This document shows, piece by piece, positions 1 through 64,000 of a stretch of 64,000 bases of DNA. The first letter of the stretch is position 1, and every line of letters begins with the position of its first letter. Below the pieces are notes generated by a model. The model was not told where the DNA came from. It was given only the letters and a program-made list of their open reading frames with translations, and did not search any database. This DNA is from Halomonas halmophila (GTDB lineage: Bacteria; Pseudomonadota; Gammaproteobacteria; Pseudomonadales; Halomonadaceae), in assembly GCF_006540005.1 (NCBI RefSeq), contig NZ_BJOC01000029.1:1-64000 (forward strand), in the 5' to 3' direction. The position numbers and the translations under genes are program-made.

Positions 1-668
1 TGACCATTGCCGTCGATGCTCACCGCACCATTGGCGCCCTGGGTTACCGCACTGACAGTCGGCGAGCCCTCGAAGCTATCATTGCCCAGCACATCAGTAG
101 TCACCGGCGTGTCTTCGTCGGTGGTGGCATTATCAGCCACTACCTGTAGCGCGGAATCGTCGTCTTCCACTGTCTGGGCATTGCCCGGGAAAGAGGTGGT
201 GGAAACGTCTACCTGCCCGTCGAGCTGAAAGCCATCAAGATCAAACGTCAGGGAATCAACCTGCTCCGTGATACGCGCAATGCGTACGAAGTCATGACCA
301 CCACCACCCTGACCTCCGCCAGCACCAGCACCGCCGGCGGCAGGGGCTTCAAGGTATTGCAACAAGTCGCCACTTTCCTGCTCCAGAGCCGTCAGCATGG
401 CCTGCAATTCGTCGTCGCTGACACTCGACTCGTCAACCGATGCCGGTACCGAAGCATCCATCTCGGGGCTGAGAGAGACGACTTCGCCACCACCGATGGT
501 GGTAGGACCGAAGGCATCCCCCATATCGAGCTGAACACTGCCATTGTCAGAAGTGACGAGCGTCTCGCCCTCCTCAAGGGTGTCACCTTCCTGAAGCTCT
601 CGAAGATTCCCCTGACTGTCTCGCGCCCAAGCCTGACCCGTGATGGATACGATAGTGGCGATGGCCAT
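1..668 (-). CDS. LapA-type giant RTX adhesin, N-terminal retention module (3' end outside window)
   Basis: The first 222 codons of a very large surface adhesin are present; the gene runs off the left edge. Residues 1-105 match the retention module that holds LapA-type adhesins in the outer membrane: a MAIATIVSITGQAW start and an acidic module ending in LLQYLEAPAAG. The Ala110-Ala111 pair within P-A-A-G sits where the periplasmic protease LapG cuts LapA family proteins. A glycine-rich linker follows (residues 112-126), then the start of a cadherin/VCBS-like tandem domain with a DEDTPV motif at about residue 185. The ATG at 666-668 was chosen because the retention-module sequence begins there. 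A LuxR-type regulator and a type I secretion ATPase lie upstream on the same strand, which fits secretion through a LapBCE-like system. Family assignment is firm; adhesin length and target are unknown. Confidence 0.85.
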   Translation of the reverse strand, partial: MAIATIVSITGQAWARDSQGNLRELQEGDTLEEGETLVTSDNGSVQLDMGDAFGPTTIGGGEVVSLSPEMDASVPASVDESSVSDDELQAMLTALEQESGDLLQYLEAPAAGGAGAGGGQGGGGHDFVRIARITEQVDSLTFDLDGFQLDGQVDVSTTSFPGNAQTVEDDDSALQVVADNATTDEDTPVTTDVLGNDSFEGSPTVSAVTQGANGAVSIDGNG

Positions 669-832
669 TGAGTGGCTCCTCCAGCGCAGATGCAAGGCAC
701 TGCGCTTTTATAGGTATAGGTGTGATATCTACTAAAGGCTAAACGAAAAATCGACTTAGCAACATTGTCCCGAAGGACTAGATAACAAATTCACCAGAAA
801 CCACTAATTTAAGCCACAACAAAATATTAGAA

Positions 833-1459
833 CTAATTCATGGAGTGATGCAGCTCAGCCTTCGGCACCGAAAGCTTGACCAGCAACTGGGCCCGCCCAC
901 GCAGACCCAGCTTGCGATATATCGCGCCGAGATGTGCCTTGACGGTCCTCTCGGCAATACACAATTCCTGCGCGATTTCCTTGTTGCTGCGTCCACGCGT
1001 CACCAGCAGGGCCACCGCCCTCTCGCGCTGTGTCAGGGCCTGAAGAACCTCGGACTCATCGGGTTCCGGTTCCCCAAGTGCTTGCCAGGTAGTGCTAAGA
1101 AACTGAGCCATTAATTCCGGATACACCCAGACGCCATTATGGGATGTAACGAGGCTCATCTGACGCAGGACCTCGGGGGATGACAAGGCATGAGCATATC
1201 CCCGCGCACCGGCACCCAAGGCATCCAGCGCCTCCCGAGCATCGGGAGCAAGACTCAGCACACATACGATGGCCCCTCGCTGACTCAAGGTCGCTACCAG
1301 CTGGTGCCAATTGGCCAGTCGGCTGGGGACCCAGACACAATCACCCGACGCCACCTCCTGTAGCGCCTGGTCAGGGTCTTGCGTCAAGGCATCCCCGAAG
1401 GCCTCTCGCCAACGCGGCACCTCCTCTTTGCCCGAGGGGCAAATGAAGACTTGAACCAT
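833..1459 (-). CDS. LuxR-family regulator with degenerate receiver domain
   Basis: A 208-residue transcriptional regulator. The C-terminal 65 residues form a LuxR/NarL-type helix-turn-helix (LTQRERAVALLVTRG, SNKEIAQEL, ERTVKAHL). The N-terminal 120 residues have receiver-like layout, including an ALGAGARGY loop. The strand that should carry the phospho-acceptor Asp reads CVWVPS, and the conserved Lys region has no Lys, so control by phosphorylation is unlikely. The ATG at 1459 is preferred over a GTG 13 codons upstream because GGGAGA lies about 8 bases before it. The gene sits between the secretion ATPase and the adhesin on the same strand, so it probably controls adhesin expression; that role is inference. 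Confidence 0.8.
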   Translation of the reverse strand: MVQVFICPSGKEEVPRWREAFGDALTQDPDQALQEVASGDCVWVPSRLANWHQLVATLSQRGAIVCVLSLAPDAREALDALGAGARGYAHALSSPEVLRQMSLVTSHNGVWVYPELMAQFLSTTWQALGEPEPDESEVLQALTQRERAVALLVTRGRSNKEIAQELCIAERTVKAHLGAIYRKLGLRGRAQLLVKLSVPKAELHHSMN

Positions 1460-1719
1460 CTGAACTGTCTCCCTGGTATTGAGTGGCCCACTCGACACTG
1501 AGCCTCGAGGTCGCTGCCAGAGGCGTAACGAACCTCAGATGTTTACAAACCACGGCACTCGCCCATGTGGCGTTGACATCAGCCTCGCCCTCGAGCCCGA
1601 TCACAATGCTCATTTACCCGCTCGTTAACGCCACCCTTACGGTTGGTGTCATCTGGCCTGGCCATTGCTCGTGACTTTTGTAAACCATTTATAGTGTAAG
1701 CAAGAATATTATTATGCTT

Positions 1720-3888
1720 TTAAGCGCCAACGCCAATCTGGCCCTTGCGCAATGCATCGACCACCTTGTCCCGCGGGCCATCTGCTACAACGTGGCCTGC
1801 ATCCATGACCACAACACGGTCTACCAGCGGCAGCAAGGACGTTCGATGCGTCACCAGCAGCAACGTCTTGTCATGGTCATACTCATCGAGGCGTTCCCTA
1901 AGCGCCCTTTCGGACGAGTGGTCCATCGAGCTGGAGGGTTCATCGAACAGCAGAATCCTCGGGTCATGCACCAGCGCCCGCGCCACGGCCACTGCTTGTC
2001 GCTGGCCGCCCGAGATCCGTTGACCGCGCTCCCCTACCTCCAGCTCGAGCCCCCGAGGGTGGCCATTGACCAATGCGTCCAGGCCACTCAACTTCACGGC
2101 GCGCAGCAACGCGGCCTCGTCGACGGCATCGCTGCCGGCTCCCACCAGGATGTTTTCCCTCAGGGTGCCGTAGAACAGGCTGATATCCTGCGGCACATAA
2201 CCGATGTGACGGCGCAGCTGTGACGGATCCAGCTGGCGGATATCTACACCATCGACGCGCACATCGCCCGCCGAAGGCTCATAGAGCCCGAGGATCAGTT
2301 TGGCCAGGGTACTCTTGCCACACCCTACCTTGCCGAGTAGAGCCACTTTCTCCCCCGCACGGAAGGATAAGGCTATATCACGCAGTGCATCGCGCTCTTC
2401 ATCCGGATAACGGAACGTCACGTGATCGAATTGGATATCTCCCTCCATGACAGGACGATCGATATAGCTTCGATCAGCAGAGCGCTCCACGGGGCGCTGC
2501 ATGACATCCTCGAGCGATTCCAGGGCCGTGGAGGCATGATGATACTGGGCCAGCAGAGAGGCCGCCTGACTCACCGGTGCCATGGCACGGGATGACAGCA
2601 GGTACGCGGCAATCAGGCCACCCTGGGTCAGGTTACCCGCTATGATCTGGTAGACCCCCACCAGGATCACGCAGACCGCCACACTGTTCTGGGCCCAGAG
2701 AGCCACGCTGGAAACCGAGGAGCTGATCAGCCTGAGCCTTGCCGAAGTACGCGACAGAAAGGCTGACGCCTTTTCCCAGCTTGACTGCAGGCGACCTTCA
2801 CGGCGCATTGCCTTGACGGTCTCGAGTTGCGACACCATCTCGACCAGGCTGGCATTTCGCTGGGCACTGATGCGCCAGGTCGTCTCGGACAATTCATGCA
2901 GCTTGGATTGGGCCGCCAGGGCATAAAGCAGCACGAACACGATACCGACCAGCACGGGTATAACCAGTGGTGGCGCTATCAGCGCGATGATCCCCGCGAA
3001 CAGCAATACGAAGGGCAGGTCGACGAGCCCGACGACGGTAGCCGAACCGATAAAGGCACGGATGGATTCATAGGACTGCAGAGTGGCCGCGAAGGATCCG
3101 GTGGAAGCCGGTCGCGAGGACATTCTGAGCCCCAGCACCTGTTCGATGATCGATGATGATAGCTTGACATCGGCGCGACTGGCGGCCAGATCGATAAAGG
3201 CACTGCGCAACAAGCGCAACACCAGGTCGAAACACAGCACGATAAAGATCCCGGTCGCCAGGACCCACATCGTTTCCGTTGCCTGATTGGGTACAACCCG
3301 GTCATAGATATTCAGAACGAACAGCGGCATCGCCACGGCGAACAGGTTGATGGCCAGAGACCCCAGCACGACATCGCGGTACAGGCGCCGATTCTCCCGG
3401 ATGACACCCCAGAACCAGTGGTGATCTCTGCGGCTGCGACGGCCCGCAGTGCGGTCATCGAAGCGAAAGCGCGGGCGAACATAGATGGCACGACCGCTGT
3501 AACGAGACTCCAAGCTATCCAACGCGACCGTCGTCTCGGCATCACCGAGCTCCGGGTAGATGACCCGCGCGGCACCTCTGGCAAGGTCCAGGTGAACCAG
3601 TACACAGGCCCGTCCCGGTTCCAGCAGGAGTACGGCGGGCAAGAGTGCCGAGTTGAGCGTTTCCAGCGGCGCCTTGACCAGGTTGGCGGCCATGCCGGCA
3701 TTGTCCGCCGCCCGAGGAAACACACTCGGGGTCAGGCAACCCTCTTCGAGAGGCAGGCCGGCAACCAGTGTATCGGCACTCGCATCATGCTCATGCAGAT
3801 GCGCGATGCTCTGTAGACAGGCCAGCAGCTCATCGCGAACCACGGACTCGTCATCAACAGGGTCATCATCATGTTGCTGTCGTGTCAC
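1720..3888 (-). CDS. Type I secretion system permease/ATPase (LapB/HlyB-like)
   Basis: A 722-residue inner-membrane ABC exporter. Residues 1-140 form a C39-peptidase-like domain that lacks an evident catalytic Cys, as in HlyB/LapB where it binds substrate. A six-helix transmembrane region spans about residues 165-440. The ATPase shows Walker A (GKVGCGKST), signature ISGGQRQ, Walker B (ILLFDEPSSSMD) and an H-loop VTHRT. It would export the adhesin encoded downstream, together with a membrane fusion protein and a TolC-type channel that are not in this window. The start is a GTG at 3888 preceded by GGGGGCGG. A 260-bp gap separates it from the LuxR gene, so they may or may not share a transcript. 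Length is normal for the family. Confidence 0.9.
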   Translation of the reverse strand: MTRQQHDDDPVDDESVVRDELLACLQSIAHLHEHDASADTLVAGLPLEEGCLTPSVFPRAADNAGMAANLVKAPLETLNSALLPAVLLLEPGRACVLVHLDLARGAARVIYPELGDAETTVALDSLESRYSGRAIYVRPRFRFDDRTAGRRSRRDHHWFWGVIRENRRLYRDVVLGSLAINLFAVAMPLFVLNIYDRVVPNQATETMWVLATGIFIVLCFDLVLRLLRSAFIDLAASRADVKLSSSIIEQVLGLRMSSRPASTGSFAATLQSYESIRAFIGSATVVGLVDLPFVLLFAGIIALIAPPLVIPVLVGIVFVLLYALAAQSKLHELSETTWRISAQRNASLVEMVSQLETVKAMRREGRLQSSWEKASAFLSRTSARLRLISSSVSSVALWAQNSVAVCVILVGVYQIIAGNLTQGGLIAAYLLSSRAMAPVSQAASLLAQYHHASTALESLEDVMQRPVERSADRSYIDRPVMEGDIQFDHVTFRYPDEERDALRDIALSFRAGEKVALLGKVGCGKSTLAKLILGLYEPSAGDVRVDGVDIRQLDPSQLRRHIGYVPQDISLFYGTLRENILVGAGSDAVDEAALLRAVKLSGLDALVNGHPRGLELEVGERGQRISGGQRQAVAVARALVHDPRILLFDEPSSSMDHSSERALRERLDEYDHDKTLLLVTHRTSLLPLVDRVVVMDAGHVVADGPRDKVVDALRKGQIGVGA

Positions 3889-4169
3889 GTCCGCCCCCTA
3901 GGCCGACTGGAAACGAGACTGGGTCGGCCTCGTCGCTATGCATGGCATGACTCATCATTCAATAACCAGAAATTTGCATTTTACGATCCCTGGAATGACG
4001 TCATGGCTAACCACGGAGGTGACAAAACACCACTCATTGCATATCACTAACATATCATCATGCCCTAGTCCGTTTCAGAATCGCCAGGCGGGGCAAGATA
4101 GACTTTGCGCCACGGTCAATCATGGTATGGTGGCACCAGTCTGGAACGTGCCGCACAAGGAGCACCGCC

Positions 4170-4451
4170 ATGTCCTCATCGGAGATTCAAAAAACACGCA
4201 TCATCAATGAGCTACGTGGGTTCATCAAAAAGCTTCTGCAGGATCCGAAGATTCTGGAGCAGTCCCTCGAAGTAGCGAGGCAGGAGCTGTACAGGGATGA
4301 ATCGACCGATGCCATGGTGCGCATCGCCAATCAGATATCGGACACCACCAGCGTCCACATCCCGGAGGACCCGGCCGAACACTCGGAGGCCGACAAGCTC
4401 TTCCTGGAACTGCTCAAGGAGGTGGTCGACGAGGACCAGGCCTTGTTCTAG
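4170..4451 (+). CDS. Small conserved-looking hypothetical protein
   Basis: A 93-residue protein I do not recognise. It begins MSSSEIQKTR, is rich in charged residues and should be largely alpha-helical, with no signal peptide, membrane segment or cysteine. An acidic C-terminus (KEVVDEDQALF) ends it. The ATG at 4170 follows a purine stretch AAGGAG about 8 bases upstream; an in-frame ATG at 4122 would add 16 residues of unlikely composition (WWHQ, Cys, Arg-rich). It stands alone between the secretion ATPase (divergent) and thiI (same strand, 127 bp downstream). Reading-frame quality and codon use look real; the function is unknown. Confidence 0.6.
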   Translation: MSSSEIQKTRIINELRGFIKKLLQDPKILEQSLEVARQELYRDESTDAMVRIANQISDTTSVHIPEDPAEHSEADKLFLELLKEVVDEDQALF

Positions 4452-4578
4452 ACCGCGTCGCCTCGACGACGGCCCCAGCCGCGCTATCGACCATTTTCAT
4501 GTTCTGACGCAGCAGGGGCCTGTGCCGCAGCGCCCCCGCTGGTAAAATGCCGGGCACATTTACCATTTACGCCGCCGC

Positions 4579-6057
4579 ATGACCTATCTGATCAAGCTCT
4601 ACCCCGAGATCACCATCAAGTCAAAGTCAGTGCGCCAGCAGATGACGCGCTGTTTGGCATCGAACATACGCAACACACTGCAGCCCCTTGATGAAAACGT
4701 GCGCGTACGCCGACGCTGGGACGCCATCCAGGTACAGCTGTCCGACGGACTGAGTGCCGAGCGGATCGGCGACATCGAAGGGAGCCTGAGCCGGATCAGC
4801 GGCATCGATCAGATCCTGGCGGCCGAAGAAGTCACGGCCCGCGACATGGCAACCATTGCCGAACATGTCGTCCCCCTCTGGGGGCCAGTCATCGAAGGGC
4901 ACAGCTTTCGCGTCAAGGTCAAACGACGCGGCCGCCATGACTACACCTCCATGGACCTGGAGCGCTACCTGGGCGGCCAGCTCCTGCAAGCCGCTCCCGG
5001 AGTGAGCGTCGACCTGAAGTCCCCGGACATCACCGTCCCCGTGGAAATCACCAATGACCGTCTCCAGCTGATCCGCGCCAAATGGGACGGCCTGGGCGGC
5101 TTTCCCATGGGCATCCCGGGCCAGGTGCTGACCCTGATTTCCGGTGGCTTCGACTCGCCGGTCGCCGCCTGGCGAATGATGCGGCGCGGCATCAAGTCGC
5201 ACTATATCTTCTTCAATCTCGGAGGGCCGGCTCATGAGGCCGGGGTCCGTGAAGTGACCCAACACCTGTGGCAGCAATACAGTGCCTCCCATCGGGTTAA
5301 GTACATGTCGGTGCCCTTCGATGCGGTAGTGGGAGAGATCCTGCGCACGATTCCCGACGGCCTGATGGGGGTAGTGCTCAAGCGCATGATGGTTCGCGCT
5401 GCCAGCCGCATCGCCCAGCACAACGGCATCCCGGCCCTGGTCACCGGCGACGCCATCGCTCAGGTGTCCAGCCAGACCCTGCACAACCTCGGGCTGATGG
5501 ACGCCGCCAGCTCACTGCCGATCCTCAGGCCGTTGCTGACCGATGACAAGCAGTCGATCATCGACCAGGCCCGGCAGATTGGCACCGCCCGCCATGCCGA
5601 GGTCATGCCGGAATATTGCGGCGTCATCTCGCGGCGCCCCGACGTCAAGGCCAGGGCCGAAAAGATCGAGGAAGCCGAACAGGGCTTCGACTTCAGCGTG
5701 CTCGACGCCGCCATCGACCGAGCCACCACCACGCGCAGCGACCAACTGGCGCCGCAGCACGGCACCATCTCTGATGACGACCTCCTGATCGTCGACTCGA
5801 CATCGGCCCTGCAACGACTCGATCATGCCTGCGTGATCGACATCCGTGCCCCTCATGAGCGCGAGGACGCCCCCCTCGAGCTCGAGCGCACACCCCAGCT
5901 GCAGATTCCGTTCTACGAGCTTCAGGAACGCGCCCCTGACCTGGCCTCGGACCAGCACTACCTGCTGTTCTGCGACCAGGGAGTGATGAGTCGCATGCAG
6001 GCCCTGCACCTGCACGATCAAGGTCTCACGCACTTCGGGGTGTACCGTGGCCATTGA
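4579..6057 (+). CDS. thiI: tRNA 4-thiouridine synthase / thiazole sulfurtransferase ThiI
   Basis: A 492-residue enzyme that adenylates uridine 8 of tRNA and transfers persulfide sulfur to it; it also supplies sulfur for the thiamine thiazole via ThiS. Domains in order are an N-terminal ferredoxin-like plus THUMP region (about 1-165), an ATP pyrophosphatase domain with the PP-loop SGGFDSPVA (about residues 188-196), and a C-terminal rhodanese domain (about 400-492). Cys347 in EYCGVISRRP and Cys465 in LLFCDQGVMSR correspond to the E. coli Cys344/Cys456 redox pair, so this is the long, rhodanese-bearing form. The gene sits 130 bp before metG on the same strand. Length and motifs are typical. Confidence 0.96.
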   Translation: MTYLIKLYPEITIKSKSVRQQMTRCLASNIRNTLQPLDENVRVRRRWDAIQVQLSDGLSAERIGDIEGSLSRISGIDQILAAEEVTARDMATIAEHVVPLWGPVIEGHSFRVKVKRRGRHDYTSMDLERYLGGQLLQAAPGVSVDLKSPDITVPVEITNDRLQLIRAKWDGLGGFPMGIPGQVLTLISGGFDSPVAAWRMMRRGIKSHYIFFNLGGPAHEAGVREVTQHLWQQYSASHRVKYMSVPFDAVVGEILRTIPDGLMGVVLKRMMVRAASRIAQHNGIPALVTGDAIAQVSSQTLHNLGLMDAASSLPILRPLLTDDKQSIIDQARQIGTARHAEVMPEYCGVISRRPDVKARAEKIEEAEQGFDFSVLDAAIDRATTTRSDQLAPQHGTISDDDLLIVDSTSALQRLDHACVIDIRAPHEREDAPLELERTPQLQIPFYELQERAPDLASDQHYLLFCDQGVMSRMQALHLHDQGLTHFGVYRGH

Positions 6058-6187
6058 AGGCAGGCCAGTGCAGTCGGCACCGAAAATGCTACAATCCAAG
6101 CCCTGATTTCACGGACATTTACCGTGGCGCCCCGCTCACCGAGCCCGGGATCGCCGCGTCACGCTTCACGGGAAACCCAACGTCGCC

Positions 6188-8224
6188 ATGTCGAACACCG
6201 ATCCGCGCCAGATCCTGGTCACCAGCGCCCTTCCCTATGCCAACGGCGCCATTCACCTGGGCCACCTCCTGGAATACATCCAGACCGATATCTGGGTGCG
6301 CTTTCAGAAGAGTCGCGGCCACGATTGCCACTACGTCTGTGCCGATGACGCCCATGGCACTGCGATCATGCTGCGCGCCGAACAGGAAGGCATCACCTCG
6401 GAAGAGTTGATCGACCGCGTTTCGCGCGATCACCAGGCGGACTTCGCCCGCTTCGGCGTCGGCTTCGACAACTATCATTCGACACACTCCGAGGAAAATC
6501 GCCACTTCAGCGAGTTGATCTACACGCGACTGCGCGACAAGGGCCATATCGCGACGCGTGATATCGAGCAGATGTACGACCCGCAAAAGGGCCTGTTCCT
6601 GGCGGACCGCTTCATCAAGGGCACCTGCCCGAAATGTCACACCCCGGACCAGTACGGCGATAACTGTGAAGCCTGTGGCGCGACCTATACCCCGGCCGAA
6701 CTGATCGACCCGGCGTCGGCCATCTCCGGGGCCACGCCGGAAGTCCGCGGCTCGACCCATTATTTCTTCAAGTTGCCGGATTTCGCCGACTTCATGCACG
6801 AGTGGATCAATGACGGCCATGTACAGCCACAGATCCGCAACAAGCTGCAGGAATGGTTCGAGTCCGGCTTCAACGAATGGGACATCTCCCGCGATGCCCC
6901 CTACTTCGGCTTCGAGATTCCCGACGCCCCCGGCAAGTACTTCTACGTCTGGCTGGACGCCCCCATCGGCTACCTGGCGAGTTTCAAGAACCTGTGCGAA
7001 CGCCAGGGCATCGACTTCGACGCCTACTGGCGGCAGGACTCCAGCGCCGAGGTCTATCACTTCATCGGCAAGGATATCGTCTACTTCCATGCCCTTTTCT
7101 GGCCGGCCATGCTGCATGGCGCCGACTTCCGCACGCCGACCGCGGTCAACTGTCATGGCTTCGTCACCGTCAATGGTGCCAAGATGTCCAAGTCGCGCGG
7201 GACCTTCATCAAGGCCGCGACCTTCGCCGAACACCTGAATCCGGAGTACCTGCGTTACTACTTCGCCGCCAAGCTAACGGCCGGTGTCGATGATCTGGAC
7301 CTCAATCTCGAGGATTTCGCCCAGCGCGTGAACTCGGACCTCGTCGGCAAGGTCGTCAATATCGCCAGCCGCTGCGCCGGCTTCATCAGAAAGCTGGGTA
7401 ACGGCCAGCTCGCATCCAGCTGTGCCGAACCCGCACTGCTCGAACGCTTTATCGAAGCCGGCGAGGAAATCGCCGCGCACTACGAGAGCCGTGAGTTCGG
7501 CCGCGCCATGCGCCGGGTCATGGACCTGGCCGATGAGGCCAACACCTATATTGCCGAAGCCGAGCCCTGGGTGCTGGCCAAGCAGGACGGACGCGACCAG
7601 GAGGTGCTCGACATCTGCTCGGTCGGCATCAGCCTGTTTCGTCAGCTGATGGTCTACCTGGCCCCCGTGGTACCGGCCATGGCCGAGGATGCACGACGCT
7701 TCCTGCAGCTCGACAGCCTCGACTGGCACAGCCGAACGCAGGGACTCGAGGGCCACACCATCGCCAAATTCAAGCCCCTGATGACCCGCGTCGAAACCGA
7801 TCGCATCGATGCCATGATCGAAGCATCGAAGGAGGATCTGGTGGAAGAACAAAAGCTCAAGGACAGCGCCAAGGGCCCGCTGGCCGATAACCCGATTGCC
7901 GACGAAATCACCTTCGATGACTTCGCCGGAGTCGACCTGCGCATCGCCCGCATCGCCAAGGCCGATTACGTCGAAGGCGCCGACAAGCTGCTCAAGCTGA
8001 CACTGGACCTGGGCGGCGAGACACGCACGGTCTTCGCCGGTATCCGCTCGGCGTACTCCCCGGAGGCCCTGGAAGGCCACCTGACCGTCATGGTCGCCAA
8101 TCTCGCGCCGCGCAAGATGCGCTTCGGGGTCTCGGAAGGCATGGTGCTGGCGGCCGGTGACGATGACGGCATCTACCTGCTGGAACCTCATTCCGGCGCC
8201 AAGCCGGGCCAACGCGTCAGTTGA
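6188..8224 (+). CDS. metG: Methionyl-tRNA synthetase
   Basis: A 678-residue class I aminoacyl-tRNA synthetase that charges tRNA-Met. The HIGH-type motif is HLGH at residues 23-26, and the KMSKS loop is at 332-336. A zinc knuckle CPKC...CEAC lies near residues 145-161. The C-terminal about 110 residues form an EMAP/Trbp111-like tRNA-binding domain ([11 protein letters not shown]...FAGIRS), giving the long dimeric form. The ATG at 6188 is the natural start for the family ([20 protein letters not shown]). The stop lies 7 bp before the rnfB-like gene, suggesting co-transcription. Confidence 0.97.
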
Positions 8225-8231
8225 TGATCTC

Positions 8232-9200
8232 ATGCACGCATCCGAGCTGATCGAGGCCGTCGACGCCGCTCTGCCGCAGACCCAATGCGGCAAGTGCGGC
8301 CATGACGGCTGCCGCCCCTATGCCGAGGCCATTGCCCAGGGCGAGGCAATCAACCGTTGCCCGCCCGGTGGCGACGAGACCCTGGCGCGTCTCGCCGAAC
8401 TCACCGGGCAAACGCCGCTGGCCCTCGAGCAACCGGCCCAATCCCCGCTGGTCGCCCGCATCCGCGAGGATGAATGCATCGGTTGCACCAAGTGCATCCA
8501 GGCCTGTCCGGTGGACGCCATCCTGGGTGCTGCCAAACAGATGCATAGCGTGATCGAAAGCGAATGTACCGGTTGCGAATTATGTGTCGCGCCCTGCCCG
8601 GTGGATTGCATCGACCTCTTGCCACACCCCGAGTGGCAGGCCGCCGACAGCGAGCCGGCACAGCGCGATTACCTGGCGAAGCGTGCCCGCCTGGGGCGCC
8701 AGCGTCACCAGGCACGCAACCGGCGCCTGGCCCGCGAAGCCGAGGAGAAAAGACAGCGCCGCCTGGAACGCCAGGCCAGGCGTGCTCAGTCCAGCCAGCA
8801 GCCCTCGGCCAGCTCGTCGTCCGCGAGCCAGTTGCGCACGACCCGCGTCAGCCTGGTCGCCAGTCTCAGAAAGATTGATCGCCAACGCCGGGATGACAGT
8901 CTCGACGATGGCGCCAGGCGCGAGCTCGACCAGCGTGCCGCTGACCTCGAGACACGCCTGAACGACATCGACCGTCAACTGCAAGCCACGCCGGACGTCT
9001 CCAGCTCGAGCAGCAGCGAGCGCCAGCAACGCTTTGCCGTCAATGCCGCCGAGCAGGCCTGCCGCCGGGCTCGCCAGCAGATCACTCATGCCGAACGCCA
9101 CGGCAGCCAGGACGACGTCCAGGCCGCGCAGCAGCAACTGGAGCAGGCGCAAGAGGTGCTCGAGGAGGCGCGCCAGTCCCAGGCACCTTCCACCCACTGA
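8232..9200 (+). CDS. RnfB/RsxB-like iron-sulfur protein with long coiled-coil tail, no membrane anchor
   Basis: A 322-residue protein related to the B subunit of the Rnf/Rsx electron-transport complex. Residues 10-45 hold the Fe-S domain cysteines C19, C22, C27 and C43. Residues 80-125 carry two 4Fe-4S ferredoxin motifs (C82/85/88/92 and C112/115/118/122). From about residue 140 to the end it is Arg/Gln/Glu-rich and predicted coiled coil, unlike the short C-terminus of E. coli RsxB. The usual hydrophobic N-terminal anchor is absent: the first residues are [21 protein letters not shown] farther start at 8157 lies inside metG and adds no hydrophobic segment. No rnfA, C, D, G or E gene is nearby, but nth follows as it does after rnf loci in other proteobacteria. 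It may be a relic subunit with a new soluble role; function is uncertain. Confidence 0.85.
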
Positions 9201-9259
9201 CTGACGCCTTCCACCCACTGACGTCTTCCACTCACTGACGTCTTCCCGTCACTCAACCG
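9187..9259 (+). repeat. Short imperfect tandem repeat between rnfB-like gene and nth
   Basis: About four imperfect units of 16-21 bases built on CTTCCACCCACTGACG. They begin over the last codons and stop of the rnfB-like gene and end 20 bp before nth. The middle two units differ at one position. The effect is a pyrimidine-rich spacer; no hairpin or poly-T tract accompanies it. Confidence 0.6.
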
Positions 9260-9279
9260 ACTTCCGGAGCCAATCTGTC

Positions 9280-9915
9280 ATGAACGCTCAGAAACGCCAC
9301 GAGATCTTCGTCAGATTGCGCGAGCACACCCCCGAGCCGACCACCGAGCTGGTCTGGCAGACGCCCTTCGAGCTGTTGACCGCCGTGCTGTTATCCGCCC
9401 AGGCCACCGATGTCGGCGTCAACAAGGCCACCGCACGGCTCTTCCCGGTGGCCAATACACCGGGCGCCGTACTGGCGCTGGGCCTGGATGGCCTCAAGGA
9501 GCACATCAAGACCATCGGCCTCTACAACACCAAGGCCGAGAACCTGATGAAGACCTGCCGCATCCTGGAAGACCAGCATGGTGGTGATGTTCCCCGCTCG
9601 CGGGCCGCCCTCGAGGCACTGCCCGGCGTCGGGCGCAAGACCGCGAATGTGATTCTCAACACAGCCTTCGGCGAACCCACCATTGCCGTGGATACCCATA
9701 TCTTCCGCGTCTCCAACCGGACCGGCCTGGCCAAGGGCAAGACGGTCAACGAAGTCGAGCACAAGCTGTTGCGTCATGTCCCCAGGGAGTTTCGCAAGGA
9801 CGCCCACCACTGGCTGATCCTCCACGGCCGCTACACCTGCCTGGCACGCAAGCCACGCTGTGGCAGCTGCGTGATCGAGGACCTGTGCGAATTCCCCGAC
9901 AAGGTCGAGCCCTGA
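9280..9915 (+). CDS. nth: Endonuclease III (DNA glycosylase/AP lyase)
   Basis: A 211-residue base-excision repair enzyme that removes oxidised pyrimidines and nicks abasic sites. The helix-hairpin-helix LPGVGRKTA carries catalytic Lys120, and Asp138 lies in VDTH; both numbers match E. coli Nth. The C-terminal 4Fe-4S cluster uses C187, C194, C197 and C203 with the canonical C-x6-C-x2-C-x5-C spacing. The ATG at 9280 gives the usual family length. It ends 6 bp from the convergent glycosyltransferase gene. Confidence 0.96.
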   Translation: MNAQKRHEIFVRLREHTPEPTTELVWQTPFELLTAVLLSAQATDVGVNKATARLFPVANTPGAVLALGLDGLKEHIKTIGLYNTKAENLMKTCRILEDQHGGDVPRSRAALEALPGVGRKTANVILNTAFGEPTIAVDTHIFRVSNRTGLAKGKTVNEVEHKLLRHVPREFRKDAHHWLILHGRYTCLARKPRCGSCVIEDLCEFPDKVEP

Positions 9916-9921
9916 AGGGCC

Positions 9922-10971
9922 TCACCCGCCGTTCAGCACTTGCCGATACGCCGACTTCAGTGATGGCCAGGTCCAGTCATCCGTCACCGGCGGATCCGGC
10001 CGGCTACCGGGCGACGTCAGCCAGGCTTCGAGACGGGCCACCAGTTGATCATCATCGGCATAGCGGAATGGCGCGGCATACAGCTCCGGATAGCACAATC
10101 GATCGGGCACCAGCGGCACACAGCCGCGCCGCACCGCCTCCATGATCGCCAGCCCCTGGAATTCATGGTAGCTGGTGGAAACCACCACGGCGCCTCGATT
10201 CAGCCAGTCATGATAGGCTGCGGCCGTCTGCGGCCCCCAGCAGACCAGGCGGTCGCCCAGCCGCTCGCGGGCCTCATCGAAGACCGCCGGCCAGTGACCA
10301 AAGCGCTGCCCCATGACCGCCACACGAAAGGACACACCCCGCGCAGCCAGTTGAAACAGGGCGGCGAAGAACGACTCGGGGTTCTTGTCGTATTCCCAGC
10401 GGTGATTCCAGACGATCAGGTCGCCCGCCGTCGAGCCCTGGCCGGTTGAGGTCGCGATGGGCACCGGCACCACCCGGGCGCGCCGACGCAGCGCCTCCAG
10501 TGGTTCATAGGCCGGCAGGTTCTCGGGCATGCGCTTGAGCAGGGCGCGCGCGCCATCGATGAAAGAGTCCCGGTTGTAGGCAGTGTTGAACACCACCTCA
10601 TCGGCCGCCAGAGCCGTATAAAGGTTCACCATCTGCGGCCCGACCCGAGAGCCCTGCGCGGACGAGGCTGGATAGGCGAACTGGTTTTCATGGAAATAGA
10701 CCACCTTGCGGGCGCCGGCGAGATTCGGATACAGCCCCACCAGCGTCGCCAGATCAACCATCGAGGTCGCCAGGATGACATCATAGTGGCGTGACAGCGC
10801 CTCGCCTTCCCGCAGCATCCAGGTCAGCGGATTGCCGCGAATCCGCCAGGGAAAATGGCGCGCGGGAAGTTCCAGTCGCGTCCAGTCGATCTCGTCCAGC
10901 CACTCCACAATCCCCTCGGCCCAGTGCTGATGACTCGCCGCCGCATAGGCGGAAAGCAGGAGTCCGCGCAT
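9922..10971 (-). CDS. Glycosyltransferase of the GTDC1 / tRNA-queuosine alpha-mannosyltransferase family
   Basis: A 349-residue GT-B type glycosyltransferase with an N-terminal DUF3524-like domain (LLLSAYAAASHQHWAEG; YFHENQFAYP) and a C-terminal glycosyltransferase group 1 region (WNHRWEYDKNPE; STSYHEFQGLAIMEAVRRGCVPLVP). The animal homologue GTDC1 is known as the mannosyltransferase that modifies queuosine in tRNA-Asp. Whether the bacterial version modifies queuosine is inference. The ATG at 10971 is preferred because GAGGT lies about 7 bases upstream and the family motif MRGLLLSAY starts there; an in-frame start at 11040 would overlap the upstream GST gene. It follows the GST gene by 10 bp on the same strand. 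Confidence 0.8.
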   Translation of the reverse strand: MRGLLLSAYAAASHQHWAEGIVEWLDEIDWTRLELPARHFPWRIRGNPLTWMLREGEALSRHYDVILATSMVDLATLVGLYPNLAGARKVVYFHENQFAYPASSAQGSRVGPQMVNLYTALAADEVVFNTAYNRDSFIDGARALLKRMPENLPAYEPLEALRRRARVVPVPIATSTGQGSTAGDLIVWNHRWEYDKNPESFFAALFQLAARGVSFRVAVMGQRFGHWPAVFDEARERLGDRLVCWGPQTAAAYHDWLNRGAVVVSTSYHEFQGLAIMEAVRRGCVPLVPDRLCYPELYAAPFRYADDDQLVARLEAWLTSPGSRPDPPVTDDWTWPSLKSAYRQVLNGG

Positions 10972-10981
10972 CACTGCTACC

Positions 10982-11659
10982 TCATATCGCCGACAGATCA
11001 CCGCCTGTCTCGCTGGCGCGCTGGTACGCCTCGCGGGCACGACAACGCTCGAGAAACGCCTGCAGATTGGGCAGGGAATCGAGACCGCCCCGCCCCTCCA
11101 GTGCCTGGATCGGGAAGCTCATCTGAATATCCGCCGCCGTGAAGGTATCCCCCGCAAACCACGGCGACTCGGCCAGGGCATCGTTCCAGAAAGCCGAAAA
11201 CTCGCGGATTCGCGGGGTCAGGAAGCTGCGCTCGATCCCCTTGGCGAACTGCCGCCCCAGGGGACGCATCGGCCAGGGAACGGGAGGCTTGTCGAGTCGC
11301 GAGAACACCAGACGCATCACCAGCGGGGGCATGGCGGAGCCTTCGGCATGATGCAACCAGAAACGATAGCGCTCGAGAGCCTCCGTGCCGGCTTCGGGCT
11401 TCAACTGCCCCACGGCGTCCGGATGCTCGACCAGGTACTCGAGAATGGCACCGGACTCGGCGATAACCCGATCCCCCCGGCTCGCATCGCTGATGACCGG
11501 AGCCTTGCCCAGAGGGTGCACCTGCTTGAGCGAGGCCGGCGCCAGCTTGGTTTGCGGGTCGCGCTGGTAGTTAACCAGCTCGTAGTCCATGCCGAGTTCC
11601 TCGAGGCACCAGATCACCCGCTGCGAGCGCGAGCTTTCCAGGTGATGCACATGAATCAT
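10982..11659 (-). CDS. Glutathione S-transferase family protein
   Basis: A 225-residue cytosolic protein with an N-terminal thioredoxin-fold domain (residues 1-80, SSRSQRVIWCLEELG and a GKAPVI cis-Pro loop) and an all-helical C-terminal domain (90-225, TAADIQMSFPIQALE). Ser near residue 10 is the likely glutathione-activating residue in a beta/theta-like arrangement. The physiological substrate cannot be told from sequence. The ATG at 11659 is preceded by AGGAGTGAACC on the minus strand. It is the first of a two-gene unit with the glycosyltransferase. Confidence 0.9.
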   Translation of the reverse strand: MIHVHHLESSRSQRVIWCLEELGMDYELVNYQRDPQTKLAPASLKQVHPLGKAPVISDASRGDRVIAESGAILEYLVEHPDAVGQLKPEAGTEALERYRFWLHHAEGSAMPPLVMRLVFSRLDKPPVPWPMRPLGRQFAKGIERSFLTPRIREFSAFWNDALAESPWFAGDTFTAADIQMSFPIQALEGRGGLDSLPNLQAFLERCRAREAYQRASETGGDLSAI

Positions 11660-11928
11660 GGTTCACTCCTTGTTCGATGCAGCCCGCAGTCTACCGGACA
11701 ACCTCGACAGCGACGAATCAGAGCGCGCCAGCCGCGACACCTTGTCCCAAGGTCGACTTGGCCGGCTAGAATGGAAGCGTAGACTTCAAGCCATGCGCCG
11801 TGATCGGCTCGGAGCAGCTTCGACACGGCAGACGGGATAGCCACGACGGCGATTCACTCGACACCATGGTCGCCAACGCCGGCGGCTGCCCCGAGCGGGC
11901 AAGCGGGATCCGACTTGCGAGGTAACGC

Positions 11929-13374
11929 ATGAACACACGCCTGGCGGGACTGCCTCGCCGACATCGTCTGACCGGGCTCTGGCTGCTCCTGTGTGGCGTC
12001 GCGCTGCTCGGTGGCATCGGCTTCGCCGCCTGGCTGGAACAGCGCTACCAACCCCAGGGCCTCGCCCAGTGGCTGCTCTGGCTGGGGTCGTTGTCCGGCG
12101 GCATGACGCTGGTACTGGCAGGACTGGCCCTCGAGCGCTGGCTGTTCCAGCCGCTGCGCCACCTCAATGCGCAACTGGCCAGACTGGTGGCGAACCCGGA
12201 TGCCGACTGCGATCAAACGCCGGACGGCTGGCTGCGCGGCCTGGGGCCGGATCTGGCCAGAATACACTCTGCCTGGCGCGACGACCGTCGACGCCTCGCC
12301 GATGCCCGCGCCGAGGGAGCATGCGATACCGCCAGGGTACTCGGCCGCTTCGAGTCGCTGCTGCAGGCCCTCAACACCCCGGTGCTGCTGTGTGATCGGC
12401 ACCAGCGATTGCTGCTGATCAACCAGGCCGCGGAGAGGCTCCTGGCACCGCATCCCGGCCTGGGGCTGGGCAAACCCCTGGGCCAGCTGTTGAACCTCCG
12501 GGAGCTGGACTGCCATCTGACCGCGCTGCCCGAAGATGGCAGTGCGCTGGAAGTGCCCATCACGCACGGCAACCAGCGGCTGAACGTGGAAGTGTGTCGA
12601 CTGGACCAGGATCAGATGCTGTTGACCCTGAGTGATGCCGCTCAGCGGCCTCAGCGAGTCATGCCTCCCGCTGGCCAGGAGCACGCGTCACGACGGCGCA
12701 TACCGCCACGTCCGGAATTTCATGACTTCGCCATTGCCGACCTGCCGCCACCCCAGGCGGATCTGGCAGACTGTCCGCTGCCGGCCCTGAACATCGTGGC
12801 CTTCGATACCGAAACCACCGGATTGGCGCTGCGCGAGGGCGATTGCCTGATCAGCCTAGGCGCCTGTCGCGTCGTCAATGGCAGACTGCGCCACACGGAG
12901 ACCTTCGATCAGCTGATCGACCCGGGTCGACCGATCCCCGCTGCCAGTACTGCAGTGCATGGCCTGACGGATCAGGACGTGGCCGGACAGCCCGCCGCTG
13001 CTACGGTTCTTGCAGACTTTCATGCCTATGTGGGACATGCCGTGCTGGTCGCCCACAACGCTTCCTTCGACATGCTGGCCATTCAGCCCGACCGACATGG
13101 TCCGAGCTTCGACATGCCGGTTCTCGATACCCTCCTGCTGTCCCGAGCCCTCGACCCGGGCCTGGAGGGCCATGGGCTCGACAGCCTGGCCGAGCGTTAT
13201 GCCCTGCTCTTTCCGGAGGGAGCCCGCCACACCGCACTGGGCGACGCGCGTGTCACCGCACAGCTGTGGCTGGCGTTGTTGCCGCGGCTCGAGGCACGCG
13301 GCATACACTGCCTGTCCGACGCCCTGGCATTCCAGCATGCCGGCGCCACCACCCAGGATGCCTACGCATCATGA
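11929..13374 (+). CDS. Membrane-anchored PAS-domain DnaQ-type 3'-5' exonuclease
   Basis: A 481-residue protein with an unusual architecture. Two transmembrane helices (about residues 14-36 and 47-67) are followed by a HAMP-like linker (70-135), a PAS-like domain (138-235, ALNTPVLLCDRHQRLLLIN) and a C-terminal DEDDh exonuclease (285-470). Exonuclease residues visible are D293 and E295 (FDTETTGL), D381 (AHNASFD), H434 and D439 (HTALGDAR). The catalytic set is complete, so it should degrade DNA or RNA ends. The N-terminal half resembles a histidine-kinase sensor in which the kinase is replaced by a nuclease. The start at 11929 has GAGGT 6 bases upstream. It lies alone between GST (divergent) and an HlyU-family gene (convergent). 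The signal sensed is unknown. Confidence 0.85.
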   Translation: MNTRLAGLPRRHRLTGLWLLLCGVALLGGIGFAAWLEQRYQPQGLAQWLLWLGSLSGGMTLVLAGLALERWLFQPLRHLNAQLARLVANPDADCDQTPDGWLRGLGPDLARIHSAWRDDRRRLADARAEGACDTARVLGRFESLLQALNTPVLLCDRHQRLLLINQAAERLLAPHPGLGLGKPLGQLLNLRELDCHLTALPEDGSALEVPITHGNQRLNVEVCRLDQDQMLLTLSDAAQRPQRVMPPAGQEHASRRRIPPRPEFHDFAIADLPPPQADLADCPLPALNIVAFDTETTGLALREGDCLISLGACRVVNGRLRHTETFDQLIDPGRPIPAASTAVHGLTDQDVAGQPAAATVLADFHAYVGHAVLVAHNASFDMLAIQPDRHGPSFDMPVLDTLLLSRALDPGLEGHGLDSLAERYALLFPEGARHTALGDARVTAQLWLALLPRLEARGIHCLSDALAFQHAGATTQDAYAS

Positions 13375-13504
13375 GCGTCAGCGGTATGCAGCGACCAGGC
13401 TCGGGGCATCCAGCAGACGCCAGGCCGGACAGGCAAACGGCAACGGCGCCCCGCAGGGCACCGTCCGTCGAAGAAGCTCACATGGAAGCCAAAAAGCGGG
13501 CGAG

Positions 13505-13813
13505 TCAGTCGCGGGCCTCGAAGATGGCATCCCCCAACTCGTCGATGAAGCGTTCCGCCTTGCTGACCATCAGTGCATCGCAGGCCTCACGGCCAGGGAC
13601 CACGTCGGAACGCTCGAAGCGATGTTCGAGTGGCTCGCCACCTTCGGGGTCCGGCTTGCGGATCCAGCCGCTCACCCTGAATTGCCCGCCCATATCCTCG
13701 GACTGCGGCACGATGGTGTAACCGTGATACTCGACCGACTCGCCCTCGCGAGACGTCGATCCCGCACCATCTTGCCCTTGGCCCAGCAGGCCGGATAACA
13801 ACTTTTTCAGCAT
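13505..13813 (-). CDS. HlyU-family protein
   Basis: A 102-residue protein matching the HlyU-like family (PF10115 as I know it): MLKKLLSGLLG start, central YHGYTIVPQ and GWIRK segments, and a C-terminal SDVVPGREACDALMVSKAERFIDE type helix. Despite the name, this family is distinct from the winged-helix HlyU activator of Vibrio and its function is not established. No membrane span or signal peptide is evident. It precedes argG by 84 bp with respect to the minus strand end. Confidence 0.8.
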   Translation of the reverse strand: MLKKLLSGLLGQGQDGAGSTSREGESVEYHGYTIVPQSEDMGGQFRVSGWIRKPDPEGGEPLEHRFERSDVVPGREACDALMVSKAERFIDELGDAIFEARD

Positions 13814-13897
13814 GGCGCTTTCCCCCTCACGTATTCATCCCCAGCGGATGGCACAGAGCCCTCCCCGGAGATGAAGGGAAAGCTCACAACCCGATCA

Positions 13898-15118
13898 TCA
13901 GCCCTGCTGACGCCCCTTGCCGGCCGCAATGCGCAGCCGCAGCGCATTGAGCTTGATGAAGCCCTCGGCATCCTTCTGGTCATAGGCGCCGGCATCATCC
14001 TCGAAGGTCGCGATGGACTCGTCGAACAACGAGGCATCGGACTTGCGCCCCGCCACCGTGGCGCTGCCCTTGTAGAGCTTGACGCGCACGACACCGGAGA
14101 CATTGGTCTGCGTCTCGTCGATGGCCGCCTGCAGGGCGCGGCGCTCGGGGCTCCACCAATAGCCGTTGTAGATCACTTCAGCGTACTTGGGCATCAGCTC
14201 ATCCTTGAGATGCGCCTCTTCGCGATCCAGGGTCAGCGATTCGATGGCTCGATGCGCCTTGAGCATGATGGTCCCGCCGGGCGTTTCATAGCAGCCACGT
14301 GACTTCATGCCGACATAGCGGTTCTCGACGATATCGAGGCGGCCGATGCCATTGTCCCCACCCATCTGGTTGAGCTTGGAGAGGACGTCATGCGGCCGCA
14401 TGGGGACCCCATCGATGGCCACGATATCGCCCTTGTCGAACGTCAGCTCGACATAGGTCGGCTTGTCCGGCGCCTCTTCCGGCGAGACGCTCCAGCGCCA
14501 CATGTCTTCCTCGGCCTCGATCCACGGATCCTCGAGATTGCCGCCCTCATAGGAGATATGCAGCAGGTTGGCATCCATGGAGTATGGCGACTTCTTCTGC
14601 TGGGACGAGAAGTCCACCGGGATGTCATGCTGCTCGCAGTAGGCCATCAGCTTCTCACGGGAATTGAGGTCCCACTCACGCCACGGCGCAATCACCTTGA
14701 CGCCCGGCTTGAGCGCATAAGCCCCCAGCTCGAAACGGACCTGGTCATTGCCCTTGCCGGTAGCGCCGTGAGAGATGGCATCGGCGCCGGTCTGGTTGGC
14801 GATCTCGATCAGTCGCTTGGCGATCAAGGGGCGCGCGATGGAAGTGCCCAGCAGGTACTCGCCTTCATAGATGGTATTGGCGCGGAACATCGGATAGACG
14901 TAATCACGCACGAATTCCTCGCGCAGGTCCTCGATGTAGATTTCCTTGACCCCCAGCGCCTCGGCCTTGGCCCGCGCCGGCTCGACTTCCTCGCCCTGGC
15001 CGATGTCGGCAGTAAAGGTCACTACCTCGCAGTCGTATTCTTCCTGCAACCACTTGACGATGACGGATGTATCCAGGCCGCCGGAATAGGCGAGCACGAC
15101 CTTCTTGACATCGGACAT
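13898..15118 (-). CDS. argG: Argininosuccinate synthase
   Basis: A 406-residue enzyme joining citrulline and aspartate with ATP in arginine biosynthesis. The ATP-pyrophosphatase P-loop AYSGGLDTS lies at residues 9-17, and the citrulline/aspartate-binding [15 protein letters not shown] segment at about 118-132. It is full length for the type 1 enzyme. The ATG at 15116-15118 follows an AAAGGAGC ribosome-binding site. argF lies about 1.6 kb away on the other strand, so two steps of the arginine pathway are neighbours without being an operon. A 262-bp divergent promoter region separates it from rnt. Confidence 0.97.
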
Positions 15119-15380
15119 GCTGGGGCTCCTTTGCGCTAGAGGTTAAGGGCAACACGGCCTGAATGACGGCGCATGCCAAACGCTTCGTTGCGCTTGACCA
15201 TGCCTGGCGATGCATTCAGCGGTTCCCGAGAACTGGTAAAATTCAACAGGATTGGATTATAGCGCGGCACACCTTTCGCGAATACCGGCAGCAGGACGAC
15301 GCCTGCACGAAATGCTAGACTGAGGCGCTTCGGGACTCCCCTGCCCCCAGTTATTTTCATGCCAAATTAAGGAGAGGCGC

Positions 15381-16046
15381 ATGACCGAGGCGGTCACCCG
15401 CGAACTCATGGCGCAGCGTTTCCGCAGCTTTCTGCCGGTCGTGGTGGATCTGGAAACCGGCGGTTTCAATGCCCAGGGCGACGCCATCCTGGAAATTGCC
15501 GCCGTCACGCTGACCATGGATCCCGAGGGCAACCTGATGCCCGACGCCACCTATGCCTATCATGTCACGCCTTTCGAGGGGGCCAATGTCGAGCAGTCGG
15601 CACTCGATTTCACCGGTATTCGCCTCGACGATCCGCTGCGCAAACAGGTCGCGGTCAGCGAGACCGAAGCACTGGGCGAGGTATTTCGGCCGATTCGCAA
15701 ATCCATCAAGGCCCATGGCTGCACCCGCGCCATCCTGGTGGGCCACAACGCCGCTTTCGACCATGGCTTCCTGAATGCCGCCGTGGAACGCTGTGCCATC
15801 AAGCGTAGCCCCTTCCATCCCTTTTCCAGCTTCGACACCGCCTCGCTGGCCGGGCTGATCTACGGCCAGACCGTTCTCGCCCGGGCCTGCCGCGCCGCCG
15901 GCATCGAGTTCGACAACAGCGCCGCCCACTCGGCCCGCTACGATACCGAACGCACCGCCGAACTGTTCTGCGCCATGGTCAACCGCTACAAGGACCTCGG
16001 CGGCTGGCAGCTCGCCCAACGCGAGCAAGGGGTCGAGGAACTGTAA
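15381..16046 (+). CDS. rnt: Ribonuclease T
   Basis: A 221-residue DEDDh exoribonuclease that trims the 3' ends of tRNA and other stable RNAs. Motifs are DLETGGF (Exo I), [13 protein letters not shown] (Exo II) and [11 protein letters not shown] (Exo III), all intact. The ATG at 15381 follows AAGGAGAGGCGC. In other gammaproteobacteria rnt is also next to grxD; here grxD is convergent across a repeat and a terminator. Confidence 0.95.
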
Positions 16047-16098
16047 GCGGGGAGAGAAAAGAATGAAGAGCGCCGCTTCGCGGCTGGAAGAAGGAAGA

Positions 16099-16163
<65 letters not shown>

Positions 16164-16189
16164 AACAGGATATCGCTGCGAGCTAACGA

Positions 16190-16220
16190 AACACCCCCAC
16201 AGCCTGGCTGCGGGGGTGTT
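16190..16220. terminator. Bidirectional intrinsic terminator between rnt and grxD
   Basis: Arms AACACCCCC and GGGGGTGTT pair perfectly, extended by CAGCC/GGCTG after one mismatch. A CTTAT tract follows on the plus strand, and the opposite side starts with TTCGTTAGC. The position between two convergent genes supports termination in both directions. Confidence 0.8.
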
Positions 16221-16265
16221 CTTATAGCTTAGCGCTTATGGCTTACAGCTCCGGACGAAGTCCGG

Positions 16266-16613
16266 TCAGCCTTCCGCTTGCTCGCCGTCCTGATGCTTGG
16301 CGGCGGTTTCCTTGACCAGGGTTTCCAGCTCACCATTTTCATACATCTCGACCACGATGTCGCAGCCGCCGACCAGCTCGCCTTCGACCCACAGCTGTGG
16401 GAAAGTCGGCCAGTTGGCGACCTTGGGCAGCTCGGCGCGGATGTCCGGGTTATCCAGCACATTGACGAAGGCGAAACGCTCGCCACAGGACATCAAGGCC
16501 TGCACGGTCTGGGCGGAGAAGCCGCATTGCGGCAGCTGGGGCGTGCCCTTCATGTAGATCAGAATGGGGTTTTCGCTGATCTGCCGCTGAATGTTCTCGA
16601 CAGTAGTACTCAT
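16266..16613 (-). CDS. grxD: Monothiol glutaredoxin (Grx4 type)
   Basis: A 115-residue monothiol glutaredoxin that carries and transfers 2Fe-2S clusters with glutathione. The signature CGFS lies at residues 30-33 (PQCGFSAQ), and the glutathione-binding WPTFPQLWV and GGCDIV segments follow. The start at 16613 is chosen because GAGGTAACGAAC precedes it and the family begins here; an upstream in-frame start at 16652 adds 13 residues not expected. It is a single-gene unit, divergent from argF by 154 bp. Confidence 0.95.
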
Positions 16614-16767
16614 GTTCGTTACCTCTGGATCGCGATGTGGACCCGTCGCCACGGGAATACCCGAGCGTACGGGTCGGCCTTGTCATGCGGCCATTCTACT
16701 GATGCAAGTCGCATTGCGCATCCCCCGAGGGCTGGCTAGGATGGGCGTCTTTGCGTGGAGCGACACC

Positions 16768-17688
16768 ATGGCCACTCGCCATTTCCTCACCCTGCTCGAC
16801 CTGAGTCCGGATGAGTCCCGCTATCTGATACAGCGTGCCATCTCCATCAAGAACAGCCTGAGGGCCCAGGGGCCTACCTATACGCCCTTTGCCAACCGCA
16901 CCCTGGCCATGATCTTCGAGAAATCCTCGACACGCACCCGTGTGTCCTTCGAGACGGCCATGGCGCAGTTCGGCGGGCACGCCCTGTTTCTCTCGCCGCG
17001 TGACACCCAGCTCGGCCGTGGCGAACCCATCGGCGATACCGCCCGGGTACTCTCCGAGATGGTCGATATCGTGATGATTCGCACCTTCTCCCACCAGGGA
17101 ATCGAGGAATACGCTGCCGCCAGTCAGGCGCCGGTCATCAATGCCTTGACCGATGACTACCACCCCTGCCAGTTGCTGGCCGATGTCATGACCTGGACCG
17201 AACGGCGCGGCAGCGTTCGCGGCCGCACGGCCGTATGGATCGGCGACGGCAACAACATGTGTCACTCCTGGATCAATGCCGCCCGGCAATTCGACTTCCA
17301 GTTGCGCGTGGTCTGCCCCGAAGGCTACGAACCGCGGGCGGACATTCTCGACGCCGCTGGAGAGCGCGTGACCATTCACCGCGATCCGATGAGCGCCGTG
17401 GAAGGTGCCGACCTGGTGACCACCGATGTCTGGGCGTCCATGGGTCAGGAAGAGGAGCAGGCCAGCCGCGAGGCGGACTTCGCCGGCTTCCAGGTCAGCG
17501 AGAGCATGCTCGACAGGGCCGCCGAGGATGTGCTCTTCCTCCACTGCCTGCCTGCCCACCGTGGCGAGGAAATCAGCGAAACCCTGCTCGATGACCCACG
17601 CGCCGCGGTCTGGCAGGAAGCCGGCAACCGACTCCACGCCCAGAAGGCCCTGATCGAATTCCTGTTGCTGGGGCGTGTCGCCGAGTAG
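16768..17688 (+). CDS. argF: Ornithine carbamoyltransferase
   Basis: A 306-residue anabolic ornithine transcarbamylase making citrulline from ornithine and carbamoyl phosphate. The carbamoyl phosphate site STRTR lies at residues 54-58, HPCQ at 132-135, and the ornithine-loop HCLP at 259-262. The ATG at 16768 gives the standard family length and has GGAG about 7 bases upstream; a longer in-frame reading from 16591 would cross the grxD promoter and is rejected. Its product feeds argG, encoded 1.6 kb upstream on the opposite strand. Confidence 0.96.
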
Positions 17689-17791
17689 CCCTGCGCTGTC
17701 GTTCGCCCCGGCCCGGCCGGGGCGCGCCAGCACGCAGACCTGCCCCTTGCATGACAGCCGCGACGGTAAATCTCGATACTGCGGCGCTTAA

Positions 17792-17824
17792 CGTCAAATT
17801 GCCGTCGTTTTGTGTCGATACGCG
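17792..17824 (+). promoter_or_regulatory. Degenerate 21-bp-phased direct repeat upstream of cdhC (candidate AraC-type operator)
   Basis: Half-sites CGTCAAATTG (17792) and TGTCGATACG (17813) begin exactly 21 bp apart and end about 50 bp before the cdhC start. They match the clearer repeat TGTCGAATCRTG upstream of the oxygenase gene at 24920 at 7 and 8 of 10 positions. A two-turn spacing is typical of AraC-family sites. Degeneracy keeps the confidence low on its own. Confidence 0.4.
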
Positions 17825-17874
17825 AACGCCACCCTCCCGGACACTCCTCATAGATTCACACAGGAGGTCCGACC

Positions 17875-18783
17875 ATGAACCGCAACGTCATCCTGACCTG
17901 CGCCGTCACCGGCGCCGGCGACACCACCGCCAAGAACCCCAATGTCCCGGTGACCCCCAGGCAGATCGCCGACAGCTGCATCGAAGCCGCACGCGCTGGT
18001 GCCAGCATCGCCCATATCCATGTGCGCGATCCGCAGACCGGCGGCATCAGCCATTCCCTGGATCACTTCCGTGAAGTGATGGAACGCGTGCGCGAGTCCG
18101 ACACCGATATCGTCATGAACATCACCGCCGGTGGCGGTGGCGACTGGATTCCCGACACCCAGGATCCCACCCGCGGCGGCCCGGGCACCGACATCCAGAC
18201 ACCAGCGCAGCGTCACGAGCCGGTCGGCGAGCTGCTGCCGGAGCTGTGCACCCTGGACTGCGGTAGCCTCAACTTCAGTGACATGGTCTACATCAACACC
18301 GCCGACTGGCTGCGCGAACATGCCCGTCTGGTACAGGCCGCCGGCGTCAAGCCCGAGCTCGAGTGCTTCGATCTCGGCCATATCTGGTTCGCCCGTCAGC
18401 TCCAGCAGGAAGGACTGATCGATGGTGACCCGCTCTACCAGCTCTGCCTGGGCATTCCCTGGGGCGCCGAGGCCGATACCGAAACCATGCTGGCCATGCG
18501 CAACAAGTTACCGGCGGGCGCCAACTGGGCCGCCTTCGGCATCGGCCGCGAGCAGATGCCGATGGTCGCCCAGGCAGCGTTGCTCGGCGGCCATGTCCGC
18601 GTCGGCCTGGAAGACAACCTGATGCTGAAGAAAGGCGTCCTGGCCACCAACGGCGAACTCGTCGACAAGGCCTCCGGTATCATCGATGGTTTGGGCGGTC
18701 GCGTCATGACCCCGGCCGAGACCCGCGCGCATCTTGCCCTGCGCGACCCGAGCACTGGCCGGATCGCCGGAGGTGACGCATGA
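17875..18783 (+). CDS. cdhC: 3-dehydrocarnitine cleavage enzyme (BKACE family)
   Basis: A 302-residue beta-keto acid cleavage enzyme (DUF849 family). In carnitine catabolism it condenses 3-dehydrocarnitine with acetyl-CoA to give betainyl-CoA and acetoacetate. Zinc-ligand histidines are in AHIHVRD near residues 46-48, and the C-terminal strand [10 protein letters not shown] carries further active-site residues. An AGGAGG ribosome-binding site precedes the ATG. The gene overlaps cdhA by 4 bp, and the gene order cdhC-cdhA-cdhB matches the Pseudomonas carnitine operon content. Family assignment is firm; carnitine specificity comes from the neighbours. Confidence 0.9.
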
Positions 18784-19736
18784 GCCAGCAACTCACCGTG
18801 ATCGGTACCGGCGTCATCGGTAACGGCTGGATCGCCCGGGCCCTGGCCAATGGCTGGGATGTCGTCGCCTTCGATCCTGCCGAGGGCGCTGAGGCAAGGA
18901 CCCGCGCCTTCGTTGCCAACGCCTGGCATGCCCTCGAGAAAGACGGCCTGCCCGCAGGCGCCTCAGCGGATCGCCTGCGCTTCATGCCGAGCCTGGAAGA
19001 AGCCGTTGCCGGCGCCGACCTGATTCAGGAAAACGTCCCGGAGCGCCTGTCGCTCAAGCAGGAGATCCTGGCGGCCGTCGATGCGGCTGCCGACGCCCGG
19101 GTGGTGATCGGCTCCTCCACTTCGGGCTTCAAGCCCAGCGACCTGCAACGCGACTGCACTGCGGCCCCGGGACGGGTGATCGTCGCTCACCCCTTCAACC
19201 CGGTCTACCTGCTGCCGCTGGTGGAGCTGGTGGGGGGTAACGCTACTCAGGCCACTCACATCGAGCAGGCCCGGACGCTCTACCAGTCGCTGGACATGCG
19301 TCCACTGGTGGTACGACGCGAGATCGAAGGGCACATCGCCGATCGCCTGATGGAAGCCTTGTGGCGTGAGGCCCTGCACCTGGTCAATGATGGCGTGGCC
19401 ACCACCGAGGAAATCGACGCCGCCGTGGTCTATGGCTGCGGCCTGCGCTGGTCGTTGATGGGTACCTTCCTGACTTTCCACCTGGCCGGCGGCGAACAGG
19501 GCATGCGCCACATGCTTGAGCAGTTCGGCCCGGCGCTGAAGCTGCCCTGGACAAAGCTGGAAGCACCGGAGCTCAGCGATGAACTGATCGACAGGGTCGT
19601 CGAGGGATGTGAACATCAAGCGGCAGGCCGTCCGGTGGCCGAACTCGATCGGCGGCGCGACGACTTCCTGGTGGAACTGCTGGCCCTGACCCGCAAGTAC
19701 TGGCCGGAGGCCGAGGGCCTCGAAGGACGCATATGA
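18780..19736 (+). CDS. cdhA: L-carnitine dehydrogenase
   Basis: A 318-residue NAD-dependent dehydrogenase of the 3-hydroxyacyl-CoA dehydrogenase fold, oxidising L-carnitine to 3-dehydrocarnitine. The Rossmann motif is GTGVIGNGW at residues 9-17. The [17 protein letters not shown] segment (about 140-156) has the catalytic His region, and the C-terminal helical domain completes the fold. It overlaps both neighbours by 4 bp (ATGA), so translation is probably coupled. The stop TGA lies within the start of the thioesterase gene. Confidence 0.92.
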
Positions 19737-20200
19737 TGAAACTGCTGGATCTCCAGGTACCCCACGACTGGGTCGACTACAACGGCCACATGAACGACGC
19801 CGAATACGCCCGGGTATTCTCCCTGGGCGTGGAGGCACTGATGGACGCTATCGGCCTCGACGAGGCCGGCCGGCGTCAGCATGGCTATACGCTTTACACC
19901 CTGGAGACGCACCTTTGCTATCGTCGCGAGGCGCACGAAGGTCAGCCGCTGTGCGTTGAGGTAATGCTGCTGGAGCGGGATGCCAAGCGGTTGCATGTGT
20001 TCTTCGAGATGTACGACGCCGAGCGTACCTTGCTGGCCACCAGCGAGCAGATGCTGATGGGGATCGATGCCGAGGCCGGTCGACCGGCGCCCTTCCCGGC
20101 ACCCATCGACGCCGCCATCGGGGCACTGCCGAGTGCCGAGCCCGAAGCCTGGCCGGAACAGGCAGGGCGTCGCATCGGCCTGCCACCGGCCAAGCGTTGA
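19733..20200 (+). CDS. cdhB: Betainyl-CoA thioesterase (hotdog fold)
   Basis: A 155-residue acyl-CoA thioesterase of the 4-hydroxybenzoyl-CoA type. The motif WVDYNGHMNDAEYARVF holds the usual Asp/Asn-Gly-His catalytic region near residue 18. In the carnitine operon it releases glycine betaine from betainyl-CoA. It overlaps cdhA by 4 bp and is followed closely by the esterase gene. In some bacteria CdhA and CdhB are fused; here they are separate. Confidence 0.9.
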   Translation: MMKLLDLQVPHDWVDYNGHMNDAEYARVFSLGVEALMDAIGLDEAGRRQHGYTLYTLETHLCYRREAHEGQPLCVEVMLLERDAKRLHVFFEMYDAERTLLATSEQMLMGIDAEAGRPAPFPAPIDAAIGALPSAEPEAWPEQAGRRIGLPPAKR

Positions 20201-20241
20201 GCCGGGACATCACGCCCCCACCTGCCAGAACGGCCGCCCCC

Positions 20242-21066
20242 ATGATGCAGTGTGACAGCTTTCGCCGCCGCTTCGAGCGCGGCCTCGACGCCCTTGCCGG
20301 GCTGCCGATGGAAGCGGCCCGGAAGCGCTACGATGCACTCTGCGCGAGCTTTGCGCCCGTCGACCCCACCGGCATGACGGTCCGCGACGGACACATCGCC
20401 GCTGTCGGCGTACGACGCTTCCACCCTGCCCGCATTGCCGAGGCTTCCCCCATCCTCTATGCCCACGGCGGCGGCTGGAACTTCGGTTCACCGCGCAGTC
20501 ATCACGGCATCGCCGCCGACCTGGCCGAACGGCTGGGGCGCGAAGTGATTAGTGTCGACTACCGCTTGGCCCCGGAAGCCGGCTACACCGAGGCCCTCGA
20601 CGACTGTCGTCGCGTCGCCGAGGCCTGCGCGCCCACTGCCCTGGTCGGCGACAGCGCCGGCGGACGACTGATCATGGATGTCTCACGGCAGTCGCACTGG
20701 CACGGCGTACTGGGCCTGATCTACCCACCAGTAGGTCGCCCGACAGCGGCCAGCCTGGGGCCGGACGCCCCGCTGCTGACGCGGGACGATATCCTGGCGC
20801 TGTGGGAGAGCATCGCCGACGAGATACCGATGCCGGATGCCACCTCGGCCCCCGGCGAGTCCATCGAAGTGCTGGCAGTGGAACATGACCCCCTCACCGT
20901 CCCCCTGGAGCGCGCCGTGGCGGACTGGCGTCGCGACGGCGCCGACATCGGCTACCGCTGTGCCCCGGACATGCTGCATGGCGCCTTGCACGCTCATGCA
21001 CGCCTCGACGCCATGCAGGCCGCCTGGCAGGACTTCTGCCGCGCCCTGTCGCAACGGCTGGGGTGA
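20242..21066 (+). CDS. Alpha/beta hydrolase, likely short-chain acylcarnitine hydrolase (HocS-like)
   Basis: A 274-residue hydrolase of the hormone-sensitive lipase type: oxyanion-hole motif HGGGWNFG and nucleophile elbow GDSAGG, with a plausible late Asp and His (EHDP and MLHGALH). In Pseudomonas a related hydrolase, HocS, frees carnitine from O-acylcarnitines and is encoded with the cdh genes. The start is uncertain: ATG at 20242 is used, but a TTG at 20197 overlapping the cdhB stop would add 15 residues; neither has a strong ribosome-binding site. Its position as fourth gene of the cdh unit supports the assignment. Confidence 0.75.
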   Translation: MMQCDSFRRRFERGLDALAGLPMEAARKRYDALCASFAPVDPTGMTVRDGHIAAVGVRRFHPARIAEASPILYAHGGGWNFGSPRSHHGIAADLAERLGREVISVDYRLAPEAGYTEALDDCRRVAEACAPTALVGDSAGGRLIMDVSRQSHWHGVLGLIYPPVGRPTAASLGPDAPLLTRDDILALWESIADEIPMPDATSAPGESIEVLAVEHDPLTVPLERAVADWRRDGADIGYRCAPDMLHGALHAHARLDAMQAAWQDFCRALSQRLG

Positions 21067-21090
21067 ACAAAACCTGACGGTTCAGGCCTT

Positions 21091-21329
21091 GGGAAGCGCT
21101 GAATAAATCGCCGAGCATAGTGAACCGCAAGGCGCACGGAACGCAGAAAGCGAGACATAACACTTAGTTAGGCGAGCTTTCGACCGGGCTGGCGCACCAG
21201 TACCGCGCACAAATTCGCCGGGAGCGAATTTGAACCGTCCTAAGACGGGACCGGAGGGTAGCCGCCAGGGATGGCGGCTATAGCGCCGCGATTTGCATGC
21301 GCAGGCATTTAAGCAGTGTTTCCCTTGCG
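21091..21329 (+). repeat. Structured interspersed repeat, copy 1
   Basis: This shares a 5' block (TGGGAAGCGCTGAAnAAATCG, then CAAGGCGCACGGA) and a 3' block of about 150 bp with copy 2 at 23405-23760, same orientation. The 3' block folds into three consecutive hairpins: CAAATTCGC/GCGAATTTG, CCGTC/GACGG and TAGCCGCCA/TGGCGGCTA. Loop bases differ between copies while stems are preserved. The right end overlaps the last codons and stop of the minus-strand regulator gene ending at 21309. No transposase or target duplication is visible. Confidence 0.75.
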
Positions 21330-22280
21330 CAGCTGCCGCGGCGATTGACCATACCGAGCACGAAACGCCCGCGAAAAACTCGAACTCGAGCCGAAGCCAC
21401 ACGCCAGCGCTACCGCCAGCACATCGAGGTCGGTCTCCTCGAGCAGGTAGCGAGCGCGCTCCAGTCGCAATCCCAGGTACCAGTCTCGCGGTGACTGCCC
21501 GAGCTCACGTTCGAAGAGCCGCTGCAACTGACGCAGCGAGACGCCGCTGAGCCGCGCCACTTCCGTCAGGCTCAATGGAAATTCGAGGTGCTGTTCCATC
21601 ACATCAACCGCCTCGACGAGATGGCGACGATGCGTGCCGAGCCGACGGGCCAACGTCATGCGTTGCTGGTCATGGCGGGTTCGGATGCGTTCGTGTACCA
21701 GCTGTTCCGAGACATCGATGGCCAGCTGGTTGCCATGGCGCCGGGCGATCACGTCCAGCGCCATGTCCATGGCCGCCGCGCCCCCGGCACAGGAGAAGCG
21801 CCGACGCCCGAGCTCGAACAACTCGTCCGAGGTCGCGATGGCCGGAAAGCGCTCCTGAAAGGCCGGCAGACTCTCCCAATGGAGGGTGACCCGCTCACCC
21901 TCCAACAGGCCGGCCGCGGCGAGCACAAAGCAACCGGTGTCGAGACCGCCCAGCACGCAGCCCGACTCGTTGAGCCGATGCAACCAGCGCATCAGGGCCC
22001 GACTCAGGCAGGACTCGGGGTCGAAGCCGCTGCACACCGCCAATGAAGGGAGGTGATGGACCGCCTCGATGGACTGGTCAGCCAGCAGCGTCATGCCGTT
22101 GGAGGCCGTCACCGGATCGCCATCCTGACTGAGCAGCGTCCAGTCAAAGAGTGGCTGGCCGCTGATTCGATTGGCAATCCGCAGTGGTTCGACCGCAGAA
22201 AAGAAGGCCATCATCGAAAAACGTGGCAGCAACAGAAAACCGACGAGCTCCGGCGCGGGTCCGGTGTAATCGAGGCGCAT
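21309..22280 (-). CDS. GlxA-family AraC regulator (CdhR-like)
   Basis: A 323-residue regulator with an N-terminal DJ-1/PfpI-like (class I amidotransferase-like) domain (about 10-180, GGLDTGCFVLAAAGLL) and a C-terminal AraC/XylS double helix-turn-helix (about 215-315, LTEVARLSGVSLRQLQRLF and DVLAVALACGFGSSSSFSRAFRARYG). Related proteins CdhR and GbdR activate carnitine and betaine genes in Pseudomonas. It is flanked by the cdh operon and a CaiX-like gene, so carnitine control is likely. Its final codons lie inside the structured repeat. It shares close similarity with the regulator at 23846. Confidence 0.87.
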   Translation of the reverse strand: MRLDYTGPAPELVGFLLLPRFSMMAFFSAVEPLRIANRISGQPLFDWTLLSQDGDPVTASNGMTLLADQSIEAVHHLPSLAVCSGFDPESCLSRALMRWLHRLNESGCVLGGLDTGCFVLAAAGLLEGERVTLHWESLPAFQERFPAIATSDELFELGRRRFSCAGGAAAMDMALDVIARRHGNQLAIDVSEQLVHERIRTRHDQQRMTLARRLGTHRRHLVEAVDVMEQHLEFPLSLTEVARLSGVSLRQLQRLFERELGQSPRDWYLGLRLERARYLLEETDLDVLAVALACGFGSSSSFSRAFRARYGQSPRQLRKGNTA

Positions 22281-22348
22281 GACAGCAAGCCAAGGATGCG
22301 AAGGGGCCGGTCATGATGACCGGCCGGCCACTGTCGGGCAAGCTTGCC

Positions 22349-23287
22349 TCAGTCGAACTGCGCTTCGACCGCCTCGATGGCGGGGCGCCCATCACGCGCC
22401 TCGACACCCTCGAGCCAGGCCGCCACGGTATCGTGGTTGGCCGCGATCCATTCGCTGGCCACCTCACCGGCGGGCCGCTCCTCGTGACTGTAGGCATGCA
22501 CCCAGTCGTTCTGATCGGCGGTATCCACCACGTACTGGGTCATGAAACGATGGACATCGGCATCCCGGTCCTTCAGGTCGTCCGGCACCACGGTCCAGAC
22601 CGTGCTCTCGATCTCCGCCACACCGGCATCATCGGCATCCTCGAGATAGACGAGATCGAAGCTGACGTTCATCCAGTGCGGCTCCCAGCCGACAAAGGTC
22701 ACCCATTCGTCGTTGCGCATCTTCTGCTTGGCCTGGGCCAGCATCGCGGCCGTGGAACTCTCGCGCAGGGTCCAGTCGCCTAGATTGGCGAGATCCTTAT
22801 CGATGGCCTCACCGATGGCGGTATTGATGCCGGTGCCGGCTTCGATACCCAGGATGGTTCCATCGAAACGTTCGCGGTAGTCGTCAAGGTCCGCCACCGA
22901 TTCGACTCCGGCTTCCTTGACGTAACGTGGAACCACCAGGCCCGAGATGGCGCCCTGGATATTGGCGACGGCTTTTTCCACCTTGCCGTCGGCCACCAGT
23001 GGTTCGACCATCTCGGTCTGCACCGGGTACCAGCCACCCAGGTAGGCTTCCAGATCACCCTCGGCCACGCCATTGAGGATCACGCTCACCGCCAGGTCAT
23101 TCTGCCGGGTCTCGTAGCCCATGGCCTCCAGCAACTGGGCGGCGATTTCGGACTTGACGGTAACCCCCGGCCAGGGCGGTACACCGAAGCGAACTTCATC
23201 GAGATCGGCCTGGGCAATGGGCGCGACCAGGGAGGTCAGCGCCAGGGTGGCGCCCAGCAGGTGGCGACGGTGGTGCGTCATCGTCAT
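22349..23287 (-). CDS. Quaternary-ammonium ABC substrate-binding protein (CaiX/ProX-like)
   Basis: A 312-residue periplasmic binding protein of the OpuAC/ProX type. The signal sequence (residues 1-27) contains an Arg-Arg pair and might be Tat-type. Aromatic-box tryptophans expected to hold a trimethylammonium group are visible in PPWPGVTVK, GGWYP and VGWEPHWM. In Pseudomonas CaiX binds carnitine and docks on a shared permease; no permease or ATPase gene accompanies this gene either. GGAG precedes the ATG at 23287, and a 21-bp-phased repeat lies about 60 bp upstream. Carnitine or gamma-butyrobetaine is the likely ligand. Confidence 0.87.
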   Translation of the reverse strand: MTMTHHRRHLLGATLALTSLVAPIAQADLDEVRFGVPPWPGVTVKSEIAAQLLEAMGYETRQNDLAVSVILNGVAEGDLEAYLGGWYPVQTEMVEPLVADGKVEKAVANIQGAISGLVVPRYVKEAGVESVADLDDYRERFDGTILGIEAGTGINTAIGEAIDKDLANLGDWTLRESSTAAMLAQAKQKMRNDEWVTFVGWEPHWMNVSFDLVYLEDADDAGVAEIESTVWTVVPDDLKDRDADVHRFMTQYVVDTADQNDWVHAYSHEERPAGEVASEWIAANHDTVAAWLEGVEARDGRPAIEAVEAQFD

Positions 23288-23348
23288 GGTAATCTCCTGT
23301 TGCTTGGGGAACCTTCACAGTCTGACGCCTTTCATCAGGGTAACTTTT

Positions 23349-23381
23349 CACAAGTCGACCCATAGGCGGCACAATGCGACA
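23349..23381 (-). promoter_or_regulatory. 21-bp-phased direct repeat upstream of the CaiX-like gene (candidate AraC-type operator)
   Basis: Read on the minus strand, TGTCGCATTGTG and GGTCGACTTGTG start exactly 21 bp apart, agree at 9 of 12 positions, and end about 62 bp before the gene start. They resemble the TGTCGAATCRTG pair at 24818-24850, also 21 bp apart. The likely binders are the GlxA/AraC regulators on either side. Confidence 0.55.
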
Positions 23382-23404
23382 GAACGAATTCATTCTTGCG
23401 ACCC

Positions 23405-23760
23405 TGGGAAGCGCTGAACAAATCGACGAGCGGAACGAAGGCTAGGCCCGTTCCCGACGGGCCATCGCATTTCCCACATCCATGTGGGTCACGCAAGGCG
23501 CACGGAGCACAGCACCGAGCGGAGCGACAAACATCCGAAGGGTGGCCCCGAAGGGGCGAGAAACCGGAGGTTTCGAGTCAACCGGAGCCTATGGGGTATA
23601 GGTGAGGATTCCGACCGGGCTGGCGCACCAGCACCGCGCACAAATTCGCCAGGAGCGAATTTGAACCGTCTTTAGACGGGCCCGCAGGGTAGCCGCCATG
23701 GATGGCGGCTATAGCGCAGCGATTTGCCCGCGCAGGCATTTGTGCAGTGTTGCCCTTGCA
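23405..23760 (+). repeat. Structured interspersed repeat, copy 2
   Basis: This fills most of the 558-bp gap between the divergent CaiX-like gene and the GlxA/AraC gene at 23846. The 3' 150 bp match copy 1 closely; hairpins are at 23641-23663 (9-bp stem), 23666-23679 (6-bp stem) and 23690-23711 (9-bp stem). The middle part (about 23440-23610) is not shared with copy 1 and has its own GC-rich short inverted repeats. The element ends about 85 bp before the regulator start, so it may carry or displace that promoter. Confidence 0.75.
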
Positions 23761-23845
23761 CGGCCATTGCAAAGGAAGCGATCCGCCCTACAATCGTCAC
23801 TGCTATCCGATCATCCCCGATGCACACCGGCCAGGTTCGTCGTCC

Positions 23846-24805
23846 ATGCGCCTACACCCCCAGGTTCCCGAGCCGGAATCCATCGGCTTCTTGCTGCTGC
23901 CGCGCTTCGCCATGGTGGCGTTCTTCTCGGCCATCGAGCCGTTGCGCATTGCTAACCGCATCAGCGGTCGCACCTTGTTCCACTGGGATGTGATCAGTCG
24001 CGATGGCGGCCCTGTCACCGCCTCCAACGGCATGCCGCTTGCCGCCACCTGGTCGTTGCAGAAGGCACCCGAGACCCAGAGCCTGGCGGTCTGCGCCAGC
24101 TTCGCTCCGGAGCAAGCCCTCGACACCGAACTGCTGGAATGGTTGCGGGCTCGCGTCCGAGCCGGCTGCGTGCTGGGCGGCATGGACACGGGCTGCTTCG
24201 CACTTGCCGCTGCCGGCCTGCTCGATGACCAGACCGTGACCCTGCACTGGGAGTCCCTGCCCGCATTTCGCGAGCAATTCCCCGGGATCGAGGCGGTCGA
24301 GTCGCTCTACGAGATCTCGGCCGAGGGGTTTTCCTGCGCCGGCGGCAGCTCGGCCATCGACATGAGCCTGGATCTGATCGCCCGTCGACACGGCGACGAA
24401 TTGGCCGGCCAGGTGCGTGAACAGCTCGTCCACGATCAGGGCCGCCTGCCTGCCAGCCGGCAGCGCCACATCGCCCGGCCGGCCAATGATGTCGACCCTG
24501 GGCTCCATCGAGCCGTTGCGTTGATGGAGACTCACCTGGAGGCCCCACTGGGCATCCAGGCACTGGCCGATGAGCTCGGGCTTTCCTGGCGACGGCTCGA
24601 GCGTCTCTTCGCTCGCCACCTGGGCCAGACGCCGTTGCATTTCTACCAGGAACGTCGCCTGGCTCATGCCCACCAGTTACTGATCGATACTCGTCACGGC
24701 ATCATGGACATCGCCTTGGCCAGCGGCTTCGCCTCGGCCTCCAGCTTCACCCGGGCCTTCCGCAGGCACTACGGCCTGACACCCAGCCAACTGAGGAGAC
24801 GCTGA
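23846..24805 (+). CDS. GlxA-family AraC regulator, second copy
   Basis: A 319-residue paralogue of the regulator at 21309: DJ-1/PfpI-like domain (GGMDTGCFALAAAGLLDD, WESLPAFREQFPGIE) and AraC-type DNA-binding domain (IQALADELGLSWRRLERLF and GIMDIALASGFASASSFTRAF). The ATG at 23846 aligns with the paralogue start; an upstream in-frame start at 23702 would translate the structured repeat and is rejected. It points toward the gamma-butyrobetaine hydroxylase-like gene 114 bp downstream, whose promoter has an AraC-type repeat, so that gene is a likely target. Confidence 0.87.
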   Translation: MRLHPQVPEPESIGFLLLPRFAMVAFFSAIEPLRIANRISGRTLFHWDVISRDGGPVTASNGMPLAATWSLQKAPETQSLAVCASFAPEQALDTELLEWLRARVRAGCVLGGMDTGCFALAAAGLLDDQTVTLHWESLPAFREQFPGIEAVESLYEISAEGFSCAGGSSAIDMSLDLIARRHGDELAGQVREQLVHDQGRLPASRQRHIARPANDVDPGLHRAVALMETHLEAPLGIQALADELGLSWRRLERLFARHLGQTPLHFYQERRLAHAHQLLIDTRHGIMDIALASGFASASSFTRAFRRHYGLTPSQLRRR

Positions 24806-24817
24806 TTCGAGACGAGC

Positions 24818-24850
24818 TGTCGAATCGTGCATGGTCGATGTCGAATCATG
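24818..24850 (+). promoter_or_regulatory. Direct repeat TGTCGAATCRTG x2, 21 bp apart
   Basis: TGTCGAATCGTG at 24818-24829 and TGTCGAATCATG at 24839-24850 match at 11 of 12 positions with two-helical-turn spacing, typical of an AraC-family activator site. It ends 69 bp before the oxygenase start at 24920. This is the clearest of three related sites in the carnitine region. Confidence 0.7.
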
Positions 24851-24919
24851 TCGCATGGCGTTGCCCGTCGGTTGGCATTCTGAGTCGCATCATCACGCTG
24901 CCATCTCAGGAGATGCCCC

Positions 24920-26146
24920 ATGACCGATACCGAACTGCCACGCACGCCGGACTACGACGCCTGGCCGATCGACGCCGATCTCGACACCGTCTCCTTCACC
25001 CCGCGACTGGTCACGGTGCGCTGGAGCGACGGACGGATCAGCCGCTACCACGGCATCTGGCTGCGCGAAAACGCCACCGACGACACCACCATCAACCCCG
25101 CGACCCGGGAACGCATCCTGGACCTCTCCACCCTACCCGCCTGGCCGGAGGTCGAAGGCGCCGAGATAGACGCGACCGGTGCACTGTGCGTGGATTTCGC
25201 CCCCGAGGATCGCCGCCTGCGCTTCCACCCCGGCTGGCTGCGCGCCCACGACTACGACAATGTCAGTGATCCCGAAGCCCCGTTGGTGCCGGTGACGACC
25301 TGGCAGGGCGGCCCGGAGGCCGGCCCCGACACCCTGGACGCCACTGGCCTGCTCGATACCGATGCGGGCGACGACGCCGAAGAAGCGATCCTCGCCCCGG
25401 CCCTGGAGAGCGTACTCGGCAAGGGGCTGGTACGGCTGCGCAATCTACCGACCGAACCCGGCTCGCTGGAAGCTATCGCCTGGCGTATCGGTCCGGTGCG
25501 TCCCACCAACTTCGGGCAACTGTTCGACGTCAGGGCCAAGCCGGACCCGGATTCCAACGCTTATACCTCCATCGCCCTACCGCCCCACGTGGACCTGCCG
25601 ACCCGCGAGTATCACCCGGGCCTGCAGATGCTGCACTGCCTGGAAAACAGCGTGGAGGGCGGCCAGGCGGTGATGCTCGACGGCTTCGCCGTGGCCGAGG
25701 CGCTGCGCGACCGTCACCCCGAAGCCTGGACGACGCTGACTCGGGTGCGCTGGTGCTACGCCAACACAGCCAGAACCACCGACTACGTGTGGTACGAGCC
25801 GATGATCCGCCTCGACGCCCGGGGCAAGCTGCTCGAGGTGCGCATCGCCGATTTCCTGCGCGGCCCGCTGCAGACGGCCTTCGAGGACGTGGAGCCGGCC
25901 TATGAGGCACTGATGACGCTGCAGCGCCTGCTGCGCGACCCGGCCTTCGCCATCCGCTTCACCTACGCGCCCGGCGACCTGGTGATCTTCGACAACCGCC
26001 GCCTGTTGCACGCCCGCGACGCCTTCGAAGGCGCCAGCGGCCACCGCTGGCTGCAGGGCTGCTACATGGAGCGCGACGAGATCCGCTCGCGTTACCGCAT
26101 GATCCAACGGGCACGGCGCCAGCGTCGTCTCACCACCGATGCCTGA
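24920..26146 (+). CDS. Gamma-butyrobetaine dioxygenase-like Fe(II)/2-oxoglutarate oxygenase
   Basis: A 408-residue TauD/TfdA-family oxygenase with the N-terminal DUF971 zinc-like domain (about 25-115) seen in gamma-butyrobetaine hydroxylase and trimethyllysine hydroxylase. The iron facial triad is H223-x-D225 (PPHVDLPT) and H364 (NRRLLHARDAF); R376 probably binds 2-oxoglutarate. The expected reaction is hydroxylation of gamma-butyrobetaine to L-carnitine, which the cdh genes 5 kb upstream would degrade. AGGAG lies 6 bases before the ATG. It is a single-gene unit with its own AraC-type site. Substrate is inferred from family and context; other trimethylammonium acids are possible. Confidence 0.82.
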   Translation: MTDTELPRTPDYDAWPIDADLDTVSFTPRLVTVRWSDGRISRYHGIWLRENATDDTTINPATRERILDLSTLPAWPEVEGAEIDATGALCVDFAPEDRRLRFHPGWLRAHDYDNVSDPEAPLVPVTTWQGGPEAGPDTLDATGLLDTDAGDDAEEAILAPALESVLGKGLVRLRNLPTEPGSLEAIAWRIGPVRPTNFGQLFDVRAKPDPDSNAYTSIALPPHVDLPTREYHPGLQMLHCLENSVEGGQAVMLDGFAVAEALRDRHPEAWTTLTRVRWCYANTARTTDYVWYEPMIRLDARGKLLEVRIADFLRGPLQTAFEDVEPAYEALMTLQRLLRDPAFAIRFTYAPGDLVIFDNRRLLHARDAFEGASGHRWLQGCYMERDEIRSRYRMIQRARRQRRLTTDA

Positions 26147-26213
26147 GAAGCGACGAATGTTCGGCGCCCCTGCCTCCGGCATCGACTTTCGCTGAGCGTC
26201 CCGTCGGCCGCTT

Positions 26214-27212
26214 TCAGCCGCGTTCTGCGGTCACACTGGGCGCCTCCCCGAATCTCGCCCGGTAGGCCCGGGAAAAGTGCGCCAGGTGTGCGAATCCGGT
26301 GGCCAACGCCGCCTCGGTGACCCGACAATGGCTGGCAGCCAACAGACGCTGGGCCTGGTCGAGCCGCATGGCCAGGTAGCATTGCTTGGGCGTCTCGCCG
26401 AAATGGGCCATGAAGCGACGCGTCAACTGGCGCTGCGACTGTCCCACCAACCGGCAGATCTCGGGAATGGGCAGCGCCTGGGCCAGGTTCGCCTCCATGA
26501 CCGCCAGGGCTCGCAGCACGCTGCGCGGCAAGTGCGCATAGCGCTCGTCCCGACTCGGCGAAGGCTCATCGTCACCGCGCTGGTGCACCAGTTGACGGCC
26601 CACGGCATTGGCCAGCGCCGGGCCATAGAGCCGCTCCATCCAGGCCAGCATCATGTCGATGCTCGCCGACCCACCCGATCCGGTCAGCCGGGACGCATCG
26701 AGCTCGAAGCGTGCCTGGCTGACCCTGAGCTGCGGGAACTCGCGTCGAAACGCCGGTACGCTTTCCCAATGCATCGCGACCCGATGCCCTTCCAGCACGC
26801 CCGAGCGCGCCAGGATGAAGGGTGCCGTGTCCAGCCCCCCCAGCCAGCCGCCATGGGCCGCCACTCGCCTCAGCACAGCGAGATCCTGTCCCCGGATGGT
26901 CGCCTCCGCCTCATAGGAAGACACCACCATCAGATGCGCGTCATCGTCCACGGCATCGAGCTCGCCATCGACATCGATACGCACGCCGTTGCTGGCCACC
27001 AGCCCTTCTCCATCGGCGGACAACAGCCGCCAGGCAAACAGGTCCCGGCCGAAACGGTTGGCCACGCGCAACGGCTCCAGCAGACAGAACAGGCTCAGCA
27101 TCGAGAACTTTGGCACCAGCCAGACATCCAGGGTGTGCTCCGCTTCCTCGGGCGCCAGCAGCGGCGGGGAATCCGGTCTCGGATAGGGCCAGGCGTCGGT
27201 GAACTCACTCAT
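26214..27212 (-). CDS. GlxA-family AraC regulator, third and more divergent copy
   Basis: A 332-residue regulator with DJ-1/PfpI-like (GGLDTAPFILARSGVLEG) and AraC-type (IPEICRLVGQSQRQLTRRF; VTEAALATGFAHLAHFSRAYRARFG) domains. It is less like the two regulators upstream than they are to each other. The ATG at 27212 is used; an in-frame extension to 27419 would run through the divergent promoter and into the first gene of the 11-gene operon. It is divergent from that operon with 138 bp between, so it is the obvious candidate regulator. That promoter lacks the 21-bp repeat found at the carnitine genes. Confidence 0.86.
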   Translation of the reverse strand: MSEFTDAWPYPRPDSPPLLAPEEAEHTLDVWLVPKFSMLSLFCLLEPLRVANRFGRDLFAWRLLSADGEGLVASNGVRIDVDGELDAVDDDAHLMVVSSYEAEATIRGQDLAVLRRVAAHGGWLGGLDTAPFILARSGVLEGHRVAMHWESVPAFRREFPQLRVSQARFELDASRLTGSGGSASIDMMLAWMERLYGPALANAVGRQLVHQRGDDEPSPSRDERYAHLPRSVLRALAVMEANLAQALPIPEICRLVGQSQRQLTRRFMAHFGETPKQCYLAMRLDQAQRLLAASHCRVTEAALATGFAHLAHFSRAYRARFGEAPSVTAERG

Positions 27213-27350
27213 TATGGCCAAAAATATCAAATATAGGGCGAATTTATGCAAATGGTAGCGGCGCAACGGCGTTAGGGTAAAGCCAGTCGCGCATCGGCGC
27301 CGGTGGCGACACTTCGTCACGGTCCACGCAATACCCGGAGATAGATCGTC

Positions 27351-28490
27351 ATGACCGCAAGCGGCAAGCTGTGGCTGTCCTCGGACGGACAGCGCCTGAA
27401 CCTCGACACCCAGGGCCATACCCGCGAATTCGCTGCCCTTTGGCTGCGCGAACGCGCCCCCGATTCCGCCACCCTGGATCCCCGCACCGGCCAGCGCCTG
27501 ATCGAGGCCGCCGAATTACCGCTCGACCTGACCCTGGAAAGTGCCGAGCTGGCCGGCGAGCATGTGGCGCTGCGTTTCAGCGACGGCCACGCCACCGACT
27601 TTCCGCTCGAGGCACTGGTCGAGGCCAGCACCGAGATCGCTACCAGCGTGCCCGGCCGTACCCTCTGGGATGCCAGCCTGGCCGAGCCACCCAGAGCGGA
27701 CTTCGCGGCCGCCCGCCAGGACGACGCCGCCCTGCTCGACATGTTAGAGAACCTGCATCGTTTCGGCTTCGTGCTAGTCTCGGGCGTGCCCACCGAGGAA
27801 GACGGAATGCAGACCCTGATCGACCGTATCGGTCCCCTGCGCCGCACCAACTGGGGCGGCATCGCCGACGTCAAGTCGGTGGCCAACGCCTATGACCTGA
27901 CCATGACCCAGCGTGGGCTCGAACCGCACACCGACAACCCCTATCGCGATCCGATTCCCGGCTACATCTGGCTGCATTGCCTGACCAATGCCGCCGACGG
28001 CGGTGACAACACCCTCGTCGACGGCTACCAGGCGGCGCTGACGCTCAAGGCGCGCGACCCCGAGGCCTTCGACTGCCTGACCCGTGTCGCCCCGGGCTTT
28101 CTCTACCATGACGACACCACTCGCCTGGAAGGTGAAGGGCCGCTGATCGAGCTCGACAGCCACGGCCGCCTGGCACGCGTGCGCTTCAACAACCGCACCG
28201 AACGTGTCGATGCCCTGTCGGCCGATGAACTCGAGCGCTACTACGCCGCGCGCCGGGCCTTCTACCACCTGATCACCTCGGACGAGCTGACCGTTCACCT
28301 CAAGCTCGATCCCGGCCAGATGTTGATCATGGACAACTATCGCCTGCTGCACGGGCGACGCGCCTACCAGCTCGCCGGCGGCGTTCGCCATCTGCGCCAG
28401 GGCTACGTCGACCGCGACAGCACGACCAGCCGACGCCTCGTGCTCCGCCGACAGCTCTCCGGTCAACCATCGCAGGAGGCCAGCGCATGA
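27351..28490 (+). CDS. TauD-family oxygenase of the BBOX/TmpA type, first gene of the 11-gene operon
   Basis: A 379-residue Fe(II)/2-oxoglutarate oxygenase with an N-terminal DUF971-like domain (about 10-100). Iron ligands are H193-x-D195 (EPHTDNPYR) and H334 (NYRLLHGRRAY); R346 or R349 should bind 2-oxoglutarate. It resembles gamma-butyrobetaine hydroxylase and TmpA, which hydroxylates 2-trimethylaminoethylphosphonate. It overlaps the HD-domain gene by 4 bp, and a TmpA-TmpB style pairing of hydroxylase and HD oxygenase is a known functional unit. The rest of the operon holds no phosphonate gene, so a trimethylammonium carboxylate seems a better substrate guess. GGAG lies 11 bases upstream of the ATG. 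Confidence 0.83.
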   Translation: MTASGKLWLSSDGQRLNLDTQGHTREFAALWLRERAPDSATLDPRTGQRLIEAAELPLDLTLESAELAGEHVALRFSDGHATDFPLEALVEASTEIATSVPGRTLWDASLAEPPRADFAAARQDDAALLDMLENLHRFGFVLVSGVPTEEDGMQTLIDRIGPLRRTNWGGIADVKSVANAYDLTMTQRGLEPHTDNPYRDPIPGYIWLHCLTNAADGGDNTLVDGYQAALTLKARDPEAFDCLTRVAPGFLYHDDTTRLEGEGPLIELDSHGRLARVRFNNRTERVDALSADELERYYAARRAFYHLITSDELTVHLKLDPGQMLIMDNYRLLHGRRAYQLAGGVRHLRQGYVDRDSTTSRRLVLRRQLSGQPSQEASA

Positions 28491-29074
28491 ACCAGGCCAG
28501 TTTCCGACGTTTCGACGAAAGCCGGCTCGACGAGTGGCACTTGATCGACGCCCGCTTCCGCGACTACCAGGCCGACGCCCCGCGCCGCGTGCTCGACCAT
28601 CTGCATCGGCTGGCCGGGGACCACCACGGCTACCCGGTGGATCGCTTCGAGCACAGCCTGCAGACAGCGACCCGCGCCCTGCGTGACGGTGCCGACGAGG
28701 AAATGGTGGTGTGCGCCCTGCTGCATGACATCGGCGACGATCTCGCACCGGCCAATCATGCCGAGATCGCCGCGGGCATCCTCGAGCCGTTCATCGATCC
28801 CTTGAATGCCTGGATGATTCGCCACCACGAACTCTTTCAGGGGTATCATTACCGCCACTTCTTCGGCCAGGATCGCCACGCCCGGGAGCAGTTTCGCGAC
28901 CATCCGGCCTATGCGCGCACGGTGCGCTTCTGTGACCACTGGGACCAGGCGAGCTTCGACCCCGACTACGATACCCTGCCACTCGAGCACTTCGTGCCCA
29001 TGGTCGAGCGCGTCTTGGGCCGTCCGCCCTTCGGTGGCCTGCCCGATCTGATCGAGGAGAATTTGCCGCGATGA
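28487..29074 (+). CDS. HD-domain protein, probable PhnZ/TmpB-like diiron oxygenase
   Basis: A 195-residue HD-fold protein. Candidate metal ligands are H56, H80-D81 (LLHDIGDD), H91 (NHAE), H113/H114 (RHHE) and D150 (CDHWDQ). The two additional histidines between the HD pair and the last Asp are those expected of a diiron site, as in PhnZ, TmpB and inositol oxygenase; ordinary HD phosphohydrolases have fewer. H56 to H80 is 24 residues, as between the first two His ligands of PhnZ. Overlap by 4 bp at both ends with the oxygenase and the decarboxylase genes shows tight coupling. I infer oxidative cleavage of the hydroxylated product made by the preceding enzyme; a hydrolase cannot be excluded. 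Confidence 0.75.
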   Translation: MNQASFRRFDESRLDEWHLIDARFRDYQADAPRRVLDHLHRLAGDHHGYPVDRFEHSLQTATRALRDGADEEMVVCALLHDIGDDLAPANHAEIAAGILEPFIDPLNAWMIRHHELFQGYHYRHFFGQDRHAREQFRDHPAYARTVRFCDHWDQASFDPDYDTLPLEHFVPMVERVLGRPPFGGLPDLIEENLPR

Positions 29075-30666
29075 CCTGCGCCCAGCGACTGATTCAACTG
29101 CTCGAGGCCTACGGCGTCGATACCGCCTTCGGCATCCCCGGCGTGCACACCATCGAACTGTACCGTGCCCTTGGCGAAAGCCGACTGCACCACGTCACGC
29201 CGCGTCACGAACAGGGCGCCGGTTTCATGGCCGACGGCCATGCCCGGGCGAGCGGCCTGCCCGCTGCCTGCTTCATCATCACCGGTCCCGGCATGACCAA
29301 TATCGCCACCGCCATGGGGCAGGCCCTGGCCGACTCGGTGCCGATGCTGGTGATCTCCAGCGTCAATCAGCGCGCCAGCCTGGGGCGTGGTCAGGGGCGC
29401 CTGCACGAGATGCCCCACCAGCGCGAGACGCTGGCCGGCGTCAGTTTGTTCAGCCACACCCTGCACGACCCCGAGGCGCTCCCGGAGGTCATGGCCCGTG
29501 CCTTCTCGATATTCCACAGTGCCCGCCCCGGCCCCGTGCATATCGAGATCCCCCTGGACGTGATGGGCGCCCCGGTATCCGACGAGCCCATTACGCCGAC
29601 CCGTGCCTACCCGCCGGCACCGGCTCCCGAGGCGCTGGCACGAGCCGCCGAGTGGCTCGGTGCGGCTTCGCGTCCCCTGGTCCTGCTCGGCGGCGGCACC
29701 GCCGACGCGGCGGACGCGGCCCGCGCCCTGGTCGAACGACTCGATGCTCCGACCTTTACCTCCATCAACGCCAAGGGCGTGCTCGGGCTCGACCATCCGC
29801 TGGACCTGGGCGCCACTGCCAGCCTTCCCGCGGCCCGTCGGCTGGCCCGCGAAGCCGACGTGGTACTGGCCATCGGCACCGAGCTCGGCGAGACCGACTA
29901 CGACCTGGTGTTCGATGGCGGCTTCGTACTCGACGGCCGCCTCATTCGCATCGATATCGACCCCCAGCAGCTCGGCCGCAACCAGGCCGCCGATCTGGCC
30001 TTGCTCGCCGAAGCCGGCCAGGCCATGGCGGCCCTCGTCGAACGACTGCCCGAGTCGACGCAACGCGACGGTATCAGGCGCGCCGAGGCCGTGCGCCGAG
30101 CCCTGGCCCTCGCTGAGGATGCCGAGGTGGCCCCCTACGCACCGCTCTTCGCCACCCTGCGCGAGGTACTGCCGGACGCCATCCTGGTTGGCGATTCCAC
30201 CGGCCCGGTCTACGCCGGCAACTTCCTGGCCTCGCTGCCGGCACCGCGCCGCTGGTTCAACGCCGCCACCGGCTTCGGCACCCTCGGCTACGGCCTGCCC
30301 GCCGCCCTGGGCGCCGCCTTGGCCCGGCCGGAACAACCGGTGGTCGCCCTGGTCGGCGACGGCGGCCTGCAGTTCGTGCTCGGCGAGCTGGGCACCGCCC
30401 GCGACCTCGGCCGCCCCGTGGCAATCATGATCTGGAATAACGACGGCTACGACGAGATCCGCCGCTTCATGTCGATGAACGAGATACCGCACCTGGGCGT
30501 CGATCTGGCCACCCCCGACTTCCAGGCCCTGGCGCAGGCCTTCGCCTGTCGCCACCTCGGCGTGACCGACCCGGCGAGCCTGCACGACGCCCTCGGCCGC
30601 CTCGACGAAGCGAGTTCCCCATTGATCATCGAGGTCGATGCCACCGCCTGGACCGCCTCGCTCTGA
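29071..30666 (+). CDS. aruI: Thiamine-diphosphate 2-oxo acid decarboxylase (AruI-like)
   Basis: A 531-residue acetolactate-synthase-fold enzyme. The N-terminal Glu region is RHEQGAGFMADGHAR, and the ThDP/Mg motif starts GDGGLQFV and ends WNNDGYDE (about residues 430-457). It is closely similar in sequence pattern to Pseudomonas AruI, which decarboxylates 2-ketoarginine (5-guanidino-2-oxopentanoate) in the arginine transaminase route. The matching transaminase AruH is encoded three genes downstream. Placement with betaine-type genes suggests the real substrate may be a trimethylammonium 2-oxo acid of similar length and charge. Starts within the HD gene (ATGA overlap). Confidence 0.85.
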   Translation: MTCAQRLIQLLEAYGVDTAFGIPGVHTIELYRALGESRLHHVTPRHEQGAGFMADGHARASGLPAACFIITGPGMTNIATAMGQALADSVPMLVISSVNQRASLGRGQGRLHEMPHQRETLAGVSLFSHTLHDPEALPEVMARAFSIFHSARPGPVHIEIPLDVMGAPVSDEPITPTRAYPPAPAPEALARAAEWLGAASRPLVLLGGGTADAADAARALVERLDAPTFTSINAKGVLGLDHPLDLGATASLPAARRLAREADVVLAIGTELGETDYDLVFDGGFVLDGRLIRIDIDPQQLGRNQAADLALLAEAGQAMAALVERLPESTQRDGIRRAEAVRRALALAEDAEVAPYAPLFATLREVLPDAILVGDSTGPVYAGNFLASLPAPRRWFNAATGFGTLGYGLPAALGAALARPEQPVVALVGDGGLQFVLGELGTARDLGRPVAIMIWNNDGYDEIRRFMSMNEIPHLGVDLATPDFQALAQAFACRHLGVTDPASLHDALGRLDEASSPLIIEVDATAWTASL

Positions 30667-30743
30667 CGGCTCGTCACCTCGACCGAATCACTCTGAGGAG
30701 GAGATGACTGTCTCATCCTCCCTGCAAAGGGAAGCATTGATTT

Positions 30744-31685
30744 ATGAACACGCATACCACGACCCTGACCATGACCCTGATCGCCGGCCTGACCCTGGCC
30801 GACCCCGCCACGGCCGCCGATCGCGATGACCAGTTGCACCTGGTCGTGCCGCCCTGGCCCGGCGTGACCGTCAAGAGCGAGATCTTCGCCCAGCTCATCG
30901 AGCCACTGGGCTATACCACCAGCAAGCAACAGCTCAGCTCGACGGTCGGCTACAACACCCTGCAGACCGGCGACAGCGATGCCTTCCTCGCCGGCTGGAT
31001 ACCGGCACAGCAGGAGAGCTACGACGCCGCCATGAAGGCCGACGCCATCGTCGACCTGGGCAACAACGTCAACGGTGCCCGCATGGGCTTCGCGGTCCCG
31101 GACTACGTCTACGAGGCGGGCATCACCAGCGCCGAACAACTGGCCGACCCCGAGGTGGCCAAGCGCTTCGACAAGACCGTCTACAGCATCGAGAGCGGCT
31201 CCACCGTCACCGACATGCTGAACCAGGCCATCGAGGCCGACACTTACGGGTTGGGTGACTGGGAAGGCATGTCCTCGTCCACGCCCGGCATGCTCAGCGA
31301 GGTCGAGGCCGCGGTCGACGAGGACCGCTGGATCGTCTTCTACGGCTGGACGCCCCACTGGATGGTGCCGGAATACGACACGCGCATCCTCGACGACCCC
31401 GAGGGCGTCTATGGGGCCGACAACGGACGCAGCGACGTCAAGACCATCGTCGCCACGTCCTACGCCAAGGCCAACCCCAACCTGACCCGGCTGCTCGACC
31501 AGTTCGTGATCAGCGCCGACGAGCAGAGCGAATTCATCCGCGACTACAGCCTCAAGGAGCGCGAGCTGGAAGCCGTGGCCCACGACTGGCTGGCGTCCCA
31601 CCCCGAGCGAGTCGCCGAATTCCTCGAGGGCGTCGAGACCCGCGACGGCGGCAATGCGCTCGATGCCGTGGAGGCCAGCCTGTGA
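30744..31685 (+). CDS. Quaternary-ammonium ABC substrate-binding protein inside the operon (ProX-like)
   Basis: A 313-residue periplasmic binding protein with a signal peptide of about 23 residues (LTLADPATAA). It is a paralogue of the CaiX-like protein at 22349: the same PPWPGVTVKSEI start of the mature domain, AGWIP and YGWTPHWM tryptophans of an aromatic box, and the same C-terminal layout. It therefore should bind a trimethylammonium compound. No glycine-betaine-type permease or ATPase is encoded nearby, so it probably docks on a transporter elsewhere. The class II aldolase gene starts within its stop codon (GTGA). Confidence 0.85.
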   Translation: MNTHTTTLTMTLIAGLTLADPATAADRDDQLHLVVPPWPGVTVKSEIFAQLIEPLGYTTSKQQLSSTVGYNTLQTGDSDAFLAGWIPAQQESYDAAMKADAIVDLGNNVNGARMGFAVPDYVYEAGITSAEQLADPEVAKRFDKTVYSIESGSTVTDMLNQAIEADTYGLGDWEGMSSSTPGMLSEVEAAVDEDRWIVFYGWTPHWMVPEYDTRILDDPEGVYGADNGRSDVKTIVATSYAKANPNLTRLLDQFVISADEQSEFIRDYSLKERELEAVAHDWLASHPERVAEFLEGVETRDGGNALDAVEASL

Positions 31686-32425
31686 CGACACCTCGTGACG
31701 AGGCAGCCATGCAGCGCCGCGACCTGGCCGCCGCCTACCGGCTGGTCGCACTGGACGGCATGGATGACGGCATCTCGACGCATATCTCGGCACGCCTGTC
31801 CGGCGGGCGCTTCCTGCTCAACGCTTTCGGCCTGCGCTTCGACGAGGTACGTGCCGACAACCTGGTCACCGTCGACGCCGAAGGCGAGATCCTCGACGAC
31901 CCGACCGGGCTCGGCATCAATCCCGCCGGTTTCACCATCCACAGTGCCATCCATGCGGCGCGTCCCGAGGTCGCCTGTGTGCTGCACACCCACACGGTCG
32001 CCGGCGTCGCCGTTTCCTGCCTCGAGGAAGGCCTGCTGCCGCTGAACCAGTGGGCGATGCAGTTTCATGACCGGCTCGGTTATCACGACTATGAGGGCAT
32101 CGCCCTGGACCTCGACGAACGTCGACGGCTGACCGCCCATCTCGGTCGCCACATGGCGATGCTGCTGCGCCAGCACGGCCTGCTGACCTGCGGACGCAGC
32201 GTGGGCGAAGCCTTCCTGCGCATGCGCGACCTGGAACGCAGTTGCCAGACCCAGTTGGCCGCCCAGGCCACCGGACGCCCCTTGCGTCAGGCCAGCCCGG
32301 CACTGTGCGAGCACGTCGCCCGCCAGTACGAAGCCTGGGCCGCCAGCCCGCAGGGCACCGACCTCGCCTGGCAGGCCGAACGCCGCCGTCTGCCAGCCGA
32401 TGACACTTCCCCTCAGGCCATCTAG
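31682..32425 (+). CDS. Class II aldolase/adducin-family protein
   Basis: A 247-residue protein of the fuculose-1-phosphate aldolase/adducin family. Metal-site histidines appear as HTHTVAG (about residue 101-103) and RQHGLLTCG (about 164), with an acid in NPAGFTIHSAIHAARPEV; these are the features of active lyases. The start is GTG at 31682, overlapping the previous stop; an ATG at 31709 is an alternative. No aldolase step is needed in the AruH-AruI route, so its place in the operon is unexplained. It could cleave or decarboxylate a hydroxylated intermediate. The gene ends 10 bp before the transaminase. Confidence 0.83.
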   Translation: MTTPRDEAAMQRRDLAAAYRLVALDGMDDGISTHISARLSGGRFLLNAFGLRFDEVRADNLVTVDAEGEILDDPTGLGINPAGFTIHSAIHAARPEVACVLHTHTVAGVAVSCLEEGLLPLNQWAMQFHDRLGYHDYEGIALDLDERRRLTAHLGRHMAMLLRQHGLLTCGRSVGEAFLRMRDLERSCQTQLAAQATGRPLRQASPALCEHVARQYEAWAASPQGTDLAWQAERRRLPADDTSPQAI

Positions 32426-32435
32426 CGAGACTTTC

Positions 32436-33635
32436 ATGCGTTATTCCCGACTGACCGACCGTATCGCCGGCGAGGGCGCCGCGGCCTGGGACATCCATAA
32501 CCGGGCCCTGGCCCGCCAGGCCGCTGGCGAGGACATCACCGTGCTGTCGGTGGGCGACCCGGACTTCGACACGCCGGCGGCGATCGTCGAGAGCGCCGTG
32601 AACAGCCTGCGTGACGGCGCCACCCATTATCCCGACGTTCAGGGCAAGCGCGGCCTGCGCGATGCCATCACCGAGCGCTACCGCCGGCACGGCGTCGCGG
32701 CCGACCCCGAGCGCATCATCGTGATGGCCGGGGCCCAGTGCGGGCTCTACGCCGTGGCCCAGTGCCTGCTCGACCCAGGTGACGAGGTCGTCGTGCCCGA
32801 GCCCTGCTATGTCACCTACGAGGCGGTGTTGCGCTCCACCGATGCCGCCATGGTACGCATCCCGCTACGCGGCGATGCCGGCTTCCGCCTCGACCCAGCC
32901 GATATCGAGGCGGCGATCACCCCGCGCACCCGGGCGATCATGCTCAACAGCCCGCACAACCCCACCGGGCAACTCATCGACGCCGACACCTGGCACGCCA
33001 TCGCCGAGCTCTGCCGACGCCATGATCTGTGGCTGATCTCCGACGAGGTCTACGCCAACCTGGTCTTCGAGGGCGAGCACCAGTGCGCTGCCGCCCTACC
33101 CGGCCTGGAGGATCGCAGCGTGGTGATCGACAGTCTCTCCAAGTCCCACGCCATGACCGGCTGGCGACTGGGCTGGGTGCTCGGTCCCCGGGAGCTGATC
33201 GAGCACCTCGGCAACCTGGCGCTGTGCATGCTCTACGGCTGCCCGGACTTCATCCAGGACGCCGCCCGGGACGCCCTGACCCGACAGGCCCCGGAACTCG
33301 AGGCCATGCACCAGGGCTATCGAGCCCGACGCGATGCCGTCTGCGCGGCCCTGGCGGACTGTCCGGCCGTGAAGGTCATCCCACCGGCGGCGGGCATGTT
33401 CCTGATGGTCGATATCCGCGCCACCGGTCTCTCGTCCCAGGCCTTCGCCGACCGACTACTCGATGAACACAGCGTGTCGGTGCTTTCCGGCGAGGCCTTC
33501 GGTCCCTCCGCCGCCGGTTTCATCCGGCTGAGCCTGACCGTCGACGAAGCCCGATTGACCGATGCCTGCCAACGCCTGGCCCGCTGTGCCGAGACGGCAC
33601 GCGACGACGCCGGCCTCCTTTCCACCGTCCAATGA
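32436..33635 (+). CDS. aruH: PLP aminotransferase, arginine:pyruvate transaminase-like (AruH)
   Basis: A 399-residue fold-type I class I/II aminotransferase. The PLP lysine is in [16 protein letters not shown], and the substrate-binding SPHNPTGQ and C-terminal RLSLT arginine motifs are present. The N-terminus [20 protein letters not shown] and many later blocks match Pseudomonas AruH closely, so the ATG at 32436 is chosen over one 12 codons upstream that overlaps the aldolase gene. AruH transfers the alpha-amino group of arginine to pyruvate. With AruI in the same operon the pair should convert a basic L-amino acid to the aldehyde one carbon shorter. Confidence 0.87.
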
Positions 33636-33642
33636 GTCGCCT

Positions 33643-34437
33643 ATGACATCATCGCTCGACGACCACACTCCGCAAGCCACCGCCGCCCCGGCGGTGCAAG
33701 CGCACCACCTCGTCAAACGCTATGGCGACCTCGAGGTGCTGCGCGATGTCTCCCTCGAGGTCCCCGAGGGCAGCGTTACCTCCATCATCGGCGCCAGCGG
33801 ATCCGGCAAGAGTACTCTGCTGCGCTGCCTCAATCTGCTGGAACGCCCCGACCAGGGCGACCTGGCGATTGCGGATGAGACGATCCAGTTCGACCGCAAT
33901 CCCCAGGGCGACGTCGTCGGCCTTAACCGACGCCAGCTGCAGCGGCTGCGCGCCAAGGTCAGCATGGTCTTCCAGCAGTTCAATCTGTGGCCGCACTTCA
34001 GCGTGCTCGGCAACGTCACCGAGGCCCCGATGCGGGTACAGGGGCTCTCCCGCCGACGCGCCACCGAAGTGGCCGAGCACTACCTGGCGCGTGTCGGCAT
34101 GGCCGACAAGCGCGATGCCTACCCGGCGTTCCTGTCCGGCGGCCAGCAGCAGCGCGTGGCCATTGCTCGCGCGCTCGCCATGGAACCACGCCTGCTGCTG
34201 TTCGACGAGCCGACATCGGCGCTGGACCCGGAACGCGTCAATGAGGTCCTCGGCGTGATCCGCGACCTGGCCGGCGAAGGCCGCACCATGGTGCTGGTCA
34301 CCCACGAGATGGCCTTCGCCCGGGAGGTCTCCGACCAGGTCGTGTTTCTCGATCGCGGCGTCATCGGCGTCGCCGGCCCCCCTGGCGAGGTCTTCGACGA
34401 CCCGCGCTGTCGGCGCTTCGCGGCTCCCGCCGCCTGA
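33643..34437 (+). CDS. Polar amino-acid ABC importer ATPase (HisP/ArtP-like)
   Basis: A 264-residue ATPase with Walker A (GASGSGKST), Q-loop ([10 protein letters not shown]), signature LSGGQQQR, Walker B ([12 protein letters not shown]) and H-loop (VTHEM), typical of the histidine/arginine/lysine/octopine importer class. The ATG at 33643, 7 bp after the transaminase stop, is used; a longer frame from 33562 lies inside the transaminase gene. It works with the binding protein and two permeases that follow, and energises uptake of what the operon degrades. Confidence 0.92.
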
Positions 34438-34481
34438 TCGTCCACAGCCCCCATTTTCGAACAACGAGTCAGGAGAACACC

Positions 34482-35252
34482 ATGCAACGCACCCTCATCC
34501 CCGCCATCGCGCTGTCCATCGCCAGTCTCGGCGGTACCGCCCAGGCCGCCGAGCCCCTGCAGATCGGCATTTCCGCCGAGCCCTACCCCCCTTTCACCTA
34601 CACCTCGTCCGAAGGCGAGTGGACCGGCTTCGAAGTGGAACTGGGCATGGCCATCTGCGAGGCCATGGAAGCCGAATGCGAGATCAAGCCCACCGGCTGG
34701 AGCGGTATCATCCCCTCGCTCAAGGCCGGGCGCATCGACATGATCATGAACTCCATGTCGATCACCAAGGCCCGCCAGAAGGTCATCGACTTCACCGATC
34801 CCTACTACTTCACCCCTGGTGCCTACGTGGCCGCCGATGACCAGGAACTGAGCCTTCCCGAAGGGCTGGATGGCCTGATACTAGGCGTGCAGAGCGCCAC
34901 CACCAACGCCACCTATGCCCGCCGCGCCCTGCGTGACACCGGCGTCGATATCCGCCTCTACGACCAGGCAGAGCAGGTCAACCGCGACCTGCTCTCCGGC
35001 CGCCTGGACGTGATCCTGGCCGACAAGATCGCCATGAACGAGCTGGTCGAGCGCGACGAGGCCGAAGGCTTCGAGATCAAGAGCACCGCACCCCACCACG
35101 AAGCCTATGGCGAGGGCGTCGGCATTGGCATCCGAAAGGCTGACGACGACCTGGAGGCCAACCTCAACGCGGCCATCGAAAAGGTCCAGCAGGATGGCAC
35201 TTGCACCCGACTCTCCGAGTCGTACTTCGGCACCGACGTCTGCACCGACTGA
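34482..35252 (+). CDS. Polar amino-acid ABC substrate-binding protein (Arg/Lys/Orn class)
   Basis: A 256-residue periplasmic protein: signal peptide of about 22 residues ending TAQAA, then a cluster 3 binding-protein fold (LQIGISAEPYPPF; GWSGIIPSLKAGRIDMI; SITKARQKVIDFTDPYY). The last segment shows the Asp and Arg residues that bind the ligand alpha-carboxylate and amino groups. The family imports arginine, lysine, ornithine, octopine and similar cations. AGTCAGGAGAACACC precedes the ATG. The ligand could be arginine or a methylated lysine; sequence alone cannot decide. Confidence 0.9.
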   Translation: MQRTLIPAIALSIASLGGTAQAAEPLQIGISAEPYPPFTYTSSEGEWTGFEVELGMAICEAMEAECEIKPTGWSGIIPSLKAGRIDMIMNSMSITKARQKVIDFTDPYYFTPGAYVAADDQELSLPEGLDGLILGVQSATTNATYARRALRDTGVDIRLYDQAEQVNRDLLSGRLDVILADKIAMNELVERDEAEGFEIKSTAPHHEAYGEGVGIGIRKADDDLEANLNAAIEKVQQDGTCTRLSESYFGTDVCTD

Positions 35253-35281
35253 GTACCATCGACTGCCATCGTGATTCGAAC

Positions 35282-35308
35282 CGCCGGGCGATGACGCTGT
35301 CCGGCGGC
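35282..35308 (+). other. Intergenic hairpin after the binding-protein gene
   Basis: CCGCCGG and CCGGCGG can pair with a 13-base loop in the 184-bp gap before the permease genes. No T-run follows, so it is not a clear terminator. A hairpin here could protect the upstream binding-protein message, which would raise its level over the permeases, as in other ABC operons. Confidence 0.35.
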
Positions 35309-35436
35309 TTCGCCATGTCCATGCAAGGATGTAAACGCAAGTGTGACACGGTACGCGCCGGTCGATCCCCGAAGAGACCGTACGACGTTATCCCGTCCCG
35401 GCGCACACTCCGTGTCTTCCAAGGTGCTTTTCGACC

Positions 35437-36150
35437 ATGAACAACCTCTCGCAAGAAGGCCTGGCCGACTGGTCCGGTCCCATCTTCCAGGGCGCGCTGA
35501 CGACCCTCGAGATTGCCGTGCTGGCCTATGCCATCGGCCTGCTGCTCGGCCTGACCGGCGCCAGCGCGCGTCTCAGCCCCTGGGCACCGATACGCGGCCT
35601 GGGTATCCTGTACTCCACGACAGTGCGAGCCGTGCCCGAGCTGCTGCTGATCATCCTGCTGTACTATGCCGGCTCCCAGGCGCTCACCATTCTGGTCAAC
35701 GCCATGGGCTTTTCCGGGCAGGTGGCCATCAACGGCTTCGTCACCGCCGTTGGCGTGCTGGCCTTCGTTCAGGGCGCCTACATGACCGAAGTGCTTCGTG
35801 GCGCCATCCTGGCCATTCCCCGAGGCCAGCTCGAGGCTGCCGATGCCTTCGGCTTCTCGGCCTGGGCGCGCTTCCGGCGCATCGTCGTGCCCGCCATGCT
35901 GCCCAATGCCCTGCCGGGCATGTCGAATCTCTGGCTGATCCTGATCAAGGACACCGCCCTGATCAGCGTCATCGGCTACAGCGAACTGTTTTTCACCATC
36001 CAGCAGGCCGCCGCCAGCACTCGTGCCCATTTTCTGTTCTATGCCGCCGCCGGCGTCATCTACCTCGCGATGACGCTGTCGTCCACGGCACTGTTCGCGC
36101 GCCTGGAACGTTACCTGCGTCGCGGCCAGCCGACCACTGAGGAGGCCTGA
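35437..36150 (+). CDS. Polar amino-acid ABC permease (HisQ/ArtQ-like)
   Basis: A 237-residue inner-membrane permease with about five transmembrane helices and the EAA loop EAADAFGFSAWARFRRIVVP (about residues 129-148) that contacts the ATPase. It pairs with the permease encoded 1 bp downstream to form the heterodimeric channel of the HisQM type. The start at 35437 follows a 184-bp gap with no convincing ribosome-binding site, the only sizeable gap in the operon. Confidence 0.9.
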   Translation: MNNLSQEGLADWSGPIFQGALTTLEIAVLAYAIGLLLGLTGASARLSPWAPIRGLGILYSTTVRAVPELLLIILLYYAGSQALTILVNAMGFSGQVAINGFVTAVGVLAFVQGAYMTEVLRGAILAIPRGQLEAADAFGFSAWARFRRIVVPAMLPNALPGMSNLWLILIKDTALISVIGYSELFFTIQQAAASTRAHFLFYAAAGVIYLAMTLSSTALFARLERYLRRGQPTTEEA

Positions 36151-36151
36151 C

Positions 36152-36907
36152 ATGGACTTTTCCTGGCTTGGCGACCCCTTCTATCAGGACTACCTGATCG
36201 AGGGCTTTGTCAATACCCTGTGGCTGGTCGCCGTGTCGGCGGTCGGCGGCCTCGCCCTGGCCGTGCTCGTGGCCATCACGCGGCTCAAGGCACCCCGCCC
36301 CTTGGCATTGGCCGTTCAGGGCTTCACCACGGTGATGCGCGGAACGCCGCTGCTGGTGCAGCTGTTCTTCTTCTACTACGGCGTGGGGCGCCTGCTCGAG
36401 GGTATCCCCGGCATCCAGGACAGCCTCATCTGGCCATTGCTGCGCGATCCCTTCTTCTACGGTGCACTCACCTTCATCCTGAGTGTCGGCGCCTATTCCG
36501 GCGAGGTCATTCGCGGCGCCCTGTTGAGCGTGCCACCGGGCGAACGCGAGGCCGGCCGCGCCTTTGGCCTGACGCCCCTGCAGGTCTTTTTCCGCCTCTG
36601 GCTGCCCCGTGCCATCCAGCAATGCCTGCCGACCCTGACCGGCGAAATGATTCTGCTGCTCAAGTCCGTTCCGCTGGTCTCGACCATCGCCATGATGGAT
36701 CTGCTGCAGGCTGCCAATATCATTCGCGACGAGACCTTCCTGGTCTATGAACCCCTGATGCTGATCGGTGGCATCTATCTGGCCATGACACTGGTGCTCA
36801 CCCTGGTACTGCGCCAGGTGGAACGTCATTTCCCCGGCATGAAGCCCGAACGCGGCCGGGGATGGCTGCCGCGCCGCTCCCTGCACACCCATGGAGAAGC
36901 CCCATGA
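36152..36907 (+). CDS. Polar amino-acid ABC permease (HisM/ArtM-like)
   Basis: A 251-residue inner-membrane permease with five or so helices and the coupling motif EREAGRAFGLTPLQVFFRLWLP. It starts 1 bp after the stop of its partner permease (GAGGCCTGACATG arrangement), and its last 4 bp overlap the aldehyde dehydrogenase start, tying import to catabolism in one transcript. It completes a four-component importer with the ATPase and binding protein upstream. Confidence 0.9.
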   Translation: MDFSWLGDPFYQDYLIEGFVNTLWLVAVSAVGGLALAVLVAITRLKAPRPLALAVQGFTTVMRGTPLLVQLFFFYYGVGRLLEGIPGIQDSLIWPLLRDPFFYGALTFILSVGAYSGEVIRGALLSVPPGEREAGRAFGLTPLQVFFRLWLPRAIQQCLPTLTGEMILLLKSVPLVSTIAMMDLLQAANIIRDETFLVYEPLMLIGGIYLAMTLVLTLVLRQVERHFPGMKPERGRGWLPRRSLHTHGEAP

Positions 36908-38352
36908 GCACACTGACACGACATTTCATCGACAACGCTTGGGTGGACAGTCGTGCCACGCGATGCCTGGACGTCCTCGACCCTTATCGACAGACTCGCA
37001 TCGCCACCGTGACCGCCGGCGACCCTGCCGACGTGAACGATGCCGTGGCCGCCGCTCGCAGTGCGCTGGCCGGTTGGCGAGACCTGACGGGCGAACGTCG
37101 CGGTCGTTTCATCGACGCTATCGCCGACGCCCTCGAGGCCCGTCGTGTCTCGCTCGTCGCGCTTTCCAGCCGCAACAACGGCAAGCCGCTGACCGAAGCC
37201 GACCAGGACCTGGCCGACGCCATCGACTGCTACCGCTACTATGCGGGAGAAGCCCGGGTACTGGATGCACGCCAGGGCGAGGCAGTCGCCACCGGCGAGG
37301 CAGACATGGTATCGCGACGCTACCAGGACCCGGTCGGCGTGGCCGGCTTGATCACCCCCTGGAACTTTCCGCTGGTCAGCAGTGCCTGGAAGATCGCCCC
37401 GGCGCTCGCCGCCGGCTGCACGGTGGTCTTCAAGCCCTCCGAGGTCACGCCGCTGCCCGAACAGGCACTGGCCGAGATCGCCCTCGAGACCGAGTTGCCT
37501 CCCGGCGTCTTTAACCTGGTGCACGGCGACGGCCGAGGCGTGGGCGAGGCGTTGACCGCTCACCCCGGGGTCGACAAGCTGTCATTCACCGGCAGCAACC
37601 CCGTAGGCGAGGCCGTGATGGCCGCCGCCGCCCGGGGAACACGCAACGTTTCCCTGGAACTCGGCGGCAATTCGCCGATCCTGGTCACCGAAGATGCCGA
37701 CCCGGACCTGGCCGCCGAACTGGTCCTGGCAGGCTTCGCCTACAACGCCGGCCAGATGTGCTCGGCGACCTCGCGTCTGCTGGTCCACGAGTCACTGGCC
37801 GATACCCTCCATGAGCGCCTCGACGCGGCCATCGCCGACCTCGTCCCGGGCGATCCGCTGGACAACGCCACCACCCTGGGCCCGCTGATCAACACCGCCC
37901 AGTACGAACGGGTCCTCGGCTATCTGGCCGCCGCCGAGCATGAAGGACTCGATGCCGGTAGCGCCCCGGTCTCGGCCCTGCCCGATCACGGCTACTTCAT
38001 TGCCCCCCGGGTCTTTCGCGATGTGCCCACCACGAGCCGGCTGTGGCGCGAGGAAATCTTCGGTCCCATCCTGTGCTCGCGTCGCGTGGCCAGTGATGAC
38101 GAGGCGATCACCCTGGCCAACGACAGCGCCTTCGGCCTGGCCGCCACCGTTGTCGCCGGCGAAAAGGACCGCGCTGCCGATATCGCCGCACGGCTCCAGG
38201 CGGGCAATGTCTGGTGCAACACTCACCAGGTGGCCCCGCCAGGACTCGGCTGGGGCGGCATGAAGGGCAGCGGCATCGGCCGCGAACTCGGTCGCGCGGG
38301 CCTCGACGCCTATCTGGAGACGCGGTACGTCACTCTGGAGAACGACATCTAG
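36904..38352 (+). CDS. NAD(P)-dependent aldehyde dehydrogenase (aminoaldehyde/betaine aldehyde type)
   Basis: A 482-residue-class aldehyde dehydrogenase. The catalytic Cys is in GQMCSATSR, the general-base Glu in LELGGNSP, and the NAD site in TPWNFPLVS and FTGSNPVGE. The C-terminal block GLGWGGMKGSGIGREL resembles betaine-aldehyde and aminoaldehyde dehydrogenases, enzymes that accept omega-trimethylammonio aldehydes. As the last gene of the operon it should oxidise the aldehyde produced by the AruH-AruI pair, the role KauB has in Pseudomonas arginine catabolism. It overlaps the permease gene by 4 bp. Confidence 0.88.
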   Translation: MSTLTRHFIDNAWVDSRATRCLDVLDPYRQTRIATVTAGDPADVNDAVAAARSALAGWRDLTGERRGRFIDAIADALEARRVSLVALSSRNNGKPLTEADQDLADAIDCYRYYAGEARVLDARQGEAVATGEADMVSRRYQDPVGVAGLITPWNFPLVSSAWKIAPALAAGCTVVFKPSEVTPLPEQALAEIALETELPPGVFNLVHGDGRGVGEALTAHPGVDKLSFTGSNPVGEAVMAAAARGTRNVSLELGGNSPILVTEDADPDLAAELVLAGFAYNAGQMCSATSRLLVHESLADTLHERLDAAIADLVPGDPLDNATTLGPLINTAQYERVLGYLAAAEHEGLDAGSAPVSALPDHGYFIAPRVFRDVPTTSRLWREEIFGPILCSRRVASDDEAITLANDSAFGLAATVVAGEKDRAADIAARLQAGNVWCNTHQVAPPGLGWGGMKGSGIGRELGRAGLDAYLETRYVTLENDI

Positions 38353-38633
38353 CCGCAAGCTAACTGCCACGCGCACGACTGCCAAAACCTAGTGACTTCT
38401 TCATCATTACGATGCCCATTTAGATAGAGCACCGGGGCTTTCATTCAGTCCAGCAACAAGATATGGCGACAACTGCCTCAAGCACTGATCGTGCACAACT
38501 CAACAGACGCATAATGAAGCGCAGATGACCGAAAATATCGTGTCGGTGCTCGGAGCACCCGGGTCATAGAAAAGGATCGGAACTGCCATCCTGGCCACCA
38601 GGAGCAGTCCCTTGAGTGCCGAAGAGAGGAAAC
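38353..38633. other. Intergenic region with no gene seen
   Basis: Between the end of the 11-gene operon and the terminator of the convergent repeat-protein gene there are about 280 bp of lower-GC sequence. I see no open frame with a ribosome-binding site and no RNA gene. A hairpin TCGGTGCTCGGAGCACCCG near 38552-38570 could end the operon, but no T-run follows it. Confidence 0.5.
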
Positions 38634-38664
38634 TGCCCCACGCCGCTGAATTCGGCATGGGGCA
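38634..38664 (-). terminator. Intrinsic terminator of the Gly-Glu-Gly repeat protein gene
   Basis: TGCCCCACGCCG pairs with CGGCATGGGGCA around a 7-base loop, 7 bp beyond the stop of the minus-strand gene. On that strand the stem is followed by GTTTCC. Stem strength is high; the U-tract is short. Confidence 0.7.
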
Positions 38665-38670
38665 CTACGA

Positions 38671-39801
38671 CTAGTACTCGCCCAGCTTTGCCTCGAGCTT
38701 GAACATGCTGGCCGAGAGTTCGCCCGGTGTCATGGCCGGTGTCTCCGGCGCCACGGCGGAGGGCCAGGCCTTGAGGGTATCCTCATAGGCAGCGAGCAGG
38801 GTGCCGTAAGTCTCATTGTCGTACAGCCCCTTGTACTGCTCGAGAACCGACTTGGCTACCTGAACGAAGCCACGGCTGTCCTGATACTCGACGACGTTGA
38901 CGAATTCGCCATCCTCGATGGCTGCCTGATATTCATTCATGGCCTTCTTCAGAAGGGCCAGCTGAACGCGGCTCTGGAAGACCACATCGTCGCGGATTTC
39001 GCTATCCACGTCCTGCATGGCCGCCTTGATGGCCTCCTGGGCCGCCTGGTAGGCGTCAGTATGCTGGTCCCAGTCACCACCCTCACGTGTGCTGTCCACC
39101 AGGTCTTGCAGGGTGTCATCCAGGCTATCGATACCCCGCGTTTCCAGTACGGAGGACAGCGGCTCATAATGTTCATTCAGCGGGTGGCCAAAGTGCGGCT
39201 GGGCTGCCATCTGCTCATCGGCTTGGTAAAGGTCGCGCGCCACGGCAAGATGACCCTGCATCATGGCCAGGCTGGCCGTGAAGACACCCGGATTGCTGGC
39301 GTTGACGGTATGGCCGGCTTCGCCGCCTTCGCCGCCTTCACCGCCTTCACCGCCTTCACCGCCTTCACCGCCTTCACCACCTTCACCACCTTCTCCGCCT
39401 TCACCGCCGGAGCTGGCATTCAAGTAGGCAAAGGCCGCATAGGGGTCAGTGGCGCTGGCTGAACCACCTTCGCCGCCTTCGCCGCCTTCACCGCCTTCAC
39501 CGCCTTCACCGCCTTCGGCTTGATGACCGGCTTCACCGCCTTCGCCACCTTCTCCACCTTCTCCACCTTCGGCTTGATGGCCGGCTTCACCGCCTTCACC
39601 ACCTTCTCCGCCTTCGGATTGATGGCCGGCTTCACCGCCTTCGCCACCTTCTCCGCCTTCTTCGTGCACGGCTTCCTGGCTTTGCGCTGACTCGCTCGAT
39701 GAATCAACGTCCTGGCTTTCTGCCCAGACCGAGGTACTGGCGCCCAGTAGTACCGAGGCGCCAACGCCCATCCAGAGTCGCGTTCGGGTGCTGTGTGTCA
39801 T
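38671..39801 (-). CDS. Secreted protein with Gly-Gly-Glu repeats and helical C-terminal domain
   Basis: A 376-residue protein. The signal peptide ends at about Ala27 (TSVWA). Residues 49-113 and 132-163 consist almost wholly of GGE triplets, punctuated by GEAGH units that place a His at 60, 75, 93 and 164. A spacer at 114-131 (SASATDPYAAFAYLNAS) divides the two blocks. Residues 170-376 look all-helical with conserved-looking histidines (MQGHLAVARDLY, PHFGHPLNEHY). I do not recognise the C-terminal domain. Dense Glu plus spaced His suggests binding of metal cations, and it is divergent from a PiuC-type gene with a Fur-like site between them, so an iron role is plausible but unproven. Confidence 0.8.
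   Translation of the reverse strand: MTHSTRTRLWMGVGASVLLGASTSVWAESQDVDSSSESAQSQEAVHEEGGEGGEGGEAGHQSEGGEGGEGGEAGHQAEGGEGGEGGEGGEAGHQAEGGEGGEGGEGGEGGEGGSASATDPYAAFAYLNASSGGEGGEGGEGGEGGEGGEGGEGGEGGEGGEAGHTVNASNPGVFTASLAMMQGHLAVARDLYQADEQMAAQPHFGHPLNEHYEPLSSVLETRGIDSLDDTLQDLVDSTREGGDWDQHTDAYQAAQEAIKAAMQDVDSEIRDDVVFQSRVQLALLKKAMNEYQAAIEDGEFVNVVEYQDSRGFVQVAKSVLEQYKGLYDNETYGTLLAAYEDTLKAWPSAVAPETPAMTPGELSASMFKLEAKLGEY
39310..39657 (-). repeat. DNA tract encoding Gly-Gly-Glu repeats
   Basis: Two blocks of 9-bp units (on the plus strand variants of CCGCCTTCA) encode residues 49-113 and 132-164 of the secreted protein. Units vary only at third positions, so the tract could change length by slippage while keeping frame. 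Confidence 0.85.
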
Positions 39802-39905
39802 GCAACCTCCCTTGTATCGTCAACAAGACTATCCAATCCGCCACGCCTGGCGGGTGGCGAGCAACTCAATTGCTGGTATAGTCTGCCGTGACCTCTGACA
39901 TCAAC

Positions 39906-39924
39906 GCAAATCATTCACATTATA
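39906..39924. promoter_or_regulatory. Fur-box-like site in the divergent promoter
   Basis: The 19-mer starting GCAAATCATTCACATTAT agrees with the consensus GATAATGATAATCATTATC at 12 of 19 positions. It lies 33 bp before the PiuC-type gene start and about 105 bp from the start of the repeat-protein gene. PiuC genes are iron-regulated elsewhere. Confidence 0.5.
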
Positions 39925-39956
39925 CTTTGTAAACACCGACAGGGAGGTTCGGCAAC

Positions 39957-40631
39957 ATGATTCTTTGCATCGAGCAAGCCATTTCAGCGGACTTGCTTAA
40001 GGACGTGCACGCCACGCTGAGTGACACCTCCTTTCAGGATGGCCGCAAAACGGCCGGCTGGCATGCCCAGACGGTCAAGAACAATCAGCAGGCCGACGGC
40101 AAGGATGCCCGCATTGCCAAGCTGCGTGAGTCCATCACCGGTGAGCTGAACCGCCACCCCCTATTCCAGATGGCCGCCCGTCCGCGACGCCTGAAGCCGC
40201 TGATGTTCAGCCGTTATCAGTCCGGCATGAACTACGGCAATCATGTCGACGATGCCGTGATGCCCACGCCCGACGGCGCCATGCGCACCGATCTGTCCTT
40301 CACGTTGTTTCTCGAAAGCCCCGACGCCTATGAGGGTGGCGAGCTGCTCATCGACACGACGGTCGGCGAGCAGACCTACAAGCTGCCCGCCGGTGCTTTG
40401 ATCCTCTACCCTTCATCCACCCTGCATCGTGTCGAACCGGTCACCCGGGGAGAGCGCCTGGCGGCGGTCGGCTGGGTACAGAGTCAGGTACGCGATCCAC
40501 AGCAACGCGAGATACTGTTTGACCTGGACCGGACTCGTCGCCAGATGTTCGAACAGGATGGCAAGTCCCAGGACTTCGATATCATTTCCAAGAGCCTGAC
40601 CAATCTGCTGCGCATGTGGGCCGAGATATAG
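39957..40631 (+). CDS. PKHD-type Fe(II)/2-oxoglutarate hydroxylase (PiuC/YbiX family)
   Basis: A 224-residue oxygenase. Iron ligands are H96-x-D98 (GNHVDDAV) and H157 (STLHRVEPV); R167 should bind 2-oxoglutarate. The family is usually next to TonB-dependent siderophore receptors such as PiuA and is induced by iron limitation; its substrate is not established. Here no receptor is adjacent; the divergent neighbour is the Gly-Glu-Gly repeat protein. The ATG at 39957 follows AGGGAGG about 10 bases upstream. Confidence 0.9.
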   Translation: MILCIEQAISADLLKDVHATLSDTSFQDGRKTAGWHAQTVKNNQQADGKDARIAKLRESITGELNRHPLFQMAARPRRLKPLMFSRYQSGMNYGNHVDDAVMPTPDGAMRTDLSFTLFLESPDAYEGGELLIDTTVGEQTYKLPAGALILYPSSTLHRVEPVTRGERLAAVGWVQSQVRDPQQREILFDLDRTRRQMFEQDGKSQDFDIISKSLTNLLRMWAEI

Positions 40632-40686
40632 GATCGGCCTCCCTCACGATCCCAGCTTTCAGGCCAGCCTCATGAATGAACCATGA

Positions 40687-41721
40687 TTATTCCTTGAAGG
40701 ATGGCCAGGTGTCGGTCAGGCGATAGCCCTCCGGCCAGGGATCCTGTGGATCCAGCATGTGCTGATGCGTACCCGTGATCCAGCCTCGACCTGAAATCTC
40801 TGGAACGATGGCCTTCTGATCACCGACCATCGTTTCACTCTTGAGTTGCCCCTGGAACTCCGAGCCGATCAGCGAGCATCCCTTGAAGTAATCTCCCACC
40901 GTCATCTCGCCTCGTGCATGCAACAGTGCCATACGGGCAGAAACCGCGGTCCCTGTAGGAGAGCGGTCGATCTTGCCCGGCTGAATGGATACGGCTGAGC
41001 GTGCCGAGAGGCGGTTGCCGTCACGCTCCAGAGGGCCTGCGAACAAGCAGAAGGAAAAATGCGTCCATTCCGGGTTATCCGGGTGATGGAACGCCAGTTG
41101 TTCATTGGCAGCATTGGTGATACGCACACCCAGCTCCGCCAGTTGACGAGCTTCGTGTTCCTCAAGGCTGAAGCCGAGCTCAGCGGCATCCGCGACGACA
41201 AAGCTATCTCCACCGTAAGCGGTATCGACTCGGACCTTGCCGATACCCGGGACATCCAATGTCTGGTCCAGCTCACAGGCAAAACAAGGGACGTTCTCCA
41301 CCATGATCCTTTGAGCCTTGCCATCACGACACTCTGCCGCCACCTTGACCAGCCCGCCTGGCGCCTCCAGCACCATCTCGGTAACTGGCTCCTGCATCGG
41401 AATAATGCCACTGTCCAGCAATACCGTGGACACGCAGATGGAGTTGGAACCCGACATCGGTGGGGTGTCCTCCGGCTCCATGATGATCCACCCCATCTGG
41501 GCATCAGGGTGCTTGGGTGGGACCAGAAGATTGACGTGACGAAAGACGCCACCACGAGGCTCGTTGAGAACGAAGTTACGCAACGTCTGATCCTTGTCGA
41601 TCCAGTTGCGCTGTTCCCATAGTGTGTCCCCCGGCGGAGGCGCAACGCCTCCGACAATGACATCGCCCACTTCGCCTTCGGCGTGACACGAAATCACATG
41701 TACCGTCTTTGAACTTCTCAT
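40687..41721 (-). CDS. Proline racemase-family protein with Ser/Thr in place of both catalytic Cys
   Basis: A 344-residue member of the proline racemase / hydroxyproline epimerase / 3-hydroxyproline dehydratase family. The first active-site position is Ser90 (PPMSGSNS, where racemases have Cys) and the second is Thr256 (DRSPTGTA, where racemases have Cys). Known variants with one Cys include dehydratases with Cys/Thr; a Ser/Thr pair makes a simple two-base racemase unlikely. The neighbours (FAD oxidase, DHDPS-like lyase, aldehyde dehydrogenase) are those of hydroxyproline breakdown. It lies downstream of the TRAP transporter genes on the same strand, 211 bp after the DctM gene. Confidence 0.83.
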
Positions 41722-41932
41722 AAATCACCTATTTGGAGAGTACCCACAAACAACAGCGGCGAGGCTCTTTTCACCAACAAGACATTCAAGTCCCGCCGCC
41801 TTGCATGTCGTACGAGATGTCCCATCCTTGGGCCACATGCCAGCATGTGGCAAAGCAAGAATCCCGCCATTAATCGATCGCGCCTGTCATAGTCCCTTGA
41901 GAGGCGCGATCACCCTGTACTTCATGATTCGA

Positions 41933-43231
41933 TCAATTCACGTAACCCAGCAACCTGGGCAGGAACATCGACAGATCGGGCCAGTAGGTCGTGATGAGCA
42001 TGACAGGCAAGGCCGCCAACAGCATGAAACTGAAGGCCGGACGAATAACCTGAGACATGCCGACCTGCCCAATACGGCAACTCATGAAAAGGATCGGTGC
42101 CATCGGCGGGCTGTTGCAGCCGATCACGACGCTGGTGCCCACAATGGCGGCGAAGTGCACCGGATGAACGCCAATGCTTTCCATGATCGGCAGCAACAGT
42201 GGGCTGAGAATGGCGACGACACTGACATCATCCATGATCATGCCCATCAGGATCAGAAAGATGTTGACCATCAACAGAATCATCAACTTGTTCTCGACCA
42301 GGTCAAGCAACAGCGAGGTCAGCTCCTGGGGAACGCGTTCGAAGGTGAAGATCCGGCTAGCCACGAAGGAGAACAGCAGGATAATCATGATCACGCCGGT
42401 GGTCGTGGCAGCCTGGACGAAGCAGTGCACCAGCGACTTCAGATTAAGGTCGCGATAAACGAAGAGCCCGACGGGAATAGCATAGACCACGGCGACCGCA
42501 GCAGCTTCGGTGGGAGTAAAGATGCCGCCATAGATCCCACCCAAGATGATGACAGGCAGCAAGAGAGCAGGAAAAGCCTTCCAGCCAGTGGTACCAATGT
42601 TACGAAACCGTTTGCTCAGCGCGATTTGCTCAGGTTGATAGTCCTGATTGGCGCGCGTCTTGATGGCATTGATGACGCAAAGAAAAATCATCAGCAGGAT
42701 GCCGGGGCCGATGGTCGCCAAGAACACCGCCGCCACGGACTGTCGGGTCACCACGGCATACAGAATCATGGTGATGCTTGGTGGAATAAGCAGGCCAAGG
42801 AGGGAAGAAATACCGACCAACGCAGTGGAGTATGGCCGTCGATAGCCATGTTTCTCCATGGGACCGATCATGATCGTCCCGATGGACGCGACGGCAGCGG
42901 ATGCGGTACCCGAAATGGCACCAAACACGCCGCAGGACACCACCATCGTAGTTCCCATCCCACTGCGGGACTTGCCGACCACGGCCTCGGCGAAGTTGAT
43001 CAGCCTGGCGGCAATACCCCCCGACTGCATCAGATAACCCGTCATAATGAAGAGTGGAAGAGCCAGCAATATGATCGAATTTATAGACCAGAAACCAGTG
43101 GTCATCAGGGAGGAAATATCGACGTCGTAGGAAAATGAAAGCACGAGCGTCATAGCAGCAAAGGAAAACACAACAGGTACGCCAATGATCATCAGAACAA
43201 TGACGGCACCTATCGCTAATAGAGCACCCAT
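41933..43231 (-). CDS. TRAP transporter large permease (DctM)
   Basis: A 432-residue inner-membrane protein with about 12 hydrophobic helices, beginning MGALLAIGAVIVLMIIGVP and containing typical TRAP-T DctM blocks (GVFGAISGTASAAVASIG; LLGLLIPPSITMILYAVVT; FTPTEAAAVAVVYA). It forms the Na+-coupled membrane part with the small DctQ subunit encoded 55 bp upstream. Together with the binding protein the system would import the compound degraded by this cluster. Composition is more AT-rich than in the flanking genes. Confidence 0.92.
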   Translation of the reverse strand: MGALLAIGAVIVLMIIGVPVVFSFAAMTLVLSFSYDVDISSLMTTGFWSINSIILLALPLFIMTGYLMQSGGIAARLINFAEAVVGKSRSGMGTTMVVSCGVFGAISGTASAAVASIGTIMIGPMEKHGYRRPYSTALVGISSLLGLLIPPSITMILYAVVTRQSVAAVFLATIGPGILLMIFLCVINAIKTRANQDYQPEQIALSKRFRNIGTTGWKAFPALLLPVIILGGIYGGIFTPTEAAAVAVVYAIPVGLFVYRDLNLKSLVHCFVQAATTTGVIMIILLFSFVASRIFTFERVPQELTSLLLDLVENKLMILLMVNIFLILMGMIMDDVSVVAILSPLLLPIMESIGVHPVHFAAIVGTSVVIGCNSPPMAPILFMSCRIGQVGMSQVIRPAFSFMLLAALPVMLITTYWPDLSMFLPRLLGYVN

Positions 43232-43286
43232 GGTCAGACTCCATCTAGTGTCAAGGAATGGCTATATCCGGAATACCGCATGGTAC

Positions 43287-43793
43287 TCAACCCTTCAAGG
43301 AGAGCTTGCCAACGTCATGGATAAGGTCTCTAATCGCGTAGAGCAACAACAAGATGCTCGCAACGAATAGACTGCCCTGTGAGATATATTGCGGAATACT
43401 GAAAACGGGGGTGACCTGCTCCATCTCGATGCCCCACGCGAACAGACTATAACTCCAGGTAACGAAGAACGCCGCCATCACTACTGAAATAGCAGTGGCG
43501 ATCAGTCTCATGACATCATGCAGGGTTTCGTTGCTGGAAAAGGCCTCGATGAAATCCGCACTCAGGTGGGACTTTTCCCGCGAGGCCAGCGCCGCGCCTA
43601 GCATGTAGAGCCACATGGCCGCCATCAGCACCAATTCCTCAAGTCCGAAGACCTGGATTCCCAAAAAAGCCCTTGAAACGATGCCGGTCACCATGGCGAA
43701 AGATACGAATATCCCCATCACCACAACGGCGACCTTCATGCAGGCCGCGAGCGCGCTATCCAGGCTGGCGAATAAGTCGACTATACTTCTCAT
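43287..43793 (-). CDS. TRAP transporter small permease (DctQ)
   Basis: A 168-residue membrane protein with four hydrophobic helices (MKVAVVVMGIFVSFAMVTGIV near the N-terminus; AMWLYMLGAAL; ISVVMAAFFVTW; LFVASILLLLYAI). The ATG at 43793 is preferred because AAGAGG precedes it by 6 bases; a longer frame from 43895 would overlap the binding-protein gene. It lies between the binding protein and large permease genes in the usual P-Q-M order. Confidence 0.88.
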   Translation of the reverse strand: MRSIVDLFASLDSALAACMKVAVVVMGIFVSFAMVTGIVSRAFLGIQVFGLEELVLMAAMWLYMLGAALASREKSHLSADFIEAFSSNETLHDVMRLIATAISVVMAAFFVTWSYSLFAWGIEMEQVTPVFSIPQYISQGSLFVASILLLLYAIRDLIHDVGKLSLKG

Positions 43794-43875
43794 GTTCTTA
43801 CCTCTTGCGGTATCGAACAGGGAGCGGTCCCTCTTTGCTACTTCACCGGGCCGCTCCAGTACATCCAGCGAGTGA

Positions 43876-44910
43876 TTATTCAGGTGTTGAGGCACGCTCG
43901 CGGACAGTATTCATGATATCCTCTCCCAAGGCTTCTTCGGCCTGGGGCCACACTTTCTCACGGACACGCTCAACCCACGCCTTCATTTCGGCATCGGTCG
44001 GTTCGATATATTCCATCCCTTCTTCCTGAGCCTTTTGGATCCACTTCTGATCCTCCGCCTGGGCATTCTGGAACTGCTCATTGACGACAGTAGAGACGGC
44101 ATCTGAGATGATTCCGCGGTCTTCTTCGTCGAGGGATTTCCAGCTTCTCTGGTTCATCAGGAAGGTGTAAAAGGAGAAGTTGTGCCTGGAGTGAACGAAG
44201 TAATCGAGCAGGTCGTTGAAGTAGGTGTAATCCCAGTAGATAACGTTACTGGAATCCCCATCGACGACCCCGGTCTGTATCGAGGTATAGACTTCAGACC
44301 AGTCAATGGGAACAGCCTGGAAGCCCATGGCCTGAATCGTCTGAGGTAGCGGGAAGATCGGCTGGGATCGAAGTTTGATGCCTTTTTCCTGGGCCTCCTC
44401 GTAAGAGGTGGCATAGGTATCCGCTGTCGCGATACCGCCGAACCCTTCCGGGAATGGTCCAAGATATTTAAGCCCAATATCCGACAGTACCGGCTCGACA
44501 ATCTCGGAAATCCAGCCATCCGTGCTGTAGGCCTCCAGCGCGTCATCCCAGCCCAGTGTGAGATAGGGAAGCTGCAGTACACCCAGCCGCTCGTCATAGG
44601 ACGTCTGGGGCCAGCCAAGGAAAAGGTCGATATTGCCACGGACCAGCTGATCGAAGAGCTCCTGAGGACCGCCAATTTCGCCCTGGTAAAAAACATTCAT
44701 GCTGATTCTTCCATCGGACTTTTCCGCCACCAGGTCAGCAATTTTTTTGACGGCCAGGCCGTGAGGAGACTCGCGATCCCCCGATTCCGTTGCCATCGTC
44801 AAGCTGATGGCTTCATCACTTGCCCAGGTATAAGGGATAAAACCAAGGGTAGCGACCGCCGATACTGCAGCTATTTTTGCGCTAGTCTTTATTGAACTTT
44901 TTAACATCAT
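43876..44910 (-). CDS. TRAP transporter substrate-binding protein (DctP)
   Basis: A 344-residue periplasmic binding protein: signal peptide of about 30 residues (ATLGFIPYTWA), then the DctP fold with the conserved Arg region GIKLRSQPIFPLPQTIQAMGFQAVP that binds a ligand carboxylate. AAAAGGTGAC precedes the tandem ATGATG start. First gene of the dctP-dctQ-dctM-racemase transcript; the 261-bp upstream region contains a palindromic candidate operator. The ligand is probably a cyclic imino acid, judged only from neighbours. Confidence 0.9.
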   Translation of the reverse strand: MMLKSSIKTSAKIAAVSAVATLGFIPYTWASDEAISLTMATESGDRESPHGLAVKKIADLVAEKSDGRISMNVFYQGEIGGPQELFDQLVRGNIDLFLGWPQTSYDERLGVLQLPYLTLGWDDALEAYSTDGWISEIVEPVLSDIGLKYLGPFPEGFGGIATADTYATSYEEAQEKGIKLRSQPIFPLPQTIQAMGFQAVPIDWSEVYTSIQTGVVDGDSSNVIYWDYTYFNDLLDYFVHSRHNFSFYTFLMNQRSWKSLDEEDRGIISDAVSTVVNEQFQNAQAEDQKWIQKAQEEGMEYIEPTDAEMKAWVERVREKVWPQAEEALGEDIMNTVRERASTPE

Positions 44911-44956
44911 GTCACCTTTTCCGACTGAGACTATTGTAGTTAGGTTTTCTCTATCA

Positions 44957-44972
44957 CCTGGTTAACACCAGG
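44957..44972. promoter_or_regulatory. Palindrome CCTGGT-TAAC-ACCAGG upstream of dctP
   Basis: Two perfect 6-bp arms around TAAC lie 47 bp before the dctP start in an AT-rich promoter region. Size and position suit a dimeric regulator such as the LysR protein encoded at 49454; no second copy was found near the other cluster promoter. Confidence 0.4.
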
Positions 44973-45171
44973 CCTTTCTTCACGCTATAACTGTGACGAA
45001 GTCAATGGAAACGACTTTTTCTTGGTACAAAACAAAACCTGAGGTTATCGATGGCAATGGGCACCTTCTGGAAAGGCGTAAAAGCTGGCATAAGCACCAT
45101 CGCGGTGACAGTTGCCATCCCGTCATCTTCCGGGGATGGCAGCTCGGGTTATTGCCGTGATTTGGACTGGC

Positions 45172-46677
45172 TCAGGAAAGCTGGATCCAGGTCGTCTTGA
45201 TCTCGCAGTACTGGTCGTGGGCATAGACCGACTTGTCCCGGCCACCAAAGCCGGACTGTTTGTAGCCGCCGAACGGCGTTGTGATATCCCCCTCGGAGAA
45301 GCAGTTGATGGATACGGTACCGGCTCGAATGGCCGCGGCCATGCGATGGACGGTGTTGAGGTCATCGCTCCACAGCGACGCTGCCAGGCCGTAGCAGGTG
45401 TCATTGGCGATGGCGATGGCTTCTGCTTCGGTGTCGAACGGAATCACCGCCAGCACCGGGCCGAAGATCTCTTCGCGGGCCACGGCCGCCTCGGGCGCGA
45501 CCTCATCGAAGATGGTCGGGGGCACAAAATAGCCGCCACTCTCCTGCTGCACACGCATACCACCAGTCACCGCCTTGAGACCTTCAGACCTGGCCTGCTC
45601 GATGTGGGACAGCACCTTGTCCATATGAGCCTGTTCGATCAAAGCCCCGAGCTGTACCTCTGGATCCAGCGGATCGCCCAGGGTCCAGTCGGAGGCGAGC
45701 TGGGCCTGCATCTCTTCTAGCAGCGCGTCCTTGATCGAGCGGTGCACGATCAAGCGCGACCCCGCCGAGCAATTCTCGCCCATGTTCCAGAAGGCGGAGG
45801 CCAGTACGTCCGTCGCCACAGCCTTGAGGTTGCTCACGTCCGGCATCACCACCTGCGGGTTCTTGCCCCCACACTCGAGCACCACGCGCTTGAGGTTGCT
45901 GGCGGCCGAGTATTCGAGGAACTTGCGCCCCACCTCGGTGGACCCGGTGAAGGCGGTCAGGTCGACATCGGGGTGCAGGCCGATGGCCTTGCCGGCCACG
46001 TGGCCAAGACCGGTCACCACATTCAATACGCCAGCGGGGATGCCGGCTTCAAAGGCCAGCTCGGCCAGGCGGGTAGTGCTGAGAGAAGTCAGCTCGGCAG
46101 GTTTGAGTACCACACTGTTGCCGGTGATCAGCGCCGGGCCCAGCTTCCAGCCCGCCATCATGGCGGGAAAGTTCCACGGCAACACCGCGCCGACCACACC
46201 GATGGGCTCGCGGGTCACGGTCGCCACCACGCCCTTTTCGGTAGGTGCCACGGCCTCATAGAGCTTGTCGGCGGCCTCGGCGTGCCATCGGATGGTGTTG
46301 GCGGTGTCGGGAATATCGACGTTGAAACACTCGCCGATCGGCTTGCCGGCCTCCAGGGCCTCCAGCACGGCCAGTTCCAGGCAGTGCTCATCGATGAGGT
46401 CGGCAAAGCGCTGCATGATGGCCTTGCGTTCGGCGGGAGCAAGCCCCGACCAGACACCGGCCTCGAAGGCGCGGCGGGCGGCCTGGACGGCAAGGTCCAC
46501 GTCGTCTTCCCCACAAGCCGCGACCTGGGTCAGCACCTCGCCGGTGGCCGGGTTCAACGTCTCGAATGTCTCGCCGGAGCTCGCGGGAACGAAGCGGCCA
46601 CCGATAAAGGCCAGATTGCGATACTCGAGCACTTCGATCTGTTGCGCGATGGCATCCTTGGTCAGCATATCGGACAT
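45172..46677 (-). CDS. Aldehyde dehydrogenase (PuuC-like; probable 2-oxoglutarate semialdehyde dehydrogenase)
   Basis: A 501-residue NAD(P)-dependent aldehyde dehydrogenase with catalytic Cys in GENCSAGSR, Glu in LECGGKN, and cofactor motif PWNFPAMMA / FTGSTEVGR. Its closest pattern is PuuC (gamma-glutamyl-aminobutyraldehyde dehydrogenase). In hydroxyproline breakdown the last step oxidises 2-oxoglutarate semialdehyde, and this is the only dehydrogenase in the cluster able to do so. It is the last gene of the lyase-oxidase-dehydrogenase unit on the minus strand; GGAGG lies just upstream of its start. Confidence 0.88.
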   Translation of the reverse strand: MSDMLTKDAIAQQIEVLEYRNLAFIGGRFVPASSGETFETLNPATGEVLTQVAACGEDDVDLAVQAARRAFEAGVWSGLAPAERKAIMQRFADLIDEHCLELAVLEALEAGKPIGECFNVDIPDTANTIRWHAEAADKLYEAVAPTEKGVVATVTREPIGVVGAVLPWNFPAMMAGWKLGPALITGNSVVLKPAELTSLSTTRLAELAFEAGIPAGVLNVVTGLGHVAGKAIGLHPDVDLTAFTGSTEVGRKFLEYSAASNLKRVVLECGGKNPQVVMPDVSNLKAVATDVLASAFWNMGENCSAGSRLIVHRSIKDALLEEMQAQLASDWTLGDPLDPEVQLGALIEQAHMDKVLSHIEQARSEGLKAVTGGMRVQQESGGYFVPPTIFDEVAPEAAVAREEIFGPVLAVIPFDTEAEAIAIANDTCYGLAASLWSDDLNTVHRMAAAIRAGTVSINCFSEGDITTPFGGYKQSGFGGRDKSVYAHDQYCEIKTTWIQLS

Positions 46678-46702
46678 TGTTGTTCTCCTCCTGTGGTAGA
46701 AA

Positions 46703-48031
46703 TCAGAGTTCCCTGCCGGCCTGCCACTCCTTCCAGGCCAGGGTCGAACGGACCCCCATGCCGAGAAACGGCTCGGGGGGATTGCAGGCCGGCTTGGGCT
46801 GTTTCAGCATGATGTCGAGCAGTTCGCTTTCGATGCCGAGTGCATATTCGGCGATCAACTTTCCGGAAATGGTGCCGCGAGTCAGTCCCAGGCCATTCTG
46901 GCAAACGGCACTGAATACCCCTGGAGCGAGCTCACCGAAAGGCATGCCTCCGTTGCGGCTCACGCATAGCGCTCCACCCCAGGTATATTCGAGTTCGACG
47001 CCTGACAGCATCGGGAAGCGCGTCTCGAATGAGCGGCGGTGAGCGGCATGAACATGCGCCAGCCGTTTCGCACCGGTGCTGATATCCGGGTTGTAGGTAA
47101 AGGAATTGCGGATACAGATACGCCCATCTCCCATACGACGCACCGTGGTGCCCATGGGATTGGCCGGGATCAGTCCCCAACTTTCCTCGCCACCCAGTAC
47201 CGCGAGTTGCTCCGAGTCGAGCGGCTGGCTCAGGCTGCCGTAGGTATAGACGGGCAGGATGCGCCCCTTGAGACCGAGCTGACCGAACTGCGCAGCATAG
47301 GCGTTGTTGGCCAATACCATCCGCGGCGCCTGGATCCGCCCTTGATCAGTGACCAGTGCATGCGGCTTGCCAACCTCGATCTTGTGCACCGGCGTGTCCT
47401 CATACAGGCTCACGTTTTCCGGCAGTGTCCGGGCCAGACCGCGCACCAGCGCGGCCGGTTGAACCAGCACCGCTCCCGGAGCATGCAGCCCGGTCTGGAA
47501 GAAATTGGTCCCCGTCACCGCTTGCATTTCGCGGGCATCGAGTACCCGATAGGGCTCATCCAGAGCGGTCAACCCTTTGGCAAAGGTCTCGAGGGAACGC
47601 TGCCCCAGGTCTTCGACGGCGCCATGCAGTTTCCCCTGCTCCCGCCAGTCACAGTCGATCCCGTGCCCCTTGACGATGTTACGCATATAATCGATCGCCC
47701 CGCGGTTGAGACGAATCTGCTCGCGGTCACCGCTCTTATCACCTGTATAATCATGGGACGTCAGGTCATGTGGCAGGTCTATCATGAAACCGGAATTGCG
47801 ACCGGCAGCACCGGCACCGACCCGCCTGGCTTCGATCAGGGCGATGGTTGCATTCGGCTGCAGCTCGGCCAGACGCCGTGCGGTGGCAAGCCCGGCCAGT
47901 CCCGCGCCAAGCACGACCCAGTCGGCTTTCACCTCCCCCTTGAGCGACACAGCGGGTGGCGGGGATGGGAGTGTGTCGTACCAACCGCAGCGCCCGTCAT
48001 TCTGGGGCAGGTGATGGCATGTCAGCTGCAT
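46703..48031 (-). CDS. FAD-dependent amine/imino-acid oxidoreductase (DadA/PuuB class)
   Basis: A 442-residue flavoprotein. The dinucleotide-binding motif VVLGAGLAGLATARRL starts at about residue 38 after an unusual 35-residue lead (LPQNDGRCGWYDTLPSP) typical of the PuuB/OrdL group. C-terminal FAD contacts are in GVFSAVCQNGLGLTRGT. In this cluster it would oxidise a D-hydroxyproline or related imino acid to the pyrroline form used by the next enzyme. No signal peptide or iron-sulfur motif is present. It sits 24 bp from both neighbours in one transcript. Confidence 0.85.
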   Translation of the reverse strand: MQLTCHHLPQNDGRCGWYDTLPSPPPAVSLKGEVKADWVVLGAGLAGLATARRLAELQPNATIALIEARRVGAGAAGRNSGFMIDLPHDLTSHDYTGDKSGDREQIRLNRGAIDYMRNIVKGHGIDCDWREQGKLHGAVEDLGQRSLETFAKGLTALDEPYRVLDAREMQAVTGTNFFQTGLHAPGAVLVQPAALVRGLARTLPENVSLYEDTPVHKIEVGKPHALVTDQGRIQAPRMVLANNAYAAQFGQLGLKGRILPVYTYGSLSQPLDSEQLAVLGGEESWGLIPANPMGTTVRRMGDGRICIRNSFTYNPDISTGAKRLAHVHAAHRRSFETRFPMLSGVELEYTWGGALCVSRNGGMPFGELAPGVFSAVCQNGLGLTRGTISGKLIAEYALGIESELLDIMLKQPKPACNPPEPFLGMGVRSTLAWKEWQAGREL

Positions 48032-48055
48032 AAGTCGCCCCTCCAGCGCCGGCCA

Positions 48056-48946
48056 TCAGCCGCGGTGTTGTAACAGCGCATCGTAGGTGCGCTTGAAGCT
48101 GGACTGCTCTTCATCGTTAAGCGGCATCAACGGTGACCGGGCCGGTCCGACAGGTAGCCCCTCCAGTTCACAGCCATGTTTGATGTACTGACAGAACTTG
48201 CCGCCCTGCTCGAGCAGGTTCAGCATCGGCAAGAGGCGAGTGGCGATTTCACGACCGGCAACGAAGTCCTGGTCCACGACGCAAGCCTGGTAAAGCGCCA
48301 CATGCTCAGGCGCCAGAAAATTGGAAGCCCCGCCAACCCAGCTGCGCGACCCCCAGGCGAAAAATTCCAGAATCTGATCATCCATGCCGCAGCTGACCTG
48401 TAGCTGGTCGCTGAACTCATTGATCAAGGCATGCATGCGCTCGATCGAGCCGGTGCTTTCCTTGATGGCCAGGATATTGGGACGATCACGAAGCGCCTGG
48501 ATGAGTTCGAGTTCCATCGGGACGCCGGTACGATCGGGGAAGTTGTAGAGCATGATCGGCAGGTCGAGGGCATCGTCGACGCGCTGAATATGCAGCAACA
48601 GCTCGTCCTGGGCCGGCTGGCAATAATAAGGCGCTGCCACCAGGATCGCATCAAACCCGGCAGCCTTGGCATACTGCCCAAGTTCCAGGCTGTCCTCGGT
48701 CGTGGTGGCATTGACCCCCGCCATGATCGGGATGCGCCCCTTGGCGTGCTGCGCAACATAATCGAAGACCCGCTTGCGCTCGTCTTTGCCGAGGGCGTAA
48801 TACTCGCCCGTGGTACCACCGATGATCAGGCCATGCACACCTTGGTCGATCAGGGTGTCGACCACCTTGCCCAGAGTTTCGAACTGGATGCTATTGTCCT
48901 TGGCGAAGGGTGTGACAACCGGTGTCCAGATGCCATCGAAGTTCAT
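48056..48946 (-). CDS. DHDPS-family lyase, likely pyrroline-4-hydroxy-2-carboxylate deaminase
   Basis: A 296-residue class I aldolase-fold enzyme of the dihydrodipicolinate synthase family. The Schiff-base lysine is K162 (LAIKESTGS) and the partner tyrosine Y134 (MLYNFPDRTG); GGTTGEYY at 43-50 forms the carboxylate site. In the hydroxyproline pathway the homologue dehydrates and deaminates the pyrroline to 2-oxoglutarate semialdehyde. The start at 48946 follows AAAAAGGTGACACT. It is the first gene of the minus-strand unit and is divergent from the LysR gene across 507 bp. Confidence 0.86.
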   Translation of the reverse strand: MNFDGIWTPVVTPFAKDNSIQFETLGKVVDTLIDQGVHGLIIGGTTGEYYALGKDERKRVFDYVAQHAKGRIPIMAGVNATTTEDSLELGQYAKAAGFDAILVAAPYYCQPAQDELLLHIQRVDDALDLPIMLYNFPDRTGVPMELELIQALRDRPNILAIKESTGSIERMHALINEFSDQLQVSCGMDDQILEFFAWGSRSWVGGASNFLAPEHVALYQACVVDQDFVAGREIATRLLPMLNLLEQGGKFCQYIKHGCELEGLPVGPARSPLMPLNDEEQSSFKRTYDALLQHRG

Positions 48947-49453
48947 AGTGTCACCTTTTTGTACTGAGGGCTGTGATGAAAATCATCGAGCTTTTCTCAG
49001 ATTAAAGGGTCACTCTTCACCTCAAAAGAAACCTTTTTTCCCGACAATCGATGACCGGACGTTATGGGAGTAATTTTGGTTTTTTGTAGAAACGTCTTCG
49101 CCGTATGGCTCTGACCCCATGGATATTTTCCATGAAAAATTGCAAGAATGAGGCGCAATACGATAGTTAGGCGAGTCCATCAGCCAATATCGCAAGTCAA
49201 GCGCGCCAATTGTCTATCCGGTTTCCATTTCAGCCTTGCCTCTGGCTCTTCGGCCTTGCGTCAGGCACAGTCCTGATCACCATTTGCCGGATAATGAGGG
49301 AGACTCCGGGCTTTCTTCAGGAATGGCTGTATTGCGACGGCTGGACCGAGCTATCCTGTAACTGACATGCCCGGCTAACCATCCGGTTGACGCGCGACCA
49401 GGCAGGCCGGATTCACCATGATATGCTTTCCAAGGTGTTGATAACCTTACATT
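48947..49453. other. 507-bp divergent intergenic region
   Basis: This separates the DHDPS-like gene from the LysR gene and should contain both promoters. A perfect CATGGA-TATTT-TCCATG inverted repeat lies at 49119-49135, followed by AAAAA. A short stretch near 49149-49173 (AGGCGCAATACGATAGTTAGGCGAG) resembles part of structured repeat copy 1 around 21131-21176, perhaps a remnant. No convincing small gene or RNA was seen. Confidence 0.45.
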
Positions 49454-50431
49454 ATGACAAAGCACACCGATCCCGATCAGACGCTGCTCAACATGCCCTC
49501 GCTCCGCGCCGTGAAGTCCTTCGTGGCAGCCGCTCGATACCAGAGCTTCACTCGGGCCGCTGAAGCCCTGTGCGTGACTCAGGCAGCCATCAGCCGCCAG
49601 GTCAGAGAACTCGAGGACTACCTGGGCACGCCACTGTTTCGTAGAGCAGGCCGTTCCGTAGAGCTGACCACCGCCGGCTCGACTTTCTTCGATGCGGCTC
49701 AACTCTCGTTTTTCAATATCGCCCAGGCAGCAGAACGCATTCGCAAGGACCACAGCTCCACCGCCAAGCGCACCTTGACGCTGTACTGCTCCCCTGCCTT
49801 CTCGTCACTGTGGATGTCGCACCGACTTCCCAGCTTCTTCAGTGCCAACCCGGATATCGATCTCAACCTGGTGACGACCCAGAACTTCTTGTCCCTCGAG
49901 CCCGGGGTGGCACCCGATATTTTCATTACCAAGATGTCGCGAGTGCGTGAGGGCTATCGCAGCCTGCCGCTGTTCCACGACGTTATTTATCCGGTCTGCA
50001 CACCGAGCTTTATCACGATGCATCCCGATATGAACACGCTCGAGGGGCTGCGGGACGGAATGCTGCTCAATCTGAGTCCATATGGGCGCTCACAGGTCTC
50101 GGAACACGTGGATTGGGGCGTCTGGCTGGCCATCCATCATCTGGACATCAAGAACCGTCGGCACGAAAGCCCTCACTTCTTCCACGCTAACGATTACAAC
50201 CTGTTGATTCAGATGGTGCTCAATGATCAAGGTGTAGCCCTGGGCTGGGACCATCTGGTCAAGCCACTCGTCGAACAGGGTCGGCTCATCAAGCCTGTCG
50301 AACAGGAAGTGGTGCTGGAGGAAACCTACCACTATCTATCCTATCGCGAGGACAAGGGCGAGGATGAAGCATTGATCCGCTTCCGGGACTGGTTCATGGC
50401 ACAGGTGGCGGCCCCATCCCCGGGTGATTAA
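49454..50431 (+). CDS. LysR-family regulator (GcvA-like)
   Basis: A 325-residue regulator with an N-terminal winged helix (SFTRAAEALCVTQAAISRQVRELEDYLGTPLFRR) and a substrate-binding co-inducer domain (about 95-310). It is divergent from the catabolic genes beginning with the DHDPS-like gene, the usual layout for a LysR activator of a neighbouring pathway. No strong ribosome-binding site is visible before the ATG at 49454; an internal ATG at 49493 is possible. The inducer is probably a hydroxyproline-pathway compound. Confidence 0.88.
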   Translation: MTKHTDPDQTLLNMPSLRAVKSFVAAARYQSFTRAAEALCVTQAAISRQVRELEDYLGTPLFRRAGRSVELTTAGSTFFDAAQLSFFNIAQAAERIRKDHSSTAKRTLTLYCSPAFSSLWMSHRLPSFFSANPDIDLNLVTTQNFLSLEPGVAPDIFITKMSRVREGYRSLPLFHDVIYPVCTPSFITMHPDMNTLEGLRDGMLLNLSPYGRSQVSEHVDWGVWLAIHHLDIKNRRHESPHFFHANDYNLLIQMVLNDQGVALGWDHLVKPLVEQGRLIKPVEQEVVLEETYHYLSYREDKGEDEALIRFRDWFMAQVAAPSPGD

Positions 50432-50711
50432 ACGCGGCCGATGATCAGGTATTCTACGAGGAACTTCTCACATCCATACGAGTGACAAGTCGAGGCCGGT
50501 CATCGCCCCGCTTCATGCCAGGCGCCCCCAGCGCGTCCCCGAAATAGACCCGCAGTCGATACGCCGGCCGCCGCGCCTCTGGGAAACTCGGCCTACTGGA
50601 TGGTTCCTCCGCATCTCGAACCTGGCCAAATACGCCCATTCGGCCCGCTCCATGCTATCCCCCTCTGCCTGCGCCATTCTTGGGCCTGCCTTCCAGAAAA
50701 GACTTCCGCCG

Positions 50712-51644
50712 CTATCCGCGCGATTGCTCGATTTCGGCATCATCGCCTTGCCGGGATCGGCGACCGCTCAGCATGCCGCTGCCGATCAGGGCACCGCCGC
50801 AGATCAGCAACGCGGCGATCAGCAGACCGGGGCTGGGCGTCGCCAGGTCAAAGGCGATCAACACCAGGGTCGAACACAGCGGCGTGGCATAGGACAACAG
50901 TCCCAGCAGGCGCACCTGGCCACGCTTCATGCCGATATCCCAGGTAAAGAAGGCACTGCCCACCGGCCCCAGCCCCAGGGCCAGAATGGCCCACAGATTG
51001 GCCCCTTGCGGCCAGCCCGCCGGCTCCCAGATAAAGTGGCAGATCAGGGCGAGGATGGCCGCCCCCAGGCAGTTCCAGGCCACCGCCGTGGTCGGAATGC
51101 GCGCCAGCAGACGCGAGGCCACCGAATAGCCGCTCCAGATGAAGGCCGCCAACAGTGCCACCAGATAGCCGAGCGTGTATTCCCCGGACCAGTCGAAGCC
51201 ATCGGGGCCGACCAGCAAGGCCGCGCCGACAAAACCGCAGACGCCACCCACCAGATGAATGACACGCAGGCGCTCGCCGGGCAGGACCAGCCCCGCCAGA
51301 ATGACGATCAACAATGGCCACAGGTAGCTGATCAAGCCGGCGCTGGCGGCGGGGGCATTCTGCTGGGCGATAAAGTAGAACAGATGGTAGCCGAACAGGC
51401 CGCCGACGCCGAGCAGCCAGCCCATGACCGGCTGCTGGAAGGCCGCCTTGAGCGCCGCCCCTTCACCACGCCAAAGGAACATCAGCACCGCCAGAATGCC
51501 GGCGAAGCCGAAACACAGGGCCGTCAGCAGAAAAGGCGGCACCGGCCCGGCCCATTGCGTGAAGAGCGCCAGCGTGGCCCAGTTAACGACCGTGGTCGCG
51601 CCCCACAGGGTCGCCCGGCGTGATGCAGCACTTGCGGTGGTCAT
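50712..51644 (-). CDS. DMT/EamA-family exporter (YddG-like)
   Basis: A 310-residue inner-membrane protein with about ten hydrophobic helices in two EamA repeats (GATTVVNWATLALFTQW first; WSGYSVASRLLARIP second repeat). The layout resembles the aromatic amino-acid exporter YddG, but substrate cannot be judged. The short cytoplasmic tail is Arg-rich. It is preceded on the same strand by an AraC-family regulator gene 71 bp upstream that may control it. The 280 bp between its stop and the LysR gene show no supportable gene. Confidence 0.85.
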   Translation of the reverse strand: MTTASAASRRATLWGATTVVNWATLALFTQWAGPVPPFLLTALCFGFAGILAVLMFLWRGEGAALKAAFQQPVMGWLLGVGGLFGYHLFYFIAQQNAPAASAGLISYLWPLLIVILAGLVLPGERLRVIHLVGGVCGFVGAALLVGPDGFDWSGEYTLGYLVALLAAFIWSGYSVASRLLARIPTTAVAWNCLGAAILALICHFIWEPAGWPQGANLWAILALGLGPVGSAFFTWDIGMKRGQVRLLGLLSYATPLCSTLVLIAFDLATPSPGLLIAALLICGGALIGSGMLSGRRSRQGDDAEIEQSRG

Positions 51645-51715
51645 TGCGTGTCTCCTCGCCAGTTTGCCGAGGAGTATCGGACAGCCGGGGCATCAAGACT
51701 TGTCGATTTCGGCCA

Positions 51716-52468
51716 TCAGCACCGCTGCCCTCGCCGAAAGGCCGCCGGTGACTGCCCCTGCCAAGCGCGGAACAGGCGACTGAATTGCGCTGCATCATGA
51801 AAGCCGCAATCCAGGGCAATGGTGGTCAGGGACGTGCGCTCTTCCAACATGCGCCGGGTGGCCCGCCTGAGTCGCTGCTGTTGCAACCAGCGCCAGGGGG
51901 TCAGGCCAGTGAGCGCCAGCAGACTGCGCCGCAGCTGTCGTTGCGAAAGATGCGTGATGGCGGCCAGATGCGCCAGGCTCCAGGGTGCGGCCAAATCGGC
52001 TTCGACCATGCGCGTCAGGCGTGCCAGATTCAGGCGCGGGCCGACGAGCGCCGGCGCGCCGGGCAGGCTGGCCAGCAAGGCCTGATCGCCCTGGGTCTCG
52101 AGCTCCGACAACGGCAGACGCAGAAAACGAATGCGCTCGAAGCAGGCATCCAGCGTCGCATCTCCGATGGCCAGGTCGAGCACTCGGCAACGGTTGGCGG
52201 CTTCGATGCCCAGATAATGATGGGTCGCCCCGGCCGGGATCACGCAGGCTCCACCGGGAACCACGGCCGCACCCCGCCCCTCGACCTCGACATCGACCCG
52301 CCCGGCAAGCCCCACCAGCAACTGATGGAACCCGTGGGTATCGCTCAGGCATTCCATGGGGTAGGACCGTTCTTCACCACTTGCCTGCATCACGACGCTG
52401 GTCACCTCGCTTGAGGGTTGGCTCATGTCATCCAGTATGCGCACGCTGCCATGTATCGTCGATGCCAT
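51716..52468 (-). CDS. AraC-family regulator with cupin sensor domain
   Basis: A 250-residue regulator: N-terminal cupin-like effector domain (about 40-110, PGGACVIPAGATHHYLG) and C-terminal AraC double helix-turn-helix (about 155-248, SLAHLAAITHLSQRQLRRSL and SLTTIALDCGFHDAAQFSRLFRAWQG). The start is uncertain between 52468 and an ATG at 52426. It is co-oriented with the exporter gene downstream, suggesting regulation of efflux, and divergent from the Spo0M gene. Confidence 0.83.
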   Translation of the reverse strand: MASTIHGSVRILDDMSQPSSEVTSVVMQASGEERSYPMECLSDTHGFHQLLVGLAGRVDVEVEGRGAAVVPGGACVIPAGATHHYLGIEAANRCRVLDLAIGDATLDACFERIRFLRLPLSELETQGDQALLASLPGAPALVGPRLNLARLTRMVEADLAAPWSLAHLAAITHLSQRQLRRSLLALTGLTPWRWLQQQRLRRATRRMLEERTSLTTIALDCGFHDAAQFSRLFRAWQGQSPAAFRRGQRC

Positions 52469-52552
52469 ATACCGCTATACTCTCTCCGGACTGGCATGAG
52501 ATGCCAGATGGCCGCACTTCCACCAGGTGCCAACAGACTTCAGGAGTTAAGG

Positions 52553-53317
52553 ATGTTCGATAAACTCATGGCCGCCGTGGGCATCGGCAATGCCCGCATC
52601 GATACCATGCTCGAGACCGATAGCGCCGAGGCCGGCAGCGTCCTCAAGGGCGAGATTCACATCGTCGGCGGCGAAGTCAGCCAGGAGCTGGACGCCCTGG
52701 TGCTGGATCTGGCCAGCGAGGCCATCCAGGAAGTCGACGACGAAAAGGTCAAGGTCCCCCACGCCTGGGCGACCCTGCGCCTCTCGGAGCCCATGACCAT
52801 TCAGCCGGGCGAGGAACGCACCCTGCCCTTCGAGATGACGCTGCCTTTGCTGTCTCCGCTGTCCGTCGGGCGCGAGCAGCCCAAGACCTGGGTAGCGACA
52901 CGTGCCGATATCGCCATGGCCATCGACCCGCGCGACAAGGATCCGCTGCGCATCCTGCCTGGGGAGCTGCAGCGCAATGTCTTCGAGGCCATGGATCAGC
53001 TCGGTTTCACCATGACCTCGGCACCGCTGGAGCTCTCGCGCAAGAACCCGGCGACCGGCTGCCTCCAGGAGTTCGAGTTCAAGCCCACCGGCGGCAGTCG
53101 CTTCAAGCACCTGGATGAAGCCGAGATTGCCTTTCTGCCCTCCGCTCAGGGCGGTGAGGGGCTGGACCTGCTGATTCAACGCGATACGCGCGCCACCGGA
53201 TTGGGCTCGCTGCTCTCCGAAATGGCAGGTAGCGACGAGCAGCTCACGCGGATTTCGCTGGCTGGTGACGAGACCACCGAGACCCTGCGTCAGCAGCTGG
53301 AAAGCGTGCTGAGCTGA
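52553..53317 (+). CDS. Spo0M family protein (arrestin-like fold)
   Basis: A 254-residue protein beginning MFDKLMAAVGIGNARIDTML, the family signature of Spo0M, with the beta-rich arrestin-like core SVLKGEIHIVGGEVSQELDA up to about residue 130 and a C-terminal extension. Spo0M affects sporulation in Bacillus; in non-sporulating Gram-negative bacteria its role is unknown, perhaps cytoskeletal or stress-linked. The ATG at 52553 has CAGGAG 10 bases upstream; a longer in-frame reading from 52418 overlaps the divergent regulator and is rejected. It is a single gene. Confidence 0.9.
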   Translation: MFDKLMAAVGIGNARIDTMLETDSAEAGSVLKGEIHIVGGEVSQELDALVLDLASEAIQEVDDEKVKVPHAWATLRLSEPMTIQPGEERTLPFEMTLPLLSPLSVGREQPKTWVATRADIAMAIDPRDKDPLRILPGELQRNVFEAMDQLGFTMTSAPLELSRKNPATGCLQEFEFKPTGGSRFKHLDEAEIAFLPSAQGGEGLDLLIQRDTRATGLGSLLSEMAGSDEQLTRISLAGDETTETLRQQLESVLS

Positions 53318-53342
53318 TCACGACACCGGGCCGCCAGGCAGC

Positions 53343-54236
53343 TCAGCGCCGGGTCACACAGGGCTCCTGCAGGCCCGGCGTCGATACCCGCAGCGACAGC
53401 AGACTGCCCGCCAGCGGATAACGCTGCAACGCCGCCTGGTCCATCTCCTGGCGGGCGGTGGTAATGAACAACGTCTTCAGGTCGGAGCCACCGAAGGCCA
53501 CCATGGTCGGATTCGGGCATGGCACCGGGTACTCGGCCACCAGCTGGCCATCAGGGTTAAAGCGCGCCACTCGAGCACCACCGTATAGCGCGCTCCAATA
53601 ATGACCATCCTGATCGACCGCAGCGCCATCCGGCACACCGGGCAGATCATGCGCATCCAGGTCGATCCAGACTTCGCCCTCCCCCAGCTCGCCGCTCTCG
53701 GGATCGAAAGCATGGCGCAGCACCCGGCGTGACGGCGAATCGGTGTGATACAGCCACCGCGCATCCGGGCTGAACGCCAGGCCATTGGCAATCCGCAGGT
53801 CAGATTTGATGCATTGCAATTGCCCCTCACGCAGACAATACAGAGCGGCTCCGCCTGCCTCGGGGTTCAGGGTGCCGACCCAGAAGCGCCCCGTCGGGTC
53901 GCAGCGGCCATCATTGAAGCGATTGCCGCCATCACGGTGCCATTCAGGATTGATCGCCCCCACATCGCTGCGCTCGCCCGACGGCAACGCAAGCTGCGTC
54001 AAACCAGGCGCGGTGGCCACCAGCAGGCCGGCTTCGCTCAGGGCGACACAGCCAACGGTATGTTCGAAATCATGCCGCTGTGGCGCACTCTCGGCGCCAG
54101 GTGTCCATGCATATACATGGCCGCGATTGATATCGACCCAATACAACACTTGATCGACAGTTGACCACACAGGGCTTTCGCCCAGGTTCATGTCGAGTTC
54201 CACGGCGACCTCAACGGCATGCGATGGCATTGTCAT
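53343..54236 (-). CDS. SMP-30/gluconolactonase-family sugar lactonase (probable L-arabinonolactonase)
   Basis: A 297-residue six-bladed propeller lactonase. Metal ligands expected in the family are visible: Glu in LGESPVW (about residue 19), Asn in NRFNDGR (about 107), Asn in RIANGLAFS (about 150) and Asp in VPDGAAVD (about 200). It would open L-arabino-1,4-lactone or D-galactonolactone made by the sugar dehydrogenase at 60583. It is the last gene downstream of the AraFGH importer genes on the same strand, 53 bp after araH. Confidence 0.88.
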   Translation of the reverse strand: MTMPSHAVEVAVELDMNLGESPVWSTVDQVLYWVDINRGHVYAWTPGAESAPQRHDFEHTVGCVALSEAGLLVATAPGLTQLALPSGERSDVGAINPEWHRDGGNRFNDGRCDPTGRFWVGTLNPEAGGAALYCLREGQLQCIKSDLRIANGLAFSPDARWLYHTDSPSRRVLRHAFDPESGELGEGEVWIDLDAHDLPGVPDGAAVDQDGHYWSALYGGARVARFNPDGQLVAEYPVPCPNPTMVAFGGSDLKTLFITTARQEMDQAALQRYPLAGSLLSLRVSTPGLQEPCVTRR

Positions 54237-54289
54237 CGTCGACTCCTTCCTGTCGTGACGCTCTCATGACGGCCTCATCATGATACTGG

Positions 54290-55306
54290 CTAGGCCCGAC
54301 TGCGTCGCGTCTGCTTCCAGCGATCGAACATGACGGCGAGCAGCAGGATAGCGCCACGCACCAGATACTGATAGAAGGTCGGTACATTGAGCAGACCCAT
54401 GGCATTCTGCACACAGCCCATGATCAGAACGCCGACCAGTACGCCGGTGATCGAGGCGACTCCCCCGGATAGCGCGACACCGCCCAGCACACAGGCGGAA
54501 ATAACGGCCAGCTCCAGGCCCAGGGAAGTATTGGGATCGCCGAGTCCCATGCGCGAGGTCAGCAGGACCCCGGCAATGCCGGCTACCACGCCCTGCAGGC
54601 CGAAGACGATGATCTTCAGGCGGCGCACATTGACGCCGGCCAGGGCAGCTGCCTCCGCATTGCCGCCGGTCGCCAGGACATTGCGACCGAAGGAGGTCAT
54701 GTTGAGCAGTATGCCGAAGACCACGAAACAGCCGATCATGGTCCATACCGGCAGAGTGAGGCCCAGGAAGGAAGCACTGCCCAGCTCGAAGAAGGCGGGA
54801 ACGGTGATCATCACCGCGTCACCTCCCGAGGTGATGTAGGCCAGGCCACGCACGAACTCCATGGCCGCCAGGGTGGCGATCAGAGAATTGATCCCGAACC
54901 TGGCCACCACGAAGCCGTTGAAGGCACCGACTGCCCCGCCGGCGGCGACCCCGCCCAGTACGCCGATGACCACGCTGCTGGACGCACTGGTGACCACGGC
55001 CGCGACCACGCCGGCGAAGGCCACGATGGAGGCCACCGAGAGGTCAACCTCGCCCAGTGCCAGCACCATCATCATGGTGGTGGAAATCGTGCCGATCAGC
55101 GTCACCGACAACAGCAGGCCGACCATGTTGCGGCCGGTGAGGAAGTCGGGAATCATCACCGACAGGCCGATGAAGAGTACGGCAAAGATGGCGAACAGCC
55201 CCGACGTATCGAGCAACGTCCTCAGAGGCTTGGCCAGCCCCTGGCGCCCTGCGGGTGTCTCGGCTTGAGCGTTATCCTGGCTCTGGGCCGTCTTTTGGGT
55301 TGTCAT
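54290..55306 (-). CDS. araH: L-arabinose-type ABC permease (AraH)
   Basis: A 338-residue inner-membrane permease of the ribose/arabinose class, with about ten helices and the motif GGIASITG-like GGVASITGVLVG near the C-terminus. The N-terminal 30 residues are polar and Gln-rich. It works with AraG and AraF encoded upstream in the same unit (40 bp after araG). Arabinose or galactose specificity is inferred from the complete set of neighbouring catabolic genes. Confidence 0.9.
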   Translation of the reverse strand: MTTQKTAQSQDNAQAETPAGRQGLAKPLRTLLDTSGLFAIFAVLFIGLSVMIPDFLTGRNMVGLLLSVTLIGTISTTMMMVLALGEVDLSVASIVAFAGVVAAVVTSASSSVVIGVLGGVAAGGAVGAFNGFVVARFGINSLIATLAAMEFVRGLAYITSGGDAVMITVPAFFELGSASFLGLTLPVWTMIGCFVVFGILLNMTSFGRNVLATGGNAEAAALAGVNVRRLKIIVFGLQGVVAGIAGVLLTSRMGLGDPNTSLGLELAVISACVLGGVALSGGVASITGVLVGVLIMGCVQNAMGLLNVPTFYQYLVRGAILLLAVMFDRWKQTRRSRA

Positions 55307-55346
55307 CGTTTTGTCTCTCTTGCTTATGGTGCGATCTTCAAGCCAC

Positions 55347-56894
55347 TCAGGCCGGCAGAGCCAGGCCCAGCAGACGTTCCGGGGTCGCCTCGTCGCGAGG
55401 CACGATATCGATCAGCTCGCCGTCACGCATGACGCCGATGCGATCGCAGATGGCACTGACCTCGGCCAGATCACTGGAGATGACCACCACGCCCTTGTCA
55501 TCATCGGCGAGGTCATAGAGCAGGGAGTAGATGTCACGCCTCGCCCCGACATCGATGCCGCGAGTCGGCTCGTCCATGACGAACAGCTCGATGCGTTCGG
55601 ACAGCCAGCGCCCCAGGATCACCTTCTGCTGATTGCCGCCCGAGAGATTGCTGATACGCGTACGCGGACCGGGCGTCTTGATGCTCAGCTGCTGGATGTA
55701 ATCCCGAGTGTTCGCCAGCTCCCGGCCCGGATCGCGGAAGCCGCCCAGGCGCTTGAAGAAGCGCCGACAACTGATATTCAGGTTGTCGGTGACACTGGCA
55801 ATGGGAAAGATACCCTGCGATTTGCGATCTTCCGGACACATGGCGATCCCGGCGCGGATAGCCTGGCCCGGCGTGGCAAAACGACACGCCTCCCCATCGA
55901 TCCTGACCTGTCCCTCGCTGGGCGAGGACACACCGCAAACCAGCCGCATCAACTCGCTGCGCCCGGCCCCGACCAGGCCGAACAGCCCGAAGACCTCGCC
56001 ACGATGCACACTGAAGCTGACTGGCGCGCTGACACCAGGTCCTTTGAGCCCGGCGACCTCCATCAGCACTTCCCCCCTGGGGCGCGCGCGATAGCCGTAG
56101 ACATCATCGATGTCCCGGCCCACCATCTCGCTGACCAGGGTGTCGTGATCCAGGCCCTGCATGGTCGCATGAGTGCGGATATGCCGACCGTCGCGAAAGA
56201 CGGTCACGGCATCGCACATCTCGAAGACCTCTTCCATGCGATGGGTGACATAGAGCACGACCCGGCCTTCATCACGCAGTCGCTTGACGATGCGCTTGAG
56301 CTGTCGTGTTTCCTGAACCGACAGCGAACTGGTAGGCTCATCGAAGGCAATGACCCTGGTATCGCGCAACAGAGCACGACCGATCTCAATCATCTGCTGC
56401 TGGCCGATGGACAGCTCACGCACCTTGGTGGCCGGATGCACCGAGTTTTCGCCGAGTTCCGCGAGAATTTCGCGAGCACACTGATAAAGCCGCCGCCGAT
56501 CCAGCATGCCGTGGCGCTCCGGCAGCTGCCCCAGCAACAGGTTCTCCGCCACCGAGAGGTTGGGCGACAGCGTCAGTTCCTGGTAGATGATGGCAATGCC
56601 CTCGGCCAGCGCCTGGCGCGCATTGGTGAAGACACGACGTTCGCCATTCAGCGTAAGGCCGCCCTGACTGACGCGATTCACGCCACTCAGCACCTTGAGC
56701 AGGGTCGACTTGCCCGCGCCATTCTCGCCCATCAGGGCGTGCACTTCGCCGGCTCTTGCCGAGAAGCTGACACCATCCAGCGCCTTGACTCCGGGAAACT
56801 CGACGGTCACGTTGTCGACCTTGAGGTAAGCGTCGGCGTTGGCGCCGACGCTCGCCTTCCCGGTTGCCTGAGCGCTATCAGAGACCGAGCTCAT
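55347..56894 (-). CDS. araG: L-arabinose-type ABC ATPase (AraG), two ATPase domains
   Basis: A 515-residue protein with two fused ABC domains. The first has Walker [10 protein letters not shown], signature LSIGQQQM and Walker [12 protein letters not shown]. The second has a degenerate Walker A (GLVGAGRSE) but a good signature LSGGNQQK and [11 protein letters not shown], the normal asymmetry of sugar importers. The ATG at 56894 was chosen because GGGAGGAAG lies 6 bases upstream; it overlaps the end of araF by 17 bp. A GTG 8 codons upstream is the alternative. Confidence 0.92.
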
Positions 56895-57864
56895 CGCGCA
56901 CTTCCTCCCAGTTGTCACGCGTCATCAGGGTACCGGAGGTTTCGGTATTGGCCTTGGGCTTTTCGCCCTCGGTCACCCAGGTATAGAGGTTCTGTGCCGA
57001 TTGGCGGCCATGCATGGTAGAGCTGACCGCTACGGTGCCATGGAAACCGGTCGGTTCCTCCCTGGAGAACTCGGCGAAGGCGGCGCCGGAGCCATTGATG
57101 CCCACCCCGATGACGTCCTCGGCCGGCAGACCATATTGCTCGGAAGCACGCACGCCACCCAGCACGCTCTCCTCGTTGAGGGCAAAGATTACCCAGTGCT
57201 CATAGTCACCGTTCTTGGAGAAGACGGGCGAAGCCGCCGAGAAGGCGCTGGAAGTATCGGTGTTCTCCTGAGGGGCATCGAAGATATTGTCCTTGTGGAA
57301 GCCTCGCTCGAGCAGCGCCTCGGTCGCGCCATCAGTGCGCTTCTCGGCAGTCGGCAGCTCGTAGTTGGTGATGCGCAAAGCCGCGACTTCCTCAGGATTC
57401 CAGCCACGCGCTTCCATTTCGTCGGCGATCGCGTTGCCGACTTGCTGACCGATCTTGTAACCCGACATGCCGAGGTGCGGCACATCCTTCATGGGTTCCC
57501 CATCGGCATTGACGAAACGATCATCCACCGTCACGACCTTCATGCCGTACTGCTCGGCACGGCGCATGATGGCCGGCCCAAGACGAACATCGGGCGGGCA
57601 TATCACGAAGCCTTGAGCGCCCTGGGAGTTCAGGTTATCAATGGCGCTCAGCACCTGCTGACCATCTTCACCAGCCAGGCGTACGACGTCGAAGCCCTTC
57701 TCTTCACCCAGTTGCGTGGCGGCGTCCTGTTCATTGATGAACCAGGCCTGCTCGGGTTTCTTGACGATGAAGCCCAGCGTGATGTCGTCCTGAGCCTGGG
57801 CCGCTGTCGGCAAGGCCAGGCAGGCACCAAGGGTGAGGGAAGCAAGGGTCGAAAAGCGAAGCAT
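56878..57864 (-). CDS. araF: L-arabinose-type periplasmic binding protein (AraF)
   Basis: A 328-residue periplasmic binding protein: signal peptide of about 23 residues (LPTAAQAQ), then the two-lobed fold of L-arabinose-binding protein ([43 protein letters not shown]). The ATG at 57864 follows AAAGGAGACGCCTG. The first gene of the araF-araG-araH-lactonase unit, with a 345-bp promoter region. Ligand could be L-arabinose or D-galactose, which share this family and pathway. Confidence 0.92.
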
Positions 57865-58209
57865 CAGGCGTCTCCTTTGCCCTGGACGGGCACTTGTTGT
57901 TGTGACGTTGATAAAAGCAACTCCGGGCCATGACAGGCTTTTTCCGGACACATCAACCCTATGCATGTGCAACATAACCATCCAATGCTGCAATGGTCAT
58001 AAAGTCATGCCTTTTTGTATATCAATCCAGCAATAGGGTCCGGTCCATCAGGGACCACCGTGGTCCGATGCCCTGACGGCCTGAGACTAAAGTGTGTCGA
58101 GACTTTGGCCGTATCGAGCCGCCCACCGGGAAATGGACGGCTCGTGGCTGGCGAGAGATCGCGCTTGGCGGGGTCGCTGCCCGGGCTATCGGGCAGGCTC
58201 AGCAGGGTA
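57865..58209 (-). promoter_or_regulatory. 345-bp araF promoter region with nested palindrome
   Basis: The core palindrome GGACCAC-C-GTGGTCC lies at 58052-58066, enclosed by TCAGGG (58048) and CCCTGA (58071). A second inverted repeat CTGCCCG-GGCTAT-CGGGCAG is at 58177-58196, just after the mutarotase stop, and may help end that transcript although no T-run follows. The first palindrome is a candidate operator for the sugar regulon. No gene is supported here. Confidence 0.45.
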
Positions 58210-59490
58210 TCAGTCGGCGCTAGAGTGTGTGGATGTCGTGGAGAACACGTAGCGCGTCCGGCTCTCGTACACCTCTCCGGGCTCGAGGATGGTGGAAGGA
58301 AAGTCATCCTGATTGGGAGAGTCCGGAAAGTGCTGGGTTTCCAGCGCCAGGCCGAAGCGGTGCCCGTAGGTGGTACCCGACTTGCCTGTCAGGGAGCCAT
58401 CGAGAAAATTGCCGGAATAGAACTGCAGCCCGGGCTCGGTGGTCTGCACTTCCATCACCCGCCCGCTGTTTTCGGCGACGACACGGGCAGCGGTGGTCAG
58501 CTCGCCATCGGCGGAGCGATTCGCATTGAGCACGAAGTTGTGGTCATACCCCTGGCCGCGTGACAGCTGGGTATTCTCGCTGTCAATACGCTCGCCGATG
58601 GCGGTCGCTTCACGGAAATCGAAGGGCGTTCCCGCCACGTCGCGCATTTCTCCGGTGGGAATCAGGCCTTCATCGACGGGGGTAAAGCGATCCGCATCGA
58701 TCATCAGCCGATGACCGAGGATATCGTGGCCCTGCGCCTCTTGCCCGCTCACGCCATCCAGATTGAAATAGCTGTGCTGGGTCAGGTTGACCGGCGTGGC
58801 CGCATCGGCGGTGGCGCGATAGTCAATGGTCAAGGCGTTGTCGTCACTCAGCGTATAGCGCACCCGCGTCTGCAACTCCCCGGGATAACCCTGGTCACCA
58901 TCGGCACTGGTCAATGTCAGGATGATCCCCACACCGCGCTCGTCCTCAACGGTCTCTGCCTGCCAGAGGCGCCTGTCGAAGCCCGTGTCACCTCCGTGCA
59001 GGTGGTTGTCGCCATCATTGGTCGGCAACCGGTAGGTCTTGCCATCCAGCGTGAAGCGCCCATCGGCAATACGGTTGCCATAGCGCCCGATCAGCGCCCC
59101 GAAGTAGGGATTGGCCTGGCGATACGCCGGTGACCGATAGTCATCCAGGCTGTTGAACCCCAGCACCACGTCCCCGACGTTGCCTTCGGCATCCGGCACC
59201 TTCAGCGCGACGATGGTTCCCCCGTAGGGCGTCACCGAGAAGCTCGCGCCCTCGGCATTGGTCAAGGTATACAGGGCCACTTCACGCCCATCCTCCAGAC
59301 TGCCGAACACCTCCTGCTCGATACTGCGCTCTTGTTGCGACATATCCCCCTCGGTCGACTTCGTCTCATTGGCCAGTGCGACACCGGCCACCAGCGGTAG
59401 AACGGCCAGCAGCATCGCCTTACCGGCGCCATGCCCTGTCAGCCGATGATCCGGTTGCGTGGTACACGTCTGCGCGTTGAATGTCAGCAT
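58210..59490 (-). CDS. galM: Aldose 1-epimerase (mutarotase), exported
   Basis: A 426-residue protein. A hydrophobic segment at about residues 23-40 (MLLAVLPLVAGVALA) after a polar lead acts as a signal peptide. The mature part is the galactose mutarotase fold: NPYFGALIGRYGNRI, catalytic His in NHLHGG and QHSYFNL, and Glu in FALETQHFPD-like ALETQHFPDSPNQ. Exported mutarotases interconvert sugar anomers in the periplasm before import. The ATG at 59490 has GGAG upstream and removes 13 odd residues of a longer frame. It is divergent from the LysR gene by 121 bp. Confidence 0.9.
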   Translation of the reverse strand: MLTFNAQTCTTQPDHRLTGHGAGKAMLLAVLPLVAGVALANETKSTEGDMSQQERSIEQEVFGSLEDGREVALYTLTNAEGASFSVTPYGGTIVALKVPDAEGNVGDVVLGFNSLDDYRSPAYRQANPYFGALIGRYGNRIADGRFTLDGKTYRLPTNDGDNHLHGGDTGFDRRLWQAETVEDERGVGIILTLTSADGDQGYPGELQTRVRYTLSDDNALTIDYRATADAATPVNLTQHSYFNLDGVSGQEAQGHDILGHRLMIDADRFTPVDEGLIPTGEMRDVAGTPFDFREATAIGERIDSENTQLSRGQGYDHNFVLNANRSADGELTTAARVVAENSGRVMEVQTTEPGLQFYSGNFLDGSLTGKSGTTYGHRFGLALETQHFPDSPNQDDFPSTILEPGEVYESRTRYVFSTTSTHSSAD

Positions 59491-59611
59491 TTGTTGTTGT
59501 CTCCTCTGGCGTGCCTTGCAGGTCAGCAAACGCCGGAAACATTAGACAGCAAAGGAGTTAACCGCTAATACTGTTTTGCTGACGCATCCATGCCAATCTG
59601 GTTATCGACAC

Positions 59612-60604
59612 ATGACACAACGCACGACCATGGGAACATTGCCGCCGGACTGGTTTCTCAAGGTCCGACTAAAGTTACGCCATCTGCAGTTGTTTCTGGC
59701 GCTGGACGACCACCGCAACCTGCATCGGGCTGCGGCCAGCCTCGCGATGAGCCAGCCTGCCGCCTCCAAGTTGCTGGGCGAGCTGGAAGGCCGACTGGGC
59801 GTGCAGTTGTTCGAGCGTCATTCGCGCGGCATCGAGCCCAACTGGTACGGCGAAGTGGCCGTGCGCCATGCCAGGCACATCCTCTCGTCACTGCAGCAGA
59901 CCGGCGATGAACTGAACGCTCTGGGCGCCGGCAATGCCGGGGCAGTCTCGATCGGTACCGTCATGGCTCCGGCCGTGACCCTGATTTCACGGGCCCTGGA
60001 ACGGGTCCATCAGCAATTGCCGAACCTCAAGGTCAGCGTCGATGTCGACGTCAGCCCGGTCCTGGTCCCGAGGCTGCTGGAAGGCGAATTCGACATGGTC
60101 ATTTCGCGCATCCCTACCGATCAGGACCCGAGTCGCTTCGTCTTCGAGGAAATCGGTGAGGAAGCCATCAGCATCGTCTGTCGGCGTGATCACCCCCTGG
60201 CCCACAAGGCCTCGCCGAGCCTGGCCGAGATGGCCACCTATCCATGGTCACTGCAGCCACCCGGTGCCCTGATGCGCCAGCGTGTCGATCATTTGCTGAT
60301 GTATCACAATGTCACGCCACCCGCGCGGATCATCAACACCTCGGACATTCTGGTGTCACTGGCCCTGGTCGCACGCTCCGACACCCTGACCGTGATCAGC
60401 CAGGATGTCGCCGAGCTGCTCTGCGACCCGGAACGCTTCCGCGTACTGCCCACCGAAGAAGCCCTGAGCGTCCAGCCCTATGGCCTGATCACGCTGCGCC
60501 AGCACCGGCTGTCGCCGGGCGCTGCCGCGCTGACCACGGTCCTGCGCGAGGTCATGGCCGAGCAGCCCCTGTCACGCGCCTCTCAGGCGCCGGACGCATC
60601 GTGA
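59612..60604 (+). CDS. LysR-family regulator (GbpR-like)
   Basis: A 330-residue LysR regulator: winged helix RLKLRHLQLFLALDDHRNLHRAA / LAMSQPAASKLLGELEGRLGVQLFERH and an effector domain. Its place among arabinose/galactose genes and the HLQLFLALDDHRN pattern fit the GbpR type, which controls sugar-binding-protein genes in Azospirillum and relatives. The start is uncertain among TTG 59576, ATG 59612 and ATG 59630; none has a strong ribosome-binding site. It ends overlapping the convergent dehydrogenase gene by 22 bp. Confidence 0.87.
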   Translation: MTQRTTMGTLPPDWFLKVRLKLRHLQLFLALDDHRNLHRAAASLAMSQPAASKLLGELEGRLGVQLFERHSRGIEPNWYGEVAVRHARHILSSLQQTGDELNALGAGNAGAVSIGTVMAPAVTLISRALERVHQQLPNLKVSVDVDVSPVLVPRLLEGEFDMVISRIPTDQDPSRFVFEEIGEEAISIVCRRDHPLAHKASPSLAEMATYPWSLQPPGALMRQRVDHLLMYHNVTPPARIINTSDILVSLALVARSDTLTVISQDVAELLCDPERFRVLPTEEALSVQPYGLITLRQHRLSPGAAALTTVLREVMAEQPLSRASQAPDAS

Positions 60605-61521
60605 AATGCCGTGGTCGCCTGGCGGTGCCCCAGCATCATGGCATCCGCCACGTGGCGCAGCGGCACGACATCCACATCACGCCGGCCAGTGGCCAGCAGC
60701 GCCTGGAAGTGAGCATACAGCCCCGGATATTCACGCTCCGTCTCGTCGAGCACCACGTCCCCGTCCACTGACATGCGACATCCGCCGCCACTCAGTTCGA
60801 GGCGCCCCTGGTCGGTGGTCAGGGTCATGTTCCAGCAAGGCGGGTCCTCGTGACGGAAGTCGAAGTCCGCCTCCAGGGGCACCCCTCCACCATCACGCAG
60901 CTGCAGCTGGGCGGCAATCGGTGTCTGACAGTTCTCGGGCACCTCGAGCCTGGCCTGCTTGAGGAAAAACGACTGGTCCACCAGCCGGGTGACGATCGAC
61001 AAGGCATTGATGCCCGGATCGAACACCCCCATGCCACCGGCTTCCCAGAGCCAGGCCTGCCCCGGATGCCAGACCCTGACATCCTCGTGCCAGGTGATCT
61101 CGATGGCGCTGATGCGACGCTCGCGCAACCATTCACGCGCGGGTTCGATGGCCGGTGCAAAGCGCGAATGCCAGGCCGCGAACAGCACGAGATCGCGCTG
61201 CTCGGCCAGCGCCTTGAGGTCCTCGACCTCGGCCAGGGTGGCACCGGGCGGTTTTTCCAGCAGCACCGCCTTGCCTGCCTCGAGCGCCTGGCGGGCCAGT
61301 GCATGGCGCAGATGCGCCGGCGTACAGATCGCCACGGCGTCCAGTTCGGGCTCGGCGGCCAGCATGGCCTCCAGGGAGGCGTGGCCGGGAACCCCTTCCA
61401 GCCCGGCATGAGGATCGGCCACGGCGACCAGCTCCAGCCCCGGTGTAGCCTGAATGGCGGCGAGATGCTGGTCACGGACGATCTTGCCGGCCCCGACCAG
61501 GCCCAGACGAAATGACGACAT
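60583..61521 (-). CDS. Gfo/Idh/MocA sugar dehydrogenase (D-galactose / L-arabinose 1-dehydrogenase)
   Basis: A 312-residue NAD(P) oxidoreductase with the Rossmann motif GLVGAGKIV (7-15) and the family motif LEKPPGAT with catalytic Lys near residue 91; the substrate segment AWLWEAGGMGVFDPGINALSI follows. It oxidises the sugar to its lactone, first step of the non-phosphorylative route. The ATG at 61521 follows AGGAGCTTCC; a frame extended to 61605 overlaps the dehydratase end and is rejected. The lactonase that acts next is encoded at 53343. Confidence 0.9.
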   Translation of the reverse strand: MSSFRLGLVGAGKIVRDQHLAAIQATPGLELVAVADPHAGLEGVPGHASLEAMLAAEPELDAVAICTPAHLRHALARQALEAGKAVLLEKPPGATLAEVEDLKALAEQRDLVLFAAWHSRFAPAIEPAREWLRERRISAIEITWHEDVRVWHPGQAWLWEAGGMGVFDPGINALSIVTRLVDQSFFLKQARLEVPENCQTPIAAQLQLRDGGGVPLEADFDFRHEDPPCWNMTLTTDQGRLELSGGGCRMSVDGDVVLDETEREYPGLYAHFQALLATGRRDVDVVPLRHVADAMMLGHRQATTAFHDASGA

Positions 61522-61567
61522 GGAAGCTCCTGTTGGATGGTGAATCAGCCCAGGGTAGCGACCCCGT

Positions 61568-63373
61568 TCAATGATTATCCCTGGGCGGACTCCGGCGTGC
61601 CACATCCCGATAGGTCGTGGCGTCGCGCAGCGTCATACCATCCGCCAGGGGCTCCACCAGGCTGCGCTGAATCTGCTGCCAGGGGGTCTGGTCAGCCGGA
61701 TAGGCATAACCGCCCGCCGCCTCCAGCCGTTCGCGGCGCACCGCCAGTTCCGCGTCGTCGACCTGCAATCTGACTTCACAGCGCCCAAGGTCGACACGCA
61801 GATGATCGCCGCTCTGCAACAAGGCCAGGGGACCACCCGTGGCGGCTTCCGGCGAGGCATTGAGGATGGACGGCGAGCCCGAGGTGCCGGACTGACGGCC
61901 ATCGCCCAGACACGGCAGCGACTCGATGCCCTGGCGAAGCAGCGCCGCCGGTGGCTGCATGTTGACGACCTCGGCACCACCGGGATGGCCCACCGGGCCG
62001 GCGCCGCGCATCACCAGAATGGTGCGCTCATCGATCGCCAGCTCAGGGTCATCGATACGCGCGTGGTAATCCTCGGCACCATCGAAGACCACCACCCTGC
62101 CCTCGAAGGCATTCGGATCTTCGGCATCCTCCAGGAAACGCTCGCGAAATTCGCGGGCGATCACGCTGGTCTTCATCAGTGCCGAGTCGAAGAGGTTGCC
62201 CTTGAGGTTGAGGAAGCCGGCATGTTCCACCAGAGGATTGGCATAACGGCATATCACGGCCTCGTCCCGGGTCATGCGGCCGCTCAGGTTGTCGGCCAGG
62301 GTGGCGCCATTGGCGGTGACGACGTCGCCATGCAGGCGCCCTGCCTCCAGCAGCTCGTGCATCACGGCGGGCACCCCGCCCGCCCGGTGGAACTCTTCGC
62401 CCAGATAGGCGCCGGCCGGCATGACATTGGTCAGCAGCGGGATTTCGTGACCCAGTCGTTGCCAGTCGTCGTTGTCGAACGCCACCCCGGCATGCCGGGC
62501 AATGGCATTGATGTGCACCGGTGCATTGGACGAGCCACCCAGCGCCGAACAGGTCACCACGGCGTTCTCGAAGGCCTCGCGGGTCAGGATGTCGCTCGGC
62601 CGCAGGTCTTCCCAGACCATGTCCACGACCCGTTCGCCCGTGGCATAAGCCACCGCGCCGCGTTCCTTGTAGGGGCCGGGAATCATGGCCGAGCCCGGCA
62701 GGCTCATGCCCAGCGCCTCGGCCAGGGAATTCATGGTCGAGGCCGTCCCCATGGTGTTGCAGTGGCCGACCGAGGGGGCCGAATCGGCGATGCGCGAGAG
62801 AAATTCCGGGTAATCGATTTCCCCGGCCGCCAGGCGCTTGCGCATTTCCCAGACGATGGTGCCCGAGCCGACGCGTTCGGCGCCGCGCCAGCCATTCAGC
62901 ATGGGGCCGCCGGACAGCACGATGGCCGGGATATTCACCGTGGCCGCCGCCATCAGGCTGGCCGGTGTCGTCTTGTCGCAACCCGTGGTCAGCACCACCC
63001 CATCCAGCGGATAACCATGCAGCACTTCCACCAGGCCGAGATAGGCCAGGTTGCGATCCAGGGCTGCTGTCGGTCGACGCACATTCTCGTGAATGGGATG
63101 CAGCGGGAATTCGAACGGCACCCCGCCGGCGGCGCGAATGCCATCCTTGACCCGCTGCACCAGCTCGACATGGTGCCGATTGCACGGCGTCAGGTCGGAA
63201 CCGGACTGGCAGATGCCGATGATCGGCCGGCCACTGGTCAGTTCCTCCAGCGTGATGCCCTGGTTCATGTAGCGCTCGATACACAGCGCCGTGGTACCGG
63301 GATGGCCCGGGTTATCGAACCAGTCGCGGGAGCGAAGCCGATCGGGGGTCATGCGGGGGCGCGGGGTCGTCAT
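61568..63373 (-). CDS. IlvD/Edd-family sugar-acid dehydratase (probable L-arabonate/galactonate dehydratase)
   Basis: A 601-residue iron-sulfur dehydratase. Cluster cysteines are visible in [17 protein letters not shown] and [10 protein letters not shown], and the Mg-binding DKTTP Lys is present. The family removes water from aldonic acids to give 2-keto-3-deoxy acids; the arabinose context suggests L-arabonate. ATG at 63373 follows CGGAGACGCC. The frame remains open to 63646 but that extension is antisense-like to the next gene's end and lacks family similarity. It sits 13 bp after a paralogous dehydratase gene. Confidence 0.9.
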
Positions 63374-63386
63374 GGCGTCTCCGTTG

Positions 63387-64000
63387 TCAGTGGGAATGGC
63401 GCGGCACCTCGGCACCCCGGCAGCCGACCAGAAAGTCGAAGTCACAGCCCTCGTCCGCCTGCAGCACGTGCTCGATGTAAAGCTGGCGATAGCCGCCGCT
63501 ACTGGCGATCCGGCGCGAGGCCTGGGTGGGGTCGTGGGCGGCCAGGCGGGCCTGGAGTTCCTCGTCCTCGATGTCCAGATGCAGCTTGCCGGCGTAGGCA
63601 TCCAGCTCGATCCAGTCGCCATCGTGTACGGCGGCCAGCGGACCACCCGCCGCGGCCTCGGGCGCTACATGCAACACCACGGTGCCATAGGCGGTACCGC
63701 TCATGCGGGCATCCGAGAGGCGCACCATGTCGGTGACGCCCTGCTCGAGCAGCTTGGCCGGCAGCCCCATGTTGCCCACTTCGGCCATGCCGTGATAGCC
63801 GCGCGGTCCACAGTGCTTCATGACCAGTACGCTGTCGGCATCGACGTCCAGATCCGGATCATTGATGCGCGCCTTGTAGTCGTCGAAGTCCTCGAAGACC
63901 ACGGCACGACCCCGATGTTGCATCAACTCGGGACTGGCCGCCGAGGGCTTGAGTACCGCGCCCTTGGGCGCCAGGTTGCCGTGCATGACGCACATGCCCC
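63387..64000 (-). CDS. Second IlvD/Edd-family dehydratase, C-terminal part (5' end outside window)
   Basis: About 205 C-terminal residues of a dehydratase of the IlvD/Edd family are present; the beginning lies beyond the right edge. Family blocks seen are [35 protein letters not shown] and [23 protein letters not shown]. The last shows SDARMSG, typical of L-arabonate/D-xylonate type enzymes, whereas the downstream paralogue has GDGRQSG. The two genes probably act on different sugar acids or stereoisomers. It is upstream in the same transcript, separated by 13 bp. Confidence 0.88.

Follow-up and report, generated by a model that had tools for sequence, protein, structure and literature searches.

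A conserved oxygenase–HD protein pair in a Halomonas operon, proposed to shorten trimethylated substrates for the carnitine pathway

An operon of Halomonas halmophila, located in a 64,000-nucleotide stretch of contig NZ_BJOC01000029.1 (hereafter the window), probably degrades a trimethylated amino acid or betaine, shortening the carbon chain and passing the product to the carnitine pathway. The conserved core of this operon is a pair consisting of a TmpA-like oxygenase (TmpA1) and an HD-domain protein (HD-1), likely the shortening machine itself. From gene content, paralogy, co-occurrence, conserved pockets and the predicted HD fold, we derived a scheme of two coupled modules that would lead from trimethyllysine through 5-trimethylaminovalerate (delta-valerobetaine, TMAVA), gamma-butyrobetaine and carnitine to glycine betaine. 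We put this complete route forward tentatively, with slightly less than even confidence, and infer every substrate and the site of hydroxylation in it. At the level of sequence, the direction taken by an initial annotation of the window, in which a trimethylated basic amino acid is degraded towards the carnitine genes, is well supported by comparative genomics.

Results

The initial annotation described an eleven-gene operon with 4-bp overlaps. Indeed, all eleven plus-strand genes were recovered at 27351–38352, but the overlaps occur at only four junctions (TmpA/HD, HD/ThDP, OpuAC/aldolase and, if ALDH begins at 36904 as is likely, Perm2/ALDH), the others having gaps such as the 77 bp before OpuAC and the 184 bp before Perm1. 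The arrangement is not due to chance, since the block recurs, whole or partial, in two collections, with 46 Halomonadaceae loci in the first and 20 loci in the second; a GbdR-like regulator adjoins TmpA-HD in 44/46 and 16/20 of these, respectively. Neither a tRNA nor an Rfam match was found, and a scan for promoter and terminator patterns gave no excess. Picking ORFs by length produced many antisense ORFs in GC-rich loci and was used for context reading only. The operon genes, preceded by the divergent regulator, are as follows:

26214..27212 (start inferred), minus strand: divergent GbdR-like AraC/GATase1 regulator (GbdR 202.4, cut-off 480)
27351..28490, plus strand: TmpA-like Fe(II)/2OG oxygenase, TmpA1 (TauD/GBBH-N; NCBIfam TmpA 453.6, cut-off 400)
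28487..29074, plus strand: HD-domain protein, HD-1, proposed mixed-valent diiron oxygenase (HD; invariant ligand set)
29071..30666, plus strand: AruI-like ThDP 2-oxoacid decarboxylase, operon paralogue (PRK07524 772, cut-off 500)
30744..31685, plus strand: OpuAC/ChoX-type binding protein, proposed quaternary ammonium ligand (Pfam OpuAC 188.2 bits)
31682..32425, plus strand: class II aldolase-family protein, optional (PRK07044 301.4, cut-off 207)
32436..33635 (start inferred), plus strand: class I/II PLP aminotransferase, AT (Pfam Aminotran_1_2 245.5 bits)
33643..34437 (start inferred), plus strand: ABC ATPase of an amino-acid importer (family scan)
34482..35252, plus strand: LAO-like binding protein, SBP3 (LAO family in PDB)
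35437..36150, plus strand: ABC permease 1 (named from reading and conserved synteny)
36152..36907, plus strand: ABC permease 2 (named from reading and conserved synteny)
36904..38352 (start inferred), plus strand: aldehyde dehydrogenase, ALDH, paralogue of the arginine-locus ALDH (BADH best, below cut-off)

TmpA1 is recognised by the NCBIfam TmpA model (NF049936) and falls below the cut-offs of TMLD (TIGR02410; 167.7 against 268.3) and BBOX (256.2 against 414.75); its best match in the PDB is TmpA (6npb). Its pocket, with W168, A172, D182 and M185 in 67/67 of the loci matched by TmpA1 (counting three duplicates), is a different one. The aromatic cage of BBOX (Y177/W181/Y194) and that of TMLH (Y217/W221/Y234) read W/A/M, and there are three new aromatic positions, Y181, Y205 and W207. 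Leisingera TmpA and its TmpB-partnered relatives have aromatic residues at 177/181/194 and Asn at 191 in BBOX numbering (Y/F/Y in 6npb; Y/F/F in L150, L152 and L154), a combination that TmpA1 lacks. Trimethylammonium binding at the W/A/M cage is thus not obvious. The Asn191 position is Asp in every TmpA1, TmpA2 and SAR11 oxygenase of our tree (22 rows); in human TMLH the corresponding Asp231 is regarded as the residue that binds the trimethyllysine alpha-ammonium (PMC7764450), which makes it an uneasy fit for TMAVA, a plain carboxylate. We propose that TmpA1 hydroxylates delta-valerobetaine or trimethyllysine; given the TMLH-type Asp, its substrate may be trimethyllysine rather than the transaminase-route product. 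Should the proposed chemistry hold, the TmpA names that NCBIfam gives to members of this clade would probably misstate their substrate.

HD-1 scores far below the models of TmpB (NF049941; 47.6 against 300) and PhnZ/Phn-HD (TIGR03276; 45.1 against 214.6). The full diiron ligand set, H56, H80, D81, H91, H114 and D153, is invariant in 30/30 aligned HD-1 sequences, and a Foldseek search with the predicted model (AF2, pLDDT 94.0) returned PhnZ/TmpB for all top ten matches (prob 1.00, TMq 0.62–0.66). The YxxE motif, given as the substrate loop of TmpB/PhnZ (PMC8177086), is absent: DYIGE of PhnZ aligns with DHHGY, of which Gly-Tyr is near-invariant. In addition, the HD-1 family has an invariant Asp after the HD dyad, where PhnZ and TmpB have His. 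We also considered that acidic side chains aligned with PhnZ R158 might form a conserved charge switch and dropped this idea, as the position varies within the HD family. We propose that HD-1 represents a new subfamily of mixed-valent diiron oxygenases, and infer that it cuts a C-C bond. The initial annotation had missed the TmpA1 and HD-1 pair as a conserved core.

AruH, AruI and KauB constitute the arginine transaminase pathway. The operon ThDP enzyme belongs to the AruI family (PRK07524 is 5-guanidino-2-oxopentanoate decarboxylase), and a second AruI copy is found at G000:C30:53491-55080. Eight of the nine second-AruI loci fetched, G000 included, form a separate locus with a ureohydrolase, a permease, AruI and ALDH. 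The operon ThDP and ALDH are paralogues of these arginine-locus enzymes, and the existence of the separate locus leaves the operon's AruI/KauB-like copies free for another substrate. The operon was correctly noted to lack a guanidinobutyrase; the ureohydrolase sits at the separate AruI locus. The label "AruH-like" is loose for this class I/II aminotransferase, since no specific cut-off was reached among the 25 NCBIfam families listed (best, GntC, 308.6 against 415). For ALDH, the best NCBIfam is BADH (440 against 668.6), and the L084 ALDH matches at 62%. The class II aldolase is present in 21/65 loci and plays no part in our best explanation.

Some of the 65 loci have no transaminase, and the same holds for the decarboxylase, ALDH, the aldolase and the importer. 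ALDH occurs in 31/65, always together with the operon ThDP, and in 0/23 loci without ThDP. Every one of the 26 loci in which the amino-acid set is incomplete retains OpuAC; ThDP, AT and SBP3 are all present in the 7 loci that have no OpuAC. Six of the 65 loci keep the aminotransferase without importer or decarboxylase, and five keep the amino-acid ABC genes without AT or ThDP. The minimal locus L146 comprises BBOX2, the regulator, TmpA-HD-OpuAC and the cdh genes, with no amino-acid module; in L147, HD is accompanied by a hydroxyacid-dehydrogenase-like ORF (by eye glyoxylate-reductase-like). In another family, L155 holds ABC, TetR, AT, ThDP, HD, TmpA1 and GbdR-like genes in a different order, and L156 a similar set cut by the contig end. 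A single stretch of a further locus there, L161, has TmpA1, ThDP, AT, a BetI-type TetR, a 2-hydroxyacid dehydrogenase, BKACE, CDH and a thioesterase, and no HD; three genomes of that genus each have TmpA1 (51–54%), BBOX-like (37–41%) and CDH (58–72%) matches. In SAR11 (L078 and L081), one stretch carries a choline-type ABC, BBOX-like, CDH, BKACE, ALDH, TmpA-like and HD genes. Lastly, a much better TmpB-like match (163–258 bits) was present at another locus in 7/121 genomes, and in L150 the TmpB-like gene is near a phosphonatase (TIGR01422 320, cut-off 220).

Carnitine-related genes and a second binding protein lie upstream of the operon in the window:

17875..18783, plus strand: BKACE-type, proposed dehydrocarnitine cleavage enzyme (reaches no cut-off)
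18780..19736, plus strand: L-carnitine dehydrogenase, CDH (NF005471 435.6, cut-off 414)
19733..20200, plus strand: thioesterase-like domain of carnitine dehydrogenase (PRK07531 C-terminal part, 124 bits)
22349..23287, minus strand: second ChoX/OpuAC-type binding protein (TIGR03414 246.9, cut-off 379)
24920..26146, plus strand: BBOX2, proposed gamma-butyrobetaine dioxygenase (TIGR02409 316.8, best NCBIfam, cut-off 414.75)

The BBOX2 cage is F/F/Y, as in psBBOX. In 121 Halomonadaceae genomes, with identity limits chosen after gaps in the distributions were seen, HD-1 was present in 56: together with BBOX2 in 55 and alone in one (G106), with BBOX2 alone in 0 and neither in 65 (p=4.8e-34, uncorrected for relatedness). 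The two are unlinked in 18/55 genomes. CDH was found in 55/56 HD-1 genomes, so the gene set does track with cdh genes, as the initial annotation had suggested checking, and its link to gamma-butyrobetaine/carnitine catabolism is supported. CDH is also present in 20/65 genomes without HD-1, which points to BBOX2, the gamma-butyrobetaine step, as the specific partner of HD-1. In favour of our best explanation, 5 of the 22 genomes with the paralogous HD-2 lack both HD-1 and BBOX2. Counting against it, HD-2 is also associated with BBOX2, albeit more weakly (17/5/38/61, p=0.0016). An AruI-type decarboxylase is encoded in 44/44 genomes with the SBP3 importer and is missing from 9/12 HD-1 genomes without it (p=2.9e-8): the importer module goes with the decarboxylase, and the core module exists without the importer module. 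As the genomes are related, with 6 of the 9 decarboxylase-less ones from one genus, the p-values overstate independence. G013, counted as lacking the decarboxylase, carries an operon ThDP fragment (L133), and in G085 BBOX2 and BKACE are adjacent with no CDH match.

The presence of quaternary-ammonium-type parts in the operon is supported. In the binding protein OpuAC, the equivalents of ChoX W43/W90/W205 are Trp in all 60–61 loci covered and the Y119 position is Met (residue roles from PMC8371380). SBP3 keeps the equivalents of LAO Arg77 and Asp161, with Phe52 replaced by Trp and Ser69 by Asn (52/52), and lacks an Asp equivalent to LAO Asp11. We call this pocket "changed" and not deprived of its side-chain acid, because the position aligns as Ser/Ala or Ala/Gly depending on gap placement and a conserved Glu adjoins.

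Discussion

In the proposed core module, TmpA1 would hydroxylate a trimethylammonium acid beside the carboxylate and the HD-1 diiron oxygenase would take off the end carbon, converting TMAVA to gamma-butyrobetaine and CO2. BBOX2 would then form carnitine, from which CDH, BKACE and the thioesterase would yield glycine betaine and acetoacetate. In the optional module, the LAO-like ABC importer would take up trimethyllysine, the aminotransferase and AruI-like ThDP enzyme would turn it into a C5 aldehyde, and ALDH would oxidise this to TMAVA, which OpuAC may also import directly. The rearranged loci of the other family, the minimal locus L146 and the SAR11 stretches speak for this scheme; besides the Asp at position 191, the six loci that retain the aminotransferase alone of this route, the aldolase, L147, the lack of HD in L161, G085 and G013 speak against it. 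A variant order, in which TmpA1 acts first on trimethyllysine, AT/ThDP/ALDH on the hydroxylated product and HD last, employs the same genes and was rejected because it fails in minimal loci without AT and ThDP.

The main rival holds that TmpA1 is a trimethyllysine 3-hydroxylase and that HD-1 cuts C2-C3 of 3-hydroxytrimethyllysine by MIOX-like C-C cleavage, giving gamma-butyrobetaine, glyoxylate and ammonia, with the transaminase branch as a side route. The TMLH-type Asp in all TmpA1 sequences and throughout the clade paired with this HD family, the invariant Asp in place of His, and the five loci with amino-acid ABC genes but neither AT nor ThDP would all suit such a route, and the class II aldolase and the L147 hydroxyacid-dehydrogenase-like ORF could process its products. 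It predicts, however, an importer independent of the AruI-type decarboxylase, contrary to the counts above; in the other family, AT and ThDP remain alongside TmpA1 although the gene order is rearranged, and TmpA1 has neither the TMLH cage nor a sufficient TIGR02410 score, so we regard this rival as unlikely. We give a similarly small chance to the same architecture serving a different quaternary or cationic amino acid, or a different betaine, through other intermediates, for instance a hydroxylated or shorter trimethyllysine analogue, trimethylornithine or a betaine-lipid head group. Nothing in the sequences fixes the chain length, the TmpA1 pocket differs from those of TmpA, BBOX and TMLH, and SBP3 keeps its amino-acid head contacts in a changed side-chain pocket; the tie to BBOX2, on the other hand, points to gamma-butyrobetaine as the product.

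A second arginine-transaminase pathway to 4-guanidinobutyrate, with the oxygenase genes as unrelated passengers, would agree with the PRK07524 assignment and the LAO-like importer. We set plain arginine catabolism aside as very improbable because ureohydrolase, AruI and ALDH genes form a locus of their own and because ThDP and ALDH are dispensable where TmpA-HD is the constant core; the BBOX2/CDH tie and the SBP3 change at Asp11, though with its adjoining Glu, also speak against it. Likewise, the TmpA score and the nearest solved structures, TmpA and TmpB/PhnZ, would fit the TmpA/TmpB conversion of 2-trimethylaminoethylphosphonate to glycine betaine and phosphate, but the HD-1 score and missing YxxE loop leave this with hardly any probability. 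Better TmpB candidates exist elsewhere, one near the phosphonatase, and a non-systematic reading of HD-1 neighbourhoods brought up no phosphonate gene.

Pairs of a 2OG hydroxylase and an HD mixed-valent diiron oxygenase are known in four versions, acting on phosphonates (PMC10574752). HD-1 with its Asp191-type oxygenase may, we suggest with some reserve, represent a third substrate class of HD diiron oxygenases, cutting C-C bonds in hydroxylated trimethylammonium acids. If true, the pair is a phosphorus-free analogue of the TmpAB reaction, extending these enzymes beyond inositol and phosphonates. In Halomonas, HD-1 would shorten delta-valerobetaine or trimethyllysine to gamma-butyrobetaine, and other betaines may be treated likewise by relatives in SAR11, SAR202, Gemmatimonadota, Marinomonas and a cyanobacterium. 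It would also provide a bacterial route from trimethyllysine through delta-valerobetaine to glycine betaine, and the related SAR11 genes would make marine trimethyl-amino-acid turnover testable. Delta-valerobetaine is produced by microbes and has been linked to mammalian obesity and heart failure (PMC11773067, PMC8976029). The literature matches listed, mostly outside subscription journals, contained no description of such a pathway, which is weak evidence of its absence from print.

Like TmpA/TmpB and PhnY/PhnZ, the operon has a two-gene oxygenase and HD pair in which the HD protein keeps H...HD...H...H...D, and it shares with TmpAB a quaternary ammonium setting. It differs in its HD subfamily (YxxE missing, His behind the dyad replaced by Asp), its oxygenase (Asp for Asn, rebuilt cage) and its carnitine and amino-acid gene neighbours. 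With the AruH/AruI/KauB pathway it has in common an aminotransferase, an AruI-family ThDP decarboxylase, an ALDH and a cationic importer, but here ThDP and ALDH are paralogues, the ureohydrolase is in the separate AruI locus and TmpA-HD is present instead. Eukaryotic carnitine biosynthesis (TMLH, HTMLA, TMABA-DH and BBOX; PMC7764450) also proceeds from trimethyllysine through gamma-butyrobetaine to carnitine with two related 2OG oxygenases, whereas HD and transaminase/decarboxylase are proposed to replace the aldolase here, in a catabolic setting with CDH/BKACE downstream. Finally, gut DavB/DavA convert trimethyllysine to TMAVA by a monooxygenase and an amidase (PMC8976029, PMC11773067); TMAVA is our proposed intermediate too, but would be formed by transaminase, decarboxylase and ALDH and then broken down further.

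Organization of the operon and its neighbourhood

All eleven genes of the operon described in the initial annotation were found on the plus strand at 27351-38352, and the nine that were scanned (the two permeases lay outside the scan) could be assigned to families with NCBIfam and Pfam. Upstream lie BKACE (a proposed dehydrocarnitine cleavage enzyme), L-carnitine dehydrogenase (CDH), a thioesterase-like domain, two GbdR-like regulators and a second ChoX-type binding protein, as well as a BBOX-type dioxygenase (BBOX2, a proposed gamma-butyrobetaine dioxygenase) and a third, divergent GbdR-like regulator. The adjacency to carnitine catabolism genes that had been claimed for the block is thus borne out. 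At 38671-39801, a secreted-looking protein with long Gly-Gly-Glu runs adjoins a PKHD-type Fe(II) dioxygenase (39957-40631), and 40687-44910 holds a trans-3-hydroxy-L-proline dehydratase (650 vs 550 bits) and a TRAP transporter set.

The oxygenase and its HD partner

The first operon product, the oxygenase TmpA1, passes the TmpA model NCBIfam NF049936 (453.6, cut-off 400), as does TmpA1 of locus L155, from another family (403.2). Since this model names TmpA1 proteins whose HD partner is not TmpB, it is a likely source of wrong names. The pocket of TmpA1 is nonetheless different. Using BBOX numbering for the pocket, from parts of PMC13257696 and PMC12067446, our alignments give Y/W/Y at positions 177/181/194 in human BBOX, F/F/Y in BBOX2, in the paralogue TmpA2 and in the SAR11 oxygenases, Y/F/F in three relatives partnered with a TmpB-like HD protein (L150, L152, L154), and W/A/M in TmpA1. 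At position 191, Asn is shared by human BBOX and the same three relatives, BBOX2 has Ser, and TmpA1, TmpA2 and SAR11 have Asp. Every one of the 67 loci in which TmpA1 was matched (a count that includes three duplicates) keeps W168, A172, D182, M185 and W207. A 39-protein tree, in which the placement of the long branches L052, L078 BBOX and L150 is unsafe, groups TmpA1, TmpA2 and the SAR11 proteins, all bearing Asp, in a single clade (22 rows, support 97/94) that leaves out the three TmpB-partnered proteins; the TmpA1 clade (12 rows, 100/99) takes in three proteins from another bacterial family.

The second product is HD-1, and its gene has a 98% identical counterpart in Halomonas elongata 153B. 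All six diiron ligands typical of HD oxygenases are present and do not vary across 30 aligned relatives. Against the TmpB profile, whose cut-off is 300, HD-1 reaches 47.6 bits; against Phn-HD (cut-off 214.6) it reaches 45.1. Its AlphaFold model (pLDDT 94.0) is structurally closest to PhnZ and TmpB (TMq 0.62-0.66), with mouse MIOX at 0.51. In contrast to PhnZ and TmpB, for which a section of PMC8177086 describes a YxxE loop, the HD-1 family has Gly-Tyr at this place, nearly without variation, and HDxG is followed by an invariant Asp where those two enzymes have His. The ligands, the low profile scores and the changed loop and Asp together set HD-1 apart as a separate HD-oxygenase-like family; that it acts as an oxygenase is our inference. 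Four genomes (G011, G048, G059, G070) have two HD-1 copies, the second of which, where examined (L132 of G011, L137 of G048), lies in a reduced TmpA-HD-OpuAC(-aldolase) cluster, OpuAC being the quaternary-ammonium-type binding protein.

The H. halmophila genome (G000) also holds a paralogous pair:

G000:C8:72105-72653 (L003:8061-9788), TmpA2-HD-2, HD-2 having 45% identity to HD-1, with a LysR-like gene alongside

Marinomonas has pairs related to TmpA2-HD-2, one of them beside a BCCT transporter (L055).

Co-occurrence with the carnitine genes

Genes were called in 121 Halomonadaceae genomes at identities of at least 72% for HD-1 (next match 51%), at least 61% for BBOX2 (next 43%) and at least 67% for CDH (next 59%), which gave 56 genomes with HD-1, 55 with BBOX2 orthologs and 75 with CDH, four with weaker CDH matches (G016, G023, G037, G119) being scored as CDH-less.

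Table. Co-occurrence in 121 genomes (pair: both; first only; second only; neither; p)
HD-1/BBOX2: 55; 1; 0; 65; 4.8e-34 (Fisher)
HD-1/CDH: 55; 1; 20; 45
HD-2/BBOX2: 17; 5; 38; 61; 0.0016
HD-2/HD-1: 17; 5; 39; 60; 0.0018

The single genome with HD-1 and no BBOX2 call, G106, is in 320 contigs. In 18 of the 55 shared genomes (nine of genus g2, six of g7, two of g1, one of g20) the two genes are unlinked, lying on separate contigs or at a distance exceeding 30 kb. The gene set does track with cdh genes, which the initial annotation had suggested checking: CDH is present in 55 of the 56 HD-1 genomes, and in 20 others. In G085, BBOX2 lies near BKACE (L087:9100-13700); the stretch examined contains no N, and no CDH match separates the two genes, so that CDH appears lost or diverged there. 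Judging by the p values, HD-2 is therefore associated with BBOX2 and HD-1 as well, though loosely, and because it follows BBOX2 only loosely, TmpA2-HD-2 probably has a different substrate.

A profile search found TmpB above the model cut-off in none of the 121 genomes. Matches of 163-258 bits occur in seven, at places other than the HD-1 locus; five such places were fetched, and in the two that were read an oxygenase gene overlaps the HD gene. A phosphonatase (320 vs 220) lies nearby at L150, and none was seen at L152.

Conservation of the cluster within and beyond the family

Our sample kept 80 of 111 HD loci found, 46 of them Halomonadaceae by name (L004-L048, L050); TmpA is immediately upstream of HD in 45 of these, and the remaining locus, L039, starts at a contig end. 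For a presence matrix, 68 family loci less three with a repeated HD sequence left 65 (L085 and L166 were left out). The AruI-like decarboxylase (ThDP) is whole in 42 and a fragment in L133; the aminotransferase (AT) is present in 51, OpuAC in 58, the aldolase in 21, the aldehyde dehydrogenase (ALDH) in 31 and the LAO-like importer binding protein SBP3 in 49. ALDH is confined to loci with ThDP (31/31, and 0/23 without ThDP). OpuAC is absent from seven loci, each carrying ThDP, AT and SBP3, and retained in all 26 that do not have this full set; the smallest clusters, such as L146, consist of TmpA-HD-OpuAC, BBOX2, regulators, a second OpuAC and cdh genes. Each of the 10 operon ThDP copies of genus g2 has a single in-frame TGA in its alignment, possibly at the very end.

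A survey of 369 genomes of the class at E 1e-20 turned up HD relatives in 27 beyond G000, the best match having 57% identity. Three genomes of genus g180 (family f157) were compared. L155 has an ABC importer, a TetR-like regulator, AT, ThDP, HD, TmpA1 and a GbdR-like gene in an order that differs from the operon, and L156 has the same arrangement as far as its contig extends. L161 has TmpA1, two unrelated ORFs (one an RNA ligase), ThDP, AT and a BetI-type regulator, adjoins BKACE-CDH-thioesterase, has no HD gene at the locus, and includes:

L161:14237-15295, D-2-hydroxyacid dehydrogenase, flanked by TmpA1/ThDP/AT genes on one side and BKACE-CDH on the other

The presence of a 2-hydroxyacid dehydrogenase where HD would otherwise stand would, in this single case, be compatible with TmpA1 making an alpha-hydroxy acid on which ThDP acts next. 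Each of the three genomes carries CDH (58-72%) along with a gene resembling BBOX (37-41% identity to BBOX2). At L147:7706-8662, a hydroxyacid-dehydrogenase-like ORF, recognized by eye and by a short match to the L161 protein, sits in a TmpA-HD-OpuAC-aldolase operon without AT or ThDP.

Elsewhere, oxygenase-HD pairs neighbour BCCT (Marinomonas L055), MttB (L083) or, in SAR11 L078 and L081, a choline-type ABC transporter, BBOX-like, CDH, BKACE and ALDH genes. L083:758-11754 combines the oxygenase and HD with MttB (Pfam) and with genes that look by eye like those for methylenetetrahydrofolate reductase, RACo and serine dehydratase, which places the HD family in a context of corrinoid demethylation. 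In the cyanobacterium Moorena the pair lies between methyltransferase-like ORFs (L052:8818-10582), perhaps in a biosynthetic cluster. Among the loci read, many HD relatives from SAR202 and from Gemmatimonadota lack a same-direction oxygenase partner, and the wider family may therefore have other functions.

A duplicated arginine-type module and the proposed order of steps

A second AruI-type gene, 52-67% identical to the operon copy, occurs in 71 of the 121 genomes, with and without HD-1; operon ThDP copies share 67-100% identity, apart from one partial 63% copy in G006. In G000 the second locus reads ureohydrolase (agmatinase model TIGR01230, 212.8 vs 174.3), Gate-domain permease, AruI and ALDH, a set also present in seven of eight other such loci fetched (L128 excepted), with a gap of 1-2 kb preceding ALDH in three. 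The operon ALDH is 62% identical to the arginine-locus ALDH. These genomes thus carry a separate arginine-type locus, and the operon ThDP and ALDH are paralogues of the copies there.

An SBP3 ortholog (at least 60%) is found in 44 of the 121 genomes, each with HD-1 and each with an AruI-type decarboxylase, be it the operon copy or the second one. SBP3 is absent from 12 HD-1 genomes; three of these have the decarboxylase and nine do not (p = 2.9e-8), with limited independence, six of the nine being from one genus (g4) and one of the nine, G013, having a ThDP fragment. When only the 20 genomes with no operon ThDP are considered, the same comparison gives 9/0/2/9 (p = 3.3e-4). The importer therefore goes with the decarboxylase, and TmpA1-HD-BBOX2 is able to stand alone. 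In SBP3, with LAO residue roles taken from part of PMC5740067 and its Table 3, the amino-acid head contacts Arg77 and Asp161 are retained in 52/52, Phe52 is Trp and Ser69 is Asn (each 52/52), and the Asp11 position is Ser/Ala or Ala/Gly. These pocket changes would fit a non-standard side chain; the opine binders OccJ and NocT likewise carry Trp at the Phe52 position.

The tie between importer and decarboxylase favours transamination and decarboxylation of the imported amino acid ahead of TmpA1-HD, and speaks against TmpA1 using that amino acid directly. A route in which TmpA1 hydroxylates trimethyllysine itself, likewise ending at gamma-butyrobetaine, thus seems unlikely to us, even though position 191 offers it the strongest sequence evidence: the Asp of TmpA1 is of the type of human TMLH Asp231, which, according to a passage of PMC7764450, is thought to hold the trimethyllysine alpha-ammonium. 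We tentatively prefer, at a little less than an even chance, a route through an alpha-hydroxy acid to gamma-butyrobetaine, which leaves six of the 65 loci, with AT and neither importer nor decarboxylase, unaccounted for. Trimethyllysine would be converted to delta-valerobetaine (TMAVA), gamma-butyrobetaine, carnitine and finally glycine betaine, a chain that would employ 10 of the 11 operon genes.

Within this preferred route, the oxygenase and HD-1 would remove one carbon, a step without precedent that is modelled on PhnYZ and TmpAB, which, in the relevant parts of PMC10574752 and PMC8177086, hydroxylate next to the anion and then cleave that bond. A TmpAB-like enzyme pair has apparently been recruited to carbon rather than phosphorus chemistry, and joined to a duplicated arginine-type module.
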